From a bacterium (GTDB lineage Bacteria > Sumerlaeota > Sumerlaeia > SLMS01 > JAHLLQ01): DNA of 64,000 nucleotides. The translations under genes were made by a program, and so were the position numbers. Under the pieces are notes generated by a model. The model was not told where the DNA came from. It searched no databases and worked only from the letters and a program-made list of their open reading frames with translations. The stretch covers positions 1,178,001-1,242,000 of the forward strand of contig JAHLLQ010000001.1 in the NCBI GenBank assembly GCA_020444065.1, in the 5' to 3' direction. The first letter of the stretch is position 1, and every line of letters begins with the position of its first letter. Positions 1 through 64,000 of the stretch are shown one piece after another.

Positions 1-614
1 ATTCCACCATTCCCACAGATCGGTTCGGCGATAAACGCGGCGAAGTAATCCGCACCCTTCGACGCAATGGCTTGTTGAAGCTGAGAGAAGTGCACATCCA
101 TCCCGACGTTCATGGGATGATCAACGTGAATGACAACCTCGGGCCGGAAAGGGTCCGCCTGCCACATTGGCAGTCCGGTGGTTGCCATGGTCAACGAAGT
201 CCTTCCATGCAGGCCACCGCGAAACGCAAGAAAGGCAGGACGTCCTGTGGCGATGCGCGCCGCAATCAAGGCGCCTTCGTTGGCGCCGCTTCCGTCTGCG
301 CAGAAGAACACCCGGCTGAGTCCCCGCGGTGCGACGTCGACTAGCTTCTCGGCCAACTCAATCATCGGCTCGGTCAGGAAGATAGTGGTGGTGTGCTGCA
401 GTTTTCGCATCTGTTGTGCTGCGGCTTCAACGACCTCCGGATGGCAATGCCCCAGTCCATTCACTGCAACGCCGGAGTAGAAATCGAGATACTCCCGCCC
501 GCGATCGTCACGCACAACGGTGCCTTTGCCATCCACGAGATGGAGCGGATCGTCGCCGAAGAAATGATAAAGGCACGGCATCAGGACGCGGCGTTTTCGT
601 TCCAGCAGGTTCAT
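1..614 (-). CDS. class III (ornithine/GABA-type) aminotransferase, N-terminal part
   Basis: This is a PLP-dependent class III aminotransferase cut by the left edge; about 204 N-terminal residues are present. The fold-type I hallmarks seen are a Y-x-D-F-Y-S-G-V-A-V-N substrate/cofactor entry segment near residue 50, a G-H-C-H-P motif, a G-S-G-A-N-E-G-A phosphate-binding segment (families usually have GSEAN, so Glu is replaced by Gly) and E-P-I-x-G-x-G-G at the truncated end. The PLP lysine lies outside the window. The ATG at 614 has an AGGAGG ribosome site six bases upstream. The gene follows the SCP2-adenylating enzyme by 11 bases on the same strand, so the two are probably cotranscribed. The exact amino donor and acceptor cannot be told. 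Confidence 0.88.
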   Translation of the reverse strand, partial: MNLLERKRRVLMPCLYHFFGDDPLHLVDGKGTVVRDDRGREYLDFYSGVAVNGLGHCHPEVVEAAAQQMRKLQHTTTIFLTEPMIELAEKLVDVAPRGLSRVFFCADGSGANEGALIAARIATGRPAFLAFRGGLHGRTSLTMATTGLPMWQADPFRPEVVIHVDHPMNVGMDVHFSQLQQAIASKGADYFAAFIAEPICGNGG

Positions 615-625
615 TCCCGTCCTCC

Positions 626-2044
626 TCAGTAGATGCCGCCGGCGACAGCCGAAGCCGTCTCTCGTGCCGGTCGAGGGGATTCGAAACCTGATTCGCAGGC
701 ATCGGCTTCGTCGCGCTCCACGCAATTTAGCAGCAACATCGACTCGTCAAAGCGATGAAACAGGACTCTGCCCGTCTCGCCGGCGAGAGCAAAGTCGCGC
801 AGATTCTCCGGATTGCGCAGCAAACGAATCGCCACGCGATTCTCGGCTGTGCGGTATCGCAACGGACGCGTCGCATCTTCAATCAGGCAACCGAACAGCG
901 AATTGCCATATCCATTGATGAGCGCACAGTGCGCGGGGAGTTTGCCCGCTAACCATTCGCGCTCGTCGCGAGTGATGCTCTGGCCGCCGAGGTGAACTAG
1001 GCGCAGGTTCGCGATCCATGGTCCGGAGTGCTTCTCCAGGAGTACCTGCAGAACCGACGGCGTGATGAACAGAGCGTCGACGCTTTCTCGCTCGAGTAAT
1101 GCCATCGCCTGGCGTACGAGATGTTCGCGATGCCGCAGCGAGGCGGTCGAGCCGGGCAGCATTGTGCGATGCCAGCGCGGATCGAAGTCCACCTTCAATG
1201 CGTCGATGCCACTGGTTCTGCGTGCGAGCGCGTCGGCCGCCTTGCCAATGATGTGCGGTCCCGTGGGACCGACGAACAACCACTGCGCGAACATCTCCAA
1301 TTCACGATGCCCCAATTCGGACAACAGCGGCGTGACGAATCCGGCTTCGAAATCCTTCGCCGACCACGCGGCCGTGACGGGGTCGCCCGTTGTGCCGCCG
1401 GTCTCTCCGAGCGTGAATTCTCCGCCCGTGCGTAGCAGTTTCATAGGGACGAAATCGCGCCACGGACGATGCGACATGGCCTGGCGATCCATCGGCCCGA
1501 ACGCCGCCAGATCCTCGATCGTTCGCAGCTCTTGCGGCTCGATCCCGAGTAGACTCGAGCGCTCCACCCAGTAACGCGAGCCATCCTTCGGGTCCATGTG
1601 GAGAGCCAGCATCGCGCGCTGATGAGGCGTCAGTTCCGTGGTCACGCTGCTGATCGTGGCCTTCAATGTCGACGCCGGTGAACCGTCCCATGGAATGCGT
1701 CGGAAGACGGATTCGAGCAAACTCCCAAGGCGGACGGCCAGAAGCTTGTCGCCGCCAATGCGCAATTTGCCCGTAAAGACAGCGCGCTGCGGCGACCAGT
1801 CGCCGGCTGCAATCTTCAGGAAAGTCGAAGCAGCCAATCGGTATGTGCAGACCGGCTCCGCCTCTTCGAGCACAGCGAGGCCTTCGTTCTTTTTCTGAAC
1901 GGTGAAGCGGCGGCTCTCTTTGCCCTCATGCAAATCGAACGAGACAGGAACGCCGATGGAATCCAGCAGTTGATTCTCGTTTGCGCTCAGGCGAGGCGGC
2001 AGCCAATCGCGCAGATAGTATTCGCAACGTTCAAGATCGTTCAT
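626..2044 (-). CDS. SCP2 sterol-carrier domain fused to an acyl-adenylating (ANL/LuxE-like) enzyme
   Basis: A two-part protein of about 472 residues. The N-terminal ~130 residues fit an SCP2/sterol-carrier lipid-binding domain, with the family's G-D-x-x-x-Q-x-A-x-x-T-G-K-L pattern. The rest resembles the adenylate-forming family of phenylacetate-CoA ligase and LuxE acyl-protein synthetase: a G-E-T-G-G-T-T-G-D-P phosphate loop, then a L-V-H-L-G-G-Q-S segment and an N-G-Y-G-N motif at the expected distance. The ATG at 2044 overlaps the stop of the upstream SDR gene (ATGA), which argues for translational coupling and against the in-frame start 36 bases further upstream. Expected role: activate a carboxylic acid, possibly lipid-derived, as an acyl-adenylate or thioester. 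The substrate is unknown. Confidence 0.72.
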   Translation of the reverse strand: MNDLERCEYYLRDWLPPRLSANENQLLDSIGVPVSFDLHEGKESRRFTVQKKNEGLAVLEEAEPVCTYRLAASTFLKIAAGDWSPQRAVFTGKLRIGGDKLLAVRLGSLLESVFRRIPWDGSPASTLKATISSVTTELTPHQRAMLALHMDPKDGSRYWVERSSLLGIEPQELRTIEDLAAFGPMDRQAMSHRPWRDFVPMKLLRTGGEFTLGETGGTTGDPVTAAWSAKDFEAGFVTPLLSELGHRELEMFAQWLFVGPTGPHIIGKAADALARRTSGIDALKVDFDPRWHRTMLPGSTASLRHREHLVRQAMALLERESVDALFITPSVLQVLLEKHSGPWIANLRLVHLGGQSITRDEREWLAGKLPAHCALINGYGNSLFGCLIEDATRPLRYRTAENRVAIRLLRNPENLRDFALAGETGRVLFHRFDESMLLLNCVERDEADACESGFESPRPARETASAVAGGIY

Positions 2045-3042
2045 GCGCTCACTTCCTTCAAGATCTCGGCGTTCAGCCATGATCTTCCCAGCATTTCGAG
2101 ATACGTTTCGCTAATGTTGTTGAGGCCGCCGATTATGCGGTTTGCCTCCGCGCAGGTGTTCGTTTGCTCCCACCTGCGATCGCGAGAGAGGTAGTTGTCC
2201 CACGGACGGAACATGGGGTGACGGGATCGCGGAAGGAACTCGAAGTGCATCGCGAGCCCGGCCCGCACAAAAGCCCGACCGATTTCTGCAACGGTCGGCC
2301 GCTCGGGGCTGACGAGATTCCAGAGAGAGTTCGGCTTCGGTGCCGCTTCGAGTCGCCCGGCAATGAAACGCACGACATCGGTCCGGCGACAGAATCCCGG
2401 CCGAATGTGTGCCTGTGCCCCCAGTCGGCAAGTGCCCCGCCCCGTTACATCGAGTGCTTCGAAGAAAGGGCCCAGCGGGCTCTTCTCGATTTCTTCCCGA
2501 CTGCTCATCCATTCGGGCAGGATAATCCCCGGGCGGAAGACTTCGAGGCCGTCGACGCGCCCTAACAGGAGGCCCTCTGCCTTCGTTTTCGTTTTCTCGT
2601 ACGTATTCGAGCACGACTCCTCGTTGGCCGAAGCTTCGGCAAGGACACCGTCGTCATCCGCACCGACAAACGCGGTGGAAACATGGAGGAAGCGCGCCAC
2701 ACCTGTGCGCTTCGCATGGGCGGCAAGAAACTCCACCGGGGCAACGTTTGCCTGCTCCATCGCGATCTGCGACGCGCCGGCCAACTTGGGCATCGCGGCA
2801 CAGTGAACAATTGCGTCGAAGCGCTCCGTCGGCAGCATCAGATTGGGATCTGTCAGGTCGCCGGTCACCACCCGCAATGCCTCGTGCCATGGCAGACGAT
2901 TCTGCGAGCGCTCGCGCACGAACGCCGTCACGCGATGCCCTCGCCGCAGCAGCTCGCGCAGAAGCGCGGAACCCAGGTAGCCGCTTCCTCCTGTGAGGAA
3001 GATGGAACGTCTTGTCATCATCGGAATCGGTGTACGCCTCAT
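2041..3042 (-). CDS. extended short-chain dehydrogenase / thioester-reductase-like NAD(P) enzyme
   Basis: A 333-residue Rossmann-fold protein of the extended SDR (NAD-dependent epimerase, male-sterility/thioester-reductase) group. The nucleotide motif T-G-G-S-G-Y-L-G sits near residue 17, a V-S-T segment carries the catalytic Ser/Thr, and Y-E-K-T-K supplies the Tyr-xxx-Lys pair. The start at 3042 is preceded by AGGAGAGG at good spacing. It is first in a three-gene operon with the SCP2-adenylating enzyme and a class III aminotransferase. That order fits reduction of an activated acyl group followed by transamination, but a sugar- or steroid-type dehydrogenase is equally compatible with the sequence alone. 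Confidence 0.8.
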   Translation of the reverse strand: MRRTPIPMMTRRSIFLTGGSGYLGSALLRELLRRGHRVTAFVRERSQNRLPWHEALRVVTGDLTDPNLMLPTERFDAIVHCAAMPKLAGASQIAMEQANVAPVEFLAAHAKRTGVARFLHVSTAFVGADDDGVLAEASANEESCSNTYEKTKTKAEGLLLGRVDGLEVFRPGIILPEWMSSREEIEKSPLGPFFEALDVTGRGTCRLGAQAHIRPGFCRRTDVVRFIAGRLEAAPKPNSLWNLVSPERPTVAEIGRAFVRAGLAMHFEFLPRSRHPMFRPWDNYLSRDRRWEQTNTCAEANRIIGGLNNISETYLEMLGRSWLNAEILKEVSA

Positions 3043-3248
3043 GGCCTCTCCTTTTAGCGCATAGAGAAGGGCAATCCGTGTGCCGTCCGGAGGGGGGGCT
3101 CCAGGGCTCTATTCGAGCCCATCTCCTGTCCTTTTTTCACAGTCCAAGCTGTAAACTCTTCCGAAATGAATCCCTCAAACGCCTCTCTGGGCATGGCCCG
3201 GAGCTTGCCCCTGCCCGTTTCGCAGCCATGACCAAGGAGGGCTTTAGA

Positions 3249-4121
3249 ATGACAACTTCAGATCAAGTTTTGACGATTTCCCACTCCCCGGATCCGGACG
3301 ATGCGTTCGCCTGGTGGGGAGTTCTCTCGGGCCGGGTCTCGGTCCCGGGCGTGCAGTTCCGCTGCATCCCGCGCACCATGCAGGAAGCGAATCTGGCCTG
3401 TCTTCATGATGAAGTCGATGTGGCTGCGATCTCCTCGGCGGCCTGGCCGCACTTCAGCGATCGGTATGCGATCCTGGGAGTCGGCGCCTCCGTCGGACGA
3501 GGATACGGCCCGGCGGTGGGAAGTGTGAATCTGCAGACGTTGGATGAGTTGGCTGACGCAACCGTCGCGCTGCCCGGTAATTTGACGACTGGTGCGCTGC
3601 TGTTTCGCCTGATGCACCCACAGGTTCGCACCGTTGAGATGCCGTGCGCGAAGGTGGGCGAAGCCATCGTGAATGGCCACGTGGACGCCGGCGTTCTGAT
3701 CCACGAGGAACTGATGAATCTTCGCCACCGTGGCATGCGCCGTTTGGAGTGCCTCGGCAAGAGCTGGGAGCAGGAAACCGGGCTGCCCATCCCCGTTGGG
3801 TTGATTGCGGTGCGGCAGTCTCTTGGCGACGACTTGATCGAACACATCGCCCACGCAGTTCGCGAGAGCGTGGAAGTGGCTCTTCAAAATCGCGAGGCCG
3901 CCGTGGCATTTGCGATGACCTACACGCACCAGGCCGCCGACGGGATCGGCGAGGAGTTCATCGAGATGTTCACGAACTCCGACACGGTCGAGTTGCCGGA
4001 AGACTGCCGCGAAGCACTCCGGCTGCTCTTCGCGAAAGCCTATACAGCAGACCTGATTCCGTCGTTACCGGCCGTTCGTCCAGTCTACCCCGCCGAGGTG
4101 CGCCATGCCTTCGCAGGCTGA
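3249..4121 (+). CDS. mqnD: 1,4-dihydroxy-6-naphthoate synthase (menaquinone, futalosine pathway)
   Basis: A 290-residue periplasmic-binding-protein-fold enzyme of the MqnA/MqnD family. MqnD converts cyclic de-hypoxanthine futalosine to 1,4-dihydroxy-6-naphthoate on the futalosine route to menaquinone. Seen: the N-terminal S-H-S-P-D-P-D-D-A-F signature, V-A-L-P-G-N-L-T-T (family ...PG-LTTA), V-L-I-H-E-E with the conserved catalytic His near 152, and L-P-I-P-V-G. The ATG at 3249 is chosen because AAGGAGGG lies 8 bases before it; an open frame extends upstream but has no ribosome site. Its 3' end overlaps the cupin gene by 17 bases. No other mqn gene is in the window, so the pathway must be completed elsewhere. 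Confidence 0.9.
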   Translation: MTTSDQVLTISHSPDPDDAFAWWGVLSGRVSVPGVQFRCIPRTMQEANLACLHDEVDVAAISSAAWPHFSDRYAILGVGASVGRGYGPAVGSVNLQTLDELADATVALPGNLTTGALLFRLMHPQVRTVEMPCAKVGEAIVNGHVDAGVLIHEELMNLRHRGMRRLECLGKSWEQETGLPIPVGLIAVRQSLGDDLIEHIAHAVRESVEVALQNREAAVAFAMTYTHQAADGIGEEFIEMFTNSDTVELPEDCREALRLLFAKAYTADLIPSLPAVRPVYPAEVRHAFAG

Positions 4122-4539
4122 TATTCAACATTTCTACGATCACGGCCGCACCCCGCTTTGCGCTTTAGACGAAGGCGCGCTGGCTGGGTTGCGGCATCGA
4201 ACGGTGATCGATGGAACGACCGGCGCGGCGCAGTTGGCTTTGTGGCAGGAAGAGCACAAGTCCGGCTTCGATGTTCCGCTTCACCGGCACGATTGCGAAG
4301 AGATCATCACCATCGTCGCGGGCGAAATCCTTGCACGAATCGGCGATCGTGAATGGGCGATTCTAGCCGGACAGAGCATCCTGATCCCGGAGTGGGAGCC
4401 CCATGGCTTTCGAGTGACCAGCGCGACGCCTGTGCGCTTGCTGGCAATCTTCGGGAACCCAAAGCCTGGGATTTTCAAGTTGGATGGCACGCCTTCATCG
4501 CCCCCGTGGGAGGGCGGGGCCACGAATCATCTGCAGTAG
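4105..4539 (+). CDS. small single-domain cupin protein
   Basis: A 144-residue protein with one cupin barrel. The first cupin motif is visible as P-L-H-R-H-D-C-E-E-I-I-T-I-V-A-G (two His and a Glu as metal ligands). The second half has G-Q-S-I-L-I-P followed by P-H-G-F, supplying the last His. It starts inside the 3' end of mqnD (17-base overlap), so the two are translated from one message. Cupins of this type are metal-dependent enzymes or ligand sensors. Nothing in the sequence fixes the substrate, and a direct role in menaquinone synthesis is only suggested by position. Confidence 0.8.
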   Translation: MPSQADIQHFYDHGRTPLCALDEGALAGLRHRTVIDGTTGAAQLALWQEEHKSGFDVPLHRHDCEEIITIVAGEILARIGDREWAILAGQSILIPEWEPHGFRVTSATPVRLLAIFGNPKPGIFKLDGTPSSPPWEGGATNHLQ

Positions 4540-4545
4540 GAGCAA

Positions 4546-7500
4546 CTAGACGGGGTCTTCTTCTTTCTGGCTTTCGTCCGCTTTCAGCTTTCGGATGCGC
4601 GGAGACGACCCACGCTCTCTGCGAATGCCATCGTACTCGTCGAGCGCCTGGAGCAGCTCGACGGCGGACTGGTAACGGCGTTCAGGCTTCTTTTCCACAC
4701 ATCGGAAAATCACCTTCGAGATCACGCCTGGGACCTCTGGAGCCAGCGGGGCCGGCTTCGTGTACTGGTGATGGTAGGAAACGGAACCGCGACAGAATGG
4801 CGGCAACCCAGTGATCAACTCGTAGAACAGAATTCCGAGCGAGTAGATGTCGGATGCTACGCTGAGCGGATCGCCCGCGAAGTGCTCCGGGCTCATGTAG
4901 ATCGGCGTTCCGAAGATCGTACCTTGCGATGCGCTGTCGATCAGACCGCCGCGAGCGATTTCCGGATGAGCGATCGCTGCGATTCCGAAATCGGACAGCT
5001 TCATCTTGCCGCGCGTTCCGATCAGGATGTTGGCAGGCTTGATATCGCGATGCAGAACGCCCTCGCCGTGAGCATGCACTAGCGCACGGGCAATCTGGCG
5101 AATGATGCTGATCGATTCATCCAGAGTCAGAATACGCTTCTCGCGTTGAAGCATCGTCCGCAAATCGCCACCAGGCACGTACTCCATCGAGATGTGTTTC
5201 AAGCCGCCTTCTTCTCCGATATCGTGGATACGCACGATGTTCGGATGGCTCAGCTTGCGCGCGGCTTTCGCTTCATTCTTGAAGCGGGCATGCGCTGCAG
5301 GATCTTTGGCGAAGTGCTTGCCCAGAATCTTCAGGACCACCAACTCGTCGAGTTCGCGATCGTAGGCCAGGAACACTTCGCCCATCGCGCCCTTACCGAG
5401 TCGTTCTCGAATCTCGTACCGACTCCGCGCACTTGGAGAGAGCTCGCCAAGAATGCGCTGGCGATCCGTCGTGGTGTTCTGCTCACGCGCCTGCTGCACG
5501 TGGAGGTTCCGCAGCCGCTCGAGCAAGTCTCGCTGATCGGGTGAAATCTCCAGTGCCTCTGTCAGCACTTCCGCGGCGCGCAGATACTCGTGGGATTCCT
5601 CGAACTGACGAGAGAGCGATTGCAATAGCACAGCCTTCGTATCGTCGTCGGTCAGATTGCGAATCGCCTCGTGAGCTTCGTCATGTTGCCCAAGCCCCAT
5701 CAAGCATTTGACCTTCAACAACAGAGCCGCGCGGTTCTTCGGCTTCATCTCCAACGCGCGGTCGATGATCTCGCTGGCCCCCTCGGCATTCTCCAGGTCC
5801 AGTCGCAATTCTGTCAGCCTCAACAGCATGTCGAAGCTTGGCGCAGTTGCGGTGTTCACGGCGAACTCGAGAACTTCTTCGTACTCCTCCAGAATGTCCT
5901 GGTTGTTCGGAGCAAGGTGAGCGGCTTCCGCCAGATCCTCCGCCGCCTCTTCCACCTGGCCCATGATCTTGTAAAGAATCGCGCGTTCGACGTGCGCGCG
6001 CGCGTTGTCCGGAGCGACGCGAATAATCTCGTCGTAGCATGCCATCAGATCGCCCATGTATTGCGTGTACTGGGTGTGCAGGCGAACGAGCGTCACAAGT
6101 GCCTGTTCGATCTTGCCGACGCGCACGTAGCACTTCGAGAGCAACAGCAGGATCTCCGCATGATTCGAGGACAGCGGCGCGGCCTGCTCCAGAAGCGTCA
6201 GGACGCGCTGATTCACGGCCGCATCCTCACCCAACAGGCGATCGAGAATATCAGCCGCTTCGTGCGTCTGACCGGTGCCAAGCAACACGGCTGCAAGATG
6301 CAATCCGAGGTCTGCCTCTTCCGGCGCAATCTCGTAGGCCCGCGAGGCAAGTTCCAGAACTTCCGGCGTGTTGCGCTGCAATCGCGCGTGCGTTCGTGCC
6401 AGCGAAAGCACTGTCTCATCGTCCTCGGGCAAGAGGTCCACGACACGACGGTAGAGCTCGGCTGCCTTCTGATCCTCGCCCGCTGCTTCATAACAACGCG
6501 CCAGCGAGCCGGCCAACTTCGGGTTGTTTGGCTCGAGTTCAACCGCCCGCTGCATCAGCTTCGCGAACTCCGGCTTCCAGAACTGACCAATCGCAACGAT
6601 CTGGGCCCAGACGCGGATCACGTCTTCGGGCAGTGCCCGCCCGCGCCGCGCAAGATCGTCCAGATTGCGGCCGACGTCTTCGCCCAGATGTTCCTTGCGT
6701 GTGTACGATAATGCCGCGCGAAGGAGGGAAACCGTTGAGGCATCGTACCGCTTCCGAATCAAGGCCGCCAATCCGAGCTTGAGTGCGGGCCGCGGATTAC
6801 CGCGAGCCGCTCGCGATTCCGCCACGGCGCGCTCGAGCAATTCATCGCCCGGTGCGAAAGCCAGTGCGCGTTCCAGGAAAGCCAACCGCATCGGATGTGC
6901 GTGATCCGTCTCCACCATGTGGCGTGCAACGGCCAGGACCAGGTCCTGATTGGCTTCGGGATCGAGAGCGGCCTCCAGCAGAATGTCCATGTCCTCGGCT
7001 TTGGGGCCGGGGGGCTGCATCAGGAACTCCGCGACGCGATGCAGAATTCGCGCGCGTTCCTGGCGAACGATCGCCTGCGTTTTGATGCTCACGCCGCCCA
7101 TCGCGCGCCAGCGCTCGATCAGTTCCTTGTAGAGCATTGCCGCGTTGTCGCGCTGGTCCAACTCCCACAGGAGATCGGCGCGAGCGATGCGCAGCTCAAT
7201 CTCGTCCGGATCGCGGCGGCAGATCTCGCCGAGCATCTTCGCCGTTTCCATGTCGCGCACGTTGTTGGCCAGACGCGAACGGACCAGGGCGCTCGTGATC
7301 GGTAACGCATCAGGGTGCAACTGGTTGGCCTGCTCGAGCACGGCCAGCGCGGTCTTCGGCGGCAGCGAGATGACTTTGCGGACCTGCAAACGATGGAAGT
7401 TCCCGGCGAGGGATTCCGCCGCCAGTCGTTGCAGCTCGATGTCGTTTCCGTTCTCTTTCAGCAGCGCAGCGGCTTCGTCCAAGGCCTTTCCGAAATCTCT

Positions 7501-8901
7501 CGCTCGAACCAGGTGCCCGATCACGCCGAGCCGCGCCCACATGCAATCGGGATGAATCTTCAGCGATTCTTTGAATTGCCGGATCGAAGCGGGATCTTGC
7601 GGCGCCGACTGGTACAGGTGGCGACAAAGCTGATTGTGAACCGCATCGTGTCGCGACCCAAGCTGGATCGCCTGCTGAAACAGGGTGACCGCCGAGTCGT
7701 CGATCCGCCCCATCTCCGCATAAGCAGTCGCGAGCGGAATGATCGTGTCTTCGCTATCGTCGCCCTCTTCGTGGATCTTGTCGAAGATGTCGATCACGCC
7801 CGTCCAGTTGCCCTGCGAGGCGTGAGACTTTCCAATCAGACGAAGGTACTTTGCGCGGTTCGGACTATGAGTAACGGCCTTGCGGTAGATCTCCAGCGCG
7901 TTCGTATCGATGTCGCCGCGGTTCGCGTGGAAGTCTGCCAACGCGACCGCCGCGTCGACGTCGTCGGTATGCAGGTTGTGCCATTTGCGAACGATGCCGG
8001 CATCTTCGTCGTTCAGCGTCTGCTTGCTCTGAACGAGGATCTTACCAAGGGTCCGCACAGCGTCCGGATCGTCGGGCCGCGCCTCCAGAACCTGGCGCAG
8101 CATTTCCATGCCCTCTTCTTCGTGCCCCGACCGGTCGCACAGCAGCCGACCGGCAAATAGCTTCATATCGACATCTTCCGGGGAGTACAGGAGCCCGCGT
8201 AGAGCATACTCGAGCGCTTTGGGGCTGCCATCGTCGCGATCGCGATAGAGTTCAGCCAAACGGCCACAAATCTCGGCGCGCTCCGGGAAGTGCTGCGAGC
8301 CTAGCATGAGAACGTGCTCTGCCTGTGGGTCGCTGCGAGTGGACTTGAGGACGGATTCCAACGCGTCGTCGAAACTATCGTAGAACAACGAGCGCGCTTC
8401 GGATTCGGTATCGACATCGAGCCACTCGCTCTCATCGATCGATGGGAAATAGGAACCCAATCCGATGGCGACCCGCTCCAACGAATCGACGATCATGGCC
8501 TGATCGCCTTGACGCCGGCGTTCTTCAAGCAGGCGGCGCCACAAACTCAGGTTCATGCCCTGGCGCGCGGCTTCACGTTCCAGATAGCTGAGATCGAGGA
8601 GTTCGAACTTGTCGCGACGGACCAGCGCTTTCACTAATTCGGAGAGCCAATACTCATCGTCAGGGAATGCCGCGTCGGCGAACCGGTAGAGCTCCGTTTC
8701 GTCCTGACCGACTTCCTGGAACGCTTCGGCAATGATGCGGAGCGAGGAGCGCCATTCTCCGGTCCCGGACTTGTCGAGCGCACGCGCCTGAGAAGCCTCG
8801 TCGCACGCCTCCTGGAGGAGACGACGTCGAGCCTCAGGATCTTCCAATTCTTTCAGCGCGCGTTTGCGGAACAGCCCTTTGAAACGCTCGGCAATCGCCA
8901 T
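4546..8901 (-). CDS. giant TPR-repeat protein with C-terminal Ser/Thr protein kinase
   Basis: A 1451-residue protein. Residues about 1-1150 are almost wholly helical tetratricopeptide-type repeats. Residues 1162 to about 1420 form a Hanks-type Ser/Thr kinase: G-K-G-A-M-G-E-V glycine loop, V-V-L-K-I-L with Lys 1191, H-R-D-I-K-P-A-N catalytic loop with Asp 1286, and D-F-G at 1304. All catalytic residues are present, so it should be active. No membrane segment or signal peptide is evident, so it is probably cytoplasmic. Most bacterial kinases of this sort carry the kinase first and the sensor after; here the TPR solenoid is N-terminal, which suggests a large scaffold that recruits partners to the kinase. 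It ends next to the convergent cupin gene. Target unknown. Confidence 0.88.
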   Translation of the reverse strand: MAIAERFKGLFRKRALKELEDPEARRRLLQEACDEASQARALDKSGTGEWRSSLRIIAEAFQEVGQDETELYRFADAAFPDDEYWLSELVKALVRRDKFELLDLSYLEREAARQGMNLSLWRRLLEERRRQGDQAMIVDSLERVAIGLGSYFPSIDESEWLDVDTESEARSLFYDSFDDALESVLKSTRSDPQAEHVLMLGSQHFPERAEICGRLAELYRDRDDGSPKALEYALRGLLYSPEDVDMKLFAGRLLCDRSGHEEEGMEMLRQVLEARPDDPDAVRTLGKILVQSKQTLNDEDAGIVRKWHNLHTDDVDAAVALADFHANRGDIDTNALEIYRKAVTHSPNRAKYLRLIGKSHASQGNWTGVIDIFDKIHEEGDDSEDTIIPLATAYAEMGRIDDSAVTLFQQAIQLGSRHDAVHNQLCRHLYQSAPQDPASIRQFKESLKIHPDCMWARLGVIGHLVRARDFGKALDEAAALLKENGNDIELQRLAAESLAGNFHRLQVRKVISLPPKTALAVLEQANQLHPDALPITSALVRSRLANNVRDMETAKMLGEICRRDPDEIELRIARADLLWELDQRDNAAMLYKELIERWRAMGGVSIKTQAIVRQERARILHRVAEFLMQPPGPKAEDMDILLEAALDPEANQDLVLAVARHMVETDHAHPMRLAFLERALAFAPGDELLERAVAESRAARGNPRPALKLGLAALIRKRYDASTVSLLRAALSYTRKEHLGEDVGRNLDDLARRGRALPEDVIRVWAQIVAIGQFWKPEFAKLMQRAVELEPNNPKLAGSLARCYEAAGEDQKAAELYRRVVDLLPEDDETVLSLARTHARLQRNTPEVLELASRAYEIAPEEADLGLHLAAVLLGTGQTHEAADILDRLLGEDAAVNQRVLTLLEQAAPLSSNHAEILLLLSKCYVRVGKIEQALVTLVRLHTQYTQYMGDLMACYDEIIRVAPDNARAHVERAILYKIMGQVEEAAEDLAEAAHLAPNNQDILEEYEEVLEFAVNTATAPSFDMLLRLTELRLDLENAEGASEIIDRALEMKPKNRAALLLKVKCLMGLGQHDEAHEAIRNLTDDDTKAVLLQSLSRQFEESHEYLRAAEVLTEALEISPDQRDLLERLRNLHVQQAREQNTTTDRQRILGELSPSARSRYEIRERLGKGAMGEVFLAYDRELDELVVLKILGKHFAKDPAAHARFKNEAKAARKLSHPNIVRIHDIGEEGGLKHISMEYVPGGDLRTMLQREKRILTLDESISIIRQIARALVHAHGEGVLHRDIKPANILIGTRGKMKLSDFGIAAIAHPEIARGGLIDSASQGTIFGTPIYMSPEHFAGDPLSVASDIYSLGILFYELITGLPPFCRGSVSYHHQYTKPAPLAPEVPGVISKVIFRCVEKKPERRYQSAVELLQALDEYDGIRRERGSSPRIRKLKADESQKEEDPV

Positions 8902-9093
8902 CTCAAATAGGACCTCACTGGCCTGCCGAGGGATGGTCCCTCACAGGCCGAATCCTGGGCAAGGAATGCGCCCCCGGCGCATCTGCCCTCTTCCCCATGT
9001 ACCCACCATAAGTATTGCAGCCTCAGACGCGGGCGCTGTCAACCGATCATGTTTGTCAAACACTCACTCACGCCCGAATCAGCCTGCCACCAG

Positions 9094-10344
9094 TCAGGAT
9101 GCAGCCAGTTCTCCGGATGGAATGTCGGATGACGATGACCCATCGATAAAGGCAGCCCCAATCGAATCTCCCCAGACATTCGTGGCGGTGCGGAAGCGAT
9201 CGAGGAACCAGTCAATGGCGACGATCAGGCTGATGCCCTCCAGCGGCAGGTGGACTGCCTGCAGGACGATGACCATCATCACCAGGCCGGCCTCCGGAAT
9301 GCCGGCGGCCCCGATCGAGACGACCGTCGCCATCAGGAACACGATCAGCAGTTGGCCGAACGAGAGGTCTACGCCGAAAGCCTGGGCGATGAAAATGGCC
9401 GCGACGGCCTCGTAGAGCGCCGTGCCGTCCATATTGATCGTGGCCCCGAGGGGCAGGACAAAGCCGGCCGAGCGCTCTCCGATTCCGGCACGATCTTCAG
9501 CACATTCCATTGTCAGTGGTAAAGTTGCAGACGAGGAGGCGGTAGACCAGGCCGTCAGCAGGGCGGGGAACATCGCCAGCATCAGCTTCAGGGGATTCCT
9601 CTTCGTCAGCACGAAACAAAGAATGGGGAGCGTCACGAACGCATGAATCGCCAACCCGGCGAAGATCGTGGCCATGTAGCGCCCGACTCCGGAGATCATC
9701 CGGGCCAGGCCGCCCTCGGTCCCGGCCGCGGCTCCGAACTTTGATGCCACCAATCCGAAAATCCCGATCGGCGCGATCCACATAATCAGGTGAACCATCT
9801 TCATGATGGCCTCATTGAACCCGTCGAAGAAGGCGATGACGGGCTTCCCCTTCTCCCCCAGCGTCGTCAGAATTCCCCCAAATATAATCGCAAATACAAT
9901 AATTGGAAGCATCTTCCCCTCGGCGAGGGCTCCAAAGATGTTCGGATGGAGGAAAGACAGCAAGACGTCGGAGATCGTCGTTCCCTGTTTGGCGAGAGCG
10001 TTCTCCGGGGCAACCGCTCCCTCGATCGCCATCCCAGCCCCAGGCCGAATCACGGTCACGAGGATGACTCCCAGACCCACAGATAGGGCCGTTGTCGTCG
10101 CATAATAGAGAATCGTCTTCAAGCCGGTCTTCTGGGCCCTCCGGATGTCGCCCATCTGGGTCACTCCAACGATGACGGAGGCCAGCACCAGCGGAACAAC
10201 AACCATGCGCAGGGCAGTCAGGAAGAGCTTGCCGAGGACCTCGACCCGAGTCATCGCGTCGCCGAAGAGCGCCACGCAGATCGCCGCCAGGACGATGGCA
10301 ACGATGATCCCGATCAGAATGATATTGGAGTGCTTCCGAGTCAT
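9094..10344 (-). CDS. dicarboxylate/amino acid:cation symporter (DAACS family)
   Basis: A 416-residue inner-membrane carrier of the glutamate/aspartate/C4-dicarboxylate symporter family (GltP/DctA). It has hydrophobic helices throughout, the serine-rich re-entrant loop S-T-A-S-S-S-A-T-L-P-L, and the substrate/cation motif N-M-D-G-T. These families import Glu, Asp or dicarboxylates with H+ or Na+. The start at 10344 (ATG after AGAGGACG) is preferred over an in-frame one 29 codons upstream, whose extra residues are non-hydrophobic and unlike the family. It is divergent from the NtrC-type regulator at 10667, which is a common arrangement for dicarboxylate transport genes. Substrate specificity cannot be read from sequence. 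Confidence 0.9.
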   Translation of the reverse strand: MTRKHSNIILIGIIVAIVLAAICVALFGDAMTRVEVLGKLFLTALRMVVVPLVLASVIVGVTQMGDIRRAQKTGLKTILYYATTTALSVGLGVILVTVIRPGAGMAIEGAVAPENALAKQGTTISDVLLSFLHPNIFGALAEGKMLPIIVFAIIFGGILTTLGEKGKPVIAFFDGFNEAIMKMVHLIMWIAPIGIFGLVASKFGAAAGTEGGLARMISGVGRYMATIFAGLAIHAFVTLPILCFVLTKRNPLKLMLAMFPALLTAWSTASSSATLPLTMECAEDRAGIGERSAGFVLPLGATINMDGTALYEAVAAIFIAQAFGVDLSFGQLLIVFLMATVVSIGAAGIPEAGLVMMVIVLQAVHLPLEGISLIVAIDWFLDRFRTATNVWGDSIGAAFIDGSSSSDIPSGELAAS

Positions 10345-10666
10345 GAACACACGTCCTCTAAGTGGAGGTTGGAGCCGAAAAGCCGAGGATTGCCATGGTG
10401 GAACTTTGGTGGAAGCCTCCCGATAGCTCAAGCGCTAAGGCGACATTGGCATATCCACACATGTATTTTGCCTGGGGCGCGCAAAATCCTGCGCACTTTC
10501 TTGACGCTCACAGACCCGGGCCCCATCCTGGACAGCATGCAGTGCATTTTTTTGCACGTTCGGCTGGCATTAATGCTGGACGTGTCCGGTCCAAACGGGG
10601 CACTATCGACAATTCGATGGAAGCGCTTTTCCCCAAACCCCAGGCCTTGAGGGTGCTTGAGTACTG
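10345..10666. promoter_or_regulatory. divergent intergenic region with inverted repeats
   Basis: This 322-base spacer separates the symporter (-) from the sigma-54-type regulator (+) and has no gene. It holds three symmetric elements: GCGCA/TGCGC at 10479-10494, GTGCA-(T)6-TGCAC at 10542-10557, and the palindrome GCATTAATGC at 10567-10576. Such elements could be operators for the adjacent regulator. No convincing -24/-12 promoter with correct GG-N10-GC spacing was found. Confidence 0.4.
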
Positions 10667-12127
10667 ATGAAGAACGGCCAGAAACCAACCTACCGTGGCA
10701 GCGTCCTTGTTCTCGACGACGAAGAGAACATGTGCAAAATCCTGACGAAGGTCCTCAACCTGGAGGGCTACTACGTCACGACGTTCACCAATCCGAAGGA
10801 GGCGCTCCGGCACTTGGAGACGCACTCCACGGACGTGCTACTGACGGATATCCGGATGCCGGAGATGACCGGCCGCGAAGTTCTGGCCGCGGTGCGCGAA
10901 CGTGGCCATTCCTGCGAGGTCATCATGATGACCGCGTACGGGACGATTCAGGGTGCGATCGAGTGCGTCAAGATCGGCGCTCTCGACTATATCACAAAGC
11001 CGTTCAAGACCGACGAACTGCTTGTCACGATTTCTCGAGCCTTCGAGCACAAGCGCCTGAAGGAGATGAATTCGGCACTGACCGAGGCCTACAATCAGGG
11101 GGCCCGTCGCGAGGACGTGCTCCTGCTCGGTGAGTCACCGGCTCTGCACCGCGTCCGAGAGATGCTGCAGAAGGTCGCGCCATCGGACAGTCCGGTCCTG
11201 ATCATGGGCGAATCGGGCACAGGCAAGGAACTGGCCGCGCGCAGCGTCCATCGGCTGAGCCGACGCCGCGGGGGTCGCTTCGTCGCAATCAACTGCGCGT
11301 CGATTCCGGCGTCACTGATGGAAAGCGAATTGTTCGGCTACGAACGCGGCGCGTTCACGGGCGCCAACCAGACGAAGATCGGACTAATCGAGCTGGCCGA
11401 CGGCGGAACGTTGTTCCTCGATGAAGTCGGCGAACTTCCCCTGCCGCTGCAGGCGAAGCTGCTGCGCGTCCTGCAGGAGCACGAAATCACGCGCATCGGC
11501 GGCCTGACGAACATCCCCGTCGATATTCGCGTCGTCTCCGCCACGAACCGCGACCTGCAGGCCGCGATCACGGACCGCGAATTTCGCGAGGACCTCTTCT
11601 ATCGCCTGAATGTGATTTCGATCGAGCTCCCACCGCTGCGCGAACGCCGCGAGGACATTCCGCTGCTGGCCGAACATTTCCTGCAGGAAAAAGCTGCGAA
11701 GCACAATCGACCCGACTTGCGTTTCAGCGAAAGCGTGCTCGAAGCCCTGCGAATGCTCCCCTGGAAGGGCAACGTGCGCGAGTTGGAAAACCTGATCGAG
11801 CGTATGATTCTCCTGTCTGATACGGACGTCATCACGACCGACCTTCTGCCGGAAGAGGCCGGACGTGCTCGCCGCAGCAGTAGCAGCAGCACCGATGGCG
11901 TGACGAAGCTGGCGCTCTCTGCGCAAGCGATGGTCGAGGAGGTTCCGGACTTCAAGAGCGCCCGCGAATCCTTCGAGCGCGAGTACCTGGAGGCCCTCCT
12001 GCGCGGCCACAACGGCAGCGTGACCGACGCCGCCCGCCAGGCCGGTATGAGCCGACGCAATCTCTACGACAAAATCGACAAACTGGGCATTCCGCTGACG
12101 ATGATTAAGGAAGGCACAGGCGACTAG
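10667..12127 (+). CDS. sigma-54-dependent response regulator (NtrC family)
   Basis: A 486-residue three-domain activator. Residues 10-130 are a receiver domain with the D-D-E acidic pocket and phospho-acceptor Asp 61 (L-L-T-D-I-R-M-P). Residues 150-395 are the AAA+ sigma-54 interaction module, with Walker A G-E-S-G-T-G-K-E at 181-188 and the G-A-F-T-G-A loop at 228-233 that contacts sigma-54. Residues 449-475 are a Fis-type helix-turn-helix. When phosphorylated it should open promoters with RNA polymerase-sigma-54. No partner histidine kinase lies beside it. Divergence from the symporter at 10344 makes that gene a candidate target. Its stop overlaps the convergent Pmp3-like gene by four bases. 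Confidence 0.93.
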
Positions 12128-12324
12128 GCCTGCTTCTTTTCAATCTCATGGATGATCCGACGCGTGCGCTTCTCTTCCTTTGAGTCATGCACGACCAGCA
12201 CGGCATGCACGGCACCTGGAACATAAAACAGCAGCGTCAGAAGCAGGTTGATAAGTGCCTGAATCGGCTTCCCGCAGAGCAGGACGGCGACGGGGGGCAG
12301 GATAATGGCGAGCAAGTAGAGCAC
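12124..12324 (-). CDS. Pmp3/YqaE-type small membrane peptide (UPF0057)
   Basis: A 66-residue peptide with two hydrophobic helices and the family's A-I-I-L-P-P-V-A-V opening, followed by a second helix ending in P-G-A-V-H-A and a charged tail. Proteins of this family are small inner-membrane proteolipids linked to stress and membrane-potential maintenance. The gene is convergent with, and overlaps by four bases, the response regulator gene. Confidence 0.82.
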   Translation of the reverse strand: MLYLLAIILPPVAVLLCGKPIQALINLLLTLLFYVPGAVHAVLVVHDSKEEKRTRRIIHEIEKKQA

Positions 12325-12733
12325 AGAGTCTTCTCCATTCAGTGACCTGCCATTTGTACGCTCGGGGTTGCGTTGTATTCAATCGCGACCTTCAAGTGCG
12401 CAATTGTCTCGCCCAGCGCGTCGCCCTGACCGACAGAGACATGATGTCGCAGGCTTGAGAAGCATGCGACCCTTCCAACGGCTGAGCGATGGCACCCACC
12501 TCCGCATCGGCACGGGTATCCGGTCCTTCTTTGGCCGATCAGCACACTGCGTTTAGCGCTGATTTCAAACCACTTACAGCAAGCATATGCAAAAACATGA
12601 TATGTTCGCGGGCTCCCGAGGCTTGGGGCACGGGCTTTGATACTAGGGGAATCGAATCCGGCGCGACCCCTCCTGGAGGATGCCGTTAAGCTGGAGTGAA
12701 CGAAGTCCGATGAACTTGAGAGGAACAAATCCG
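12325..12733. promoter_or_regulatory. degP upstream region with inverted repeats
   Basis: This 409-base stretch has no credible gene. Elements seen are ATCAGC/GCTGAT at 12538-12563 (6-base stem, 14-base loop), the palindrome GCATATGC at 12583-12590 and AACAT-gat-ATGTT at 12594-12606. The clustered A+T-rich patch around 12560-12610 is the likeliest promoter for the DegP gene at 12734, but no clear sigma-70 boxes could be assigned. Confidence 0.3.
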
Positions 12734-14245
12734 ATGAAGAGATGGATTGCCATTCTGGGCGCCGCCATGGCGCTGACGATCTCGGCCCCGCTGGCCGCCC
12801 AATCCACCGACACCGTGCTGACCCCGAGAACGTTTATCGACGTCTCGAAGCAGGTCCTGCCTGCCGTCGTCAGCATCGAAGTCTACGTACCGCCCGCCCC
12901 CGAGTTGTACCAGCAGGGCCAGGCGCAATCCTTCGAAGACATGCTGCGTGAATACATGCAGGATCCGAACTCGCCGAGTGCCCAGGATTTCTGGCGCAAC
13001 TTCCGGATGGAGGACTTCCCCTCCGGCGGTGCGGGCTCCGGCGTCATCTTCGCCCAGAAAGATGGATGGGCCTACCTGATTACGAATGCTCATGTGCTGA
13101 GCGCTAACGATCGGGTCGAGTACACGGTGCGGCTGGATTCCTCGCTGGGCGATGATGGCCCGATCGAGGTCTCCGGTGAGAACGTCGAAGCAGTCGGCAA
13201 CGATCCGCTGACCGACGTGGCCGTGATGAAGTTCCACATTCCCGATGGCGTGCACCTCCCCACAGTGAAATTTGCGAACTCGAATGATGTGGAGGTCGGC
13301 GAATGGGTCCTGGCTCTGGGCAATCCTCTTGAACTCAACAACAGCGTTTCCCAGGGGATCATCTCGGCCAAGCATCGCGTGATCGAGAAGGCGCCGATTG
13401 AGGACCTTCTTCAGACGACAGCCGTCATCAATCCGGGGAACTCGGGCGGGCCGCTGGTGAACCTGGACGGTCACATCGTCGGCATCAACAACGCGATCGC
13501 GACGTCCACGGGACGCTGGGCCGGCGTGGGTTTCGCCATTCCCAGCAACCAGGCACAGCGAATCGCTGAGATGCTGATGGATAAGGGCCGCGTGTCGCGC
13601 GGATACCTGGGTATCGAAATGAATGACCTCAACAAGGCCGTGGCGGAAGCCTACGACCTGGAATCCGATGACGGGGTCCTCGTCGCCGCAGTCGTGCCGG
13701 GAACTCCGGCCGCCGAAGCAGGCCTCGAAGCGGGCGACCTGATTATTCGCATCGACGGCGATCGCATTGCAGACCGTCGCGAAATGCTGCAGGTCATCGC
13801 CTCCTACGATGCCGGCGACGACGTTTCAGTCGAAGTGCTGCGTTTCCGCGGCAACGAGCGCCAGGAGAAGAAGCTGAAGGTCACCTTGGCGGAGCGCCCG
13901 TCGGAAGATGAACTGGCAACGGCGCGCGGCGACCTTGGTGGGATGTTCAATCATCCCCAGATCATCCAGGAAGATTCCCCGGTCGAGAAGCTGGGTCTGG
14001 AAGTCGAGCACTTCAATGAAGGCGGCATCGAAGGAATGATGATCAACGCCGTGGAATCCGATAGCAACGCCGCGCGGGCCGGCCTGCGCGTGGGCGATAT
14101 TCTGCTGCAGATCAACGGAATCGATGTCACCTCTGAAGAGCAACTGGTCGAAGGTCTGGAGAATGTTCGCAAGGGCAAGAACCACGTGGTTCTATTCCGG
14201 CGTGCAGGCTCGAATCAATTCATCACAGTCGATCCAGTCGAGTAA
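12734..14245 (+). CDS. degP: periplasmic HtrA/DegP-family serine protease with two PDZ domains
   Basis: A 503-residue exported protease-chaperone for misfolded envelope proteins. It begins with a signal peptide (K-R, hydrophobic stretch, A-A-Q cleavage near residue 23). The trypsin-like domain carries the triad His 120 (T-N-A-H-V-L), Asp 161 (D-P-L-T-D-V-A-V) and Ser 237 (N-P-G-N-S-G-G-P). Two PDZ domains follow, about 290-385 and 400-500. The start at 12734 is chosen because it leaves a clean signal peptide and follows GAGAGGA; the open frame begins 18 codons earlier. The DegP/DegQ/MucD distinction cannot be made from sequence alone. Confidence 0.93.
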   Translation: MKRWIAILGAAMALTISAPLAAQSTDTVLTPRTFIDVSKQVLPAVVSIEVYVPPAPELYQQGQAQSFEDMLREYMQDPNSPSAQDFWRNFRMEDFPSGGAGSGVIFAQKDGWAYLITNAHVLSANDRVEYTVRLDSSLGDDGPIEVSGENVEAVGNDPLTDVAVMKFHIPDGVHLPTVKFANSNDVEVGEWVLALGNPLELNNSVSQGIISAKHRVIEKAPIEDLLQTTAVINPGNSGGPLVNLDGHIVGINNAIATSTGRWAGVGFAIPSNQAQRIAEMLMDKGRVSRGYLGIEMNDLNKAVAEAYDLESDDGVLVAAVVPGTPAAEAGLEAGDLIIRIDGDRIADRREMLQVIASYDAGDDVSVEVLRFRGNERQEKKLKVTLAERPSEDELATARGDLGGMFNHPQIIQEDSPVEKLGLEVEHFNEGGIEGMMINAVESDSNAARAGLRVGDILLQINGIDVTSEEQLVEGLENVRKGKNHVVLFRRAGSNQFITVDPVE

Positions 14246-14259
14246 CCACTGAATACCGT

Positions 14260-14290
14260 GGGGCCGGGCGAGAAGCGCTCGTCCGGCCCC
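14260..14290 (+). terminator. strong hairpin after degP
   Basis: A 13-base-pair GC-rich stem (GGGGCCGGGCGAG against its complement, one G-T pair) with a 5-base AAGCG loop lies between degP and moxR. It lacks a T tract, so it may be a Rho-independent terminator of poor efficiency or an attenuator/RNA-stability element. Confidence 0.45.
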
Positions 14291-14339
14291 AGGGTTCCGG
14301 CGATGGTCGGAGATTCTTTGCGGAATGCGGAGCGAGAGA

Positions 14340-15389
14340 ATGACGGCAACGGACATTCAAGCAGTTCAAGAAGAAGTAACCCAGCAGAGCGCATTTGTCG
14401 AGCGGCTGGAAGAAGAGATCGGTCGCATCATCGTCGGCCAGAAGCACATCGTCGATCGTCTGCTGATCGCATTGCTGTGCAATGGCCACGTGTTGCTGGA
14501 AGGCATGCCGGGCCTGGCGAAGACGCTGACGTGCCGAACATTGTCGCGAGCGATCGCGGCGAAGTTCCAGCGCATTCAGTTCACGCCGGATCTGCTGCCG
14601 GCGGACCTGATCGGAACGCTGATCTACAACGTGAAGGATCAGACGTTCGAACCGCGCAAAGGACCGATCTTCTCGAATTTCATCCTCGCCGATGAAATCA
14701 ATCGCGCGCCGGCGAAGGTGCAGAGCGCGCTCCTTGAAGCGATGCAGGAACGCCAGGTGACGATCGGCGACACAACCTACAAGCTCGATGACCCCTTCAT
14801 CGTTCTGGCAACACAGAACCCGATCGAACAGGAAGGCACCTATCCCCTGCCGGAAGCGCAGATCGATCGATTCCTCTTCAAGGTCAACGTCACCTACCCC
14901 AGCCGCGACGAGGAACGCTTGATTCTGGATCGCATGGGCCTGGCCGATACGACTCGCCGGTCGAATTCCGAGGATGTCGAGATCTCTGAAGTCGTGCATC
15001 CGGACGAAATTCGAAATGCCCGCGCGACGGTCGATCGCATCTACATGGACGAGAAGGTGAAGCACTACATTCTCGACCTGGTGCAGGCAACGCGCTCGCC
15101 GGAGGCGTTCAATGTGCGCTTCCATTCGAATTCCGGCAACGGATCGCGAACGCAATTGGAGAAGGTTATCCAAGTCGGCGCCAGCCCGCGTGCAACAATT
15201 GCGCTGGCAGTTGCGGCAAAGGCGCACGCTTTCCTGCGTCACCGCGCTCACGTGACGCCGGACGACGTGAAAGCGATCGGCATGGACATTCTGCGCCATC
15301 GCATTCTGCTGACGTACGAAGCGGAAGCGGAAGAGCTGACCAGCGATGACATCGTGCGCCAGATCTTCGACCAGGTCGAGGTGCCCTGA
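14340..15389 (+). CDS. moxR: MoxR-family AAA+ ATPase
   Basis: A 349-residue AAA+ ATPase of the MoxR/AAA_3 group: Walker A in E-G-M-P-G-L-A-K-T, Walker B in I-L-A-D-E-I-N-R-A-P, and sensor 1 in A-T-Q-N-P-I-E-Q-E-G. MoxR proteins act as chaperone-like factors for von Willebrand A proteins, which is what the following genes encode. ATG 14340 is preferred to the one at 14325 because it sits eight bases after GGAG. It heads the Bat operon; the next gene (DUF58) starts 51 bases downstream. Confidence 0.93.
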   Translation: MTATDIQAVQEEVTQQSAFVERLEEEIGRIIVGQKHIVDRLLIALLCNGHVLLEGMPGLAKTLTCRTLSRAIAAKFQRIQFTPDLLPADLIGTLIYNVKDQTFEPRKGPIFSNFILADEINRAPAKVQSALLEAMQERQVTIGDTTYKLDDPFIVLATQNPIEQEGTYPLPEAQIDRFLFKVNVTYPSRDEERLILDRMGLADTTRRSNSEDVEISEVVHPDEIRNARATVDRIYMDEKVKHYILDLVQATRSPEAFNVRFHSNSGNGSRTQLEKVIQVGASPRATIALAVAAKAHAFLRHRAHVTPDDVKAIGMDILRHRILLTYEAEAEELTSDDIVRQIFDQVEVP

Positions 15390-15440
15390 CAGGGAAGAAT
15401 GAGGGAAGCGGCGAATTCAATCGCCAGAGGTTGAGAGAGC

Positions 15441-16331
15441 ATGCCTGTTCCACAATTACTCGAAGATGCGGCATCTGTCCGCAAACTGGAGATTCTCACT
15501 CGTCGCATCGTGAACGATGTGATGGCGGGCGAGTATCACTCCGTCTTCCGCGGTCAAGGCATGGACTTCAGCGAGGTTCGAGAGTACCAGCCTGGCGATG
15601 ACATCCGAACGATCGACTGGAACGTCACCGCACGCACCGGACACCCACATGTGAAGCGGTTTGTCGAAGAGCGCGAACTGACGGTGATCTTTGCGGTCGA
15701 CGTGTCGGCATCAACGCTTTTCGGTTCTGGCAGACGGAGGAAGCGCCAACTGGCCGCCGTCATCACGGCGATTCTCGCATTCTCCGCCATTCGCAACAAC
15801 GACCGTGTTGGCCTGATGCTCTTCAGCGATCGCGTGGAGCGGTTCCTGACTCCGAAAAAGGGACGGACCCATGGGTTGCGCGTGATCACGGAACTTCTGA
15901 CCGAGCCTGAAGGTCGCAAGACGGACATCGCAACCGCCCTGCAGTCGCTGAATCGGCTGCAAAGAAAGCGCGCGGTCGTTTTCCTGATTTCCGATTTCCA
16001 GCAACCCGACTTGTACCGCTCGCTCTCTGTCACAGCGCAGCGGCATGACTTGATCGCAATCTCGATCGGTGATCCTCGCGAAGAGGAAGTCCCTAACGTC
16101 GGCCTGATCGAGTTGGAAAACGCCGAAACAGGCGAACGCATGCTGGTCGATACATCGAGCCGGCGGGTGCGCGAGCAGATCGCCGCGGATCTGAAGGGGC
16201 GCCAGGTGGCGACGAAGCGCCTCCTCCGGTCTCTCAACATCGACCAGATCGATCTGCGCACCGACCGTCCCTTCGATCGTCCCTTGATCGACTTTTTCCA
16301 ACGTCGCGCGCGGAGGATGTCTCATGCGTAG
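15441..16331 (+). CDS. DUF58 domain protein (von Willebrand A-like), Bat locus
   Basis: A 296-residue cytoplasmic protein with the DUF58 signature: F-S-E-V-R-E-Y-Q-P-G-D-D-I-R-T-I-D-W-N near residues 35-55, followed by a von Willebrand A-like segment with a degenerate MIDAS, F-A-V-D-V-S-A-S (D-x-S-x-S in classical form). It always neighbours MoxR in Bat-type operons and is presumed to be a partner of that ATPase. The stop overlaps the next gene by eight bases. Precise biochemical role is not known for this family. Confidence 0.9.
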   Translation: MPVPQLLEDAASVRKLEILTRRIVNDVMAGEYHSVFRGQGMDFSEVREYQPGDDIRTIDWNVTARTGHPHVKRFVEERELTVIFAVDVSASTLFGSGRRRKRQLAAVITAILAFSAIRNNDRVGLMLFSDRVERFLTPKKGRTHGLRVITELLTEPEGRKTDIATALQSLNRLQRKRAVVFLISDFQQPDLYRSLSVTAQRHDLIAISIGDPREEEVPNVGLIELENAETGERMLVDTSSRRVREQIAADLKGRQVATKRLLRSLNIDQIDLRTDRPFDRPLIDFFQRRARRMSHA

Positions 16332-17271
16332 CCCGCGGCGAACGATCCTGACTGGCATCTTGTGGCTCGCGATGGTGGCCGCCTGCTTCGCGCAGGATGC
16401 CCCTGCGGGCGCTCCTCTGCCAATCACGGTGAATCCGGTCAGCGCACCCATCGGGGATCAGATCGAAGTGTCACTCGACGTCCCAGTGACCGGCGCCGCA
16501 GAAGCACTGATTGCCAAGCCGCCTAAGGAGCAGCAGGGACTGCTCGTCATCGATAAGCCGAAGAAGACCGATGCCGGTTGGACGATTCCGGTTCGGCTCC
16601 TCTCTCCCGGTGAACAGACGATCGGCCCTCTCTCCATCACCGCCCAAATGACCGATGGGCGGACTCAGGATTTCACAACACAAACGGCATCTGTGACCAT
16701 TGCAGAACCCGGCGCCGACCCGGGCCAAACTGAAGACTACACGCCGCCACTGACGGTGCCGTTCGATTGGACACTTCGCAACATGGCGATTGGGGCCATG
16801 ATCATCGTGGCGGTTCTGCTCGCATTCCTGCTCATCAGGGCTCTGCTGAAGCGAGGCTCTGCAGAAACCCAACGGATCGCACCTCCGCCCTTGCCGCCGC
16901 TTGAGGAAGCCATTCAGTCGCTCACCCGACTGGCTACGATGGATGTTTTTCAGAATCGCGGCACTAAGGCGCATTACTCCGAGCTTTCTTATCTCCTGCG
17001 CCGCTACTTCGAGCGCCAGTTCGATTTCCAGGCTCTCGAAATGTCGGAGGATGAACTCATCGAATACCTTCGTCGCTCTGGTGAGTACGCCGCGGCATTG
17101 ACGGAATTGAAACCGATCCTGCTGCGCGCTAGCATGGCGAAGTTCGCACGATGGGAAGCTAATGAGCCTCAGGCCGGCGAAGACATTTCCACCGCGCGCG
17201 TTTTCCTGCGTCATGAGTCGGAACGCATGCGTGCGACGAACTCTCCGGAAGAAGGATCGAAGGCAGCCTGA
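16324..17271 (+). CDS. Bat-locus membrane protein with exported domain (BatD/DUF4381-like)
   Basis: A 315-residue protein. A signal peptide (about 1-24, ending C-F-A-Q-D) leads into an exported beta-rich segment of ~120 residues, then one membrane helix at about 156-180 (A-I-G-A-M-I-I-V-A-V-L-L), then a ~130-residue cytoplasmic region. The position between DUF58 and BatA, and this topology, match the small DUF4381-type or BatD-like component found in many Bat operons. No catalytic motif was seen. Start overlaps DUF58 by eight bases; its stop shares one base with the batA start (TGATG). Confidence 0.72.
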   Translation: MRSPRRTILTGILWLAMVAACFAQDAPAGAPLPITVNPVSAPIGDQIEVSLDVPVTGAAEALIAKPPKEQQGLLVIDKPKKTDAGWTIPVRLLSPGEQTIGPLSITAQMTDGRTQDFTTQTASVTIAEPGADPGQTEDYTPPLTVPFDWTLRNMAIGAMIIVAVLLAFLLIRALLKRGSAETQRIAPPPLPPLEEAIQSLTRLATMDVFQNRGTKAHYSELSYLLRRYFERQFDFQALEMSEDELIEYLRRSGEYAAALTELKPILLRASMAKFARWEANEPQAGEDISTARVFLRHESERMRATNSPEEGSKAA

Positions 17272-18269
17272 TGTTGGAGTGGAGATTCCTCTATCCCTGG
17301 ATTCTGGCGTTGCTGCCGCTGCCGTTGATTTGGCTGGCGTGGCACTACCTGCGTCGTGCGAGGCGCCATCCATCGGTGCTCTTCTCCGACACGGCGCCGT
17401 TTGCCGCGGGAACGAAGACGCTGAAGATACGCGTCCTCCAACTGATGCCCGTGCTGCGAGCGCTCGTCCTGATTCTCGGAATCATCGCCCTGGCACGGCC
17501 GCAATTCGGCCAGGTCGAACGGCAACGCGCCGCGCTCGGCGTCGACATTGCCCTTGCGATCGATGTTTCCGGCTCGATGCAGGCCGCGGATTTCACCCCA
17601 AATCGCCTGGAAGCGGCCAAGGAAGTCGTTCACGACTTCATTGATGGGCGCTCCAGCGATCGCATCAGTCTCGTGGTCTTCGCCTCCACGGCAGCGGTCC
17701 TCTGTCCGCCAACGTTCGACCGCCAGGCTGTGAAGCTTTTCATCGATACGATTCAGGATGGCATTCTAAATAACGAGAAGACGGCGATCGGAACGGGATT
17801 GGCACTGGCTGTCGACAAGCTGCGCGACAGCGAAGCCAAGAGCAAGATCGTCATCCTGCTGACGGATGGCGAAAACAACACCGGGACGATCGCGCCGTTG
17901 CAGGCCGCCGAAGCGGCAAAGGCTCTCGGTGTGCGCGTCTACACAATTGGTGTCGGCAGCAATTCGATCACCGAAATCCCCGTCCAGGATCCGTTGTTCG
18001 GTCAGCGCATGGTGCGCCAGCAGGTGACGATTGACGAAGAGACGCTGCAGCAGATTGCGAAGGAAACCGGCGGACGATACTTCCGCGCCACGAACGAAGA
18101 TGCTCTGCGGCAGATCTACTCGGAGATCGACCATCTCGAGCGCACGGAAATCGAGGTCAACGAGTACGACGACTTCGACGAGCGGTTCATGATGTTTTGG
18201 ACGCCTGCGTTGATTCTGCTCGGACTCGAATTCCTCCTGCGCGGTTTCTGGTTGGTGAGGTTGCCATGA
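17271..18269 (+). CDS. batA: BatA: membrane-anchored von Willebrand A protein
   Basis: A 332-residue inner-membrane protein with membrane segments near residues 8-27 and 55-75, a von Willebrand A domain with intact MIDAS (A-I-D-V-S-G-S-M), and a C-terminal membrane helix at about 305-330. Bat proteins are linked to aerotolerance and envelope stress in Bacteroides and Leptospira. The MIDAS should bind a divalent cation and mediate protein contacts, most likely with BatB. The gene is coupled to batB by a four-base ATGA overlap. Confidence 0.9.
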   Translation: MLEWRFLYPWILALLPLPLIWLAWHYLRRARRHPSVLFSDTAPFAAGTKTLKIRVLQLMPVLRALVLILGIIALARPQFGQVERQRAALGVDIALAIDVSGSMQAADFTPNRLEAAKEVVHDFIDGRSSDRISLVVFASTAAVLCPPTFDRQAVKLFIDTIQDGILNNEKTAIGTGLALAVDKLRDSEAKSKIVILLTDGENNTGTIAPLQAAEAAKALGVRVYTIGVGSNSITEIPVQDPLFGQRMVRQQVTIDEETLQQIAKETGGRYFRATNEDALRQIYSEIDHLERTEIEVNEYDDFDERFMMFWTPALILLGLEFLLRGFWLVRLP

Positions 18270-19300
18270 CGTACCAGCATCCCCAACTCCTGTGGCTTCT
18301 TGTCGCGCTCGTTCCCTTGGCGATCGTGTGGCGTTGGGTCCGCGCAATGCGCCAGCAGAAGCTGAGTCGCTTCGTCGACAATCAGAACAGCAACTGGTCC
18401 GTGCTGAACCCATTTGTGTCCACGACGGCGAGGCGCTGGCAGGCGCTGCTGCTCTTCACGGCCCTGGCCCTCTCAGTTTTTGCCGCGGCGCGGCCGCTCT
18501 TCGGCACCCGCGAGCGCATGATTCGCCAGAGCGGCATCGACATCCTGGTCGCTCTCGATGTTTCGGAGAGCATGCTCGCCACGGATGTGAAGCCCAATCG
18601 ATTGACCGAAGCGAAGACCAAGCTTCGCCAGGTCCTCTCATCGTTCCCGGGCCAACGCCTCGGCGTGATTCCTTTCGCCGGGGATGCTTTCCTGCAGTGC
18701 CCGCTGACGACGGATTACGGGATTGTGCTCGATGTGTTGCAGAACGTGGATACGCGAACGATCGGAACGCCCGGAACGAATCTCGGACGGGCGATCGAAG
18801 TCGCTCGCAATGCCTTCCGCGAGGGCAGCGTCGGCACACCCGTGTTGGTCCTGATCACTGACGGCGAAGATCACAGCGGACACGTCGAGGAGCAGGCAAA
18901 GTTGGCGGCCGAAGAGGGAATCCTCATCTACACGCTGGGAATCGGCTCGACCGAGGGGTCGCCGATTGTCATGCCAGATGGGACCTTGAAGGAAGATGCA
19001 GATGGATCTAAAATCCTTTCGAAACTTGACGCAGAGACGCTGGTGAAGGTCGCTGAAATGACCGGCGGCAAGGCCTACATCGCCGACGGCTCGACGTCGC
19101 TCGACGTCAAACCATTGATCAGTGAGTTGCGGACGTTTCAGCAAACGGACTTCGCCGAAAACCGGCGCGTTGTTCGCGAAGAACGTTTTCAGTACCCGCT
19201 GGCGCTCGCCCTGATTCTGTTGTTCCTTGAAGGGCTGATCGGCGACCGGCGGGAGAGAAAGATTTCGAGGGGCATGCTCCGCAGGAAGGAAGCGGCATGA
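18266..19300 (+). CDS. batB: BatB: second membrane-anchored von Willebrand A protein
   Basis: A 344-residue paralogue of BatA with the same layout: two N-terminal helices, a MIDAS site (A-L-D-V-S-E-S-M, the middle Gly replaced by Glu), a G-T-P-G-T-N-L-G segment and a C-terminal helix. The start at 18266 overlaps the batA stop (ATGA), so the in-frame start 23 codons upstream is not used. Probably forms a complex with BatA in the inner membrane. Confidence 0.9.
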   Translation: MTYQHPQLLWLLVALVPLAIVWRWVRAMRQQKLSRFVDNQNSNWSVLNPFVSTTARRWQALLLFTALALSVFAAARPLFGTRERMIRQSGIDILVALDVSESMLATDVKPNRLTEAKTKLRQVLSSFPGQRLGVIPFAGDAFLQCPLTTDYGIVLDVLQNVDTRTIGTPGTNLGRAIEVARNAFREGSVGTPVLVLITDGEDHSGHVEEQAKLAAEEGILIYTLGIGSTEGSPIVMPDGTLKEDADGSKILSKLDAETLVKVAEMTGGKAYIADGSTSLDVKPLISELRTFQQTDFAENRRVVREERFQYPLALALILLFLEGLIGDRRERKISRGMLRRKEAA

Positions 19301-20352
19301 TGAAGAGGCTCGCCACAATCCTGATCGTATTTGCGCTCGCCGGTGCGTCGCCCGCGATGGCTTTCGATTGGAACAATCGCCTGCCGCGACTGATCGAAGA
19401 AGGCGTTGCGGCCTACGACTCGGGCGACTACGAGACGGCTCGAGGCATCTTCCATGATGCGCGCGTCGAAGCCCCGGATGCTCCCGAACCGGTGATGAAC
19501 CTCGGTCTCACGTCGGCCAAGATGGGCGAGTACCAGGAAGCCATTGCCTCGTTCAACCATGCCGTTGAACTGGCAGAGAGCGCACCGGAGATTCGTGCGA
19601 AGTCGCTCTACAACAAGGGACTGTCCCAGTTCGAGCTCGCACGCCAGGCTTTGGAAGCCCAGGACCGAGAGCAGGCGATTCAAATGGGCGTTGCAGCGCT
19701 GAAGTCCTTCAACGAGGCACTCGACGCGCAATCCGATTTCCCCGATGCAGAGTTCAACCGCGAGCAGGTGCGGAATTTCCTGATGCAATTGGCTCAGCAA
19801 GCCCAGCAGGAACAACAGCAACAGCAGGGCGATGGAGATCAGAATCAGGATCAGCAGGATCAAGAGAATCAGGATCAGCAAAACCAGCAGCAACAGCAAC
19901 AGAACGGCGATCAGAACCAGGATCAGCAGGACCAGCAGCAGAGCGATCAACAGCAACAACAGGGTGATCAGCAAGATCAGCAGAATCAGCAGCAGGGCGA
20001 TCAACAAAACGACCAACAGCAACAGCAAGGCGAACAGCAGGATCAGGATCAGCAGCAGGAAGGCAAGGCACAGCAGAACAGTCAGGAGCAGGGCGAAGAG
20101 CAGCAACAGGACGAAAAGCAGGCCGACTCCGGCACGCCTCAGGAAGAGCAGCAGCCGGAAGAGAAGCAGGCAGACCAGTCACAGGCCGGCGATCAGGAGC
20201 AGCCGCAGGAAGGCCAACAGCAGCAAGCGCAGATGGCTCAGCAAATGTCGGAGGAGGAGGCGAAGAACATGCTCAACCTCCTCGGAAATCGCGGCTTGCT
20301 GATCCTGCGTCAGCCACGCGACGATTCGCGACGCAGCCGTCAGGATTGGTAA
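19297..20352 (+). CDS. batC: BatC: exported TPR protein with a long Gln-rich tail
   Basis: A 351-residue protein. A signal peptide ends near A-M-A-F-D, and residues about 25-160 form TPR repeats. From about residue 168 to 320 the chain is almost entirely Gln, with interspersed Asp, Asn, Gly and Glu (runs of Q-Q-Q, D-Q-Q, G-D-Q). The tail is polar, disordered and acidic. It ends with a short basic C-terminus (R-Q-P-R-D-D-S-R-R). TPR proteins of Bat operons sit in the periplasm and are thought to organise the complex. It overlaps batB by four bases. The Gln tail is far longer than usual TPR parts. Confidence 0.85.
   Translation: MMKRLATILIVFALAGASPAMAFDWNNRLPRLIEEGVAAYDSGDYETARGIFHDARVEAPDAPEPVMNLGLTSAKMGEYQEAIASFNHAVELAESAPEIRAKSLYNKGLSQFELARQALEAQDREQAIQMGVAALKSFNEALDAQSDFPDAEFNREQVRNFLMQLAQQAQQEQQQQQGDGDQNQDQQDQENQDQQNQQQQQQNGDQNQDQQDQQQSDQQQQQGDQQDQQNQQQGDQQNDQQQQQGEQQDQDQQQEGKAQQNSQEQGEEQQQDEKQADSGTPQEEQQPEEKQADQSQAGDQEQPQEGQQQQAQMAQQMSEEEAKNMLNLLGNRGLLILRQPRDDSRRSRQDW
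19796..20235 (+). repeat. degenerate CAG/CAA (Gln-Asp-Asn) repeat tract in batC
   Basis: A roughly 440-base low-complexity tract built from CAG, CAA, GAT and AAC codons, encoding repeated Q-Q-Q, D-Q-Q and G-D-Q units. Short blocks such as the CAGGATCAGCAG type recur many times. Because both CAG and CAA are used, the tract is partly protected from slippage, yet it is a likely site of length variation between strains. Confidence 0.85.
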
Positions 20353-20356
20353 TCGA

Positions 20357-22216
20357 ATGCGACGCAATTCAACATGGCTTTGGATTCTGGGACTGGTGCT
20401 GATCACGGCACTGGGGGCGAAGGCCCACGCCAAAGTCACCGTCTACGCAGAGCCCTCGCCGGTTGTGGTCGGCGATACCTTTCGCTATGTCATTCAGGCC
20501 GACTCGCGGATCGACGACGCCACGTTGCCCGAGATTCAAGGCGGCAATGTGCGTCTGGCTGGCGGGCCAAATAGTTCGTCAAGCACGCTGAACGTTAATG
20601 GCCGCCAGAGCGTGAGCGTCGAGATGTCTTGGACTTTCCAGGCACAGGGAACGGGCACAGTGAAGTTTGGGCCGGCCAAGGTCATTATCGGCGGCAACAC
20701 CGTTCAGACGAATCCTGTCGAGGTCGAAGTCATTCCCGTGCCATCACAGAAGCTCGGCACATTTGGGGAAGTCTCTTCTGCGCGGACGGGCAACACGTCA
20801 CTGGACCAGCAGTTGAAGGGCCGCCTGTTCAGCTACACGGAAGTGCCCGACAAGGTCTACGCGAACCAGGCATTCCAGGCGACGACGTACTTGTATCGCC
20901 GCGCCAACTTCAACCCCAGCATTGCCGGCATCAACGTTCTCGAGGTCGCCGGCGGGCGGCAATTCATTCGTGTGGACGACGCGTCCTATCGCGTTCCAGG
21001 AATCCAGTGGGAAAGCGTGAACGTGGATGGTGAAGCCTTCCTGCGCACTCCGTTGGCTGTATCGACGATGGTGCCGACACGCGCCGGCGAGACGACACTC
21101 CGCGGCACGACATTTCAGATGATTCTACAAACCGCGAACAACACCAGGCGGCGCGATCCTTTCTTCGACTCCTTCTTCAATCGCAACACGGTGGAGGCCC
21201 AACTCCCTGCCTACGAGCAGGAACTGAACATCCTCCCCCTGCCACCGAAACCCGATGGGGTACTGGGTCAACTTGTCGGCTCCTACCAGATCACGAGCTT
21301 TGCCGATAAGAGCGAGTTGACGGAGTCGGATCTTCTGACGCTGACGATTCGCGTGTCCGGAACGGGCTACTTGCAGACGGTTTCAATGGAATCGCTTCCA
21401 GAATTCGACGGATTCACGAAGATCAACGAAGAGGTCGATTTCCAGATCAACAACATCCACGGCGATCTGGTGACGACGAAGGTCTTTAAGGAAATCCTGC
21501 AGGCAAGCAAGCCCGGAGAATTCGAGATCCCCCCCCTGGACTTCGCGGTCTTTGATCCAAAAACGGAAGAACAGAAGATCGTTTCGACGAACGCGATTCC
21601 CGTGACCATTCTCCAGTCGAAGGGCTCATCGCTGCAGCTCGCCAGCGGCAGCCCCACCCGGGCGCGTGGTGAAGTTCGCGAGGTGGGCCAGGCCGACATT
21701 CTGTTCATCGATACGGAACCCCTCCGCGATCTCCGTCTGCGTTCAGACGACGCGCCGTTCTATGCACGGCCATGGTATTGGGTGCTGCACGGCGGTGCAC
21801 TGCTTCTGGTCGTTGCGGCCGTTAGTTGGGTTGCCAACGTCCGGCGGCTGCACGCGGACCCGGTGGCCTATCACGCGAAGCGCGCCGATCGCCGCGCACA
21901 GGAAGCATTGCGCGAAGCCGAGAAGGTCAAGGGGCAGGGAACGCGCGAGGAATACTACTCCGCGCTGGCCCAAGGCATCCTGAACCGAGTCGCCGCTATC
22001 ACTGGTCGACAAGCATCCGGCCTGACCGCAGACGACGCTTTGAAGGAACTGCGCAGCCAGGGCGTCGAGGAAGATGACCTGACGCGATTGAGCCAATTGC
22101 TGGATCGATGCGATGCGATGCGATACGCCCCTGAATCCGCCGACAATGATCGCGAGAAAGATCTGCAGGGAGCCCGGGCACTGATTACCGAGTTGGGAAA
22201 GGGGAAGAAGCGATGA
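20357..22216 (+). CDS. batD: BatD: exported oxygen-tolerance protein
   Basis: A 619-residue protein with a signal peptide, a large periplasmic beta-sandwich region (V-Y-A-E-P-S-P-V-V-V-G-D-T-F at the start, as in BatD proteins), a membrane helix at about 477-495 (V-L-H-G-G-A-L-L-L-V-V-A-A) and a helical cytoplasmic end. BatD is the large exported component of the Bat system. It starts five bases after batC, and its stop overlaps batE by four bases (ATGA). Confidence 0.88.
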   Translation: MRRNSTWLWILGLVLITALGAKAHAKVTVYAEPSPVVVGDTFRYVIQADSRIDDATLPEIQGGNVRLAGGPNSSSSTLNVNGRQSVSVEMSWTFQAQGTGTVKFGPAKVIIGGNTVQTNPVEVEVIPVPSQKLGTFGEVSSARTGNTSLDQQLKGRLFSYTEVPDKVYANQAFQATTYLYRRANFNPSIAGINVLEVAGGRQFIRVDDASYRVPGIQWESVNVDGEAFLRTPLAVSTMVPTRAGETTLRGTTFQMILQTANNTRRRDPFFDSFFNRNTVEAQLPAYEQELNILPLPPKPDGVLGQLVGSYQITSFADKSELTESDLLTLTIRVSGTGYLQTVSMESLPEFDGFTKINEEVDFQINNIHGDLVTTKVFKEILQASKPGEFEIPPLDFAVFDPKTEEQKIVSTNAIPVTILQSKGSSLQLASGSPTRARGEVREVGQADILFIDTEPLRDLRLRSDDAPFYARPWYWVLHGGALLLVVAAVSWVANVRRLHADPVAYHAKRADRRAQEALREAEKVKGQGTREEYYSALAQGILNRVAAITGRQASGLTADDALKELRSQGVEEDDLTRLSQLLDRCDAMRYAPESADNDREKDLQGARALITELGKGKKR

Positions 22217-22989
22217 ACCGGGCCGCTCGCATACTCGTGCTCCTTCTTGGCGCCATTCTCCTCGCCGTCTCCTCCCCTGCCGAAGAGCTCACAGTCGATA
22301 TTGCCCAGAATCGCTTCGACGAGGCCAACGAATTGTACCAGCAGGGCCAATACCAGGAGGCGTTCGAGGCCTATCGCACACTGTATCGCGATGGGATCGA
22401 GAATCCACAGGTCCTGGCAAACGCAGGAAATGCGGCGTATCGGGCGGGCGATGTCGGACAAGCCGTTGTCTTCTACAAGCGCGCCCTGCGTCTGGCACCT
22501 GGCTACAGCATGCCGCGCCAGAATCTGCAGCTCGTCGAGCCTTCGACCAATGTCCTCGAGGGTGCGAGCATGACAAGCCTTGTATCCCAGTGGTTCAGTG
22601 GAACCTATCGGATGTTCTGGATCGTGCTCGCCGAGCTGACATTCCTCGCATTCCTGATAACGCTCTTTGCATTCGGACGCAGCGAGCCGCACACCGACAC
22701 CCGAGCCGCATGGGGCAGCCGAGTAGCCTGGGTTGCGCTGCTTCTGATCGCCACGTCGGGGCTGCTGACCCTTCATATCTCAGCCGGAGATTCCGGCGGC
22801 GATGCCGTCGTTATCGAAGACAAATCTATCACACGCAGCGGCCCCGGGGAGAAGTTCTTCCAGCAATTGGAACTCCCCTCGGGAACGGTTCTCGACCTTG
22901 TCCGATCCCCCGAACGCGGCTGGGTACAGTTCAAGCTACTGGATGGGCGGAGCGGCTACATCCGTACGGATGCCATCGAGCGAATCTAG
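22213..22989 (+). CDS. batE: BatE: TPR and SH3 membrane protein
   Basis: A 258-residue protein with a signal peptide, TPR repeats over about 30-110 (N-E-L-Y-Q-Q-G-Q-Y-Q-E-A-F), two membrane helices around 132-152 and 170-190, and a C-terminal bacterial SH3-like region (G-P-G-E-K-F-F near 210, R-S-G-Y-I-R-T-D at the end). This is the domain order of BatE. It is the last gene of the operon. The ~200 bases downstream show no obvious terminator. Confidence 0.87.
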   Translation: MNRAARILVLLLGAILLAVSSPAEELTVDIAQNRFDEANELYQQGQYQEAFEAYRTLYRDGIENPQVLANAGNAAYRAGDVGQAVVFYKRALRLAPGYSMPRQNLQLVEPSTNVLEGASMTSLVSQWFSGTYRMFWIVLAELTFLAFLITLFAFGRSEPHTDTRAAWGSRVAWVALLLIATSGLLTLHISAGDSGGDAVVIEDKSITRSGPGEKFFQQLELPSGTVLDLVRSPERGWVQFKLLDGRSGYIRTDAIERI

Positions 22990-23190
22990 GCTCCCGACCG
23001 CGTTATTCACATCTGAACACTGGTCTGGAAGAATCCTGTATTCCGAGTGATTTATCTGTAAGTTGCGCATAATCGTTGCATTCCCCACATGTATTCATGA
23101 GATTTTAGGCCGTGGGCCGGGATACCACGGGATAAAGTTGACGACTGCAGACAGTAGAAACCGGACGAAAATCGGAACAAGGTGCGGACT

Positions 23191-24396
23191 ATGGCGAGGA
23201 ATGAAAAGCGAAAGACCGAGGTGTTGATCGTCGGAGCAGGGCCGGTTGGCCTGATGACGGCGGTCTGTTTGGCGGAGCGTGGGGTGAAGGTCGCCATCGT
23301 CGATCGCGAGCGCAGAACAAATGTCCATAGCTACGCATTGGTGCTTCATCCACGGTCGCTTGATCTGCTGGAAGAGGCCGGCGTCGTCAATGAGTTGATC
23401 CCCGTCGGCTATCGGGTCGATCGCCTCGGCGTCTACGATAACGATGTCCACCGCGCCACGCTCAATTTCTCGAAGCTTCAGAATGCCTACCCCTTTGCGC
23501 TGTCGATTCCGCAAAGCCGCCTTGAGACAATCCTGGAACGCCGGCTCGCGGATCTTGGAGTCAAGGTCCTCTGGAACCACGAAGTCGAAACCATCGAGCA
23601 AACCGGCGACGGCGTGGAAGCCTCCATCGACCATATCGAAGAAATCCCCAAGGGCTACCCAATCATGCAGATGCATCGGGTCGTCACGTCGACATCGACG
23701 TTCCACGCAGACTATGTGGTGGGGACCGATGGCTACAATTCGCTGACGCGCAAGCTTCTCCAGATCGAGTACCAGGATCTCAACGAAGCGCAGGTCTTCT
23801 CCGTCTACGAGTTCCACACGGACATGAACCTCGACAACGAGGTGCGGCTGACGCTGTCGCAGGACACCGTTAACGTGCTGTGGCCGATGAAGGACGGCCG
23901 CTGTCGCTGGAGTTTCGAGTTGAAGCCCGGCGAAAGCCACAATCACTCGAACAACGCATTGTCGCACTTCATCGAAGAAAGAGCCCCGTGGTTCACCAGT
24001 CGCCCGGAGCACGTCGAGTGGTCCGCCCGGGTGCGATTTGAACATCGCCTGGTCACGCAGTTCGGCCGGGATCGAGTTTGGCTCGCTGGCGACTCCGGAC
24101 ACCTGACCAGCCCCGTCGGTTGCCAAAGCATGAACGTTGGCCTCATCGAGGGACACGATCTCGCATGCCGCCTCTTCGAGATTCTGAGGAACAACGGTTC
24201 CGAGGAATCGCTGAGCGAGTACAACGCGAACTGCACTGAGATGTGGAAGCGACTGCTGATGCGCGATGGCGATCCGCAGCCCTCGGAAGGCGCAAACGAA
24301 TGGACCGCCGGGCAAGGACGTCGACTTCTCCCCTGCATCCCTGCCGCTACTCGCCAGCTTGAAGTCCTGATGGATCAGATCGGGCTGCAGTTCTGA
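23191..24396 (+). CDS. FAD-dependent monooxygenase (PHBH/aromatic hydroxylase group)
   Basis: A 401-residue flavoprotein of the p-hydroxybenzoate hydroxylase fold. Seen: the N-terminal dinucleotide motif G-A-G-P-V-G-L-M, a G-T-D-G-Y-N-S segment (the family's D-G motif contacting FAD and NAD(P)H), and the G-D motif L-A-G-D-S-G-H with downstream N-V-G-L-I-E-G-H-D-L. Such enzymes hydroxylate or epoxidise aromatic, polyketide or quinone substrates using NAD(P)H and O2. The GTG at 23182 is in frame, but ATG 23191 with AAGGTG eight bases before it is preferred. It is followed after 10 bases by a DUF2064 gene. Substrate unknown. Confidence 0.85.
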   Translation: MARNEKRKTEVLIVGAGPVGLMTAVCLAERGVKVAIVDRERRTNVHSYALVLHPRSLDLLEEAGVVNELIPVGYRVDRLGVYDNDVHRATLNFSKLQNAYPFALSIPQSRLETILERRLADLGVKVLWNHEVETIEQTGDGVEASIDHIEEIPKGYPIMQMHRVVTSTSTFHADYVVGTDGYNSLTRKLLQIEYQDLNEAQVFSVYEFHTDMNLDNEVRLTLSQDTVNVLWPMKDGRCRWSFELKPGESHNHSNNALSHFIEERAPWFTSRPEHVEWSARVRFEHRLVTQFGRDRVWLAGDSGHLTSPVGCQSMNVGLIEGHDLACRLFEILRNNGSEESLSEYNANCTEMWKRLLMRDGDPQPSEGANEWTAGQGRRLLPCIPAATRQLEVLMDQIGLQF

Positions 24397-24406
24397 GGAT
24401 CCGGCG

Positions 24407-25090
24407 ATGGGCCGCCCCGTTGTTGTGATGTTCGTCCGCGAACCGGAGCCGGGACGCTCGAAGACTCGGCTCGCCAGCGGCTGTACTCCAGTGCAGGCCG
24501 CGAATCTCTATCGCATCATGGTCGAAGTGTTGCGCGATCGGCTGCTTCCTCATGCCGGTTGCGAGTACGATCTGTGGATCTACGCCACGCCGGCGAAGGC
24601 CGCGTCACGAATCGGCGCATGGCTTCTTGGTGGTTCTCGCAGGGAAGGGACGCGCGTCCTTGCGCAGCCCGACGGCGATCTGACCGGGCGTCTTGAGAAT
24701 GCCGGGGAACGCGCCACACAAGCTGAAGCCGACGCGATTGTATTCATTGGCTCCGACTGTCTGGAACTCACTCATGAGGACATTGTCGAAGCGCTGGCTC
24801 GCTTGGATGGGGCCGATTCCTCAATCGGCCGCGCGACCGATGGCGGATTCTGGATTCTAGCGATTCGCCGCTGGATGCCGCGCCTCTTCCACAACGTCGA
24901 GTACAGCAGCCGCTACACCTGCGGGCAGATGCTGGCGCAACTAAGGCGCTTTGGAATGCCGGCCGTGCGACTCGACGAGCGCACGGACATCGACAAATTC
25001 GAAGACCTCGCGCAACAATCCGATCACATCAAGGCTGAGTTGCGTCGTCGTGCGGCAGAAGCCGGCCTCGATATTCCTTCTATCCCCTGA
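24407..25090 (+). CDS. DUF2064 / TIGR04282-type nucleotidyl- or glycosyl-transferase-like protein
   Basis: A 227-residue GT-A-like protein of the DUF2064 group. Family marks are M-F-V-R-E-P-E-P-G-R-S-K-T-R-L (usual K-T-R-L near the N-terminus), F-I-G-S-D-C-L-E-L (family I-G-T/S-D-C-P-x-L) and T-D-G-G-F-W-I-L (family D-G-G-Y-x-L-I). Members sit beside selenium- or radical-SAM-related transferases and probably transfer a nucleotide or sugar phosphate. No partner of that kind is next door here, only the FAD enzyme 10 bases upstream. The reaction is not established. Confidence 0.78.
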   Translation: MGRPVVVMFVREPEPGRSKTRLASGCTPVQAANLYRIMVEVLRDRLLPHAGCEYDLWIYATPAKAASRIGAWLLGGSRREGTRVLAQPDGDLTGRLENAGERATQAEADAIVFIGSDCLELTHEDIVEALARLDGADSSIGRATDGGFWILAIRRWMPRLFHNVEYSSRYTCGQMLAQLRRFGMPAVRLDERTDIDKFEDLAQQSDHIKAELRRRAAEAGLDIPSIP

Positions 25091-25097
25091 AACAGAA

Positions 25098-25130
25098 GAA
25101 GGCCGAATGGCGTTCTGCCATCCGGCCTTC
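25098..25130. terminator. bidirectional terminator hairpin between DUF2064 gene and ald
   Basis: A 14-base stem (GAAGGCCGAATGGC against its complement, one mismatch) with a 5-base loop lies between two convergent genes. T-rich flanks are modest on both sides (TTCTGTTTC on the minus strand), which suits termination in both directions. Confidence 0.72.
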
Positions 25131-25153
25131 ATGAAACGACTTGTCGAACTGCG

Positions 25154-26269
25154 TCAGTTGAGGATGGAATCCACGTCCGAGGATTCCATGCCGAACGCAT
25201 CGGCGACGGCCTTGTAGACAATCTTGCCATCGGCGACATTGAGGCCGAGCTTGAACAGCGGATCCTGCTTCAGGGCTTCAGGATAGCCCGCATTTGCAAG
25301 GCGAAGCAGGTACGGAAGCGTCGCATTGGTCAATGCAAACGTCGACGTGCGCGCCACAGCACCCGGCATGTTCGTCACGCAGTAGTGGATGATGCCTTCG
25401 TACTCGTAGACGGGATTCGTGTGGCTGGTGGGCTTGGAGGACTCGAAGCATCCGCCCTGGTCAATCGCGACGTCGACCATCACGGCGCCCTTTGGCATCA
25501 GCTTCAGGTGCTCCTTGCGGATCACGTGGGGGGCTTTCGCACCGGTCAGATAAACGCCGCCAATAACGACATCGACGGACTCCAGTTGGTCGCACACGTT
25601 GTAATCCGAGGCGAACAAGGTGCTGACATTGGCGGGCATCACGTCATCCAGGTAGCGCAAACGATCGAGGTTCACATCGAGGATCGTGACGCGTGCGCCG
25701 AGACCCGCAGCCATCTTGGCCGCGTTGGTCCCGACGACACCACCGCCGATGATCATCACGCGGGCAGGCTTCACGCCCGGAACGCCGCCGAGCAACGTAC
25801 CGCGCCCACCGTGGATTTTCTCGAGGTATTTCGCGCCCTGAAGCGTCGACAGACGGCCGGCGATTTCACTCATCGGAGTCAGCAGCGGCAAAGCGCCCTT
25901 CTTGTCCTCGACGGTTTCGTAGGCGATGCACTTGGCGCCGCACTTCATCATCGCCTCGGTCAGCTCTTTGCCGCTGGCGAAGTGGAAATACGTGAACAGC
26001 ACGTGGTCGGCGCGAATGTGCGGCCACTCGGACGGCTGGGGTTCTTTGACTTTGGCGATGATCTCGGCCTGGTCCCAGACTTCCTTGGCGGTCGCCGCGA
26101 CCTCGGCCCCAACGGCCGTGTAGTCGGCATCGGAGATCCCGATTCCCGTTCCGGCGCCCGATTGGACGACCACTCGATGGCCGTTTCGCACAAGGTCCTT
26201 CGCCCCAGCCGGGACGACCGCTACGCGATGTTCCTGGTCCTTAATTTCCTTCGGAACGCCAATAATCAT
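25154..26269 (-). CDS. ald: alanine dehydrogenase
   Basis: A 371-residue enzyme interconverting L-alanine and pyruvate plus ammonia with NAD. The whole length matches the family (usually ~370). Residues seen: R-V-A-V-V-P with Arg 15 (substrate), K-V-K-E-P with Lys 75, F-H-F with His 96 as general acid-base, and the NAD motif G-G-G-V-V-G-T-N-A-A near 174. The ATG follows GGAGAG. It is convergent with the DUF2064 gene and divergent from galE. Confidence 0.95.
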   Translation of the reverse strand: MIIGVPKEIKDQEHRVAVVPAGAKDLVRNGHRVVVQSGAGTGIGISDADYTAVGAEVAATAKEVWDQAEIIAKVKEPQPSEWPHIRADHVLFTYFHFASGKELTEAMMKCGAKCIAYETVEDKKGALPLLTPMSEIAGRLSTLQGAKYLEKIHGGRGTLLGGVPGVKPARVMIIGGGVVGTNAAKMAAGLGARVTILDVNLDRLRYLDDVMPANVSTLFASDYNVCDQLESVDVVIGGVYLTGAKAPHVIRKEHLKLMPKGAVMVDVAIDQGGCFESSKPTSHTNPVYEYEGIIHYCVTNMPGAVARTSTFALTNATLPYLLRLANAGYPEALKQDPLFKLGLNVADGKIVYKAVADAFGMESSDVDSILN

Positions 26270-26528
26270 GATACTCTCCGATCAGCGAATTCTTGTCCCG
26301 CAAGCAACGGAAACCTCGTGTCATAGTAAGATCGGAGGCCTGGAGTCAAATGAAACTCGCATCGAAAACGACTGTGCGCGGGGGCGGGATTTGCAGGATG
26401 AACGAGATTCCGGGTGACGTCCCTTCTCGTGGATCTTGTCAATCCTGTCCAACTCGTTCTTCCCCTTGCGCCAAATCGGGGCGCGCCCTCGTTATAGGTT
26501 CAACATTCAGCAAGGACGAATCGAGACG

Positions 26529-27512
26529 ATGAACATCCTGGTGACAGGCGGGGCAGGCTATATCGGGAGCGCCACAGTCGAGGCGCTGCGTGCGCGCGGC
26601 GATCAGGTTGCGGTCGTGGATAATCTATCGACCGGGCACAGGGAAGCGCTCTTCGACGATGTGCCGTTCCACAATCTGGACCTGCACGATATCCGCGGTC
26701 TGGCGGAAGTCATGGAAGGCCGCGAGATCGAAGCCGTCGTTCACTTCGCCGCGTTTTCGCTGGTCGGCGAATCCGTCCAGAATCCTGAGAAGTACATGCA
26801 CAATAACGTCGGTGGAACAATCGCTCTGCTGAGCGCCATGCGTGCCGCGAATGTCCAGCGCATCGTCTTTTCGTCCACCGCCGCCACTTACGGCGAGCCC
26901 GAAGCCGTGCCCATCACGGAAGACCAGCGCACGGCCCCGACGAACCCGTACGGACTGACCAAACGCTTCATGGAGCAGGTCATGGAGACGTACGAGGAAC
27001 CGTTCGGTCTTCGGTCGGTTTGCTTGCGGTACTTCAACGCGGCCGGCGCCACGCCGAACCGCGGTGAAGATCATCGCCCTGAGTCCCATCTGATTCCGTT
27101 GGTTCTGCAGGTGGCGCTTGGGCAGCGCGAGAGCATCGCAATCTTCGGAACCGATTACGACACGCCCGATGGGACATGCATTCGCGATTACATTCACGTC
27201 GAGGATCTGGCCGATGCGCATCTGCGCGCGCTGGATTACCTGGCAAAGGGCGGGGCCTCGCTGAAGTGCAATCTTGGCAATGGCGATGGCCACAGCGTGC
27301 GTGAGGTCATCGACATCTGCCGCGAGGTCACCGGCCATGCGATCCCTGCCATCGAATCGCCGCGTCGCGCAGGCGACCCGAGCAAACTCGTCGCCTCGGC
27401 CGGGCGCGCGCGCGAGATTCTGGGCTGGAATCCGAAGAAGGGTGACCTTAAGACGATCGTCACTGATGCCTGGAACTGGCACAGTAACCATCCCGACGGA
27501 TATGGGGGATAG
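26529..27512 (+). CDS. galE: UDP-glucose 4-epimerase
   Basis: A 327-residue extended SDR. NAD motif G-G-A-G-Y-I-G-S at the N-terminus, S-S-T-A-A-T-Y-G with the catalytic Ser/Thr, Y-G-L-T-K with the Tyr-Lys pair, and the epimerase R-Y-F-N-A-A-G-A and T-C-I-R-D-Y-I-H-V motifs. This is the standard length and motif set for GalE, which interconverts UDP-glucose and UDP-galactose for surface polysaccharide. ATG 26529 is chosen because the annotated frame upstream (31 codons) lacks the Rossmann start. A close relative with other sugar specificity is possible. Confidence 0.92.
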   Translation: MNILVTGGAGYIGSATVEALRARGDQVAVVDNLSTGHREALFDDVPFHNLDLHDIRGLAEVMEGREIEAVVHFAAFSLVGESVQNPEKYMHNNVGGTIALLSAMRAANVQRIVFSSTAATYGEPEAVPITEDQRTAPTNPYGLTKRFMEQVMETYEEPFGLRSVCLRYFNAAGATPNRGEDHRPESHLIPLVLQVALGQRESIAIFGTDYDTPDGTCIRDYIHVEDLADAHLRALDYLAKGGASLKCNLGNGDGHSVREVIDICREVTGHAIPAIESPRRAGDPSKLVASAGRAREILGWNPKKGDLKTIVTDAWNWHSNHPDGYGG

Positions 27513-27568
27513 TGGCCCGATGCCCGTGGCGTTCGCTCGCCGCCGGCTGCTCGCCACTTGCTACATCG

Positions 27569-28672
27569 ATGCAGAAGATCGCCCTCAGAAGCATCCCCGA
27601 CTGGTTCGCCCAGGGTTGGAATGACTGCAATTCCGACTGGGGAAACATCGCGCAGTTTGGCGCGGTGGCCTTCGGCGTGCGCGTGGCGATGGAGATGATC
27701 GTCCGCGGGTTCCAGTTCGCGGGTCAGGTTCTCGGAAATGTGCAGTTCGATGTGGCGGTTTCGGTTCCGCTCGGCTTTCTCTACTCGGCGTTGATCGGAT
27801 GCGGACTCAGCGGCGTCGCGCTGGCTCGGCTGCACGGAAGGGATGCCGAGTGGGATGACTTCAAACAGGATGTGCCAACGTACGTTCAGGCGATCCTCGC
27901 TGACGTCCTGGCTTCGCTCGGGATGTTCATGGTGGTGGGCATACTGTCGGGGCTCTTCTTCCTGCCGGCAATTCTGGAGGCATCAAAGACAAGCGGCCCG
28001 CCGGATGACGGGATCATGGCAGTGTCCATGATACTCGGGATGATCGTCGCGGTCGTTGGGCTGATCATCTTTGCGCCCTTTAAGATGTTCGTCATTCCAC
28101 TGACCGTCGACAAGCGCATGGATTTCTGGTCCGCGATCCGGACGAGCTTCGATTGCGTGCGGCGCGACTGGTTCGGGCTCGCGCTGTTCAATGTTCTGAT
28201 CTTCCTTATCCTCACGATCTCGAACTGCTGCTGCATTCTGGTGATCTTCCTGATGCCGCTTTACTATGCGATGCTAATGGCATCGTACCGGAGCTACTTC
28301 GGCCTGGAGCCGGACCGCTATCGGCCGAGTTGGCTTGATCCGCCACAGACATCCGCTTACTTCTCGCAGTACGATGGCCCGCGGCCGTTCGGCGATTACA
28401 CCGGCGATCGGGGCGACCCGCGGATTCGCCCGGCCGATCCAGGGAAGATCAGCCCCTGGACACCTCCCCCTCCCGAGGCCACCGAATCCGAGGCAGGCCC
28501 CATGATGCCGCCGCCCGAATCGACGAATGCCCCCATGCCGAAGCGCCCGCCCGAAGACGGAAACGGCGACCCGCCGTCCTTTCCCTTTGCGCCACACCCA
28601 CCCGAGGGACCACCATCTCCCCAGAATGAACAGGGGGTGGAGAAGCCCCCGGAGGGACCGCCGCCGGAATGA
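27569..28672 (+). CDS. multispanning membrane protein with a Pro-rich cytoplasmic tail
   Basis: About 367 residues if it starts at ATG 27569; a GTG at 27512 (one-base overlap with galE) would add 19 residues without a clear ribosome site. Five or six hydrophobic helices fill residues about 25-240, with glycerophosphoryl-diester-regulator-like topology but no recognisable motif. The last ~110 residues are rich in Pro, Gly, Glu and Asp (P-P-P-P-E, P-P-E-G) and are probably disordered. It is coupled to the next gene by a four-base overlap. Function unknown. Confidence 0.75.
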   Translation: MQKIALRSIPDWFAQGWNDCNSDWGNIAQFGAVAFGVRVAMEMIVRGFQFAGQVLGNVQFDVAVSVPLGFLYSALIGCGLSGVALARLHGRDAEWDDFKQDVPTYVQAILADVLASLGMFMVVGILSGLFFLPAILEASKTSGPPDDGIMAVSMILGMIVAVVGLIIFAPFKMFVIPLTVDKRMDFWSAIRTSFDCVRRDWFGLALFNVLIFLILTISNCCCILVIFLMPLYYAMLMASYRSYFGLEPDRYRPSWLDPPQTSAYFSQYDGPRPFGDYTGDRGDPRIRPADPGKISPWTPPPPEATESEAGPMMPPPESTNAPMPKRPPEDGNGDPPSFPFAPHPPEGPPSPQNEQGVEKPPEGPPPE

Positions 28673-28899
28673 ACCGGGAAGAAGCTCTGGCCGCTGACTA
28701 CCGCTGCCCGAAATGCCGCGGACAGCAATGCCGGTTCGAGCACGTCAACCTGCCTCACGGCAGACTTCCCATCCACACCGGTCGGTACCTGGCTGTAACT
28801 TGCCACCTGTGCGGTTACACCGAGTTCTACGACCAGGCAGTTTCCGAATCTGCCGAAGAACCCACGGGCGACGAGGAAATCGCCCCGGAAGGCACCTGA
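28669..28899 (+). CDS. small zinc-ribbon protein
   Basis: A 76-residue protein with two Cys pairs, C-P-K-C near residue 13 and C-H-L-C-G near residue 46, spaced for one Zn ribbon. It fits the 'zinc ribbon nucleic-acid-binding' small-protein group (PF09855-like). The acidic C-terminal tail is unlike the nucleic-acid-binding core, so the ligand remains open. The start overlaps the previous stop (ATGA), so it is translated with the Pro-rich membrane protein. Confidence 0.75.
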   Translation: MNREEALAADYRCPKCRGQQCRFEHVNLPHGRLPIHTGRYLAVTCHLCGYTEFYDQAVSESAEEPTGDEEIAPEGT

Positions 28900-29426
28900 T
28901 GAGTATGCGACGCGCCATTTTGCTGATCCTGATTGCGGCGCTGGCAATGGCCGGCTGCTCCAGCACCAAGGTCTATCGACTGACCGAGGAACGCTTTCCG
29001 GCCACGAAGAACCCGGACGACGTCCGTCTGTTCCTCGGCCAGGTTCAGCGGCCACACATTCGGATCGCGTACGTGAACTCGTACCTGGATCGCGAGAAGA
29101 CCGTTCTGACGAAGCGCGACCAGTTGCAGGATCTGCGGCGCCGCGCGGCGAAGCTCGGCGCCGAGGCCGTCGTGAACGTGCAACTTCTGCGCGAGAAACA
29201 CGAAGGCTTCGAGATGGATCCGACCGTGCCGTTCAGCGCTCTGCGCCAGGGACAGTACAACCTCTACTTCCTGCGCGGCACCGCAATACGGTACGTCTCC
29301 GAAGAAGAAGCCCAGGCCGCCGAAGCAGCCGAGTACCCGGAATCGACCTTCAACATCGACACCATCCCGGAAGTCGACACCGAAGACGCCCCGCTTCCCG
29401 ATCCCCCGCCGAACGAAGGGTACTGA
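28899..29426 (+). CDS. lipoprotein, function unknown
   Basis: A 175-residue protein with a lipoprotein signal: basic start, hydrophobic stretch, and lipobox L-A-M-A-G-C with Cys near residue 21. The mature part has a basic, heptad-like helix (K-R-D-Q-L-Q-D-L-R-R-R-A-A-K-L-G-A-E-A) and an acidic, Pro-rich end. The helix resembles small DUF4156/YbjQ-like heavy-metal or stress lipoprotein folds, but this is weak. It shares one base with the Zn-ribbon stop (TGATG). Likely outer-membrane anchored. Confidence 0.75.
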   Translation: MSMRRAILLILIAALAMAGCSSTKVYRLTEERFPATKNPDDVRLFLGQVQRPHIRIAYVNSYLDREKTVLTKRDQLQDLRRRAAKLGAEAVVNVQLLREKHEGFEMDPTVPFSALRQGQYNLYFLRGTAIRYVSEEEAQAAEAAEYPESTFNIDTIPEVDTEDAPLPDPPPNEGY

Positions 29427-29433
29427 GGGCTAC

Positions 29434-30072
29434 TCAACTAATCATCCCGAGCAGTGGCTTCAACCCATCGATGATCATTTGAACGCCGATGACGGCGAGG
29501 ATCAGGCCCATCAGTCGTGTGATGACTCCGAGCGCGCCGGCGCCGATGAAGCTCACGAAGCGTTCGCCGAACACGAACAGCAGATAGGTAATCACGCACA
29601 GCACGGCGAACGCGGCGATGGTGATGCTCGTCTCCGCCACGCCGCCGTCGGCCGTGAAGCTCATCGCCGTTGCGATCGTGCCCGGCCCGGCGAGGATCGG
29701 CATCGCCAGCGGTGAAACCGCGACGCTGAGTTGGGCCTCGCGGCACTTCTGATTATCGCCCTCGTTCAGTTGGTGGACGCTCGATTGGTTGCCTTGCAGC
29801 ATGTGATAGCCAATCAACGTCACCAGCAGCCCGCCCGTGATCCGAAAGGCCGGCAACGTGATCCCGAAGAGATGGAAGATGAGCTTCCCGGTGAGGGCAA
29901 AGAGTGCAATGATCGCGAACGCCAAGGCAACGGATCGCAATGCAATCGCCTTCGATGTCTGGCGGTCGTCGCTGGCCGTGAGGCTCAGAAAGATCGGCAC
30001 ATTGGCGATCGGGTTCATGATGGCAAAGAACCCCATGAACACGGTCGCTGCATGCAGAAAGAGTTTCGGCAT
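29434..30072 (-). CDS. MarC-family integral membrane protein
   Basis: A 212-residue inner-membrane protein with six hydrophobic helices. The MarC marks M-N-P-I-A-N-V-P-I-F near residue 20 and P-L-A-M-P-I-L-A-G-P-G-T-I-A around residue 123 are both present. Family function is unclear; the name comes from the E. coli mar locus, but drug export has not been supported. The ATG at 30072 is preferred over the GTG one codon upstream. It follows rdgB by 15 bases. Confidence 0.9.
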   Translation of the reverse strand: MPKLFLHAATVFMGFFAIMNPIANVPIFLSLTASDDRQTSKAIALRSVALAFAIIALFALTGKLIFHLFGITLPAFRITGGLLVTLIGYHMLQGNQSSVHQLNEGDNQKCREAQLSVAVSPLAMPILAGPGTIATAMSFTADGGVAETSITIAAFAVLCVITYLLFVFGERFVSFIGAGALGVITRLMGLILAVIGVQMIIDGLKPLLGMIS

Positions 30073-30087
30073 CACGCCTGGTTGCCC

Positions 30088-30699
30088 TTAGTCAGTGATC
30101 GCCTGGCCGATGACCTGCTTCTCGATTTCCTCGCGGATCGAGCGCATCGCGCGGCCGCGGTGGCTGATCTCGTTCTTTTCGTCCTCGGAGAGTTCGGCGA
30201 GGTGACGCTCTTCGCCTTCGGGAACGAAGATCGGATCGTAGCCGAATCCGCCTTCGCCGCGGGCCTCGGTGGCGATGCGGCCGTTCAGGAAGCCGCGGCG
30301 GATGATCTCTGCGCCGTCCGGCCCGACAAGAACCGCTGCGCAGACAAAGCGCGCGGTGCGATCTTCGGGATCTTCGACCTCCGACATCTTCATGAGGACT
30401 TTCGCGATGCGCTCGTCATTCGTCGGGGCATAGCGCGCGGAATGCATACCCGGATCGCCGGCCAGTTCGTCGACCTCGAGCCCGGAGTCGTCCGCCAGCG
30501 TCCACATCCCTGTGTGTTCGGCCCAGGCGCGCGCCTTGATCGCCGCGTTCGCCGCGTAGGTCGATCCGTCCTCGACCGGATCCGGTCCGTCGGGCCACTC
30601 CTTCGTGGTGTGCCACGTCACATCGAGGCCCGCCAGGATTTGCTGGATTTCCTCGACCTTGTGGGCATTCCCCGTCGCAATCAGCAGATCGTTCGCCAT
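30088..30699 (-). CDS. rdgB: non-canonical purine NTP (XTP/dITP) pyrophosphatase
   Basis: A 203-residue HAM1/RdgB enzyme that removes dITP, XTP and similar nucleotides from the pool. Motifs seen: A-T-G-N-A-H-K-V (substrate), the acidic L-A-D-D-S-G-L-E-V-D, and G-E-G-G-F-G-Y-D-P-I-F. Upstream sequence is open far beyond the start, but ATG 30699 carries GGAGG and matches the family N-terminus. Middle gene of a PAS-rdgB-marC operon (23 and 15 base gaps). Confidence 0.95.
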   Translation of the reverse strand: MANDLLIATGNAHKVEEIQQILAGLDVTWHTTKEWPDGPDPVEDGSTYAANAAIKARAWAEHTGMWTLADDSGLEVDELAGDPGMHSARYAPTNDERIAKVLMKMSEVEDPEDRTARFVCAAVLVGPDGAEIIRRGFLNGRIATEARGEGGFGYDPIFVPEGEERHLAELSEDEKNEISHRGRAMRSIREEIEKQVIGQAITD

Positions 30700-30722
30700 G
30701 TCACTTCCTCCGTTTGATGTCG

Positions 30723-31112
30723 TCAGGATTGATCGATCGAGAACCGTAGCACGCCGCACACGAGCCGCGATCCGTTCACGACGGCGGATGCTTCGACAAA
30801 GACCGGCTGCGGGTCGTCCACGCCCACCGGCAGCCGCACCACGGTCCGAAACGGCCCCGACTTCGCCAGCAGTGCCTCCGCCAGAAGCCCCGGTGCTTTC
30901 TCGCCGCGGTCGTACCCGAGCAGTGAACACGCCGCCCGGTTCACCAGCCCCTCTCCCGTCCCGCCAAACAGCTTCTCGGCGCGTTCGTTGAAGAACACCG
31001 AATTGGCCAGCTCGTCGGTCAGCACAACGGGCATCGACTCGAACAGCTCGATGGCCTGCTCGACCAACCGGCAATCATCCTCGCCCGGCCACAAGTCCCT
31101 GGGAAACTCCAT
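30723..31112 (-). CDS. single PAS-domain protein
   Basis: A 129-residue protein consisting almost entirely of one PAS-like domain: I-E-L-F-E-S-M-P-V-V-L-T-D at its start, N-S-V-F-F-N-E-R-A-E-K-L-F-G-G, then a five-stranded ending with V-F-V-E-A-S-A-V-V. No kinase, GGDEF or DNA-binding part is attached, so it would act as a stand-alone sensor or partner. ATG 31112 follows GAGGTG; the longer frame is not supported. Precedes rdgB by 23 bases. Confidence 0.72.
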   Translation of the reverse strand: MEFPRDLWPGEDDCRLVEQAIELFESMPVVLTDELANSVFFNERAEKLFGGTGEGLVNRAACSLLGYDRGEKAPGLLAEALLAKSGPFRTVVRLPVGVDDPQPVFVEASAVVNGSRLVCGVLRFSIDQS

Positions 31113-31208
31113 CGACGCACCTCGTACGCAAGCTGAGCCCATCCTCCAGGCCCGCAGGAAGAGGAGCAAGGGGAAGCGGGAGGACGAGGCTATTCAGGAG
31201 TGTGCCTG

Positions 31209-32027
31209 CTACGGGTGAATTCGCTCGGGAAAGGGGACCAAGGCATCCCTTGCGGGCTCTGCTTCATCATCCGACCTGCTGCTCGAACCAGTCGCCTGCC
31301 ATCCTGTTGGCCGAGGGACCGTTGGGAATAGCCGCAGGTAGTTGTCTGGTTCTCCCGTACATTCTTCAACCTCACAGGACCACGGCATCTGGTAGGCGGA
31401 ATCGTATTCCAATCCGCTAATTCGATAAGAAGTGCCACCAAGGTGCTCAAGGGTTGGACTCCCGGGACCAGTGATGTCATAGATCGCATATCCATGGAAT
31501 CCAAACTCAAACGTGAGTGGAAGATATCCGTCCCTGTCGGGCCAGGGGTCAAAAACCACGGAACAGTCCATCTGCTTCGGGGTGCATGTCGGAGTCGGCG
31601 AAGGGCTGGGTGGGGGGGGCGGCGATGGAGTGGCGTCGAAGCGATGGGCTGTGTAACTTGGGGCGTTCTGTGACCAAGCCTCTGGACAGTCCGGGGCTTG
31701 CGCAGGGATCTTCGCACTCACAGTAATTACGATGGTATCAAAACCTTCGCTTGGGAGTTGCACTGTGTTTGAGAGCCCTTCCGTGTACTCGGTCTCTCCG
31801 AAGTTCTTTGCCCACATGACGAGCGTGGGCGTCGTCGGCCAGGGATAGCCAACCTCTTCGATCACCGTGAGGCTGAGGAACTCCCCTGGTACAAATGTCG
31901 TTGCCTCGCCGCTTTCCTTGTCCAAGTCGATAGTGAAGAAACGATCGCATTCCTGCCCGCCTACGACCCCAGGCAGGCAAAGGGCCGCGACCACGATCAG
32001 AACCCAGAGCTGTTGATTGGGATTCAC
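31209..32027 (-). CDS. secreted two-module protein, paralogue of the upstream gene
   Basis: A 272-residue exported protein: signal peptide (ending near V-G-G-Q), an N-terminal module rich in Phe, Thr and Tyr (~110 residues), a Pro/Ser/Thr linker (P-S-P-P-P-P-P-S-P), and a C-terminal module containing paired Cys (C-T-P-K-Q-M-D-C, S-C-E-V-E-E-C). GTG 32027 overlaps the preceding stop (GTGA), which fixes the start. The N-terminal half is clearly diverged from its neighbour, while the C-terminal module is nearly identical at the DNA level. Function unknown; the Cys pairs suggest disulphides outside the cell. Confidence 0.75.
   Translation of the reverse strand: MNPNQQLWVLIVVAALCLPGVVGGQECDRFFTIDLDKESGEATTFVPGEFLSLTVIEEVGYPWPTTPTLVMWAKNFGETEYTEGLSNTVQLPSEGFDTIVITVSAKIPAQAPDCPEAWSQNAPSYTAHRFDATPSPPPPPSPSPTPTCTPKQMDCSVVFDPWPDRDGYLPLTFEFGFHGYAIYDITGPGSPTLEHLGGTSYRISGLEYDSAYQMPWSCEVEECTGEPDNYLRLFPTVPRPTGWQATGSSSRSDDEAEPARDALVPFPERIHP
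31303..31418 (-). repeat. near-identical direct repeat, copy 1
   Basis: This 116-base block matches 32130-32245 with a single base change. It encodes the last part of the C-terminal module of each secreted protein. Flanking sequence diverges more rapidly, so the block looks like a recent duplication or gene conversion tract. Confidence 0.9.
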
Positions 32028-32848
32028 GGGATTTCCGCTTCTCCATCCCCCGGCGGAACTTCGCACGGCAGGACGCGCGTGGGCGTCACGGCGGAGTTGT
32101 CACGACTCTCGGGTCCCAAGGTCTGCCAGCCTGTTGGCCGAGGGACTGTTGGGAATAGCCGCAGGTAGTTGTCTGGTTCTCCCGTACATTCTTCAACCTC
32201 ACAGGACCACGGCATCTGGTAGGCGGAATCGTATTCCAATCCGCTGATTCGATAGGAGGTACCGCCGAGGTGCTCAAGGACTGGACTCCCAGGACCCGAG
32301 ATTCCGTAGATTGCGTATCCTTGGAATCCGAACTCAAACGAGAGCGGAAGATATCCATCCTTGTCGGGCCAGGGGTCAAAGACCACGGAACAGTCCATCT
32401 GCTTCGGGGTGCATGTCGGCGTCGGCGAAGGGCTTGGCGGTGGCGTGGGCGATGGAGTCGCGTCGATCCTGCAGGCAACATAGTACGCCGAGTTCCGAGA
32501 CCACGCAGCCGGACAATCGGGACCTTGAGATGGGATATACGCTGTCGCCGAGATCTGTACGCAGTTGTATCCGACCAAGGGCATCGTGAAGCTCGTCGAT
32601 AAGGACTCCGTCTGAAGACTTGCCTCAAAATCCGAGGACCATATCACGAGAGTTGGCGTCGTTGGCCAGCTGTGCGCCTCTGTTTCGACGATGGTGAGTT
32701 CCAAGCAGTCGCCAGGTTCGTATGTCGCGGAAGGATCATACGACTTGTCGAAGGCTATCCAGAATTGATTGTCACAAGCCTGCCCCTCTGCGGCCGCAGT
32801 CAGTAGCACGAACACAAGCAATCCGACGATCTGAAGCTGGTTCAGCAT
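32024..32848 (-). CDS. secreted two-module protein
   Basis: A 274-residue exported protein with signal peptide (L-L-V-F-V-L-L-T-A-A-A), an N-terminal module with W-P-T-T-P-T-L-V-I-W shared with its neighbour, a Pro-rich linker (S-P-T-P-P-P-S-P-S-P) and the Cys-containing C-terminal module. ATG 32848 is chosen because it gives the signal peptide. The ~16-residue end after the shared module differs from the downstream paralogue. It overlaps that gene by four bases, so both are made from one message. Confidence 0.76.
   Translation of the reverse strand: MLNQLQIVGLLVFVLLTAAAEGQACDNQFWIAFDKSYDPSATYEPGDCLELTIVETEAHSWPTTPTLVIWSSDFEASLQTESLSTSFTMPLVGYNCVQISATAYIPSQGPDCPAAWSRNSAYYVACRIDATPSPTPPPSPSPTPTCTPKQMDCSVVFDPWPDKDGYLPLSFEFGFQGYAIYGISGPGSPVLEHLGGTSYRISGLEYDSAYQMPWSCEVEECTGEPDNYLRLFPTVPRPTGWQTLGPESRDNSAVTPTRVLPCEVPPGDGEAEIP
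32130..32245 (-). repeat. near-identical direct repeat, copy 2
   Basis: Partner of the 31303-31418 block (115 of 116 bases identical by eye). The two copies are in the same orientation 827 bases apart, so recombination between them would delete one gene copy. Confidence 0.9.
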
Positions 32849-32915
32849 TCTCGCTCGCTTCTTCCCTGTTCGATAATCTGTCTGGGCCCACTCGAATCCA
32901 CCTGATTTGCGGTAA

Positions 32916-34055
32916 TTACAACGCCCCCTCAACCGCCTTGCCGATCAGGTCGATCTTCTCTTCGTCCAGGTGCGGACCCATGGGGAGGGTGACGAGGCGG
33001 TCGATCAGGCTGTCCAGCACAGGGAGTTCGAGGCCTTCGAACATGCGGCGCGTGTGTGTGAAGGAATGCAGCGCCGGGTAGTGGAAGGACGTCTGGATGC
33101 CTTGCGACTTGAGGGATTCGCGGAATTTCCAGCGATCCGTCCCGGGTGGCAGCAGCACGACAAACAGGTGATGCACCGGCGTGCCGCGAGGCGTCGCGAA
33201 GGGGATCTGCAGGCCGCGTTCGGTGAGCGGCTGCAGGCGGTCGCGCAGCATCGCCGCGGCGTGCGTGCGGCGCTGGGTGTACTCCGGGAGCTTGCGCAAC
33301 TGCTGGCGGCCCATCGCGGCACGGACCTCGTCCAGCCGATAGTTGTAGCCCATCGCTTCGACATCGTAGCGGGACGCGTCGCCGTGATGGCGCTGCCAGG
33401 TGCCGGTGCTCATGCCGTGGCTGCGCAGCAGGCGAATGCGATCGGCCGTGGCCTCGTCGTCGGTCAGAACCATCCCGCCCTCGCCCGTCGTCATGTTCTT
33501 ATTCCCATAGAACGACCAGGTGGACGCGAGGCCGAACGAGCCGATGTGCCGGTCGCCCAGCAGCGCCAGCGGTGCGTGGCAGGCGTCCTCGACAAGCGGG
33601 ATGTTGCGGTCGCGCACGAGGGCCTCGATGGCTTCCATGTCCGGCGGGAATCCGCCGTACGGAATCGTTGCGATCAGGCGGGTGCGCGGTGTGATCTTGC
33701 TTTCCAGGTCCGCCACGGAGGTCGTCAGGTCGTCCTCGCTGGTGCAATCGATCAGGACCGGCTTTGCCCCCAGGTAGAGCCCGGCATTCATGGTGGCGAC
33801 AAACGTCAGCGCCGGGACACAGAATTCGTCCTCCGGGCCGAGTCCGGCGGCCTCGTAGGCCAGGTGCAGCGCCGCGGTGCCGTTGGAAACCGCGATGCCA
33901 TGCTTCATCCCCATCGCGTCGGCGAATTCGCGCTCGAAAGCGGCGACTTCGCGCCCCATGGTCAACCACCCGGAGCGCAAAACTTCGGCGACGGCGTCAA
34001 ATTCTGCCTCGTCGAGCGTAGTATCTGTGAGCGGTACGAGCCAGGGCGTGGCCAT
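32916..34055 (-). CDS. DegT/DnrJ/EryC1-family PLP sugar aminotransferase
   Basis: A 379-residue fold-type I enzyme of the DegT/DnrJ/EryC1/StrS family, which transfers amino groups to nucleotide-linked keto sugars in surface glycan synthesis. Marks: S-N-G-T-A-A-L-H (phosphate/PLP contact), V-E-D-A-C-H-A with Asp 157, and the PLP lysine at 186 in F-Y-G-N-K-N-M. Start at 34055 is the family-like M-A-T-P-W-L-V-P-L-T. It lies 67 bases before the two secreted paralogues on the same strand, without any overlap. Confidence 0.9.
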   Translation of the reverse strand: MATPWLVPLTDTTLDEAEFDAVAEVLRSGWLTMGREVAAFEREFADAMGMKHGIAVSNGTAALHLAYEAAGLGPEDEFCVPALTFVATMNAGLYLGAKPVLIDCTSEDDLTTSVADLESKITPRTRLIATIPYGGFPPDMEAIEALVRDRNIPLVEDACHAPLALLGDRHIGSFGLASTWSFYGNKNMTTGEGGMVLTDDEATADRIRLLRSHGMSTGTWQRHHGDASRYDVEAMGYNYRLDEVRAAMGRQQLRKLPEYTQRRTHAAAMLRDRLQPLTERGLQIPFATPRGTPVHHLFVVLLPPGTDRWKFRESLKSQGIQTSFHYPALHSFTHTRRMFEGLELPVLDSLIDRLVTLPMGPHLDEEKIDLIGKAVEGAL

Positions 34056-34223
34056 GTGGGGTCTCTGGTGGGGGACGTTGGCGCCAATCGCGGGAAAAAC
34101 CCGCGGCACGAGCCAATGAGGCTAGCGCCCTGGACGCCACCAAATCAAGCGTGGCGTTGACCCCCCGCCCCGCTGTGGGATACGAAAGACTGACGCGAGG
34201 CAATCGCGCCGAGAGGTTGAGGC

Positions 34224-35405
34224 ATGTCTTCCGAGAAGGAAAAACCCTATCTGGACGCTCCGAGCGCCCCCCCGCGCCGCCGGAAAGGGCGCCGGCGCAC
34301 GATGCTGCTGCTGGTGGCCGTGGGCGTCGTGCTGATCGTCGGCTCGTGGCTGCTGATTGGCGGGCGCGGCGATTGGGAGTTCCTGACCGAGGAAAATACG
34401 ACCGGTCCTCGGATGTTCACCCTGGCCGACCAGGGGGAAGGCATAGACGCGATCAAGATTCGCTATCCGAGCGGCAAAGAGCACGAGTTGTCTCTGCGGG
34501 ATGGCCGCTGGCAAATCCGCAGCGGCGGCACCTGGCTTCCGATCTCCAGCGAGAGGCAACGGCTGCTGATGGAATCCGCCGAAGGCGAGCCGGAGTTACT
34601 CCGGCCGATGCTCGGAGCCTATCAGGGAAACAACCCCGCGAATCACGAGCACGCTTTCGGTGTGACGAGCGGTTCCGGGCTTCGGGTGCAGTTCTTCGCC
34701 GATGGCGACATGGTGCGGGATTGGATGGTCAGCCTGAAGTCGCCGCGTGACGAAGCGTCGAATTACATCCGCTCCCCAAACAGCCTGTCCGTGTATCTGG
34801 TGGATGCGAACCTGCGAGATAATTTCGCGGGCGAACGGCTGCTGGACTGGCGGCGTCGCTGGGTCTTCGAAGATGTCGATGTGGGTCAGATTGCAGCGGT
34901 CGAGATCACGGAACTGGAATCCGGTCGCCCGGTCTATTTCCTGGAGAAAGGCGATTCCGGATGGAGCATTCGCCTGGAAGACGGCGCGCGCCCAGCCCTG
35001 GCCCACGCGGTCGATCACACCTTGCAGGAATTGTCTCGAATGCGAATCCTGGATTACCCGCCGGAGGGTTCCGGCCCGTTCTATGCGAGTCAGGCGATCC
35101 GGGTCTCGCTGAAGGTCCGCGGGGAGGAGACCTCGCGGAGCGTGGCCATTGGACTCGAGGAAGCGTCGAAGTATGGGCTGCTGCCCGCGCGTCTGCAGGA
35201 CACCGATGAGATCGTCATGATCGGCCGGCCGTTCTGTCTGCTGCGCGCAGCGGATTCCTACTTCTTGCCTGAAACCGCCGTCACGGAAAGCGAGCCGACA
35301 GCGAGCGACGCCGCCTCTACCGAATCCGTTGAACTCGACCAAGGAGAGCCCGTTGACTCCCCCCAGCCCGTCCTTTCCGATCCAATGGCAGGAGCGTCTG
35401 CGTAA
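34224..35405 (+). CDS. DUF4340-like protein, single N-terminal membrane helix
   Basis: A 393-residue protein: basic N-terminus (R-R-R-K-G-R-R-R), membrane helix at about 27-46, then a large outside domain with repeated short beta units (I-K-I-R-Y-P-S-G, R-D-G-R-W-Q-I) resembling DUF4340 proteins, and a Ser/Pro/Glu-rich tail. DUF4340 proteins usually accompany ABC exporters of the gliding/secretion kind, but none is adjacent here. Its 3' end overlaps bshC by 53 bases in a different frame. A SD-like GAGAGGTTGAGGC precedes the ATG. Confidence 0.65.
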   Translation: MSSEKEKPYLDAPSAPPRRRKGRRRTMLLLVAVGVVLIVGSWLLIGGRGDWEFLTEENTTGPRMFTLADQGEGIDAIKIRYPSGKEHELSLRDGRWQIRSGGTWLPISSERQRLLMESAEGEPELLRPMLGAYQGNNPANHEHAFGVTSGSGLRVQFFADGDMVRDWMVSLKSPRDEASNYIRSPNSLSVYLVDANLRDNFAGERLLDWRRRWVFEDVDVGQIAAVEITELESGRPVYFLEKGDSGWSIRLEDGARPALAHAVDHTLQELSRMRILDYPPEGSGPFYASQAIRVSLKVRGEETSRSVAIGLEEASKYGLLPARLQDTDEIVMIGRPFCLLRAADSYFLPETAVTESEPTASDAASTESVELDQGEPVDSPQPVLSDPMAGASA

Positions 35406-37020
35406 CGCCGATCCCGAGGTCCTCGCGTGGTACGCCGCAGGCCCCCAGGATCTCGCTGAACATGCCCGGCGACGCATCGATCGCATGCCGGATCCTCTGA
35501 CCGACAACGAACTTCAGGAATGGCTGGATTGGCTCGCGCCATTCGATCCCCCGGAATCCGTCCTTTCAAATCTCAGGAAGCTGACCGAGGCGGGGACCCT
35601 TGCGGTCGTCACTGGGCAGCAGGCCGGCCTGTTTGGCGGGCCGATGATGGTGCTATTCAAAGCGATCGCCGCGGTGAAGCTGGCGCGCGAGATCGAAACG
35701 GCGACCGGCCGTCCCACCGTCCCCATTTTCTGGGTCGCCTCGGACGATCATGATTTCGCCGAGATCGCCGTCCACGAATGGGCTGCCGCGGACGGATCAC
35801 TGCGCACGTGGCGCGTCGAGGAAGATCCCGCACAAGCTGGTTTCCCGGTGTACGCACGCACGCTTCCGAAGGAGCAATTGCGCGCGTTCCTCGAGGAGTT
35901 TCTGGAAAGCACTCCCGAAACGGATTTCCGCCCTGACATCGAGGCATTCATTCGCACTCAGATTGAAGACCCTACTGCAACGTGGGAAAGCCAGTTCGTG
36001 GCAACGATCCTCAAATACCTCGGCACAACGGGGCTTGTGCCGGTCGCACCGCGCCTCGGTTGGTTGCGCCGACGCGCGGCTCCCGTAATGAAGCGCGAAA
36101 TCGAGATGGCGACGGATTCCAGCCGCCTGCTTCTGGAAGCCGGCGAGAGGTTGCAGGGGCTCGGCGCGGAAGGGGCCACGATTCATCGTCGCGGCAACGA
36201 AGCGAGTTTCTTCCTCGACTGGAAGGGCGTTCGCGCAAAGGTCGTTTGGGATGCCGATACGGCGAAGGTCCTTCACCCGGTTGGCGGAGAAGAGCTTGCG
36301 CAACTGACGCGCGACGAACTGCTGGGGCGACTGGATTCCACGCCTGAAGATTTTAGCCCGAACGCAGCTTTGCGTCCTGTCGTGCAGGACGTTGCACTGC
36401 CGACCGTCGCGTATGTCGGCGGCCCAGCAGAGGTGCTCTACCACGCGCAGATCGGGGCGCTGTACGAGCACTTCGACGCGTTTCGCCCGGCGCTCGTTCC
36501 GCGCCCTTCGGGTGTCCTGATCGAAGGTCGCCTGAATCGCCTTGCGAAGAAGCTGGACTTGAGCATCGCAGAAGCTCTGCAAGGCGGCTCGACTGAGGTT
36601 CACGAAGCGGCTGTCCGCCAGGCCGATCCGGAAGGCTTGCGGGGGCGAGTCGATGAGCAGGTTCGCGAAGTCCAGCGTGCACTCGAGCAACTGGGTACGC
36701 TGGTCGAATCGGAAACCAAGGACACGGGCTTGCGCCAGGCCGTCGACAAGATTGCGGGTGGTGTGGAAAAGGGGACGGAGAAGTTCATCGGGCGCCTGGA
36801 TGACTTCCTGATCCGGCGTGACCAGGAGCGCGTTCAGCAGGCGGACCGTTTGATCGAAGCTCTGTGGCCGAATGGCGCTCCGCAGGAACGTGTCGTGGGA
36901 ATGCTGTCCCCTCTCGTGCGCAATTACGGTCCCGATGCGCCGATTGCCATTGGCGAAGCGCTCGATCCGCATGCCCAAGGCATGCAGATGCTCGATGTGT
37001 CCGCAATCATGGGGAAGTAA
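35353..37020 (+). CDS. bshC: bacillithiol biosynthesis cysteine-adding enzyme BshC
   Basis: A 555-residue protein of the BshC family (typical ~540), which adds cysteine to glucosaminyl-malate in bacillithiol synthesis. Strong motifs: T-G-Q-Q-A-G-L-F-G-G-P, I-F-W-V-A-S-D-D-H-D-F (family FW-ASEDHDF) and Y-V-G-G-P-A-E-V-L-Y-H-A-Q. The start is taken as TTG 35353 because AAGGAG lies six bases upstream; another TTG at 35329 is also in frame. Its 5' end lies inside the DUF4340 gene. BshA and BshB were not seen in this window. Confidence 0.92.
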   Translation: MTPPSPSFPIQWQERLRNADPEVLAWYAAGPQDLAEHARRRIDRMPDPLTDNELQEWLDWLAPFDPPESVLSNLRKLTEAGTLAVVTGQQAGLFGGPMMVLFKAIAAVKLAREIETATGRPTVPIFWVASDDHDFAEIAVHEWAAADGSLRTWRVEEDPAQAGFPVYARTLPKEQLRAFLEEFLESTPETDFRPDIEAFIRTQIEDPTATWESQFVATILKYLGTTGLVPVAPRLGWLRRRAAPVMKREIEMATDSSRLLLEAGERLQGLGAEGATIHRRGNEASFFLDWKGVRAKVVWDADTAKVLHPVGGEELAQLTRDELLGRLDSTPEDFSPNAALRPVVQDVALPTVAYVGGPAEVLYHAQIGALYEHFDAFRPALVPRPSGVLIEGRLNRLAKKLDLSIAEALQGGSTEVHEAAVRQADPEGLRGRVDEQVREVQRALEQLGTLVESETKDTGLRQAVDKIAGGVEKGTEKFIGRLDDFLIRRDQERVQQADRLIEALWPNGAPQERVVGMLSPLVRNYGPDAPIAIGEALDPHAQGMQMLDVSAIMGK

Positions 37021-37027
37021 TCGGCCC

Positions 37028-38212
37028 TCAGTTCGCCTTCAGGAACTCCAGCAAGCGTTCTTCTGGGACGCGCCCGTCGCCCGCAAAGAATCGCGAGTGG
37101 AACTGACCGTTGCCGTCCAGCCGCACAAGGCCGGGCGCGCCGGGCAGGCGATACTGCAACGGCATGTCGGGGAACTCCGCCGTGTCCACCCGGACAAGCA
37201 CCATGTTCCCCGCAGCGTATCGCAGCGCTTCTCGAGCGCGCTCGAAGTAAATCTCGAATCGATTGCTGTCCAGCAACTGCTTGTTCGTGAACATCAGCAG
37301 CACGGGCTTCTCGGGCGCGGCGAGATCCAGGCCCGGCTTATAATCGTACCAGAGCGTCAGCCAGTTCAGATCGACATCGGCAACGGGCGCCGGAGTGGGC
37401 GTCGGGGGAGGCAGAGTATTCTCCGGCTCAACCGGCGGCGCATCTGCGAACGGATTGAGAGCGAACCCGGTGGGCAATGGAGTGGGCTCGGGCGTCGGCA
37501 CCGGCGTTGGCAGGGACTCGTATGCCGACGGCTCGCCATCATACGGATCGGCCGCCTGGCGTTCGGTTAACCCTTCCGGAGTCGTCACGTCCTCCGCCCA
37601 TGATTGCGTCGAGTGATGGCAGTTCCAGCACTCCGCGATACCGCTTTGAATCATCGCGTGATGGGCGCCGATTGGCGGCGCTTGCTTCAACCCATGGCAG
37701 GCCGCGCAGTTGGTGATGCTCACACCTTCGGGCAGCACGTTCGGATCGCTGTGAGGGAAGACCTTCGGCACGCCGGCCGGAGGCGGGAGATGCGTCACAT
37801 GGCAATCCGCACAGTTCATCTCCGCCACTTGCGGCAACTTGTGATATTCCAACGACGCCACATGGGCGCGCTTCTTCGCCAGTTCGCGCGGGTTGTCGAT
37901 CTTCAACTGCATCCAGCCTGGCTCGTAGATGGGAGGCGCAAAGTCGGCCTGGTAGGCTTCCATGTAGTTGGAGTGACATTCCGTCGTCGCGCAGCCCGTA
38001 TTAACAACCGGCGTGAAGGGCTCGCCGTGGCACTTCACGCAAGCCACTGAAGCGTAGCCGACGGAACTGCCTTCGTGATCGTTGTACGGCGTTGCGTAGT
38101 AATATTCCTTTGGCTTGCCAATCGACAGGTAGATGATGGCGCCGAGAATTCCCAATGTAACGAGGTAATTCGCGATCAGCATTCCGCTGCTTGGGTGCAG
38201 GTCTCTGGCCAT
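37028..38212 (-). CDS. membrane-anchored five-haem cytochrome c with C-terminal thioredoxin-like domain
   Basis: A 394-residue protein. An N-terminal helix (~12-32) anchors it. Five haem c sites follow: CVKCH, C-ATTE-CH (CX4CH), CADCH, CAACH and CWNCH, at about 58, 74, 134, 169 and 195. Extra His residues (H-A, H-S, H-H) could be axial ligands. After a Pro/Thr-rich linker (~215-275) comes a thioredoxin-fold-like domain (V-L-L-M-F-T-N-K ... L-V-R-V-D-T-A-E-F) that lacks the C-x-x-C pair, so it is probably a binding module. ATG 38212 has GGGGGA at 7 bases; GTG 38218 is also possible and overlaps the kinase stop. It must be exported for haem attachment and is coupled to the kinase-cytochrome b gene. 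Confidence 0.82.
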   Translation of the reverse strand: MARDLHPSSGMLIANYLVTLGILGAIIYLSIGKPKEYYYATPYNDHEGSSVGYASVACVKCHGEPFTPVVNTGCATTECHSNYMEAYQADFAPPIYEPGWMQLKIDNPRELAKKRAHVASLEYHKLPQVAEMNCADCHVTHLPPPAGVPKVFPHSDPNVLPEGVSITNCAACHGLKQAPPIGAHHAMIQSGIAECWNCHHSTQSWAEDVTTPEGLTERQAADPYDGEPSAYESLPTPVPTPEPTPLPTGFALNPFADAPPVEPENTLPPPTPTPAPVADVDLNWLTLWYDYKPGLDLAAPEKPVLLMFTNKQLLDSNRFEIYFERAREALRYAAGNMVLVRVDTAEFPDMPLQYRLPGAPGLVRLDGNGQFHSRFFAGDGRVPEERLLEFLKAN

Positions 38213-38214
38213 CG

Positions 38215-40344
38215 TCACATCCCCCGATACCAGAGGATACTGAGCACATGGAGCAACGTCAGCAGCCCCAACGCCACGGCCAGCGGGTAGTGAATAATGC
38301 GCCAGAATTTGAACACCGTTTGCGAGAACACGGACATGGTCATGCGCGTGTCCTTCGGCGGCGGATTCTTTCCGGCCTGAATGCGCTCGAGCGTGACTTG
38401 TTTCGAGATATCGCGCCAGATCGTTGCGCCAACCAGGCCGCTGACAATCACGACAAGGAAGATCAGACTGTTCAGGAACGGAATGATCGGCACGAAATCG
38501 TAGATGTTACGATCGGCGTATTGGTAAGTCACTTGGCCTTTAGATAGAAACCCGCCATCCTTGGTATAAAACCATTGGAAGAAGTTTCCGCTGTGGATCG
38601 TTACGAGAAAGAATGAAATCAGCGCGCAGAAGATGTGCGCGTACATCCAGACGCGGATTTGCCCGAAGACTGGAATCATTCGTCGGCGCGCCATTGCCAC
38701 ATAGGCAATGAAGAGAACCGCCATCGCGAAGAACGCCGTGCCCACGTCGCCGGTCAGCGACAGCCAACTATGGTGCCCCCAACTGCGCAGCAGGTTGTGA
38801 ACGGCGATCGCCAGCACCGTCAGTGCTAGCCCCACCGCCGACATCAGGCCGATCTTTCTCCAGATGTGCCGGACACCGCGGTCGCCGATGTTCAGCAGCG
38901 ACTCGGCCAGGAAGTCTGTCGGCGACTTGATGATTCCTTCGGCAAGTTCGAACGCCTCGATCATCTGGAACAGATCGTTGTAGTCCTTGAAGCGCTCCTC
39001 CGGCTGCTTCGCCATCATCTTCTGGAGAATCGCGCTGAACGTCGGGGGAATCTCCGACTTCCGATCGCTGGCGTTCGGAATGGGGGCCTCGATATGGAGT
39101 TGCGTCGTCTCGTAGGAGCTCTTGCCGCGGTAGGGCGGCTCGCCTGTGCAAAGGTGGTAGAAGGTCGCACCGAGCGAATACATGTCGGTCTTGAACGTCT
39201 GCGGCAGGCCGGCGGCCTGTTCCGGCGAGATGTACAGCGGCGTTCCGACAATCTCGTCGCTTTCGAAAGCGCCCGAATCGGAAATGATCGCCGCCAGGCC
39301 AAAGTCCACGAGCTTGAGATCGCCCTGGTCGCTGATCAGGATATTCCCCGGCTTGATATCGCGGTGGATCACGCCGGCCTTCTTCGCCCGGTGCAGTCCG
39401 CGAAGACACTGCTTCATAAGATTCGTGCAGACCTCGACGGGGACCGTTTCATCCTCGGAGATCAAGTCGCGCAGCGTGTGTCCCTCCACCTTCTCCATCG
39501 TGAAGTAGTGGAGTCCTTCCGCCTCTCCGACATCGTAGACTTGAACGATGTTCGCGTGCGTGAAGGAGGCGAGCGTGCGAGCCTCTTCGAAAAACTTGTT
39601 AATGTAATTCTCATGCTTCGCCATGTGGGTTGGCAGGACCTTCAGCGCCACGCGGCGATCCAGGGCGATCTGCGTCGCCTCGTAGACATCGCCCATGCCG
39701 CCGGAACCCAGTCGTCCTTCGATCCGATAGCCGCCGAGGTTTACGCCGACAAGGTCCAGGTTCTCCCCCGCCGCGGCGCGACGAATCCTGTCTCGATCCG
39801 CATCGGTCATCTGCCGCGCGCTGGAAACACGCTGGGCGGCCGCCGATCTCGATGCGCCCTGGGACACGTTTGAGGAAATGGGGGATTCTTCGGTCAGAGC
39901 CGGCTCAGCCGGAGGAGCCTCGCGCGGTGAAAGCTCGCTCGAGTCTGCCTTCCAGAGCTCCACGGAGGCCGAGCTTTGCTGATCCGGCTGCCCCTCGGCG
40001 GGGCTCTCCGGGACGGTTTCTTCGGCCAGAAGCCCCGCCTCGCCGGGATCAAGGAGCAGCGTCTCTTCACCTTCCTCGACGCGCACTGTTCTTTCCGGTT
40101 CGACCTGTACGGTTCGCTGCAGTTCCAGATCTTCGCCGATCTCGCCATCCAGGCTCTTGCGAAGAACGCGGAGCTGATCCTCGGAGATGTAGCCCTGCTC
40201 GACCAGAATCTGCCCGACATCGTAATCGCTGTCGTGATGGAGGGCCTCGCGCGCCAGATCCACGAGCTGATCCTGTGTGATCAGCCCATGCGTGATGGCC
40301 GCCTGCAATAAGGCTTCATTTTCCGAACGGTCTGGCGTCGCCAT
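38215..40344 (-). CDS. Ser/Thr protein kinase fused to a dihaem cytochrome b-type membrane domain
   Basis: A 709-residue fusion. Residues ~8-66 look like the GspE/MshEN N-terminal fold (I-T-Q-D-Q-L, L-V-E-Q-G-Y-I-S-E-D-Q-L). A disordered acidic segment leads to a Hanks kinase at 205-470: glycine loop G-S-G-G-M-G-D-V, Lys 235, H-R-D-I-K-P-G-N at 327-334, D-F-G at 347-349. Residues ~498-704 hold five membrane helices; two carry His pairs, His 570/His 584 and His 685/His 699, each 14 residues apart. That spacing is the textbook pattern for two stacked b haems in cytochrome b and ferric reductase/NOX families. No flavin or NAD domain is attached. It overlaps the downstream cytochrome c gene. Start M at 40344 is favoured over one 50 codons upstream. 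Confidence 0.85.
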   Translation of the reverse strand: MATPDRSENEALLQAAITHGLITQDQLVDLAREALHHDSDYDVGQILVEQGYISEDQLRVLRKSLDGEIGEDLELQRTVQVEPERTVRVEEGEETLLLDPGEAGLLAEETVPESPAEGQPDQQSSASVELWKADSSELSPREAPPAEPALTEESPISSNVSQGASRSAAAQRVSSARQMTDADRDRIRRAAAGENLDLVGVNLGGYRIEGRLGSGGMGDVYEATQIALDRRVALKVLPTHMAKHENYINKFFEEARTLASFTHANIVQVYDVGEAEGLHYFTMEKVEGHTLRDLISEDETVPVEVCTNLMKQCLRGLHRAKKAGVIHRDIKPGNILISDQGDLKLVDFGLAAIISDSGAFESDEIVGTPLYISPEQAAGLPQTFKTDMYSLGATFYHLCTGEPPYRGKSSYETTQLHIEAPIPNASDRKSEIPPTFSAILQKMMAKQPEERFKDYNDLFQMIEAFELAEGIIKSPTDFLAESLLNIGDRGVRHIWRKIGLMSAVGLALTVLAIAVHNLLRSWGHHSWLSLTGDVGTAFFAMAVLFIAYVAMARRRMIPVFGQIRVWMYAHIFCALISFFLVTIHSGNFFQWFYTKDGGFLSKGQVTYQYADRNIYDFVPIIPFLNSLIFLVVIVSGLVGATIWRDISKQVTLERIQAGKNPPPKDTRMTMSVFSQTVFKFWRIIHYPLAVALGLLTLLHVLSILWYRGM

Positions 40345-40930
40345 GGCCTGGCCCAAGTCGTGAGTTCGCTGCTGACTAACGATTTCGACCACAGGAATCC
40401 CGGCAGGCCAAGTGAAAACCGGCGCGTCGCGGAACCGCGGTCTTTCGGCGCTGCGCCGTGGATTCGCGATGGCACAAAAGAGACACTCGTACAATTTTCT
40501 TCGCTGGCTACGCCAAAGGGAGGAAAATCAAGGGGTCGAGAACTTTTTTTTTGCATTCTCCAAACCGGCACAAATCACGCTCGGTCAGGTCGTCAGAGGG
40601 CAAAGGCACTACCTCTGAGCAGGGGGCACTCGAGCACTCCAGAATCCGGGGCTGGTTCTGGAGTGCCTTCTTTTTAGGCCCATAAAGGAATATGGTAGCC
40701 GATTTCAAAGGGCTGTCAATTATTCCGACGTCAATCCCTCCGTGGATCCTCTGAATACTCCTCACGATCCTTCACACGGGCTCCTGCAGTCGCCGACTGC
40801 AAATGAATTCCTCACAGGAAACCCATTTGGGTCCTGTTGCATTCACGCAACGGAACTCGGTTGCGCAACGCAACAAGGTGAAACAATCTACCCTCATGTT
40901 GTGGGACGAATTGAGGGGAACGGACCTCCG
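40345..40930. other. 586-base intergenic region with a stand-alone plus-strand hairpin pair
   Basis: The region lies upstream of the kinase-cytochrome b gene (-) and the methyltransferase gene (+). It includes a short inverted repeat TCAGAGG/CCTCTGA around 40594-40618, the terminator at 40634-40675 and A+T-richer sequence at 40660-40870. The frame open at 40742-40930 has atypical codon use and was not called coding. A transcript that ends at the terminator would be a small RNA or a leader of the methyltransferase. Confidence 0.5.
40634..40675 (+). terminator. Rho-independent terminator with no gene before it
   Basis: A perfect 11-base stem (GCACTCCAGAA against its complement, 40634-40644 and 40656-40666) with an 11-base loop is followed by CTTCTTTTT. 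This is a strong plus-strand terminator, although the nearest upstream plus-strand gene is thousands of bases away. Confidence 0.85.
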
Positions 40931-41704
40931 ATGCTTTGTGGGTATTGCCAATCTGATCTGCCTGAATCTGATGGAAACTCGCCGGCCTATCAGCCCTGCC
41001 CTTGTTGCGGTTCATTGAATATGCGACCCCTGCCCGCAGTGGAGACCAACGACTATTTCGAAGGCCCGGAAGCGGTCGCGCGAATGGATGAGGCAGACTG
41101 CGCACGGCGGGATTTTCTTCGCGCTCGGCTCGAACGTTTGGGCGCGGCGAATGGTCTGCTCTTCGAGATTGGCTGCGGCACGGGTCGAGTCCTGGAGATG
41201 GCGCGCGAGACGGGCTGGCAGGTCGCGGGCATCGAACTTTCGGCGGCCCTGGCCGATCAAGCGCGCGCCTTGAATCCCGGCGCGAGCATCCCCGTCGGCG
41301 ACGTGCTCGAAGTCGAGGATCTCCCTTGGGGAGAGTGCGCCGCGGTCGTCGGTCTCGACGTGATCGAGCACGTCCTGGATCCGGTCGCGATGCTCCAGCG
41401 AGTGGCGCGTCTCCTCCAGCCCGGCGGCGCCGTCCTTCTCCATACGCCGAACGCTCGGTCCATCCGGGCGCGCCTCCATCGGGAGCACTGGAACATGCGG
41501 ATTCCGGAGTACCACTTCCACCTGGCGACGCCGGCCGGGATCGAGGCGGCTCTTGAGAAGGCAGGACTGCGCCTGGAAGCCCTCTCCACGACCAGTGGCA
41601 CGGGAAAAACCGACGGTTTCAGACGGCTTGCCGAAGCGGGCAAAGGCGCCCTGCTCCGGCCTCTGCGGCTGGGCAATGCGCTGGAGGTCCTTGCTCGTAA
41701 GTAA
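40931..41704 (+). CDS. Zn-ribbon and class I SAM methyltransferase
   Basis: A 257-residue protein. The N-terminus has a C-G-Y-C / C-P-C-C-G cysteine set resembling a Zn ribbon. The rest is a class I SAM methyltransferase (Methyltransf_23 type): motif I F-E-I-G-C-G-T-G-R-V-L-E, V-V-G-L-D-V-I-E-H and P-G-G-A-V-L-L-H-T-P-N. Such proteins are often found in sugar or polysaccharide gene clusters. The open frame begins at GTG 40742, but ATG 40931 is preferred because the intervening 190 bases are A+T-rich and unlike the rest of the gene. It is followed by the epimerase-glycosyltransferase fusion after 110 bases. Confidence 0.82.
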   Translation: MLCGYCQSDLPESDGNSPAYQPCPCCGSLNMRPLPAVETNDYFEGPEAVARMDEADCARRDFLRARLERLGAANGLLFEIGCGTGRVLEMARETGWQVAGIELSAALADQARALNPGASIPVGDVLEVEDLPWGECAAVVGLDVIEHVLDPVAMLQRVARLLQPGGAVLLHTPNARSIRARLHREHWNMRIPEYHFHLATPAGIEAALEKAGLRLEALSTTSGTGKTDGFRRLAEAGKGALLRPLRLGNALEVLARK

Positions 41705-41814
41705 CCCGACCCCAACCGCTCGCCGGTCTTCATCTATGGTTGTGTCCCGGGCCTGACCCACCCATGATTCTATGGTTTGAAAATGATGCTCCGCGTACCG
41801 AGGTCTGAGACTCG

Positions 41815-44800
41815 ATGGCTCTTCTTGATTCCCGTGTATTCCGCCGCTCGTTGCTCTTCGCGATCGATCTGATTCTATTGGCCTTAGCCTGGATACTCTC
41901 CTACTCGCTGCGGTTCGAGTTCTCGATCCCCAGCCTGCCGGAAGATCCATACGCCGGCCAGATGCTGGTGATGATCCCGTGGGTCGTCGGCCTGCAGCTC
42001 GTTTTATTCGCGGTCTTCCATCTCTACCGAGGCATCGTCAAGTACGTCAGCACCGCCGAATTGCGTACGATCATCATCGCCACTGTAATCAATGTGGGCG
42101 TCTGGTCGGCCTTCAATATGTGGGTTCAGCATCGGGAGCAGTTTCTCCAGATGCCGCTTACGATGGATGCCAGCACGGTGCTGCGCATTCCCTACGGAAT
42201 CCTGGGCATCTATTTCTTCATCTCGATTATCTTCGTGGGCGGGCTGAGATTCTTGCGACGCATCTGGGTCGAGAGCATAGGCGGCCATTTCGACGAGGAC
42301 GCCCCGGCTACACTGATCGTCGGTGCAGGCGATCTCGCCGAGAATGCTCTTCGCGACATCATGCGTTCAGAAGCCTCACCCTATCGGCCGGTATGCGCAG
42401 TCACGACCACCTCGCCGCGAGTCGGCTCATCGATTCAGGGCGTGAAAGTCGTCGGCACCGTCGATCGAATTCCCGAAGTGCTGGATCACTACGAAATCAA
42501 GGCGGTGCTGATCGCGCTCGAAGAAGACGATCCGAAGGTTCTCCGCAAGGTCGTCCAGGAATGTCAGGACGCCCAGGTGGCGTTCCATATCATCCCGACG
42601 ATGCGCGACATCACGAGCGGCAAGGTCGATGTGAGCCCCGTGCGGCGCGTCGGCATCGAGGATTTGCTCGGCCGCGAACCGGTGAATCTGACGCTGGCCG
42701 AGGATCGCAACTACCTGCGCGGCGAAACGGTTCTGATCACCGGCGCCGGTGGTTCGATCGGGTCGGAACTCTCACGCCAGGTCGCGTGGGCACGCCCGAA
42801 GGCAATGCTCCTGCTCGGCAAGGGCGAGAACTCCATTTACGATATTCACTCGGAGCTTGCCCCCAAGCATCCCGAGATCGAATTCCACGCGCTTGTTGCC
42901 GATGTGCGCGATCAGGCCGCGATGACAGGTATTTTCGAACTGCACCGCCCGACGATCGTCTTCCACGCGGCGGCGCACAAGCATGTGCCGCTGATGGAGG
43001 TACAGCCGGGCGAAGCGGTGAAGAACAATATTCTCGGCACGGCCACGGTGGCGTTCCTCGCGCACCTGGTGAACACGAAGAAGTTCGTGCTGATCTCGAC
43101 CGACAAGGCCGTTCGCCCGACGAGCGTCATGGGGGCGACAAAGCGCATCGCGGAGACGATTGTGTTCAGCCTCGGCGAACGTTCGCGAACGACTTTTCAG
43201 GCGGTTCGATTCGGAAACGTGCTGGGCAGTCGAGGATCGGTAATCCCGCTGTTCCAGCGGCAGATTGAAGCCGGCGGACCAGTGACGGTCACGCATCCGG
43301 AAGTCACGCGCTTCTTCATGACAATCCCGGAGGCGGTGAGTCTGCTGCTGCAGGCCGGATCGAAGTCGGAGTCGCGCTCGCTTTTCCTGCTCGACATGGG
43401 CGAGCCCGTGAAGATCGCGGATCTTGCGCGCAACATGATCACGCTCTCCGGCCTGAAGCCCGGCGCGGACATCGAAATCAAGTACACCGGCCTGCGCCCC
43501 GGCGAGAAGTTGCGCGAAGACTTGCTGACCAAGGAAGAAGGCGCCCAGGCGACCGACATCGGCAAAGTGTGGGCAACAAAGCCCAAGTTCATCCCCACGT
43601 GGAAGGAAGTCCAAGGGCTTGTGACCGAATTCCGCGATATGGCCGATGCCATGGACGATCGCGGCATTGTGGAACTGCTCCGTGACACCGTTCCGGATTT
43701 CCATCCGACGACGCTGCCGGACCTCACTGATCGCGAGGCGCTGCTACGCTTGAAGGACCGGGCGATGCAGGAGCTCGAGGGTCTCGCAACGAATATGCGA
43801 TCAGAGCTTGGCCTTGAGGGCGTTGAAGTCGAAGAGCCCGCGGTAGATGAAGTGGCGCCCGACCAGGACGACGAGCCCGAGACCTTCGATGGGCCCGAGA
43901 TTCCGGAGGAGGTTCCGGAAACGCCGGACATGTTCCCCGAGGGCGAAGACACAGCCCCACCGACTCGGCCGGGTGTTGTGGCGCGCCACCAGTCGGAGCT
44001 TCTGGATCGTGACGAGGAAGTCGAAGATCGCACCGTCCCGGCTGATGATATCGAAACACTGGAATCGGATGCAGCCCCAGACACGAAGACCGAGAGCGCC
44101 CCGGACGTGGACGAGGACGACGATAAGCTGGGATACGAGAGCCTTCGGACTCCCCCGCCACTGACGGCGGATACATTGGCGGATCTGGAAGGCGCCAACG
44201 CAGAAGACATCAATCCGAAGACGGTCGAGATCGAGAAGCCGAACTTCGATGAAGAGCCCGAATCGGACGAGATGGTCGATGAGTTGATCGCTCCCGTTCC
44301 GGATGTTCGCTCGGATGGCGAAGGACTCGAACATCCGGCTGCGAATGACGATCGGGAATTGACCGATTCGGATGTGATGCGCACGCCTCCCCCCATCTCA
44401 GAGCAAGTCCTGGAGGAGATGGGTGGCGAGCGCGGCGAAGAGTACAAGACGGAAGAGGTTTCATCACTCGATCTCGAGAAAGACCTCCTCGACGAAGACA
44501 CCGCCCCGCCGCTCCCCGATGAAGAACCGGAGCCCGAGGCAGATGCCCAGGAAGAGCTCTGGGAAGATGAGATAGAGGAAGAGCAGCCGGAGAGTCTCGT
44601 CCCAGAGGAAGTCCACGAAGAGGAAGTCCACGACGAAATCGTTGACGAAGAACCAACCCGAGAGGAACCGGATGCTGCAATCGAGCACGAATTTGACATG
44701 CCGCCGCTCGCCTACTTCCTCGCCGTCGAGGCGGGTCCCGGCCTGGCATCGACGTTGGCGCATTACCTGGATATTCTCGGCCCGGACGACATGCTGCTGC

Positions 44801-46176
44801 TTGCCGGCCCGGTTGCGCAGCACGATATCCCCCCCGACTATGCCGACCGCGTAACGCTCATCGGCGAAAGTGGTTCGCCCGGCGCGGCCGATTGGAACAA
44901 CGCCATCGATAGTTGCCCGATCGGAGCGATCTTTGTCGCGGCCTCTCCTGAGGCGCGCATCCTGCCCACACTGGCACCACGGCTCGCAGAGGCATTTTCC
45001 CGCGAAGAAGTGGCCGTCGCGTATGGCGACTACATCGAACGCGATGCCGAAGGGAACGAGTCACTGGTCGAACTGCAGGATCACGCCGGCTGTCCGCACG
45101 AACGATTCGATTTCGGACCGGTGATTGCCTATCGCGCGGGCATGGTTCAAGCCGTCGGAAAACTGGACGAGGAGTTGGAGTTCGCCTTCCAGTACGATCT
45201 GCACCTGCGCCTGATGCAGGAAGGTCTGTTCGTTCGGATGACCGAGCCCATCGCAGTCGTGCCGGCGGCCGCATCTGACCAGGTAACGGCGCTGCACTCG
45301 CCCGGGCGGGGTCCTCTTGGCGGGTTCTCATACGTTTTCTATCCGCCGGAGGTGGAAGCCGAAGTGACCCAGGTGTTCGAGAAGGCACTGCGCCAGATCG
45401 GAGCCTGGATCGATCAGCCGACCCATCGCGTGCCCACGCCTGATGAGGAGCCCGAAGTCACCGCGTCGATCGTGGTTCCGGTCCTGAATCGTGAGGATAC
45501 GATCGGCAACGCCATTCGGAGTGTGCTGGAAGGAACCTACCAGGACTTCGAGATCATCGTGGTCGACAACGGTTCGACCGATCAAACCTGCGATGCTGTT
45601 GCCGAGTTAATTGAAGAGGACCATCGCGTGCGCCTGATAGATGGCATGGGCGATTCGATCGCCTCCGCGCTGAACGACGGAATCCGCGTCGCCCGCGGCC
45701 GATACATCTGCCAGTTGGACAGCGATGACGAGTACGTCCCGGAGACCCTGGAACGCATGATCGAGCAGTTGGAATCCAACCCGAAGTGCGGCCTCGCGAT
45801 CAGCTACTATCGCCTGATCGATGAGGAGGGAAACGTCATTGAGGATGTTCCGCCGGTCACACACACGGGTTACTCGCGGAACCAGATCGTGCGACGTGAC
45901 GGCGCCGGAGCAGTTCGCGTCTTCCCGAAGACGGTGCTCGAGGAAATGGGGCTGTACGACGAGGAGCACTACGGAAACTTCGGCGAGGACTATGATATGG
46001 TCCTGAAGGTTTCGGAGCGTTACGATGTAGATCGTGTCAGCGAGGTGCTGTATCATTATCGCCGCCATTCCGGGAACACGGACATGACGCGCGATCCAAA
46101 GACGAAGTATGTGAACAAGAACCGGGCGCGCCAGATGGCTCTGCGCCGACGCATGAGGATGAACGAAGAGAGGTGA
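41815..46176 (+). CDS. polysaccharide epimerase (CapD/FlaA1-like) fused to two glycosyltransferase-like domains
   Basis: A 1453-residue fusion. Residues 1-150: four membrane helices as in WbpM/CapD-type C6-dehydratases. Residues ~150-290: a CoA-binding-like nucleotide domain. Residues ~300-620: SDR dehydratase with I-T-G-A-G-G-S-I-G-S at ~306 and S-T-D-K-A-V-R-P-T. Residues ~660-960: very acidic, Glu/Asp/Pro-rich, disordered. Residues ~962-1205: a GT-A-like module without a clear D-x-D. Residues ~1212-1440: a GT2 transferase with I-V-V-P-V-L-N-R-E-D, V-D-N-G-S-T-D-Q-T and D-S-D-D-E. CapD-type and GT2 enzymes are normally separate proteins. Expected job: make a modified UDP-sugar and add it to a lipid-linked or surface glycan. 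Confidence 0.87.
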   Translation: MALLDSRVFRRSLLFAIDLILLALAWILSYSLRFEFSIPSLPEDPYAGQMLVMIPWVVGLQLVLFAVFHLYRGIVKYVSTAELRTIIIATVINVGVWSAFNMWVQHREQFLQMPLTMDASTVLRIPYGILGIYFFISIIFVGGLRFLRRIWVESIGGHFDEDAPATLIVGAGDLAENALRDIMRSEASPYRPVCAVTTTSPRVGSSIQGVKVVGTVDRIPEVLDHYEIKAVLIALEEDDPKVLRKVVQECQDAQVAFHIIPTMRDITSGKVDVSPVRRVGIEDLLGREPVNLTLAEDRNYLRGETVLITGAGGSIGSELSRQVAWARPKAMLLLGKGENSIYDIHSELAPKHPEIEFHALVADVRDQAAMTGIFELHRPTIVFHAAAHKHVPLMEVQPGEAVKNNILGTATVAFLAHLVNTKKFVLISTDKAVRPTSVMGATKRIAETIVFSLGERSRTTFQAVRFGNVLGSRGSVIPLFQRQIEAGGPVTVTHPEVTRFFMTIPEAVSLLLQAGSKSESRSLFLLDMGEPVKIADLARNMITLSGLKPGADIEIKYTGLRPGEKLREDLLTKEEGAQATDIGKVWATKPKFIPTWKEVQGLVTEFRDMADAMDDRGIVELLRDTVPDFHPTTLPDLTDREALLRLKDRAMQELEGLATNMRSELGLEGVEVEEPAVDEVAPDQDDEPETFDGPEIPEEVPETPDMFPEGEDTAPPTRPGVVARHQSELLDRDEEVEDRTVPADDIETLESDAAPDTKTESAPDVDEDDDKLGYESLRTPPPLTADTLADLEGANAEDINPKTVEIEKPNFDEEPESDEMVDELIAPVPDVRSDGEGLEHPAANDDRELTDSDVMRTPPPISEQVLEEMGGERGEEYKTEEVSSLDLEKDLLDEDTAPPLPDEEPEPEADAQEELWEDEIEEEQPESLVPEEVHEEEVHDEIVDEEPTREEPDAAIEHEFDMPPLAYFLAVEAGPGLASTLAHYLDILGPDDMLLLAGPVAQHDIPPDYADRVTLIGESGSPGAADWNNAIDSCPIGAIFVAASPEARILPTLAPRLAEAFSREEVAVAYGDYIERDAEGNESLVELQDHAGCPHERFDFGPVIAYRAGMVQAVGKLDEELEFAFQYDLHLRLMQEGLFVRMTEPIAVVPAAASDQVTALHSPGRGPLGGFSYVFYPPEVEAEVTQVFEKALRQIGAWIDQPTHRVPTPDEEPEVTASIVVPVLNREDTIGNAIRSVLEGTYQDFEIIVVDNGSTDQTCDAVAELIEEDHRVRLIDGMGDSIASALNDGIRVARGRYICQLDSDDEYVPETLERMIEQLESNPKCGLAISYYRLIDEEGNVIEDVPPVTHTGYSRNQIVRRDGAGAVRVFPKTVLEEMGLYDEEHYGNFGEDYDMVLKVSERYDVDRVSEVLYHYRRHSGNTDMTRDPKTKYVNKNRARQMALRRRMRMNEER

Positions 46177-46181
46177 ATGGG

Positions 46182-47507
46182 ATGAGGGGTGCGCGAATCC
46201 TTGCGGGATCGATAATCGCCGCGGCTCTGCTGTTGGGCAGTTGCAACGACACGAAGTCCACGAGCCTGCCTGCGGGCTCGACAATGACTGTGCGCGCCGG
46301 CGAGTACAGCGAGGCCATCGAAGAAATCGGCGTCGTTGAGTCAACCCGCGTGGTTCCGATCTTGATTCCATTCCGCGGACGCTTGATCGAGTTGATCGAG
46401 TCCGGCACTCCTGTACACAAAGGCGACGTTGTTGCGGTCATGGAGAATCAGGACGCCGCCGACGACGTCAAAGAACGACTGAATGACCTGAAGAACCTGA
46501 AATCCGAACTCGAAGCGACGATCGAAAGCCTCAAGATTGAGTTGCGATCGAGTACTTTGGATCGCGACCTGGCCGAGTCGGAACTCGAGTACAATCGTCT
46601 GCGCTTGAAGGATGTAACCCAGCGACTCGGCGAAACAGAAGTTCTGCTGCAGAAAGCCGTCGTGCCGGAAGACGACTTGCGCGAAGCCCGCAGCAATGCG
46701 CAGAGCACCAAGCTCAGCACATGGAATCAGGATCTTGGCTTCCGCTCGGAGGTGACTTCGCAGGTCAGCGAGCAGTCCTCCAGCCAATCTCAGATCCGTC
46801 GCAAGGAACTGCAAAGCAATCGCGCCCGCCGGGAACTTGATGAAGCCCAGGAACGGATCGACTCGGCACAGATCAAGGCGCCGATCACGGGGATGTTCCT
46901 GCGCACCAAGAACTGGAACTGGCAGAAGCACTCGATGGTGGAGGCCAAGGCGGGCGATTCGATGCGCCACGGCCAAGTCGTCGGCGAGATCCCCGATCTG
47001 GAATCGATGATTGTGCGCACACAGATCGCAGAGAATTACCTGACCCGCGTATCTGAAGGCCATCCCGTACAGTTGAGCTTCGATGCCCTGGATGGGAAGG
47101 TCGTCGAAGGCATTATCAAGAGAATCGGCAAGGTGGCCGTGGAGCGCGAAACCAGCGCGGGCGGCGCCATGATGCAGACCGAGGGCTACTCCGGCCAGAA
47201 GGTCTTCGAGGTCGAAGTCGGATTCCATGTCGAGGATCCCCGCCTACGCCCAAGCATGACGGCTCAGGTCCGCATCGTGCTTGATCGGCAGGAGGACGTG
47301 CTGACGATTCCGTTGGATTCGATCGTCAGGCGCGAAGGGCGTCCGACGGTCACGGTGATTGGGTCGAATGGGAAGCCGGAAATCCGCCCAGTCGAGCTGG
47401 GAACGAGCAACGGCAAGGAAGTCGTCGTCACTTCCGGCTTGCGGGCTGGGGAGACGATTGCCAAAAGCGGACTCGCCCTGGAAGCATCGCACGGACGCCG
47501 GTCGTAA
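46182..47507 (+). CDS. periplasmic adaptor (membrane fusion) lipoprotein, MacA/HlyD-like
   Basis: A 441-residue lipoprotein (lipobox L-L-L-G-S-C near residue 24). A biotinyl-lipoyl-like fold is followed by a long coiled-coil hairpin (~95-225, L-K-N-L-K-S-E-L-E) and a barrel (P-S-M-T-A-Q-V-R-I-V). It should bridge an inner-membrane ABC or RND exporter and an outer-membrane channel. No ABC permease, RND pump or TolC gene follows; grpE does. ATG 46182 has AGAGGTGA before it; a GTG at 46173 would overlap the previous stop. Confidence 0.85.
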   Translation: MRGARILAGSIIAAALLLGSCNDTKSTSLPAGSTMTVRAGEYSEAIEEIGVVESTRVVPILIPFRGRLIELIESGTPVHKGDVVAVMENQDAADDVKERLNDLKNLKSELEATIESLKIELRSSTLDRDLAESELEYNRLRLKDVTQRLGETEVLLQKAVVPEDDLREARSNAQSTKLSTWNQDLGFRSEVTSQVSEQSSSQSQIRRKELQSNRARRELDEAQERIDSAQIKAPITGMFLRTKNWNWQKHSMVEAKAGDSMRHGQVVGEIPDLESMIVRTQIAENYLTRVSEGHPVQLSFDALDGKVVEGIIKRIGKVAVERETSAGGAMMQTEGYSGQKVFEVEVGFHVEDPRLRPSMTAQVRIVLDRQEDVLTIPLDSIVRREGRPTVTVIGSNGKPEIRPVELGTSNGKEVVVTSGLRAGETIAKSGLALEASHGRRS

Positions 47508-47569
47508 ATGCTGCAATCTGAGGCGAACGGCCCTTCGCCGGTCACAATAATAAAGAGGAACGACTTGAG

Positions 47570-48205
47570 ATGAGCATGAGAGGAAATCCCGGTCCCCTTC
47601 CCGTGCCGCCGTTGGCATCCCTGCGGCGGCGCAAGAAGTACCAGCTCAGGCGCCGCAGCTATGCCAGCCAGCCCGTTACGCTGGCTGCAGACGATTCGGA
47701 ACGCCAGGCTGAACTGGAACGCCTGCGGGACCTCGTGCATCAATTGGAAACACAAATGAAGGAAGCGCAGGACAACGCACTTCGCGCGCGGGCCGACGTC
47801 GAAAATCAGCGTCGCCGTCACCAGAAGGACAAGGAAGAGCTCCGCAAGTACGCCACCGAGGACCTGATGCGTTCGCTGGTCGCCCCGATGGATCACTTCG
47901 GCCTCGCGATGCTGTCGCTTGAGACCGCCAGCAACGTCGATTCTGTCCGCCAGGGCGTCGAGATGATCCACCGCGAGATCGTCTCGGTGCTTCAAGGCGC
48001 CGGTCTCGAACTGATTCAGCCGACTGGCCAGCAATTCGATCCGAACCTGCACGAGGCCGCCGCCACGGAGACTCAACCGGATCAGCCGGAAGGAGTCGTT
48101 CTCGAGACGATGCGTCCGGGCTGGGCCTTGAAGGGCCGCGTCATTCGTCCCGCCATGGTCAGTGTAAACAAGATCGACGGCCCCACACCGACGCCGGAGG
48201 GCTAA
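47570..48205 (+). CDS. grpE: GrpE nucleotide-exchange factor for DnaK
   Basis: A 211-residue co-chaperone that releases ADP from DnaK. The N-terminal helix carries a basic patch (R-R-R-K-K-Y-Q-L-R-R-R-S) not typical of GrpE, followed by the usual acidic/long coiled coil (E-R-L-R-D-L-V-H-Q-L) and the C-terminal beta domain with F-D-P-N-L-H-E-A, V-L-E-T-M-R-P-G-W and G-R-V-I-R-P-A-M-V. Neither dnaK nor dnaJ is next door, which is unusual but not rare in these lineages. The ATG follows AGAGGAA. Confidence 0.92.
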   Translation: MSMRGNPGPLPVPPLASLRRRKKYQLRRRSYASQPVTLAADDSERQAELERLRDLVHQLETQMKEAQDNALRARADVENQRRRHQKDKEELRKYATEDLMRSLVAPMDHFGLAMLSLETASNVDSVRQGVEMIHREIVSVLQGAGLELIQPTGQQFDPNLHEAAATETQPDQPEGVVLETMRPGWALKGRVIRPAMVSVNKIDGPTPTPEG

Positions 48206-48220
48206 GCGCGCTCCAACTTC

Positions 48221-49159
48221 ATGAGGACCATCGCCACACGCCTGTTTCTGTGTCTCAGTCTACTGCTGCCGTGCTTCGCAGCGGCACAGCTTGCTGCTCG
48301 GATTCAGCCGCTCGGCGTGCCGCAGAATGAGCCGGCGGCCGAATTCTACGCACGCCAACTCGGCGCCGGAGAGAATGTCCAGGCGCTGATTCAGCCGGGC
48401 GAAGGAAAGCTGCTCGACCCGGTTTCGATCCAGGCCACCTGGAACGGCGATCTGCTGCCGACGATGGTGTATTATCCAACGCCGGCATTCGCCCTGATGT
48501 TCGTCCACCCGACCGACCCGCTAACGACCCAAACAGGAACGTTGGTGTTCGCGGGCAAGACGCTCGATGGTGAGTCTTTCAGCGCGGGCGATGAGTTGGA
48601 CGTCCCGGGCACCGAGCCGACGGATAGAATGGCGGAGGGCTTCCCACGCGTTCGCGTTCTCGATAGGGAATCGCAGTTGCCGATCGCACAGGCTCGCGTC
48701 TTCGGCCAGCGCATTCGCGATCTGTTCACGCTAACGAACCGTGCGGGCATTGCTCTTCTGGATGCGCCGAAACGCAGCACACCGGATCCTCACTGGGCCT
48801 GGGGTCCGGGGCACGTCGCGCAACCATTCGACCCAAGGACATCGCCAACGATTTCGCTCGTGGCTATGCCGCAGGGGCTCGATGCGCCATGGCTTCCGGC
48901 GGAGCTTCCGGAAGGGATCGACGCCGTCTCAGTCAGGATATCCACGGCCGGCGAATTGCCAGGACAGTTGCTCGCCTGGGTTGGCCGCACGTGGTGGGTA
49001 CGCCCCAGTGATGCCGGCGAGTTCCAGATACCGATTATTCCGGACTACGATCAGTTCGAAGTCATCGTGCTTTCGCCGGGATATGCGCCGGGGGTGGCCC
49101 ACATCGGTCCAAAAGACAAAGAAGCGCCGCCCGTCGAGATTCGACTGGAACGGCGCTGA
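48221..49159 (+). CDS. exported protein, function unknown
   Basis: A 312-residue protein with a signal peptide (F-L-C-L-S-L-L-L-P-C-F-A, cleaved near A-A-Q). The mature part looks beta-rich, with repeats of short strands, no Cys pair and a carboxypeptidase-regulatory-like stretch near residue 145 (V-R-V-L-D-R-E-S-Q-L-P-I-A-Q-A-R-V). No known domain could be named. It begins 15 bases after grpE and ends at a bidirectional terminator. A role in the envelope is suggested only by export. Confidence 0.7.
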   Translation: MRTIATRLFLCLSLLLPCFAAAQLAARIQPLGVPQNEPAAEFYARQLGAGENVQALIQPGEGKLLDPVSIQATWNGDLLPTMVYYPTPAFALMFVHPTDPLTTQTGTLVFAGKTLDGESFSAGDELDVPGTEPTDRMAEGFPRVRVLDRESQLPIAQARVFGQRIRDLFTLTNRAGIALLDAPKRSTPDPHWAWGPGHVAQPFDPRTSPTISLVAMPQGLDAPWLPAELPEGIDAVSVRISTAGELPGQLLAWVGRTWWVRPSDAGEFQIPIIPDYDQFEVIVLSPGYAPGVAHIGPKDKEAPPVEIRLERR

Positions 49160-49170
49160 GAACGATCATC

Positions 49171-49199
49171 ACCGCCCGCCTGTTCAGCGGGCGGTTCTT
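49171..49199. terminator. bidirectional terminator hairpin
   Basis: A perfect 9-base stem ACCGCCCGC/GCGGGCGGT with a 7-base loop, followed by TCTTATTG, lies between two converging genes. Confidence 0.78.
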
Positions 49200-49203
49200 A
49201 TTG

Positions 49204-49506
49204 TCAGTCCTTCTTCTCGTGCAAGTCCTTCGCGCGCTTCACTCGATCGTCAGTTCGCTTCATGACGCTCTCAGCGAACGCAACACCGGCCTTCAGGAAT
49301 TCCTTTTGGCTGTTGGCCAGATGCTCGGTCACATCGACGGGAACGGTGCGCAGGACGGAATCGCAAATGTGCTGCACGGCCTCCTTGACTTCCTCCGGCC
49401 GCATCCGCACGCGAAAGCCTGTCTTGCCCTCGTCCTCTTCGTAATATGTCTGGAACGGTTCCTCTTCGGTCTTCTCTTCGTTGTTTTTCTTCGACTCGTC
49501 TGCCAT
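49204..49506 (-). CDS. small highly charged helical protein
   Basis: A 100-residue acidic/basic protein. The first ~25 residues are almost all Glu, Lys, Asp and Asn; the rest is amphipathic helix (E-E-V-K-E-A-V-Q-H-I-C-D-S-V). A single Cys and no membrane segment are seen. GGAGGA precedes the ATG by six bases, and codon use looks normal, so it is likely real. It resembles apolipoprotein-like or phasin-like small helical proteins only in composition. Function unknown. Confidence 0.72.
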   Translation of the reverse strand: MADESKKNNEEKTEEEPFQTYYEEDEGKTGFRVRMRPEEVKEAVQHICDSVLRTVPVDVTEHLANSQKEFLKAGVAFAESVMKRTDDRVKRAKDLHEKKD

Positions 49507-49572
49507 GGATGAATCCTCCGGTGGGGGGTCATTGAGAGTGTACTGTCCAAGGCCGGTTTCGCCAAGGGAAAC

Positions 49573-50508
49573 TCAGGCAGTCGCCGCAACCTTCTCGGGC
49601 TCGTGCCGGATCAGGGAGATGAAATACTCTTCCAGCGATTGGGTCTTGCTTTCCGTGCTGATCAGCCGCGCGCCTGCGGACGAAAGAGCGCTCAGTGCCT
49701 TCGTGTAGTCCTCCACGCCGGCGATAGAAACAACGCGCTGGTTTCCGCGCTCCTCGACGGAGTGTTTTCCCAGTTCCGTCGGCATATCGCCGTCTAACTC
49801 GAACACGATCTCGAAGCAATTCATCGGCTTCATCAGGTTCGCGACGGTGTCCGAGGTCACAATCTTGCCGCGATTGACCATGATCACGCGGTCGCATAAT
49901 TCCTCGACTTCGACGAGCTCGTGCGAACTGAAGAAGATCGTTGTGCCTTGTTGGCGCAGCTTCAGAAGCACCTCTCGAAGGTCGTGACGCCCAACCGGGT
50001 CGAGGCCGGAGGACATCTCGTCGAAGACCAGCAATTCCGGCCTGGCGATGATGGCCTGCGCGATTCCGAGCCGCTGCTGCATGCCCTTGGAGAAATTGCG
50101 GAGCAGGACGTTGCCTTTGCCGCCCAGCCCGACTTCCTCCAGCAATTCCGGGATGCGCGACTTGAGCTCCGCCCGCGACAGCCCTTGCAGTCCACCGTAG
50201 AGCGCGAGGAGCTCGCGGGCCTTCATGAACGGGTAGTAAAGCGCAACTTCCGGCAGGTACCCCAGGCGGCGGCGCGATTCCACGGTGCCGGCCTGGCTGC
50301 CAAAGATCTTCACGGTTCCACTGAGCGGGAAGATGAACCCCATCAGTGTCTTGATGGTCGTGGACTTGCCGGCGCCGTTCGGGCCGACGAAACCGACGAC
50401 TTCGCCGCGCTCGACGTCGAATGAAATCCCGTCAACGGCGCGAACCTTCTTGGCACCCTTGCCGTATTCGACCACGAGGTCCTGAACTTCGATCAATTTG
50501 TCGCTCAT
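49573..50508 (-). CDS. ABC transporter ATP-binding protein (ABC-2/NatA type)
   Basis: A 311-residue ATPase subunit. Walker A G-P-N-G-A-G-K-S-T, signature F-S-K-G-M-Q-Q-R-L, Walker B V-F-D-E-M-S-S-G-L-D-P and switch His in S-S-H-E-L are all intact. The longer C-terminal part (~85 residues) fits ABC-2-type export ATPases. No permease gene flanks it. ATG 50508 has GGAGG at nine bases. The substrate is unknown. Confidence 0.9.
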   Translation of the reverse strand: MSDKLIEVQDLVVEYGKGAKKVRAVDGISFDVERGEVVGFVGPNGAGKSTTIKTLMGFIFPLSGTVKIFGSQAGTVESRRRLGYLPEVALYYPFMKARELLALYGGLQGLSRAELKSRIPELLEEVGLGGKGNVLLRNFSKGMQQRLGIAQAIIARPELLVFDEMSSGLDPVGRHDLREVLLKLRQQGTTIFFSSHELVEVEELCDRVIMVNRGKIVTSDTVANLMKPMNCFEIVFELDGDMPTELGKHSVEERGNQRVVSIAGVEDYTKALSALSSAGARLISTESKTQSLEEYFISLIRHEPEKVAATA

Positions 50509-50685
50509 GGCTCGAACCTCCACTGTCAACGGTCAAACGCCACCAATCCGCTTAGCAATACACTGGCCGATCAGAGATGCGGCGCCAACGGGAAAAGGCC
50601 ACTTCGCCGTTGACCGACCTCGCCTCCAATCCGCACCCTTCCCGGAAGCTTCGGGCCCCCACGCCCCACGGAAGAAGGCTCTCTG

Positions 50686-51402
50686 TTGGAATTCAATGCT
50701 GCATACGTCGTTCTGATGGTTCCCATCTTTCTCCTGGCCCTCACGGTCCACGAGATTGCCCACGCCCTGACGGCGAATTGGGGTGGGGATTTGACGGCGA
50801 CGTACCAGAACCGTCTCTCGTTGAACCCGCTGGTTCATATGGACCCGGTCGGAACCGTTCTGGTCCCGATCCTCTCGATCATCAGCAATATCCCGATGTT
50901 TGGATGGGCGAAGCCGGTTCCGGTCGATGAAGCTCACTTCCGCGACAAGACATGGAATATCGTGGTCGCGATGGCCGGGCCGTTCTCGAACCTGCTGCTG
51001 GCACTGGCCGGAACACTCCTGTTTTCGCTCATCGCTCGGGTCATGGTGATCGGGGGAATTCATGGGTGGTGGTCGTTCTCGGCGAGCGTGGTCCATAGCT
51101 TCTGGATGGGAGCGATCTTCTACGTTTCAATCAACTGGCTACTCTGCCTGTTCAACCTTATCCCTGTTCCGCCGCTCGATGGTTCGCATGTCGTTTATCA
51201 TTTCTTCATTCGCGGCCACGCCGCTCGCTATGGAGCGTGGGACTCCTATCGGCGCTTCGGGATTTTCATCCTCCTGATGCTACTTTGGGCCACGCCGGTG
51301 ATCAGGCTGTTGTCGGTGGCCGTCTTTGGATTGTCCGAACTCACTCTGCAATCTCTCGGCTTGAATGCCGCACTGGACCAGGCCCTGCGCCTGGCAACCT
51401 GA
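50686..51402 (+). CDS. site-2 protease family (M50) intramembrane metalloprotease
   Basis: A 238-residue six-helix membrane protein with the zinc motif H-E-I-A-H at residues 22-26 and the distant aspartate in N-L-I-P-V-P-P-L-D-G-S-H, the two hallmarks of S2P. Such short forms lack a PDZ domain. They cleave membrane-anchored regulators or remnant peptides. Start is TTG 50686 (with AGAAGG at seven bases); the frame begins without a convincing ATG. It ends 20 bases before trpS. Confidence 0.9.
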   Translation: MEFNAAYVVLMVPIFLLALTVHEIAHALTANWGGDLTATYQNRLSLNPLVHMDPVGTVLVPILSIISNIPMFGWAKPVPVDEAHFRDKTWNIVVAMAGPFSNLLLALAGTLLFSLIARVMVIGGIHGWWSFSASVVHSFWMGAIFYVSINWLLCLFNLIPVPPLDGSHVVYHFFIRGHAARYGAWDSYRRFGIFILLMLLWATPVIRLLSVAVFGLSELTLQSLGLNAALDQALRLAT

Positions 51403-51422
51403 CCAACCTCTAAGGACCGATC

Positions 51423-52448
51423 ATGTCTGCACTGCACGAACCGGAAAAGAAAATCCTCCTGAGCGGAAGCCGCCCGACGGGCCGCCAGCACCTCGGCAAT
51501 TACGTGGGCGCCCTGGCCCAGTGGGTTCCTCTGCAGGATGAACTCGAGTGCTTCTTCATGATCGCCGATTGGCACGCGCTGACCAGCACCTATCGCGATA
51601 CGGCCTCGTTGCAGGACAACATTCGTCAGCAGACCATCGACTGGCTGTCGGTGGGATTGGACCCGGAGCGCGCGACGATCTTCGTGCAGTCCGCCGTCAA
51701 GGAGCACGCGGAGCTGTCGCTGCTGCTCGGCATGTTTGCGCCGCTGGGCTTGATGGAGCGTTGCACGAGTTGGAAGGATAACGTCATCGAGCAAGGAAAC
51801 GAGGTACTGCGCACCTATGGTTTCCTCGGCTATCCATGTCTGCAGAGCGCCGACATTCTGATCTATCAGGCGCACGTCGTCCCCGTCGGGCGCGACCAGG
51901 TCGAGCACGTCGAAAAGACGCAGGACCTGGCTCAGAAGGTGAATCACTGGTACGGCGGCGAGGAGAATCCCGTCTTCCGGGTGCCGCAGTGGAAACTGTC
52001 CGTCTCGCCGGTGCTGCTCGGCAACGACGGCCGGAAGATGAGCAAGTCTTACGATAATTGCATCTATATCGCCGATCCGCCGGAAGAGGTAGAGCAGAAG
52101 GTCAGCGTAATGGTGACCGATCCGGCGCGCATTCGCCGCAAGGACCCGGGCGATCCGGAGAAGTGCAGCGTGTGGTCCTATCACAAGGTCTTCACGGACG
52201 AGAAGCACTACGACTGGATCACGGAAGGCTGTCGCTCCGCGGGAATCGGCTGTCGCGACTGCAAGAAGTTGCTGGCCGACGAGATCAACGCCAAGTTCGC
52301 CCCCGCCCGCGAGAAGCGCGCGGAACTGGAGGCCAACCCGAATCTGTGGAAAGACGTCTTGCACGAGGGCAACACGAAGGCTCGTAAACGCGCCCAGCAG
52401 AACATGGAACAGATTCGCGAGAAGCTGAACCTGTACGTCGAAGAATAG
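51423..52448 (+). CDS. trpS: tryptophanyl-tRNA synthetase with predicted 4Fe-4S motif
   Basis: A 341-residue class I aminoacyl-tRNA synthetase. H-L-G-N at 23-26 (HIGH) and K-M-S-K-S at 205-209 identify the catalytic core, and G-S-R-P-T-G is the usual opening. Cys 248, 270, 277 and 280 form CX21CX6CX2C, close to the CX22CX6CX2C set that holds a 4Fe-4S cluster in Thermotoga maritima TrpRS. It is immediately downstream of the site-2 protease and is probably cotranscribed. No leader attenuator for tryptophan was seen. Confidence 0.94.
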   Translation: MSALHEPEKKILLSGSRPTGRQHLGNYVGALAQWVPLQDELECFFMIADWHALTSTYRDTASLQDNIRQQTIDWLSVGLDPERATIFVQSAVKEHAELSLLLGMFAPLGLMERCTSWKDNVIEQGNEVLRTYGFLGYPCLQSADILIYQAHVVPVGRDQVEHVEKTQDLAQKVNHWYGGEENPVFRVPQWKLSVSPVLLGNDGRKMSKSYDNCIYIADPPEEVEQKVSVMVTDPARIRRKDPGDPEKCSVWSYHKVFTDEKHYDWITEGCRSAGIGCRDCKKLLADEINAKFAPAREKRAELEANPNLWKDVLHEGNTKARKRAQQNMEQIREKLNLYVEE

Positions 52449-52476
52449 GCCTCGCGGCCCCGCCTGCAGAATCCCG

Positions 52477-52579
52477 CCCCGCCCCGACTGAAAGAAGTTG
52501 CGGCGGGGCGCACTATTCCTTGCTCCCCCGCCTTGCGATTCGCTACGCGTCAAGGCGTTCGGCGGAGGGGAGCGCTCCC
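52477..52579 (+). promoter_or_regulatory. structured leader before the aspA-like gene
   Basis: Two hairpin sets lie between trpS and the lyase gene: GCCCCGCC at 52477-52484 pairing with GGCGGGGC at 52503-52510, and an outer CTCCCCCGCC/GGCGGAGGGGAG with an inner CGCCTTG/CAAGGCG around 52524-52577. They could be a trpS terminator (no T tract) followed by a leader structure of the lyase. Confidence 0.35.
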
Positions 52580-52615
52580 GTGCCGCCACACCTCTCCTCT
52601 ACGGAAGGACAAGTC

Positions 52616-54025
52616 ATGGCTGACAAGATTCGTATCGAAAAAGATTCCCTGGGTGAGGTCCGGATTCCCGCTCAGGCATACTGGGGAACGACGACCCAAC
52701 GCGCCCTGGAGTGCTACCCCATCTCCGGGCTGACTCATCACCCGAAGTTCATCGACGCCTACGTCATGCTGAAGCAAGCCGCCGCGATGGCGAACAAGGA
52801 CTCCAAGGCATTGAAGCCGAAGATCGCAAACGCGATCATCAAGGCGTGCAAGGAGATCCTGAACGGCGAGTTGCGCGAACAATTTGTTGTCGACGTGTTT
52901 CAGATGGGCGCCGGCACCAGTTTTCACATGAACGTCAACGAAGTGATTGCCAACCGCGCGAATGAGATCCTCGGTGGCAAGATCGGCGATAACTCGCCCG
53001 TGACCGCGAACGATCATGTGAACTTTGGCCAGTCGACGAACGACACCTTCCCGACGGCGATGCGGCTCGGCATTCTGCTGATGCTGCGCGATCACCTGCA
53101 CAAGCCGCTGATCGATCTGGAAGCCGCCTTTGCCAAGAAGGGCAAAGAATTCGATAAGATCGTCAAGAGCGCACGCACGCACCTGCAAGACGCCGTGCCC
53201 ATTCGCCTGGGCCAGGAATTCGCCGCGTACGGCGAAGCGATCAAGCGCTGCCATAAGTCCATCGCTTCCGCCCGCGATTGGGTCAAGGAACTGGGCATCG
53301 GCGGTTCGGCTGCCGGAACAGGCCTGAATACGGCAAAGGGCTATCGCGAGGCCCTGCTCGTCCACTTGAAGAAGATCTCGAAGATCAATGACCTGAAGCT
53401 GAGCCCGAATATGTGCGAGGCCATGCAGAGCCAGCGCCCGATCACCGAGATCAGTGCGGCACTGCGCAACCTGGCGATCGAAGTCAGCCGCATCTGCAAT
53501 GACCTGCGTCTGCTCTCCAGCGGACCGACGACGGGCCTGTTTGAAATCCAGTTGCCGTCGATCGCACCCGGAAGCTCGATCATGCCTGGCAAGGTGAATC
53601 CGTCGATGCTCGAGTGCGCGAACATGGTGTGCTTCGAGGTGATCGGGAACGACACGGCTGTTTCCTGGGCCGTTGGCGCGGGACAGCTCGAGTTGAACGT
53701 CATGATGCCGCTGATGCAGCACAAGGTCATCTCGTCCATCCACGTGATGGGGTCGCTGGTCCGTCAGTTGACTGATCTGTGCGTGAAGGGCATCAAGGCC
53801 AACCCGGACCGCTGCCAGCGCTACGTCGAAGGCTCGATGGGCCTGGCGACGGCGCTGAACGTATACGTCGGCTACAAGAATGCCTCGATGGTGGCAAAGG
53901 AATCGCTGAAGAGTGGCAAGACGCTGATCGAGGTCACCGTCGACAAGGGCCTGATGAAGGAAGAAGAGCTTCGCAAGGTTCTCGATCTTCACGCGATGAC
54001 GAAGCCAGGTATTCCCGGAAAGTAA
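52616..54025 (+). CDS. aspA: aspartate ammonia-lyase (class II fumarase/aspartase family)
   Basis: A 469-residue enzyme of the aspartase/fumarase superfamily. G-S-S-I-M-P-G-K-V-N-P holds the catalytic loop Ser. G-A-G-T-S (not the fumarase G-S-G-T-Q) and K-A-A-A-M-A-N-K, I-C-N-D-L-R-L-L-S-S-G-P favour aspartase (L-Asp to fumarate and ammonia), but T-H-L-Q-D-A-V-P and M-P-G-K are shared with FumC, so fumarase is the alternative. ATG 52616 follows GGAAGGAC; the 32-codon upstream frame is GC-rich leader. It is followed by a 49-residue membrane peptide. Confidence 0.82.
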   Translation: MADKIRIEKDSLGEVRIPAQAYWGTTTQRALECYPISGLTHHPKFIDAYVMLKQAAAMANKDSKALKPKIANAIIKACKEILNGELREQFVVDVFQMGAGTSFHMNVNEVIANRANEILGGKIGDNSPVTANDHVNFGQSTNDTFPTAMRLGILLMLRDHLHKPLIDLEAAFAKKGKEFDKIVKSARTHLQDAVPIRLGQEFAAYGEAIKRCHKSIASARDWVKELGIGGSAAGTGLNTAKGYREALLVHLKKISKINDLKLSPNMCEAMQSQRPITEISAALRNLAIEVSRICNDLRLLSSGPTTGLFEIQLPSIAPGSSIMPGKVNPSMLECANMVCFEVIGNDTAVSWAVGAGQLELNVMMPLMQHKVISSIHVMGSLVRQLTDLCVKGIKANPDRCQRYVEGSMGLATALNVYVGYKNASMVAKESLKSGKTLIEVTVDKGLMKEEELRKVLDLHAMTKPGIPGK

Positions 54026-54037
54026 TGGAGCGGCAGC

Positions 54038-54187
54038 ATGGATCTCCCGGAAAAATGGCAATTTCTCGGTCTCTTCTGGTGGATCCTGCACGTCTTTGCG
54101 ATCGGGCTGGTATTCTTCCTGGGCTTCATGATTGGCCGCGTGTCGGCAGAGAAGCCCGATGGCGAGAAGAACGACGAAGAGTGGTGA
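54038..54187 (+). CDS. 49-residue membrane microprotein
   Basis: A short gene not in the usual size range. It begins 12 bases after aspA, with GGAG seven bases before the ATG. The product has one hydrophobic helix (W-W-I-L-H-V-F-A-I-G-L-V-F-F-L-G) and an acidic tail ending E-E-W. A strong terminator follows 27 bases after the stop. That context supports a real gene cotranscribed with aspA; function unknown. Confidence 0.7.
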   Translation: MDLPEKWQFLGLFWWILHVFAIGLVFFLGFMIGRVSAEKPDGEKNDEEW

Positions 54188-54213
54188 AGTGACAGAATCG
54201 AGAGAAAGAAAAT

Positions 54214-54245
54214 GCCCGCCGACATCGCGTCGGCGGGCTCCTTTT
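54214..54245 (+). terminator. Rho-independent terminator of the aspA operon
   Basis: A perfect 10-base stem GCCCGCCGAC/GTCGGCGGGC with a 5-base loop, followed by TCCTTTTTC, ends the transcript of aspA and the microprotein. Confidence 0.9.
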
Positions 54246-54262
54246 TCGGCACGTATCGGAAC

Positions 54263-54685
54263 TTACAGGCCGCGCAACACGCGTCCCAGTTCACGAGCAT
54301 GGCCGGCTTCGTCCGCGGCCATGTCTTCAAGGCGAAGCTGCAGTTCAATCAGGCCAAGTTCGCCTGCCAATGCAGCGTGCGCGCGATAGTTCTCGACGTC
54401 TTCGAGCTCCATCTTGCGATCCAATTCGATCATCTCCTTCAACGTTTCGGGCTTCTCGAAGGGCTTCGGTGTCGTTGTCGGCTCTCCGCCCATGTCGACG
54501 ATGACGTTCATCAGGAAAGTCGCATGTCCGAGTTCATCGGGCACTTCGCTGCTGAAGATTTCAGCGGCTTCGCGGCCGACGAGTCCAACGCACTTGCTGG
54601 CCTGATAGCTGTAGCGGATCACCGTCCCCAGTTCCGCTGCCAGATCATCGTTCAGTCCCTTAATCAGTTCCTCTTTTGTTGCCAT
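54263..54685 (-). CDS. ferritin-like di-iron protein (bacterioferritin/rubrerythrin-type fold)
   Basis: A 140-residue four-helix protein. Iron ligands fit Glu 18, Glu 51 with His 54 (E-L-G-H), Glu 96/98 and Glu 126 with His 129 (E-A-G-H), the usual two E-x-x-H pairs. It lacks the Met that binds haem in true bacterioferritin and the rubredoxin domain of rubrerythrin. Probably an iron-storage or peroxide-scavenging protein. GGAGG precedes the ATG by five bases. It converges with the aspA operon. Confidence 0.85.
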   Translation of the reverse strand: MATKEELIKGLNDDLAAELGTVIRYSYQASKCVGLVGREAAEIFSSEVPDELGHATFLMNVIVDMGGEPTTTPKPFEKPETLKEMIELDRKMELEDVENYRAHAALAGELGLIELQLRLEDMAADEAGHARELGRVLRGL

Positions 54686-54893
54686 GTTTTCCTCCTTAAG
54701 TGTTCCGAGCAATCATGCCTCGGGGTTCGTTTATTCCCCGTGTTACTAAGCGAATTCCCTGCCGAAGGTGGCAATGGGAACCCGCTCTTTTTCCTCCATT
54801 CCGATACTTATAAACATGCCCAAAAAGGTCTATACTAGAAGGTCAATAGAGGTTGTGTCTCGTTGACCCAATCGTGCCGAGATCACGCAAAGA

Positions 54894-55271
54894 TTACTCC
54901 GGTTGCTCCGGTCGACGAGCGAGGAATTCCACTTCGAATTCCTGTCCGCAGAAGATGCACTTCGACGCAGTGCGCGGGCTGTTGCGGTGACACTTGGGAC
55001 AAGCCCGTGGTGTCTTGTCTTCGCGAACACGTCCGTCGCGAGCCCCATCGAGCTCATCGACATAGACCATCCACTCACGGAACTCATCTTCTTGAATGAC
55101 CTTCTTCTCCAGCAAGATCATGAGCAAGGTCTGGATGAGCAGGTTCTGCCGTTCGAGCAGCAGTCTCATCTCTTCGATGCCGCCGCGTGCCTGCGTATCG
55201 ATCTGTTTCGGCGCATTCAGAATGCGATCGGCGGATGCATGAATTGCTGCGGCGGCTGCGTATGGAATCAT
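54894..55271 (-). CDS. small helical protein with C-terminal zinc ribbon
   Basis: A 125-residue protein. The N-terminal ~90 residues are helical with Leu-rich stretches (L-L-L-E-R-Q-N-L-L-I-Q-T-L-L), possibly a coiled coil. The C-terminus has C-P-K-C and C-I-F-C-G, a Zn ribbon. ATG 55271 is preferred to a TTG 12 codons upstream, but neither has a good ribosome site. It converges with no gene, being divergent from the ClC gene. Role unknown; adaptor or regulator is plausible. Confidence 0.65.
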   Translation of the reverse strand: MIPYAAAAAIHASADRILNAPKQIDTQARGGIEEMRLLLERQNLLIQTLLMILLEKKVIQEDEFREWMVYVDELDGARDGRVREDKTPRACPKCHRNSPRTASKCIFCGQEFEVEFLARRPEQPE

Positions 55272-55453
55272 CGGTCTTCGGTCCCTTCGTTTGTTTGCCT
55301 TCCCCAAGCTATATCGGCCCAGATGGCCCTTTATTCAAGGCTTTTCGGGGAATCGCCCCTTGTCTCGCGCAAAGACTCCCCTTGCCGCCCCTCGCAGTCA
55401 CGGCCCACCGTCGAGGGCCTGCAGTAAGTCCCACGGGGAGAGCACTTCGCCTC

Positions 55454-57499
55454 ATGTCGATGACGGTCCTTGCCAACGGCCTGCGCCGGGTCAACTCCCG
55501 GCTGCGCCGAACCGAGCACCTCTACATGGTCATCGTTGCGGTGGCCGTCGGTCTGCTCGCCGGCCTGTGCGCCGTGGGATTCCGCGAGATGATTCATCTC
55601 GTTCAAGGGGTCGCCTGGAAAGAATCGAAATACACACTGGATCACATCCGCGATCTCCCAGTCTGGTGGAAACTCGTCGTCCCGACGGTCGGTATGTTGA
55701 TTGTCGGCCTGATCGTCCAGTTCTTCGCCTCCGAGGCGAAGGGCCACGGCGTTCCCGAAGTCATGGAAGCCGTCATCCTGCGCAACAGCCGAATTCGTCC
55801 CCGCGTCGTGATCGGAAAGATGATCGCATCGGCATTGTGTATCGGCACCGGCGGATCGGTGGGACGCGAAGGCCCCATCGTGCAAGTGGGCGCATCGCTT
55901 GGCTCGACCGCCGGGCAGTGGCTGGGCCTGGGCGAGCGCAGGATGCGAACGCTTGTCGGATGTGGCGCGGGCGCAGGCATTGCCGCCGCCTTCAACGCAC
56001 CCGTCGCCGGCGCTCTGTTTGCCGTTGAGATCATCCTCGGTGACTTCGCCGTCACCCAGTTCTCCCCCATCGTTCTCGCGTCCGTTTCCGCAACGGTGGT
56101 TAGCCGGCACTTCCACGGAGACTTCCCGGCTTTCCCGGTTCCGAAGTACTCCCTGGAAACGCCGTGGGAATTGTTTGGTTATGGAGCCTTGGGCATCCTC
56201 GCCGGCCTGGGGGCTTTGGCCTTTATTCGGATTCTCTACTGGAGTGAAGACTCGTTCGAGAAGATCAAGGTTCCGCTGGCCGTCAAGACGACGGTGGGCG
56301 GTCTGCTTGTGGGGCTCATCGCGATTCGTTTTCCTCAGGTGCTCGGCGTTGGCTACGAGGCGATCGACGATGCCCTCGGTGGCAACACGGCCTGGACAAT
56401 GTTGTTGATGCTGGCGCTGGTCAAGATCGTCGGCGTTTCCATCACAATCGGATCGGGCGGTTCGGGCGGCATCTTTGCTCCGTCCCTCTTTATTGGAGCA
56501 ATGTTAGGCGGCGCGATTGGTACAGTGATGGGGGTGATTGCCCCCGGTGCCGTTGCGTCTCCCGGTGCCTATGCGCTTGTCGGGATGGGCGCCATGGTTG
56601 CCGCCGCGACGCATGCGCCGATTACAGCCATCCTGATCATCTTCGAACTGACCAACGACTACAAAATCATTTTGCCACTGATGATTAGCTGCATCATCGC
56701 GACGCTGCTTTCATCGCAGTTGCAGAAGGCCTCAATCTACACGCTGAAACTGCTCCGTCGCGGCATCGATGTGACCGAAGAACCGTCCGCAAATCTGCTG
56801 AAGAACGTAAAGACCGAGCGGGCCATGCGAAAGGCCGAGGCCAAGGTGAAGCCCTCCGATCCGCTGACCGCCGTGATTGGGAAGTTCATCGATCATCCCG
56901 GCGATAGCATCTTCGTCGTTGGAGAAGAGGACAGGTTCCTGGGCGCGATCACGATCGATGAGATTCGACCCATCATGTCCGATCCTTCGAGCTTCGAGCA
57001 TCTCATTATCGCCGAGGACCTGATGGTATCGGGCAGCCTTCCAGTAATCTCGCCGGATGATTCGCTCGATTCGGTCATGCAGGCCATGGGCGACTATCGC
57101 TACGAAGCTCCCGTCGTCAAAGACGGTAAGTTGCGCGGCGCCATTCGCCCCGACGATGTGATTCGCCAATATAACGAGGCGCTCTTCAAGCGAGAGACGG
57201 CGCCGACAATGGCCGCGGCAATCACTCGCCAGTCCACGATGCACCCGATTCCGGGCGTCGAGGACCTCGGCCTGGCGGAGGTCCCGGTGCCGGATTCGTT
57301 TCTCAACAAATCCCTCCGCGATCTCGATGTTCGCGTGCGCTTTGGCGTCACCATCGTGCTGATCCGAATGCAGGCCGATCCGAGTTCCACGGAACCCGCC
57401 CCGACCATCGCGGCAATGCCCAATCACGTCTTCCGCCCCGGCGAAGCATTGATTGCCGTAGGATCCTCCGAAGGACTGAAATCGCTCGAAGTCGGATAA
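55454..57499 (+). CDS. ClC chloride channel/antiporter with CBS pair and TrkA-C domain
   Basis: A 681-residue membrane protein. The ClC part (~20-440) has G-H-G-V-P (variant of GSGIP), G-R-E-G-P at 137-141 with the gating Glu 139 and G-G-I-F-A-P. Two CBS repeats follow (~470-580), then a TrkA-C-like domain at ~600-680 (G-L-A-E-V-P-V-P-D-S, F-R-P-G-E-A-L-I-A-V-G). The gating Glu supports H+/Cl- exchange, but a fluoride or chloride channel remains possible. The open frame begins at 55187, but ATG 55454 is the likely start; a ribosome site is not strong there. Confidence 0.88.
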   Translation: MSMTVLANGLRRVNSRLRRTEHLYMVIVAVAVGLLAGLCAVGFREMIHLVQGVAWKESKYTLDHIRDLPVWWKLVVPTVGMLIVGLIVQFFASEAKGHGVPEVMEAVILRNSRIRPRVVIGKMIASALCIGTGGSVGREGPIVQVGASLGSTAGQWLGLGERRMRTLVGCGAGAGIAAAFNAPVAGALFAVEIILGDFAVTQFSPIVLASVSATVVSRHFHGDFPAFPVPKYSLETPWELFGYGALGILAGLGALAFIRILYWSEDSFEKIKVPLAVKTTVGGLLVGLIAIRFPQVLGVGYEAIDDALGGNTAWTMLLMLALVKIVGVSITIGSGGSGGIFAPSLFIGAMLGGAIGTVMGVIAPGAVASPGAYALVGMGAMVAAATHAPITAILIIFELTNDYKIILPLMISCIIATLLSSQLQKASIYTLKLLRRGIDVTEEPSANLLKNVKTERAMRKAEAKVKPSDPLTAVIGKFIDHPGDSIFVVGEEDRFLGAITIDEIRPIMSDPSSFEHLIIAEDLMVSGSLPVISPDDSLDSVMQAMGDYRYEAPVVKDGKLRGAIRPDDVIRQYNEALFKRETAPTMAAAITRQSTMHPIPGVEDLGLAEVPVPDSFLNKSLRDLDVRVRFGVTIVLIRMQADPSSTEPAPTIAAMPNHVFRPGEALIAVGSSEGLKSLEVG

Positions 57500-57556
57500 C
57501 TGCTTGAATACAAGCCCGAGACGGCCGTAAATACCTGTAGGAACAGGAGGCCGACG

Positions 57557-57889
57557 GTGGCGGACTATCCGCAGGGACAAGAGACTTGGGCGAACTATCG
57601 ATCCGAGCGGGAGCGGATCCCCGACGGTGGCATCGAGACGTTTATCCTTCTCCTGATTTTCATGGCGATTCTTGGGGCAATCGCTGGTGCGCTTGTCCTC
57701 TTCTTCACCTTAGGAAGACTGCTCGGAGCCCCCTCGTTACACACTGGCGAGATAATGACGCTCCGGGAGGCATATTGGCTCTTGGGCGGGTTTGCCGGCG
57801 GCGGAGCCCTGGTGGGAATGCTGCTGGTCGTGAGAAACTGGGACTGGAGGCGAACACTGGACCTGCTGGAGAAGGAGGATAAATCGTGA
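57557..57889 (+). CDS. small two-helix membrane protein, first of three tandem relatives
   Basis: A 110-residue protein starting at GTG (GGAGG at six bases). The N-terminal motif is E-T-W-A-N-Y-R-S-E-R, followed by P-D-G-G-I-E-T-F and two hydrophobic helices at ~28-52 and ~73-91. The next two genes encode proteins with the same plan: W-x-x-[FY]-[RK], a spacer with Pro and Gly, then two helices. No family could be named. It lies 57 bases after the ClC gene and is coupled to the next gene by a four-base overlap. Confidence 0.72.
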   Translation: MADYPQGQETWANYRSERERIPDGGIETFILLLIFMAILGAIAGALVLFFTLGRLLGAPSLHTGEIMTLREAYWLLGGFAGGGALVGMLLVVRNWDWRRTLDLLEKEDKS

Positions 57890-58179
57890 GAGGCCGCCCT
57901 CGTTATTCCGATAATGGCAATCCGTGGACGGATTTCCGGACCGCTCGGCCGAAGCTGCCGAAAGCAGGAATCCGCGGCGCGTTTCTGCTCGGGATTCTCC
58001 TGGCGCCGATCGGTATGTTTGTTCTGGTCGTCGATCTCCTGCCAGTGTTGTTCGATTCTCTTGTTTTCGACCACCCCGGCGATCTGGAACCCATCGGACG
58101 CGTGGCTGCGATCGGAGCAGCGCTGGGTTTTCTGAGCGCGTTCATCATCTGGGAGTGGCGCACGAAGGACGAATCCTGA
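57886..58179 (+). CDS. small two-helix membrane protein, second tandem relative
   Basis: A 97-residue protein from GTG 57886 (GGAGG at eight bases; start overlaps the previous stop as GTGA). N-terminus N-P-W-T-D-F-R-T-A-R then P-K-A-G-I-R-G, and two helices at ~32-52 and ~70-90. The sequence is more diverged than the other two. Function unknown. Confidence 0.7.
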   Translation: MRGRPRYSDNGNPWTDFRTARPKLPKAGIRGAFLLGILLAPIGMFVLVVDLLPVLFDSLVFDHPGDLEPIGRVAAIGAALGFLSAFIIWEWRTKDES

Positions 58180-58193
58180 AGAAGGAGAGCACG

Positions 58194-58496
58194 ATGCCGA
58201 ACGATCTTGGAAACGGCGATCCCTGGGCGGGGTTCAAAGCACGTCGCGATGAACGCCCGGAGGGCGGCATGGGGACCTTCGTGATGGTGTTGGCCTTCAT
58301 GGCCCTGCTCGGGGCCACACTGGCCATTCTCGGCGTCTTCTTCATCTTCGATTGGGACCTGACGTGGGGAACCGATGTCAGCGAGACACTGACATTCGAG
58401 CACATCCTCGTGATCTTCGGCTGTGCGGCGGGAGTTGGTGCCGCAGTCGGCGTCGGAGCCGGCCTCGGACTCTGGAAGGCGGGAAAGAAAGAGTAG
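58194..58496 (+). CDS. small two-helix membrane protein, third tandem relative
   Basis: A 100-residue protein from ATG 58194 with AAGGAGAG before it. N-terminus D-P-W-A-G-F-K-A-R-R, then P-E-G-G-M-G-T-F and a helix starting V-M-V-L-A-F-M-A-L-L-G-A that aligns well with the first gene's I-L-L-L-I-F-M-A-I-L-G-A. A second Gly/Ala-rich helix and a Lys-rich end follow. It is 14 bases after the second gene. Convergent with the glycosyltransferase gene. Confidence 0.72.
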   Translation: MPNDLGNGDPWAGFKARRDERPEGGMGTFVMVLAFMALLGATLAILGVFFIFDWDLTWGTDVSETLTFEHILVIFGCAAGVGAAVGVGAGLGLWKAGKKE

Positions 58497-58518
58497 TTCG
58501 TAGGGCGAAACTTGCCGG

Positions 58519-59286
58519 CTATTCTTTGCCCTTCAACTTGCGACGGCCGGCGGCCAGGAGGCGGAACGTTTCAAGGATCGTTGTACCGAGCTCCAGCTTG
58601 CTCTCCCCCACCTTGCGATCGTAGCGAAGGATGAACGATACCTCGCGAATCTTCGCGCCCAGCGCGGCCATGTTGACAAGCAACTGGTCAGTGCATGCAA
58701 AGCCGGCGCGCGTAATCAGGTCGTCGCCGTATTCCTTCAACGAACGCTGCACAATGCGCATGCGATAGGCGCGATAGCCGCATGTGTAATCGCGAACGCC
58801 TTCCAGGCCAAGGAAGAGCCAAAAGAGGAAGCGCGCGCCGAAGCTCATGAGCTGGCGATTGAGCGGCACGCCGATCTGCTTGCTGCCGCGGCGATAGCGC
58901 GACGCGATCACGATGTCCGCGTTCGTCTTGTTCATGCGATCCAGCATGGTCAGCACGTGGCTGGGCGGGTGCGTGTTGTCCGCGTCCATGCAGATGACGA
59001 CGTCCTTGTCGTTCTCGGAAAGCTCCGCCACGCGCCGCAGGCCCGTTTTGATCGCCTCGCCGAGCCCTTTGTTCTTCTCGTGCTGAACAAGCTCGACGGG
59101 CATTCCCTTGGCGATGGCCTCGCGAACGACCTCTGCCGTGCGGTCCTTGCTGCCGTCATCAACGATCACGATCCACGGCTCGGCGTTCTCGGGGAACTCC
59201 TTGAACAGCTCCGCAAACGAATCCAGCAACGGAGGAAGGCATTCTTCCTCATTGTAAGCGGGCAGGGCGACAAAAACGCGAGACAT
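58519..59286 (-). CDS. GT2 glycosyltransferase (polyprenol-phosphate sugar transferase-like)
   Basis: A 255-residue cytoplasmic-face enzyme. A-L-P-A-Y-N-E-E-E at the N-terminus, V-D-D-G-S-K-D-R-T and M-D-A-D-N-T-H (D-x-D), then Y-R-R-G-S-K and T-C-G-Y-R-A-Y-R. The motif set matches dolichol/undecaprenyl-phosphate mannosyl- or glucosyl-transferases (DPM1-like). It lacks a C-terminal membrane helix pair. It would supply a lipid-linked sugar for glycan or protein glycosylation. Confidence 0.9.
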   Translation of the reverse strand: MSRVFVALPAYNEEECLPPLLDSFAELFKEFPENAEPWIVIVDDGSKDRTAEVVREAIAKGMPVELVQHEKNKGLGEAIKTGLRRVAELSENDKDVVICMDADNTHPPSHVLTMLDRMNKTNADIVIASRYRRGSKQIGVPLNRQLMSFGARFLFWLFLGLEGVRDYTCGYRAYRMRIVQRSLKEYGDDLITRAGFACTDQLLVNMAALGAKIREVSFILRYDRKVGESKLELGTTILETFRLLAAGRRKLKGKE

Positions 59287-59406
59287 GGGCTGGCAGATTC
59301 TCCAATCGGTTCAAGCACAGGGCTCAGAGGGAAGCAGGATCAACGGCCTCGGGCAAGTGATTTAGTGTGGGCTGGGGGCGGGACGCTCATCTTGGCCCTG
59401 CCTTGG

Positions 59407-59671
59407 CCCCCTACGGGGACCGAGAGAACCTCGTCTGCATCCCCGGGCTCCCGAAGGTCGCCCGGGGCCATTCAACTGATCCTCCTTCGGAGGATTCTGC
59501 GGCCCGGTACATTGCAGAGAAACTCCCCTTCTTTGAGGAGGTCCCCCGACTGGGGGGCGAAGTTCTGGGGCCCCAGGTGACCGACGCGCTTGTCCGCCGA
59601 AGCGCAAAGCGCGCAGGTGGATGGGAGCGAATCTGGGGTTGGGATGCTGAGGCGACTCGTCCCCGAAGGGG
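59407..59671. other. GC-rich hairpin cluster in a gene-free stretch
   Basis: The gap 59287-59754 has no credible gene. It contains six short hairpins in ~265 bases: CCCC-ctac-GGGG at 59407-59418, CCCCGGGC/GCCCGGGG at 59441-59467, ATCCTCC-TTC-GGAGGAT at 59479-59495, CCCCC-gact-GGGGG at 59543-59556, the palindrome CTGGGGCCCCAG at 59565-59576 and CCCC-gaag-GGGG near 59661-59671. No tRNA, CRISPR or insertion sequence features were seen. Confidence 0.45.
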
Positions 59672-59705
59672 GCGAAGATTGCCCGATGTACCCGACAAGA
59701 GAAAA

Positions 59706-59730
59706 CGGGCGGGACCGATGGCCCCGCCCG
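59706..59730 (-). terminator. terminator of the PLP-enzyme gene
   Basis: An 8-base stem CGGGCGGG/CCCGCCCG with a 9-base loop lies 25 bases after the stop of the minus-strand PLP-enzyme gene. On that strand it is followed by TTTTCTCTTG. Confidence 0.75.
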
Positions 59731-59754
59731 AGGAGAGATATCTCGGATCTTGGA

Positions 59755-61233
59755 TTACGCGTTTGCGCCGGCTTCCATTTCGGACAGCAGACCAACAGTC
59801 TCGTTGAACTGCGTGATCAGGCGGTCGATGTCGCCGCGCTGCGCCACGACGTTATCCCAGTAGTCGCGGTCGTACCACTGCGCGTTCAGCTCGTCCAGGT
59901 CGCTCGCCTGCTGCTCGATCCACGTGTAGTACTTCAGGTTGTGGATGCGCTTGCGATCTTCGTACGTCAGTTCGAGCAGGTTGTCGATGCGTTCGCCCAT
60001 CAACCAACGATGGTAATCGGCGGCCGCGCCGGCCTCGGTGTACTCGATGTGCGAGAGCTCTTCCATGCGCGAGCCGTACAGTTCCATCGAGTCCGTGAAG
60101 ATGGTGGCGACGATGTCGTCCTCGTTGAGTTCGTGGTACTTCGCGAACTTGATAGCGGACAGCAGGTTACCGATGCCGCTGATGCCAAGAAGATTCAGGT
60201 CGGAGATGACATCCTGCGAAACTCCCTGCTTCTTCAGATACTCGTGACCGACTTCGTGGTTGAACAGGCGCATGAGGTTGATCGTCGCGTTATCGTCGAT
60301 CGCGGCCACGAAGTCCGTGTTGCGCACGTTGTGGATCCAGGGAACGTGCTTGTCGCCGATGCCTTCGATGCGGTGACCGCCGAAGCCGTTGTTCAACAGC
60401 GTCGGGCACTGCAGGGCTTCGCCGGCGATGATCTTGATGTGCGGGTGCAGCTTCTTCAGGTAATCGCCGCAGGCGATGGTGCCGGCCGAGCCGGTGCTGG
60501 AGGCGATGCCCGCCAGACGACTGCGCGAATTGCCCATCTGCTCGAACACTTCCTGAATCGCGCGACCGGTGACCTCGTGGTGCCACAGGTAGTTGCCGAA
60601 CTCGTCGAACTGGTTGAAGATCGTGATATTGTCACGAGTCTTCCGCAGTTCCCAGCACTTGTCGTAGATTTCCTTCACGTTCGATTCGCAACCGGGGGTG
60701 GCGATCACTTCGCCGGCAACCTTCTTCAGCCACTGGAAGCGCTCCTGGCTCATCTCTTCGGGCAGGATCGCGATCGATTCGCAGGCAAGCAGCGCGGCGA
60801 TGTAGGCGCCGCCGCGGCAGTAGTTGCCGGTCGACGGCCAGACGGCCTTCATCGTCTCGGGATTGAACTGGCCGGTGATCAGTCGGGGGACAAGGCACGC
60901 GGTCGTCGCACCAACCTTGTGCGCGCCGGTCGGGAACCACTTGCCGACCAATCCGAAGATACGGGCCTTTACGCCCGTGATCTCGCGCGGAATCTCCATG
61001 AAGTTGACGCCGCCGTAGCCGCCGCCCGTTTCCGTCGGTTCGTTCTTCCACGTCACCCGGAACAGGTTCAGCGGATCGACATCCCAGAGTCCCGCGCCCT
61101 TCAAGCGTTCCTTGATCACTGCCGGGATCTTGCCCGGATCGATCATCTGCTCGAAGGTGGGGATAATAATGCTGCGCTCGCGAGCGCGACGAACCGTCGC
61201 CTCGAATTGATCTTCACGAATGGTCAAATCCAT
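59755..61233 (-). CDS. PLP-dependent enzyme of the TrpB/cysteine-synthase fold
   Basis: A 492-residue fold-type II PLP enzyme. The lysine is at about 106 in P-T-G-A-H-K-V-G-A-T, and S-S-T-G-S-A-G-T-I is the phosphate-binding loop. It is longer than TrpB and CysK and has insertions, e.g. L-P-E-E-M-S-Q-E-R-F after residue 180. It belongs to an uncharacterised group related to diaminopropionate ammonia-lyase and beta-substitution enzymes; the substrate is unknown. ATG 61233 gives the best N-terminus; a longer frame is GC-rich leader. Confidence 0.8.
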   Translation of the reverse strand: MDLTIREDQFEATVRRARERSIIIPTFEQMIDPGKIPAVIKERLKGAGLWDVDPLNLFRVTWKNEPTETGGGYGGVNFMEIPREITGVKARIFGLVGKWFPTGAHKVGATTACLVPRLITGQFNPETMKAVWPSTGNYCRGGAYIAALLACESIAILPEEMSQERFQWLKKVAGEVIATPGCESNVKEIYDKCWELRKTRDNITIFNQFDEFGNYLWHHEVTGRAIQEVFEQMGNSRSRLAGIASSTGSAGTIACGDYLKKLHPHIKIIAGEALQCPTLLNNGFGGHRIEGIGDKHVPWIHNVRNTDFVAAIDDNATINLMRLFNHEVGHEYLKKQGVSQDVISDLNLLGISGIGNLLSAIKFAKYHELNEDDIVATIFTDSMELYGSRMEELSHIEYTEAGAAADYHRWLMGERIDNLLELTYEDRKRIHNLKYYTWIEQQASDLDELNAQWYDRDYWDNVVAQRGDIDRLITQFNETVGLLSEMEAGANA

Positions 61234-61803
61234 GGGTTCCACTCTTTTCCAAGAATTCCGGCCGTCGGGGCGTGGCCCTCTCCCACCGGGGTAAACGAGG
61301 ATGGCTAGCAAGACTTAAGGCCTCGTGTCAAGACCCGTGGGTGCCCGGATTGTTGGGGATATCCGGGGGGAAAGGGGTGTCTCCGGCGGATGATAAAAAC
61401 TTTATCGACGTGCTATAAAAGCCGGTAAAACCTTTTCCCAACAGGGTGCTTTTCTGATGCATTCCGGCACCGGATGGGCACTTTTCTGCCACTGCGATGC
61501 CCCTTTTGGGGTCAGAGTGGCGACTTCGGACCTCACGAAAACATGGCGATTGAGACATGCAAGGCACGATAAAGGGCTTCAATCGGCCAAATCCGGCCGG
61601 TGTTTCTGTCCTAAGTCGAATTTGCCTGTACCGGGCCGGGCGTTTGCTACTTCCTGGGCACGAATCCGGGACAAAACGTCGCCGGCACCTTCGATGCCCA
61701 GCTCCGAAACATCCGGATCGAAGGACCGTGTCAGAGAGAAACGTAACGGGAGGTGCGGCCCTCGGGCCCGCCTCGGCAAGTCCAAGGAGATAATCGAAAG
61801 ATC
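61234..61803. other. divergent gap between the PLP enzyme and DUF4912 genes
   Basis: This 570-base spacer has no credible gene. An A+T-rich patch at 61385-61440 (ATAAAAACTTTATC, CTATAAAAG) is the likeliest promoter zone for one or both genes. The two genes start at 61233 (-) and 61804 (+). The remaining sequence shows only weak symmetry (CGGCC/GGCCG near 61584). Confidence 0.35.
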
Positions 61804-63111
61804 ATGGCTAAGAAAAACACTTCGAAGACGAGCAAGGCAAAGGCCGACGAGACCAAGGCCAAGGTGACGGCGTCGGAGAAGGAAACCAAGAAGCCGACCG
61901 CCAAGAAGACAGCAGCAAAGAAGACAGCGGCGAAGAAGGCCGCCCCGGCCAAGAAGGCGGCGGCGAAGCCGACTGCCAAGAAGGCTGCGGCCAAGAAAGC
62001 TACCAAGAAGGCGGCTGCGAAGAAGGCCACCGTGAAGAAGACCGCGAAGGCGCCGACCGCCGCGCCGGCCCGCAAGGCTGCTCCGGTGAAGAAGGCTGCT
62101 GCCAAGAAAGCCTCCGCGGCGTCCCCGGTCGCCCCGAAGCTCGATGGCGGCTCCATCCTGCCGACACCCAAGCGCAACGCCGTTGCTCCTCCCGTCACCG
62201 GCAGCAGTTGGTATCTGCAGCAGCGCGACGATGCCCGCCGCGCCAGCCTTCAGATCGAGCAGACCGGCCCCGCCGACTACGAAGTCGAACTTCCCTTCGA
62301 GTACGGCGAGACCAAGATTTCCGTCCTGGTTCGCGATCCGGAATGGATCTATGTGTTCTGGGAAATCTCGAATGCGACCCGCGCCGAACTGGGTCTGCAG
62401 CGCGGCCGCCACAATCGGCCACTGCTGCTCCGTCTGTACGATGTAACCGGCGTCGACTTCTCCGGCAACAACGCCGTGTCGACGCTCGATGTGCCCGTGA
62501 ATGACTACACGTCGTCTTGGTACGTGCGCGTGCCGCGCGCCGGCCGTCGCCTGGTCGTCGACCTCGGCACAATCACCGAGGAAGGCACGTTCCAGACGAT
62601 CACGCGCTCGCAGGGCGTGGACATTCCAGAACCGCGCATCTCGGAGGAAGAAGATTCCGTTTGGGCGCCGCAGAGTGGCGACGTCTACCGCCAGATTCTG
62701 AAGCTGTCCGGCGGCACCGAAATCACCACGCACATGGGCAGCGAAGAGTTCGTCCACGTGCTGCAGAAGAAGCTGATGGAAAACGTCGGCGATTCGAGCT
62801 TCAGCGGCCAGCTTGCTGCCATGGGCATCGGGTCGAGCGAGAACTACTCCGAAGGCGTCGTCCACCGCGTTGGCCAGCGTGGCCGCGACTTCTGGCTGGA
62901 AGTCGGCGTGGACGTCATCGTCTACGGCGCAACCGAGCCGGATGCGAAGGTCAAGCTGATGGGCCGCCCGATTCAGTTGAGCAGCGACGGAACGTTCCGC
63001 ATCCGGATGGCGCTGCCCGATGGCACGATTGAATTCCCGGTCGAAGCCACCAGCGCCGACGAGATCGAAACGCGCAACGTCTGCCCGATCGTAAACCGCA
63101 AGACCGTCTAA
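61804..63111 (+). CDS. histone H1-like Lys/Ala-rich protein fused to DUF4912
   Basis: A 435-residue protein. Residues ~1-115 are Lys/Ala/Thr/Pro-rich with many A-A-K-K and K-K-A repeats, like eukaryotic histone H1 tails and bacterial Hc1-type proteins; it should bind DNA or RNA. From ~120 onward is a DUF4912 region, seen by S-W-Y-L-Q-Q-R-D-D-A-R, V-L-V-R-D-P-E-W-I-Y-V-F-W-E-I and a long beta-rich end. DUF4912 is often fused to such tails in several phyla. ATG 61804 is favoured by AAGGAG at 14 bases. A nucleoid or nucleic-acid role is inferred. Confidence 0.86.
   Translation: MAKKNTSKTSKAKADETKAKVTASEKETKKPTAKKTAAKKTAAKKAAPAKKAAAKPTAKKAAAKKATKKAAAKKATVKKTAKAPTAAPARKAAPVKKAAAKKASAASPVAPKLDGGSILPTPKRNAVAPPVTGSSWYLQQRDDARRASLQIEQTGPADYEVELPFEYGETKISVLVRDPEWIYVFWEISNATRAELGLQRGRHNRPLLLRLYDVTGVDFSGNNAVSTLDVPVNDYTSSWYVRVPRAGRRLVVDLGTITEEGTFQTITRSQGVDIPEPRISEEEDSVWAPQSGDVYRQILKLSGGTEITTHMGSEEFVHVLQKKLMENVGDSSFSGQLAAMGIGSSENYSEGVVHRVGQRGRDFWLEVGVDVIVYGATEPDAKVKLMGRPIQLSSDGTFRIRMALPDGTIEFPVEATSADEIETRNVCPIVNRKTV
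61890..62130 (+). repeat. AAG/GCG-rich codon repeat encoding the H1-like tail
   Basis: This tract of repeated AAG, GCC, GCG and ACC codons encodes K-K-A/K-K-T units. It is a likely hotspot of in-frame length variation, since repeats such as GCCAAGAAG recur. Confidence 0.75.
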
Positions 63112-63142
63112 AGACTATCCCCGAACCAAATCCTCATTGCGG

Positions 63143-63170
63143 CACTGGCCTCCGGCAACGGAGGCCAGTG
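63143..63170 (+). terminator. hairpin after the DUF4912 gene
   Basis: A perfect 12-base stem CACTGGCCTCCG/CGGAGGCCAGTG with a 4-base loop. The following TCGTTAAG is only weakly T-rich, but stem strength favours a terminator. Confidence 0.65.
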
Positions 63171-63204
63171 TCGTTAAGCGGAACTCCCGCGGGAAGGAAT
63201 CGGC

Positions 63205-63681
63205 ATGAGAACACTCTGGCGTTTGATCCTCGGTTGCCTGGTCGGTTGCCTGATCGGCGTATTCTTCATCGGCACAACCAGCGTCTTTGCGCACGCGGAG
63301 GAAATCGGTTCTTCCATGGCGGGAACCATAGCGGGCCAGATGCTTGGTATTCTCGATTGGGTCGTTCTGATTTCGGCGATTGTACTGATTGTACTGGAAA
63401 TCCTGATTCGTCGGGGGAAGCCGTGGCCCCGGGCGGCGAAGTTGATTTTCGCCTTCCTGGTTGTGGCCCTGATTCTGACGATTGTCGAGATGGCCTTGAT
63501 CACGCCGGCCATTCATAATCTTCGGAGTGAATTGGCTGCCCAGTTCGGCTCCGTTTCCGCTGCGCCGGATGCAGAACGCGGCCGGTTCGGAGCTCTCCAC
63601 GCCATCTCCATGCTGCGTGGACTGGGAGTTCTCGCCACGGCAATGGCGGCCTTTGTGATTGAATCGTTGAAGAGCAGATGA
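63205..63681 (+). CDS. four-helix membrane protein, DUF4149-like
   Basis: A 158-residue protein with four hydrophobic helices (~5-25, ~45-65, ~78-102, ~130-152) and a C-terminal R-F-G-A-L-H-A-I-S-M-L-R segment that fits DUF4149 (TMEM205-like) proteins. These are widespread but uncharacterised. The ATG follows GGAAGGA. A bidirectional hairpin follows at 63758. Confidence 0.7.
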   Translation: MRTLWRLILGCLVGCLIGVFFIGTTSVFAHAEEIGSSMAGTIAGQMLGILDWVVLISAIVLIVLEILIRRGKPWPRAAKLIFAFLVVALILTIVEMALITPAIHNLRSELAAQFGSVSAAPDAERGRFGALHAISMLRGLGVLATAMAAFVIESLKSR

Positions 63682-63757
63682 CGTAAGACTGATCGCGAGG
63701 TGACTTGAGCTTCCGTGCTCAAGCCCCAGAGGCACATGCCCACCTGGTGTGAGTTGA

Positions 63758-63792
63758 AACGGCGCGCCCCAATCAGAGGCGCGCCGTTCTTT
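63758..63792. terminator. bidirectional terminator hairpin
   Basis: An 11-base stem (AACGGCGCGCC against its complement) with a 9-base loop is followed by TCTTTGAATTG on the plus strand and lies between converging genes. Confidence 0.78.
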
Positions 63793-63815
63793 GAATTGCC
63801 AGAGAGCGAAGAGAA

Positions 63816-64000
63816 CTACACCGTATGCGCGGTGATCTCGCCTTCGTGGAGTTCCTCTTCAATCGCCTTGCGGCCGGCGGCGGGTTCGACATCTTCGCAT
63901 TCGGGCCAACGGCCTGTGTTCAGATAGACCCAGAACCGCCGCATGTCGTTCAGGATAAACAGCAAACACGGAATCACGCCGAGCGTCAGGAACGTGGCGA
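63816..64000 (-). CDS. C-terminal end of an RND efflux permease (AcrB/MexB-like)
   Basis: The last 61 residues of a minus-strand gene that runs off the right edge. The fragment begins A-T-F-L-T-L-G-V-I-P and contains L-L-F-I-L-N-D-M-R-R, which matches the last membrane helix and tail of HAE-1/RND permeases (T-L-F-V-I-P-x-L-Y). A Glu-rich cytoplasmic tail follows to the stop at 63816. The family fit is good, but only this end is visible. Confidence 0.72.
   Translation of the reverse strand, partial: ATFLTLGVIPCLLFILNDMRRFWVYLNTGRWPECEDVEPAAGRKAIEEELHEGEITAHTV

Follow-up and report, generated by a model that had tools for sequence, protein, structure and literature searches.

Gene conversion has been tied in Helicobacter pylori to the outer-membrane paralogues babA and babB, in which near-identical portions lie around a divergent portion and of which BabA is a known adhesin. 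In Mycobacterium tuberculosis, conversion between the adjacent duplicated genes PE_PGRS17 and PE_PGRS18 was demonstrated across many strains (PMC1762029). Here, a gene pair of this kind, P1 and P2, is described from the window, the whole 64-kb stretch of DNA that was analysed, in the genome of an uncultured bacterium from the candidate phylum Sumerlaeota. PE_PGRS17/PE_PGRS18 is the closest published parallel among those compared, since there too adjacent duplicated genes exchange sequence by conversion, although it involves another protein family and many strains whereas the event in P1/P2 is inferred from one genome (PMC1762029). With babA/babB the pair shares its nature as paralogues with near-identical and divergent portions, but BabA is an adhesin while P1 and P2 are known from their sequences, with only two copies of the C-terminal module (C-module). 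Our reading, to which we give a probability of about 85%, is that the similarity of P1 and P2 results from gene conversion, probably repeated, of the linker and C-module after the N-terminal modules (N-modules) had diverged. The process is ordinary, well-known gene conversion, seen in a little-known family, and the pair offers a clear small case, from a candidate phylum, of conversion being told apart from constraint by means of silent sites and an outside genome.

P1 (32024-32848, 274 residues, ATG start) is the upstream gene and P2 (31209-32027, 272 residues, GTG start) the downstream gene, both on the minus strand, and the GTG of P2 overlaps the TGA of P1 (GTGA, 32027-32024), a start-stop overlap that suggests translational coupling. 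In both proteins a signal peptide precedes the N-module (about 107 residues), which a Pro-rich linker joins to the C-module; the latter spans about 98 residues, finishes with ...PTGWQ and is followed by a short tail of 28-32 residues. By eye, P1 lacks a lipobox. In P1 and P2, respectively, and all on the minus strand, the N-modules lie at 32456-32779 and 31632-31952, the Pro/Ser/Thr linkers at 32417-32458 and 31590-31631, the C-modules, with a conserved Cys, at 32123-32416 and 31296-31589, and the diverged tails, which start after ...PTGWQ, at 32027-32122 and 31212-31295. Both frames are open and both N-termini hydrophobic, in agreement with the first-pass annotation of a secreted pair with a Pro-rich linker and a Cys in the C-module. 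A DegT/DnrJ-type aminotransferase gene (32916-34109), for which the top named match (54%) comes from a Candidatus Sumerlaeota MAG, lies upstream of P1, and a small PAS-like ORF and a Ham1/rdgB-like gene lie downstream of P2, all on the same strand as the pair, and in the nine relatives having both the rdgB-like and the DegT-like gene these are on separate contigs. Scans for promoters and terminators gave nothing exceeding shuffles, and neither Rfam families nor tRNAs were found within the 64-kb window. The GC3 of the pair (31209-32848) is 0.61-0.65, lower than that of three tested neighbours (0.71-0.85), and similarly low values (0.60-0.62) are seen in two paralogues, on contigs C2 and C6, that are described below.

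The similarity of the two genes is concentrated in an internal tract. The 116-nt blocks with one difference (base 31320) that had been reported were recovered at exactly the same coordinates, 32130-32245 in P1 and 31303-31418 in P2 (both minus strand), and are the putative latest conversion patch. They contain an exact 98-nt repeat (31321-31418 and 32148-32245), which is the only exact repeat of at least 40 nt on either strand of the window, and are enclosed in a 300-nt repeat (31296-31595 and 32123-32422) with 274 of 300 positions identical. The 26 differences are clustered, such that an identical run of at least 98 nt arose in 0.035% of 20,000 random placements (P 0.00035), and clustering was also found by third positions only (P = 0.0039, 300-nt repeat). 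By blastn, the putatively homogenised tract extends without gaps over 344 nt (32123-32466 in P1, with its counterpart at 31296-31639 in P2, both minus strand) at 90.4% identity. Identities per sixty-base window are 21-40 before the tract, 47-60 inside it and 41, 23 and 19 at and past its end, and both flanks are diverged, the N-module side being clearly homologous and the tail side weakly so. Since the tails have diverged (identity at 8 of 26 aligned residues), the region of similarity is internal rather than 3′-terminal, and the earlier description of near-identical 3′ ends fails for the last 28-32 codons.

The annotation had left open whether the C-module was constrained or recently converted, and an N-module evolving freely beside a C-module protein under strong purifying selection would account for the residue identities of 90/96 in the C-modules and 48/108 (44%) in the N-modules. 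Such selection does act on the C-module, where dN is 0.035 (NG86) against a dS of about 0.33, but the silent sites are also far closer in the C-module than in the N-module: P1 and P2 differ at 11/45 fourfold sites in the C-module versus 16/25 in the N-module (Fisher p 0.0019), and at 19/96 versus 75/108 third positions (p 7e-13). Constraint at the protein level leaves silent sites unprotected and is thus insufficient, and RNA structure was rejected as the cause of the DNA identity because the fold of the 116-nt block is unremarkable (z -0.47). An outside comparison was provided by two full-length homologues with the same architecture, found in a search of relatives, both in one genome of the same order, termed G010. 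P1 shares 34/105 and 38/104 residues with their N-modules and 28/95 and 23/90 with their C-modules, the values for P2 being 33/105 and 33/104 and 28/95 and 22/90, while the two homologues compared with each other (N-module 55/105, C-module 49/119) are without the contrast seen in P1/P2. Hence, in a comparison that comprises two homologues from one other genome and a pair from one strain, the C-module diverges between genomes no less than the N-module and is not unusually constrained. The C-module occurs in 1 of 38 other genomes of the class (G010), where the copies are without clear one-to-one orthology to P1 and P2. The contrast at silent sites, the ordinary divergence of the C-module between genomes and the unremarkable RNA fold together argue for conversion between P1 and P2, and purifying selection by itself is very improbable. 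The first halves are strongly different, as had been noted, but their fast diversification need not be invoked, since the silent sites of the N-modules are far apart too and the divergence looks old.

The same contrast between modules would be expected if a recent duplication of the whole gene had been followed by replacement of the N-module and tail of one copy from another family member, and further genes with N-modules do exist in the genome. Yet the P1 and P2 N-modules are nearest relatives of each other, being sisters in the N-module tree with support 89/90 at a join that carries a long-branch warning; the genome search found no close donor, and two events, one per side, would be needed, so that we give this route as little credence as selection. 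Least probable of all is a local assembly error, in which duplicated or collapsed reads would explain the near-identity of a pair that is known here from the assembled contig alone: there are 25 differences in the other 184 nt of the 300-nt repeat, 20 of the 26 differences are at third positions, the contig spans 1.26 Mb and both frames are open.

According to the preferred reading, gene conversion, P1 and P2 would have arisen by an old tandem duplication of a secreted two-module protein specific to the lineage. Their N-modules would have diverged first, and in one of the genes the DNA of the linker and C-module would then have been overwritten with that of the other via homologous recombination, probably in at least two rounds that left an older tract, some 344 nt long, and close to its 3′ edge a newer patch of some 116 nt. 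For P1/P2, both a RecA-type recombination route and the number of rounds are inferred. In two comparisons chosen post hoc, fourfold differences amount to 14/37 across the linker plus the first half of the C-module and to 2/20 in its second half (p 0.03); when third positions of the C-module alone are counted, the proportions are 16/54 versus 3/42 (p 0.009). The 344-nt tract is therefore read as an older one partly overwritten by a newer patch, although a single event followed by uneven mutation could have produced it as well. Deletion by recombination between the 116-nt blocks, which are 827 bp apart in the same reading phase, would also be possible. Modules homogenised in this way can mislead annotation and orthology calls.

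With regard to fold, the N-module was modelled from two sequences as a seven-stranded structure (pLDDT 71). Among solved chains, those closest to it are mostly Ig- and FN3-like, with a best Foldseek E-value of 0.012 and, by VIA, Z up to 9.2 and an rmsd of 2.3 over 93 residues. This likeness may reflect no more than a common arrangement, and the prediction of an Ig/FN3-like beta-sandwich for the N-module is of moderate confidence. The C-module of all four members matched no Pfam family up to E 10, but 16 of the 18 matches of its profile to PDB sequences up to E 10 were FN3-bearing, judged by their names. The best E-value for a whole sequence was 2.3e-4, and the single-domain i-E was 4.6-5.4 at best among the three shown. 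The C-module thus appears to resemble FN3 weakly, around Y-x-I-x-G-L...Y, while differing from described FN3 domains in that P1 and P2 are without a Pfam match at any reported E-value and the individual domain scores are non-significant. A structure prediction of the whole protein (pLDDT 54.8), for which Foldseek gave Fab chains, none at E <= 0.001, was set aside. P1 and P2 are best described, on these models, as small secreted beta-sandwich proteins whose role is most likely extracytoplasmic, in binding or in structure, with a shared docking C-module and differing N-modules. That they belong to an adhesin or effector set, as had been proposed, is not borne out, as the C-module occurs twice in the genome, no silent cassettes were found in it and none of the family models assigns a function. 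It is conceivable, if unlikely, that recombination maintains a common docking C-module in two co-expressed partners of a Sumerlaeota-specific family while their N-modules specialise, in which case conversion would help to maintain a two-component surface structure.

The P1/P2 protein family is undescribed. Pfam searches with P1, P2, both G010 homologues and the protein on contig C6 matched no family, and NCBIfam gave weak matches, the best of them (E 0.068) to the P1 linker region, so that describing the family would close a minor gap. Among 5.39 million papers, a literature search found none pairing 'Sumerlaeota' with 'gene conversion', and the passages on secretion, surface proteins, adhesins and duplication in a study of Sumerlaeota describe no such genes (PMC8092238). 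The suggested look for more copies elsewhere in the genome found them for the N-module but not for the C-module: a profile made from six N-modules found six copies in the own genome, one each in P1 and P2 and a further two each in ORFs of 489 aa (contig C2) and 573 aa (contig C6, also recorded as L006 and counted through this profile), and two in G010, while matches of the C-module profile among 39 genomes of the class were limited to the P1/P2 pair and its two homologues in G010. With the cut-off at E <= 0.001, the N-module profile has matches in 2 of 386 genomes and in none of the remaining 384, and at E <= 0.01 there are matches in 4 of 39 genomes of the class, of which two are marginal (L026, E 0.0052; L027, E 0.0094) and were left out of the family. 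Nothing was found when viral contigs were searched with P1, and a search of the genome contigs with P2 gave 63 pattern matches and no relative. Also excluded were the loci L005, L007, L008, L010-L020, L022 and L023, many of which match chiefly near the Pro-rich linker; ORFs were listed for L010 and L014 among these.

The C2 paralogue (L004:1345-2814 and the following bases, about 664,900-666,480 of the contig) is a secreted protein with two N-modules, of which the second exits the frame early, the remainder of the module and a ...GWLMG... tail being found in another frame, and the gene may be frameshifted or misassembled. Its paralogue on contig C6 (L032:1261-2982), in which two N-modules flank an unassigned middle domain of about 250 residues, ends in ...PSGWLMG... 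and a short tail. The occurrence of ...GWLMG... after a Pro-rich linker in these two other family proteins prompted a search for a genome-wide C-terminal sorting tag, which was rejected: the DNA pattern was found at 4 places, against 1 in a reversed control, and these were two family members and two internal repeats of one unrelated protein. The tail is thus at most a family trait. On contig C4 of the same genome, L044:426-2966 encodes an 846-aa protein, unrelated to the P1/P2 family, in which the copies of an internal repeat, about 290 residues long, are set apart by long Pro/Thr/Ser linkers. Elsewhere in the window, a TPR protein adjoining a BatD-like gene contains an imperfect Gln/Asp-rich repeat (19774-20055), and a 1453-aa ORF (41815-46176) matches both Pfam Polysacc_synt_2 and a family 2 glycosyltransferase, an unusual fusion.

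Follow-up and report, generated by a model that had tools for sequence, protein, structure and literature searches.

A predicted redox-responsive Ser/Thr kinase of Sumerlaeota, fused to a cytochrome b module and encoded beside a multihaem cytochrome c gene

Kinases that respond to redox conditions are as a rule controlled indirectly, by quinones, by thiols, or by a cytochrome complex that is separate from the kinase. The last case is exemplified by STT7/STN7, a Ser/Thr kinase of plants and algae whose activation proceeds through a cytochrome complex of the membrane (PMC13287000). Its coupling to cytochrome b6f follows the same logic as that proposed below for the kinase P0001 of Sumerlaeota, which is a likeness of function; the two systems differ in that the kinase and the cytochrome of STT7/STN7 are separate proteins, with no dedicated multihaem cytochrome c partner of this kind. 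A covalent c haem in a periplasmic signalling sensor is described for the Geobacter chemoreceptors GSU0582 and GSU0935 (PMC3460858; PMC8396549). As presented there, these sensors differ from the P0001 unit in having a PAS fold and one haem, in being methyl-accepting, and in having no transmembrane haem path. Hanks-type membrane kinases similar to PknB share with P0001 the kinase domain and the topology with a cytoplasmic N-terminal kinase, while the membrane part of P0001 is of the cytochrome type. Proteins of the FRD superfamily (NOX, FRE, YedZ/MsrQ, STEAP; PF01794) contain pairs of haem-ligand histidines in TM3 and TM5, like the membrane module of P0001; in the dihaem type the two members of a pair are 13–14 residues apart. 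In NOX2 these ligands are 101/115 and 209/222, with 101 and 209 on the cytoplasmic side, and 115 and 222 on the side equivalent to the periplasm (PMC3591440). Unlike FRD proteins, P0001 has an N-terminal kinase, no flavin or NAD domain, and a multihaem c partner, and it does not reach the Pfam cut-off. The text of the survey of FRD proteins (PMC3591440) does not contain the word kinase, and a survey that covers 307 kinase architectures of Planctomycetota (PMC11032199) does not use the words cytochrome, heme, or redox in its text. The passages found in the Sumerlaeota genome paper do not mention a kinase–cytochrome fusion. No kinase–dihaem cytochrome fusion was found described in the open-access literature, which agrees with the initial annotation of this locus, where the order of a kinase followed by a membrane dihaem module was called unfamiliar. 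The functional analogy to STT7/b6f and the family membership, in Hanks-type kinases and FRD-type cytochromes, are separate statements.

The window analyzed here is a 64,000-nt stretch of DNA from a genome of the phylum Sumerlaeota, which is 5.2 Mb long and assembled in 14 contigs. P0001 was defined by translation, Pfam matches, and alignment of homologues as a 709-aa protein encoded at positions 38215–40344 of the reverse strand, on which all features of the unit described below are located. The start at 40344 is putative, and the upstream frame is open as far as a TTG at 40494. The protein kinase domain (PF00069, E 1.7e-53) spans residues 206–452 (38989–39729) and has complete catalytic motifs. 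The residues K235, HRD 327–329, and DFG 347–349 were found at the positions originally proposed and are invariant across eight homologues, and the glycine loop of the Hanks-type fold is also present. By its fold and motifs P0001 is a Hanks-type Ser/Thr protein kinase, with activity on serine and threonine predicted. The kinase domain is preceded by a short N-terminal domain (residues 1–70, 40135–40344), which was modeled as four short helices in a full-length structure model of poor quality (pLDDT 61) and contains a weak MshE-like c-di-GMP motif. A juxtamembrane linker, defined by alignment and hydropathy (residues 472–497, 38854–38931), connects the kinase to TM1 and contains the invariant leucines L479 and L483. 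Searches of Pfam and NCBIfam identified no FAD- or NAD(P)H-binding domains in P0001, and no quinone site was identified either; because the flavin and NAD domains are absent, P0001 does not qualify as a ferric reductase or NADPH oxidase. About 38 further kinase matches are present in the same genome, and the window itself encodes another Ser/Thr kinase in a 1451-aa frame (4546–8901, reverse strand), which is 41% identical over residues 178–466.

The C-terminal part of P0001 (residues 490–709, 38218–38877) is a five-helix cytochrome b module of the ferric-reductase type, as judged from alignment, profile comparison, hydropathy, and structure modeling. Hydropathy analysis confirmed the earlier proposal of five membrane helices after the kinase, with segments at residues 498–516, 534–552, 565–583, 620–638, and 688–706, and with two histidine pairs, each 14 residues apart, at 570/584 in TM3 and 685/699 in TM5. 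The eight fused modules were aligned with ten free-standing cytochromes b, and all four histidines were invariant in this 18-sequence set. Because this holds for sequences with identity to the window module as low as 17%, the histidine pairs are not a product of chance. A Ser-Gly-x-x-Gly motif in TM4 and a Trp-Arg motif before TM5 are likewise invariant. The numbers of lysines and arginines before, between, and after the helices are, in order, 5, 1, 4, 3, 8, and 1, which gives 5, 4, and 8 for the inside loops and 1, 3, and 1 for the outside ones, and this distribution fits a topology in which the kinase is cytoplasmic and the C-terminus lies outside. Since this charge-based topology places the kinase inside, His 570 (38635–38637) and His 685 (38290–38292) would be located at the cytoplasmic side, and His 584 (38593–38595) and His 699 (38248–38250) at the periplasmic side. 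By position they are like His-101, His-209, His-115, and His-222 of NOX2, respectively, and they are predicted to ligate haem as the pairs 570/685 and 584/699. The AlphaFold2 model of the module is confident (pLDDT 84, pTM 0.77) and has helices that agree with the five segments. A fold search of the PDB with this model gave no match at E ≤ 0.001, and the FRD relative STEAP1 was found with a TM score of 0.41, which is not significant.

To place the module in a family, single sequences and profiles were compared. DUF4405 (PF14358) and PF01292 cytochromes b were each matched by some of the 18 members, PF01292 by ten (best E 1.7e-7) and DUF4405 by eight (best 7e-6), while the window module itself matched only PF01292, and weakly (E 0.026). 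The Ferric_reduct family PF01794 was matched by five of the 18 (best E 0.0021), with scores that do not reach the Pfam cut-off, and no PF01794 match was listed for P0001. When the profile of the 18-member family was compared using hhalign with PF01794 members, the match had a probability of 96% (E 4.8e-9, about 145 columns), versus 0.3% for the reversed profile; the eight kinases alone gave 81% (E 1.2e-5), versus 15% when reversed. The profile match to DUF4405 was poor, at 44% for the whole set and 12% for the kinases alone. In the PF01794 alignment the second histidine of TM3 and both histidines of TM5 are at or beside histidines of the example sequence, while the first histidine of TM3 is opposite an arginine. 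Arginine in place of this TM3 histidine is known for YedZ/STEAP proteins (PMC3591440), and haem b binding was demonstrated for a purified DUF4405 protein (PMC11334425). The assignment of the module as a ferric-reductase-type cytochrome b, with haem binding predicted, is supported by these comparisons, as it had been proposed from the sequence at first inspection.

The gene that follows P0001 (37028–38212) encodes a membrane-anchored multihaem cytochrome c, according to sequence motifs, hydropathy, and homologue alignment. In numbering from the ATG at 38212, the protein has one N-terminal transmembrane segment at residues 11–29, CxxCH sites at 58, 134, 169, and 195, and a CX4CH site at 74, which is the composition that the initial annotation had reported. 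Matches to cytochrome c7/c3 Pfam families were weak in the window protein, while in the relative from genome G004 the C7 match was above the cut-off. With several CxxCH-type sites in a predicted exported protein, the gene product is by its sequence a multihaem cytochrome c. The reported stop/start overlap of the two genes probably does not hold. The 4-base GTGA overlap requires the GTG at 38218, a possible start. Since the homologues align from the residue equivalent to the ATG at 38212 (MARD versus MALE/MAVA), the c gene probably starts at this favored ATG, with a 2-base gap after the kinase stop, and the genes would abut. The C-terminal region (37028–37363) was described as a thioredoxin-like domain lacking CxxC. 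The lack of CxxC was borne out, while the domain itself was matched weakly (Thioredoxin_7, E 0.053 in the window protein; Thioredoxin_2, E 0.012 in G002), and, of the eight homologous c proteins, three contain this part and five lack it. Haem is attached to c-type proteins outside the cytoplasm, and for this reason the c haems must be located outside. Each of the order's 12 genomes encodes cytochrome c assembly proteins.

To learn how widely this arrangement occurs, 118 genomes were searched with the module alone. Seven more genomes of the order gave matches, each with a module frame that runs on into a kinase. These fused modules are 31–67% identical to the window module. An assembly or frame error near 38900, raised at the outset as an alternative cause of the fusion, was rejected, as intact fusions exist in seven further genomes. 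The unit of fusion and c gene is present in 8/40 Sumerlaeota genomes, which are eight of the 12 genomes of the order and none of the 28 outside it; some of these genomes are incomplete, which makes single absences uncertain. The c gene is directly downstream of the fusion in all eight genomes and always contains the CX4CH site, accompanied by four CxxCH sites in three genomes and by two in five. Comparison of the eight loci showed that the kinase–cytochrome and c gene pair are the only genes common to all neighborhoods. The dN/dS ratios (NG86) were 0.045–0.068 for the cytochrome part and 0.12–0.16 for the kinase with the N-terminus, values that are rough, with dS near saturation. The two-gene unit is under purifying selection. 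The fused modules form one clade (support 100/98, midpoint rooting), which suggests a single fusion event. One genome (G003) belongs to the window's family by taxonomy, but its copy groups with the copies of the other family.

Several other genes were observed near the unit. In G002 and G004 the cassette is followed, in the same direction, by a response regulator-HisKA-HATPase gene (L021:5359–6459 and L022:7233–8345, reverse strand), the two copies being 82% identical to each other; this response regulator-histidine kinase gene is absent at the window. Where present, its product is a first candidate for a partner. A bshC-type bacillithiol synthesis gene (35329–37020; TIGR03998, E 5e-100) converges on the cassette in the window and is not conserved there elsewhere. 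The window also contains a 1453-aa frame (41815–46176), in which a CapD-like nucleotide-sugar epimerase, an acidic linker, and a family-2 glycosyltransferase could be recognized by eye in one chain, and two tandem, clearly similar proline-rich proteins (31209–32066 and 32024–32932) with near-identical C-terminal parts.

A search of about 490 genomes with the module profile detected free-standing cytochrome b relatives of about 200 residues in several other lineages. All ten of those that were aligned adjoin a gene with 8–10 c-haem sites, so that the co-occurrence with multihaem c genes, to which the first analysis had pointed, extends to 8/8 fusions and 10/10 free-standing proteins. No kinase reading frame was found at the loci of the free-standing cytochromes, most of which extend only 1.5 kb to either side. 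The c proteins of the cassette show a relationship to those of the free pairs (hhalign 96%, E 3.8e-9, 91 columns; the common CxxCH spacing adds to the score), and hence the kinase probably took over a pre-existing b–c pair. In the collection of genome contigs, a peptide pattern identified no relatives via the cytochrome b part alone, and an alignment search with the kinase–cytochrome matched at least 80 loci, among which one of those listed, from Sumerlaeota OFTM212, carries the module; the kinase-rich phyla Planctomycetota and Acidobacteria were sampled only within the mixed genome set. Three longer frames of 755, 667, and 834 aa were rejected as kinase fusions, as they were an FeS-FAD-cytochrome, a cNMP-ferredoxin-cytochrome, and an apparently unfused cytochrome b in a long frame. 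Among other loci, L149:5510–7492 encodes a distant relative of the module fused to cyclic-nucleotide-binding and ferredoxin domains, which could be another regulatory fusion; the genes downstream of it have 6 and 27 haem sites. At L148:4898–7159 the cytochrome b module shares a chain with 4Fe-4S and pyridine-nucleotide oxidoreductase domains, and the genes that come next contain 23 and 27 haem sites. At L142:5769–11249 long- and short-type cytochrome b genes stand in tandem, and the genes after them encode about 10, 20, and 9 haem sites.

The architecture of the unit, which includes the gene pair, the domains, the invariant motifs, the family relation, and the charge topology, is well supported by these sequence comparisons. 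Because the predicted b sites face both sides of the membrane and the c haems would be outside, a haem path from the outside to the kinase side is anatomically possible. We consider it fairly probable that P0001 is a redox-responsive kinase switched by electrons that move between the periplasmic c haems and the membrane b haems; in this reading the haem occupancy, the electron path, the redox control, and the targets are what we infer. The fusion and the c gene would form one membrane redox-signaling unit, in which the c protein, attached to the periplasmic face of the cytoplasmic membrane, would exchange electrons with the periplasm-side haem b (His 584/699), and this one with the cytoplasm-side haem b (His 570/685). 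The latter haem would lie near the helix joining TM1 to the kinase, so that its redox state could affect the conformation or dimerization of the kinase and thereby the level of Ser/Thr phosphorylation. The signal read in this way may be the state of a periplasmic or quinone electron pool. Of the route from c haem to b haem to kinase that the initial annotation had put forward, the gene pairing, the type of the module, and the topology have been borne out, while the further steps have the status of predictions.

The strongest alternative, which we regard as unlikely, is that the b–c pair is primarily an electron-transfer enzyme, passing electrons for example from quinol to a periplasmic acceptor, and that the kinase regulates this enzyme or its neighbors. 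Such a role would agree with the pairing of the free-standing homologues with c proteins of 8–10 haem sites, which resemble electron conduits, and with the distant version at L148, whose FeS and NAD(P)/FAD domains are enzymatic. On the other hand, the c partner of the cassette has just three to five haem sites, which is small for a conduit, and the conserved neighborhood includes no gene for a terminal reductase or oxidase. The kinase and the cytochrome could also be fused for co-localization only. Two observations weigh against the redox-switch reading itself, namely that a site for flavin, NAD, or quinone was not identified in the protein, and that the full-length model was poor and the fold search with the module model returned nothing significant.

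As many sensors that use haem respond to a ligand, the b haem module might detect a gas or small ligand (O2, NO, or CO) at the haem iron instead of electron flow. This appears improbable, as with two invariant histidines per predicted site the haems would be six-coordinate, and the c gene, which is always present, would have no role. That the helices are only a membrane anchor with a vestigial cytochrome function could be suggested by the single spans that anchor most membrane Ser/Thr kinases in the Planctomycetota survey (PMC11032199). We regard it as very improbable, since all haem-ligand histidines are retained, the rate of evolution is lower in the cytochrome part than in the kinase part, and an anchor requires neither a four-histidine core nor an adjoining multihaem gene. 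It is equally improbable that the N-terminal domain with its four short helices is a c-di-GMP module that provides the main input, with haem redox secondary, because the match to NF053729 (MshE-type c-di-GMP, residues 18–59, E 6e-5) is below the cut-off and is found in none of the seven relatives, and the identity of P0001 as an MshE-type c-di-GMP kinase was rejected on these grounds.

Returning to the redox-responsive reading, the sequence points to a known type of kinase combined with a kind of sensor that was not found described for kinases. In P0001 a predicted electron-transfer protein and a kinase form a single polypeptide, which has a dedicated haem partner on the outside, and the unit is confined to two genes. 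There is about an even chance that it represents a new class of signal transducers in which the sensor of the kinase is a transmembrane cytochrome that conducts electrons and is connected to a multihaem c protein outside, and in which phosphorylation within the cell would be gated by the flow or reduction level of electrons outside. If this is true, direct coupling of electrons to phosphorylation becomes testable, as the unit can be expressed and assayed, and it would provide a handle on signaling in the uncultured phylum Sumerlaeota.
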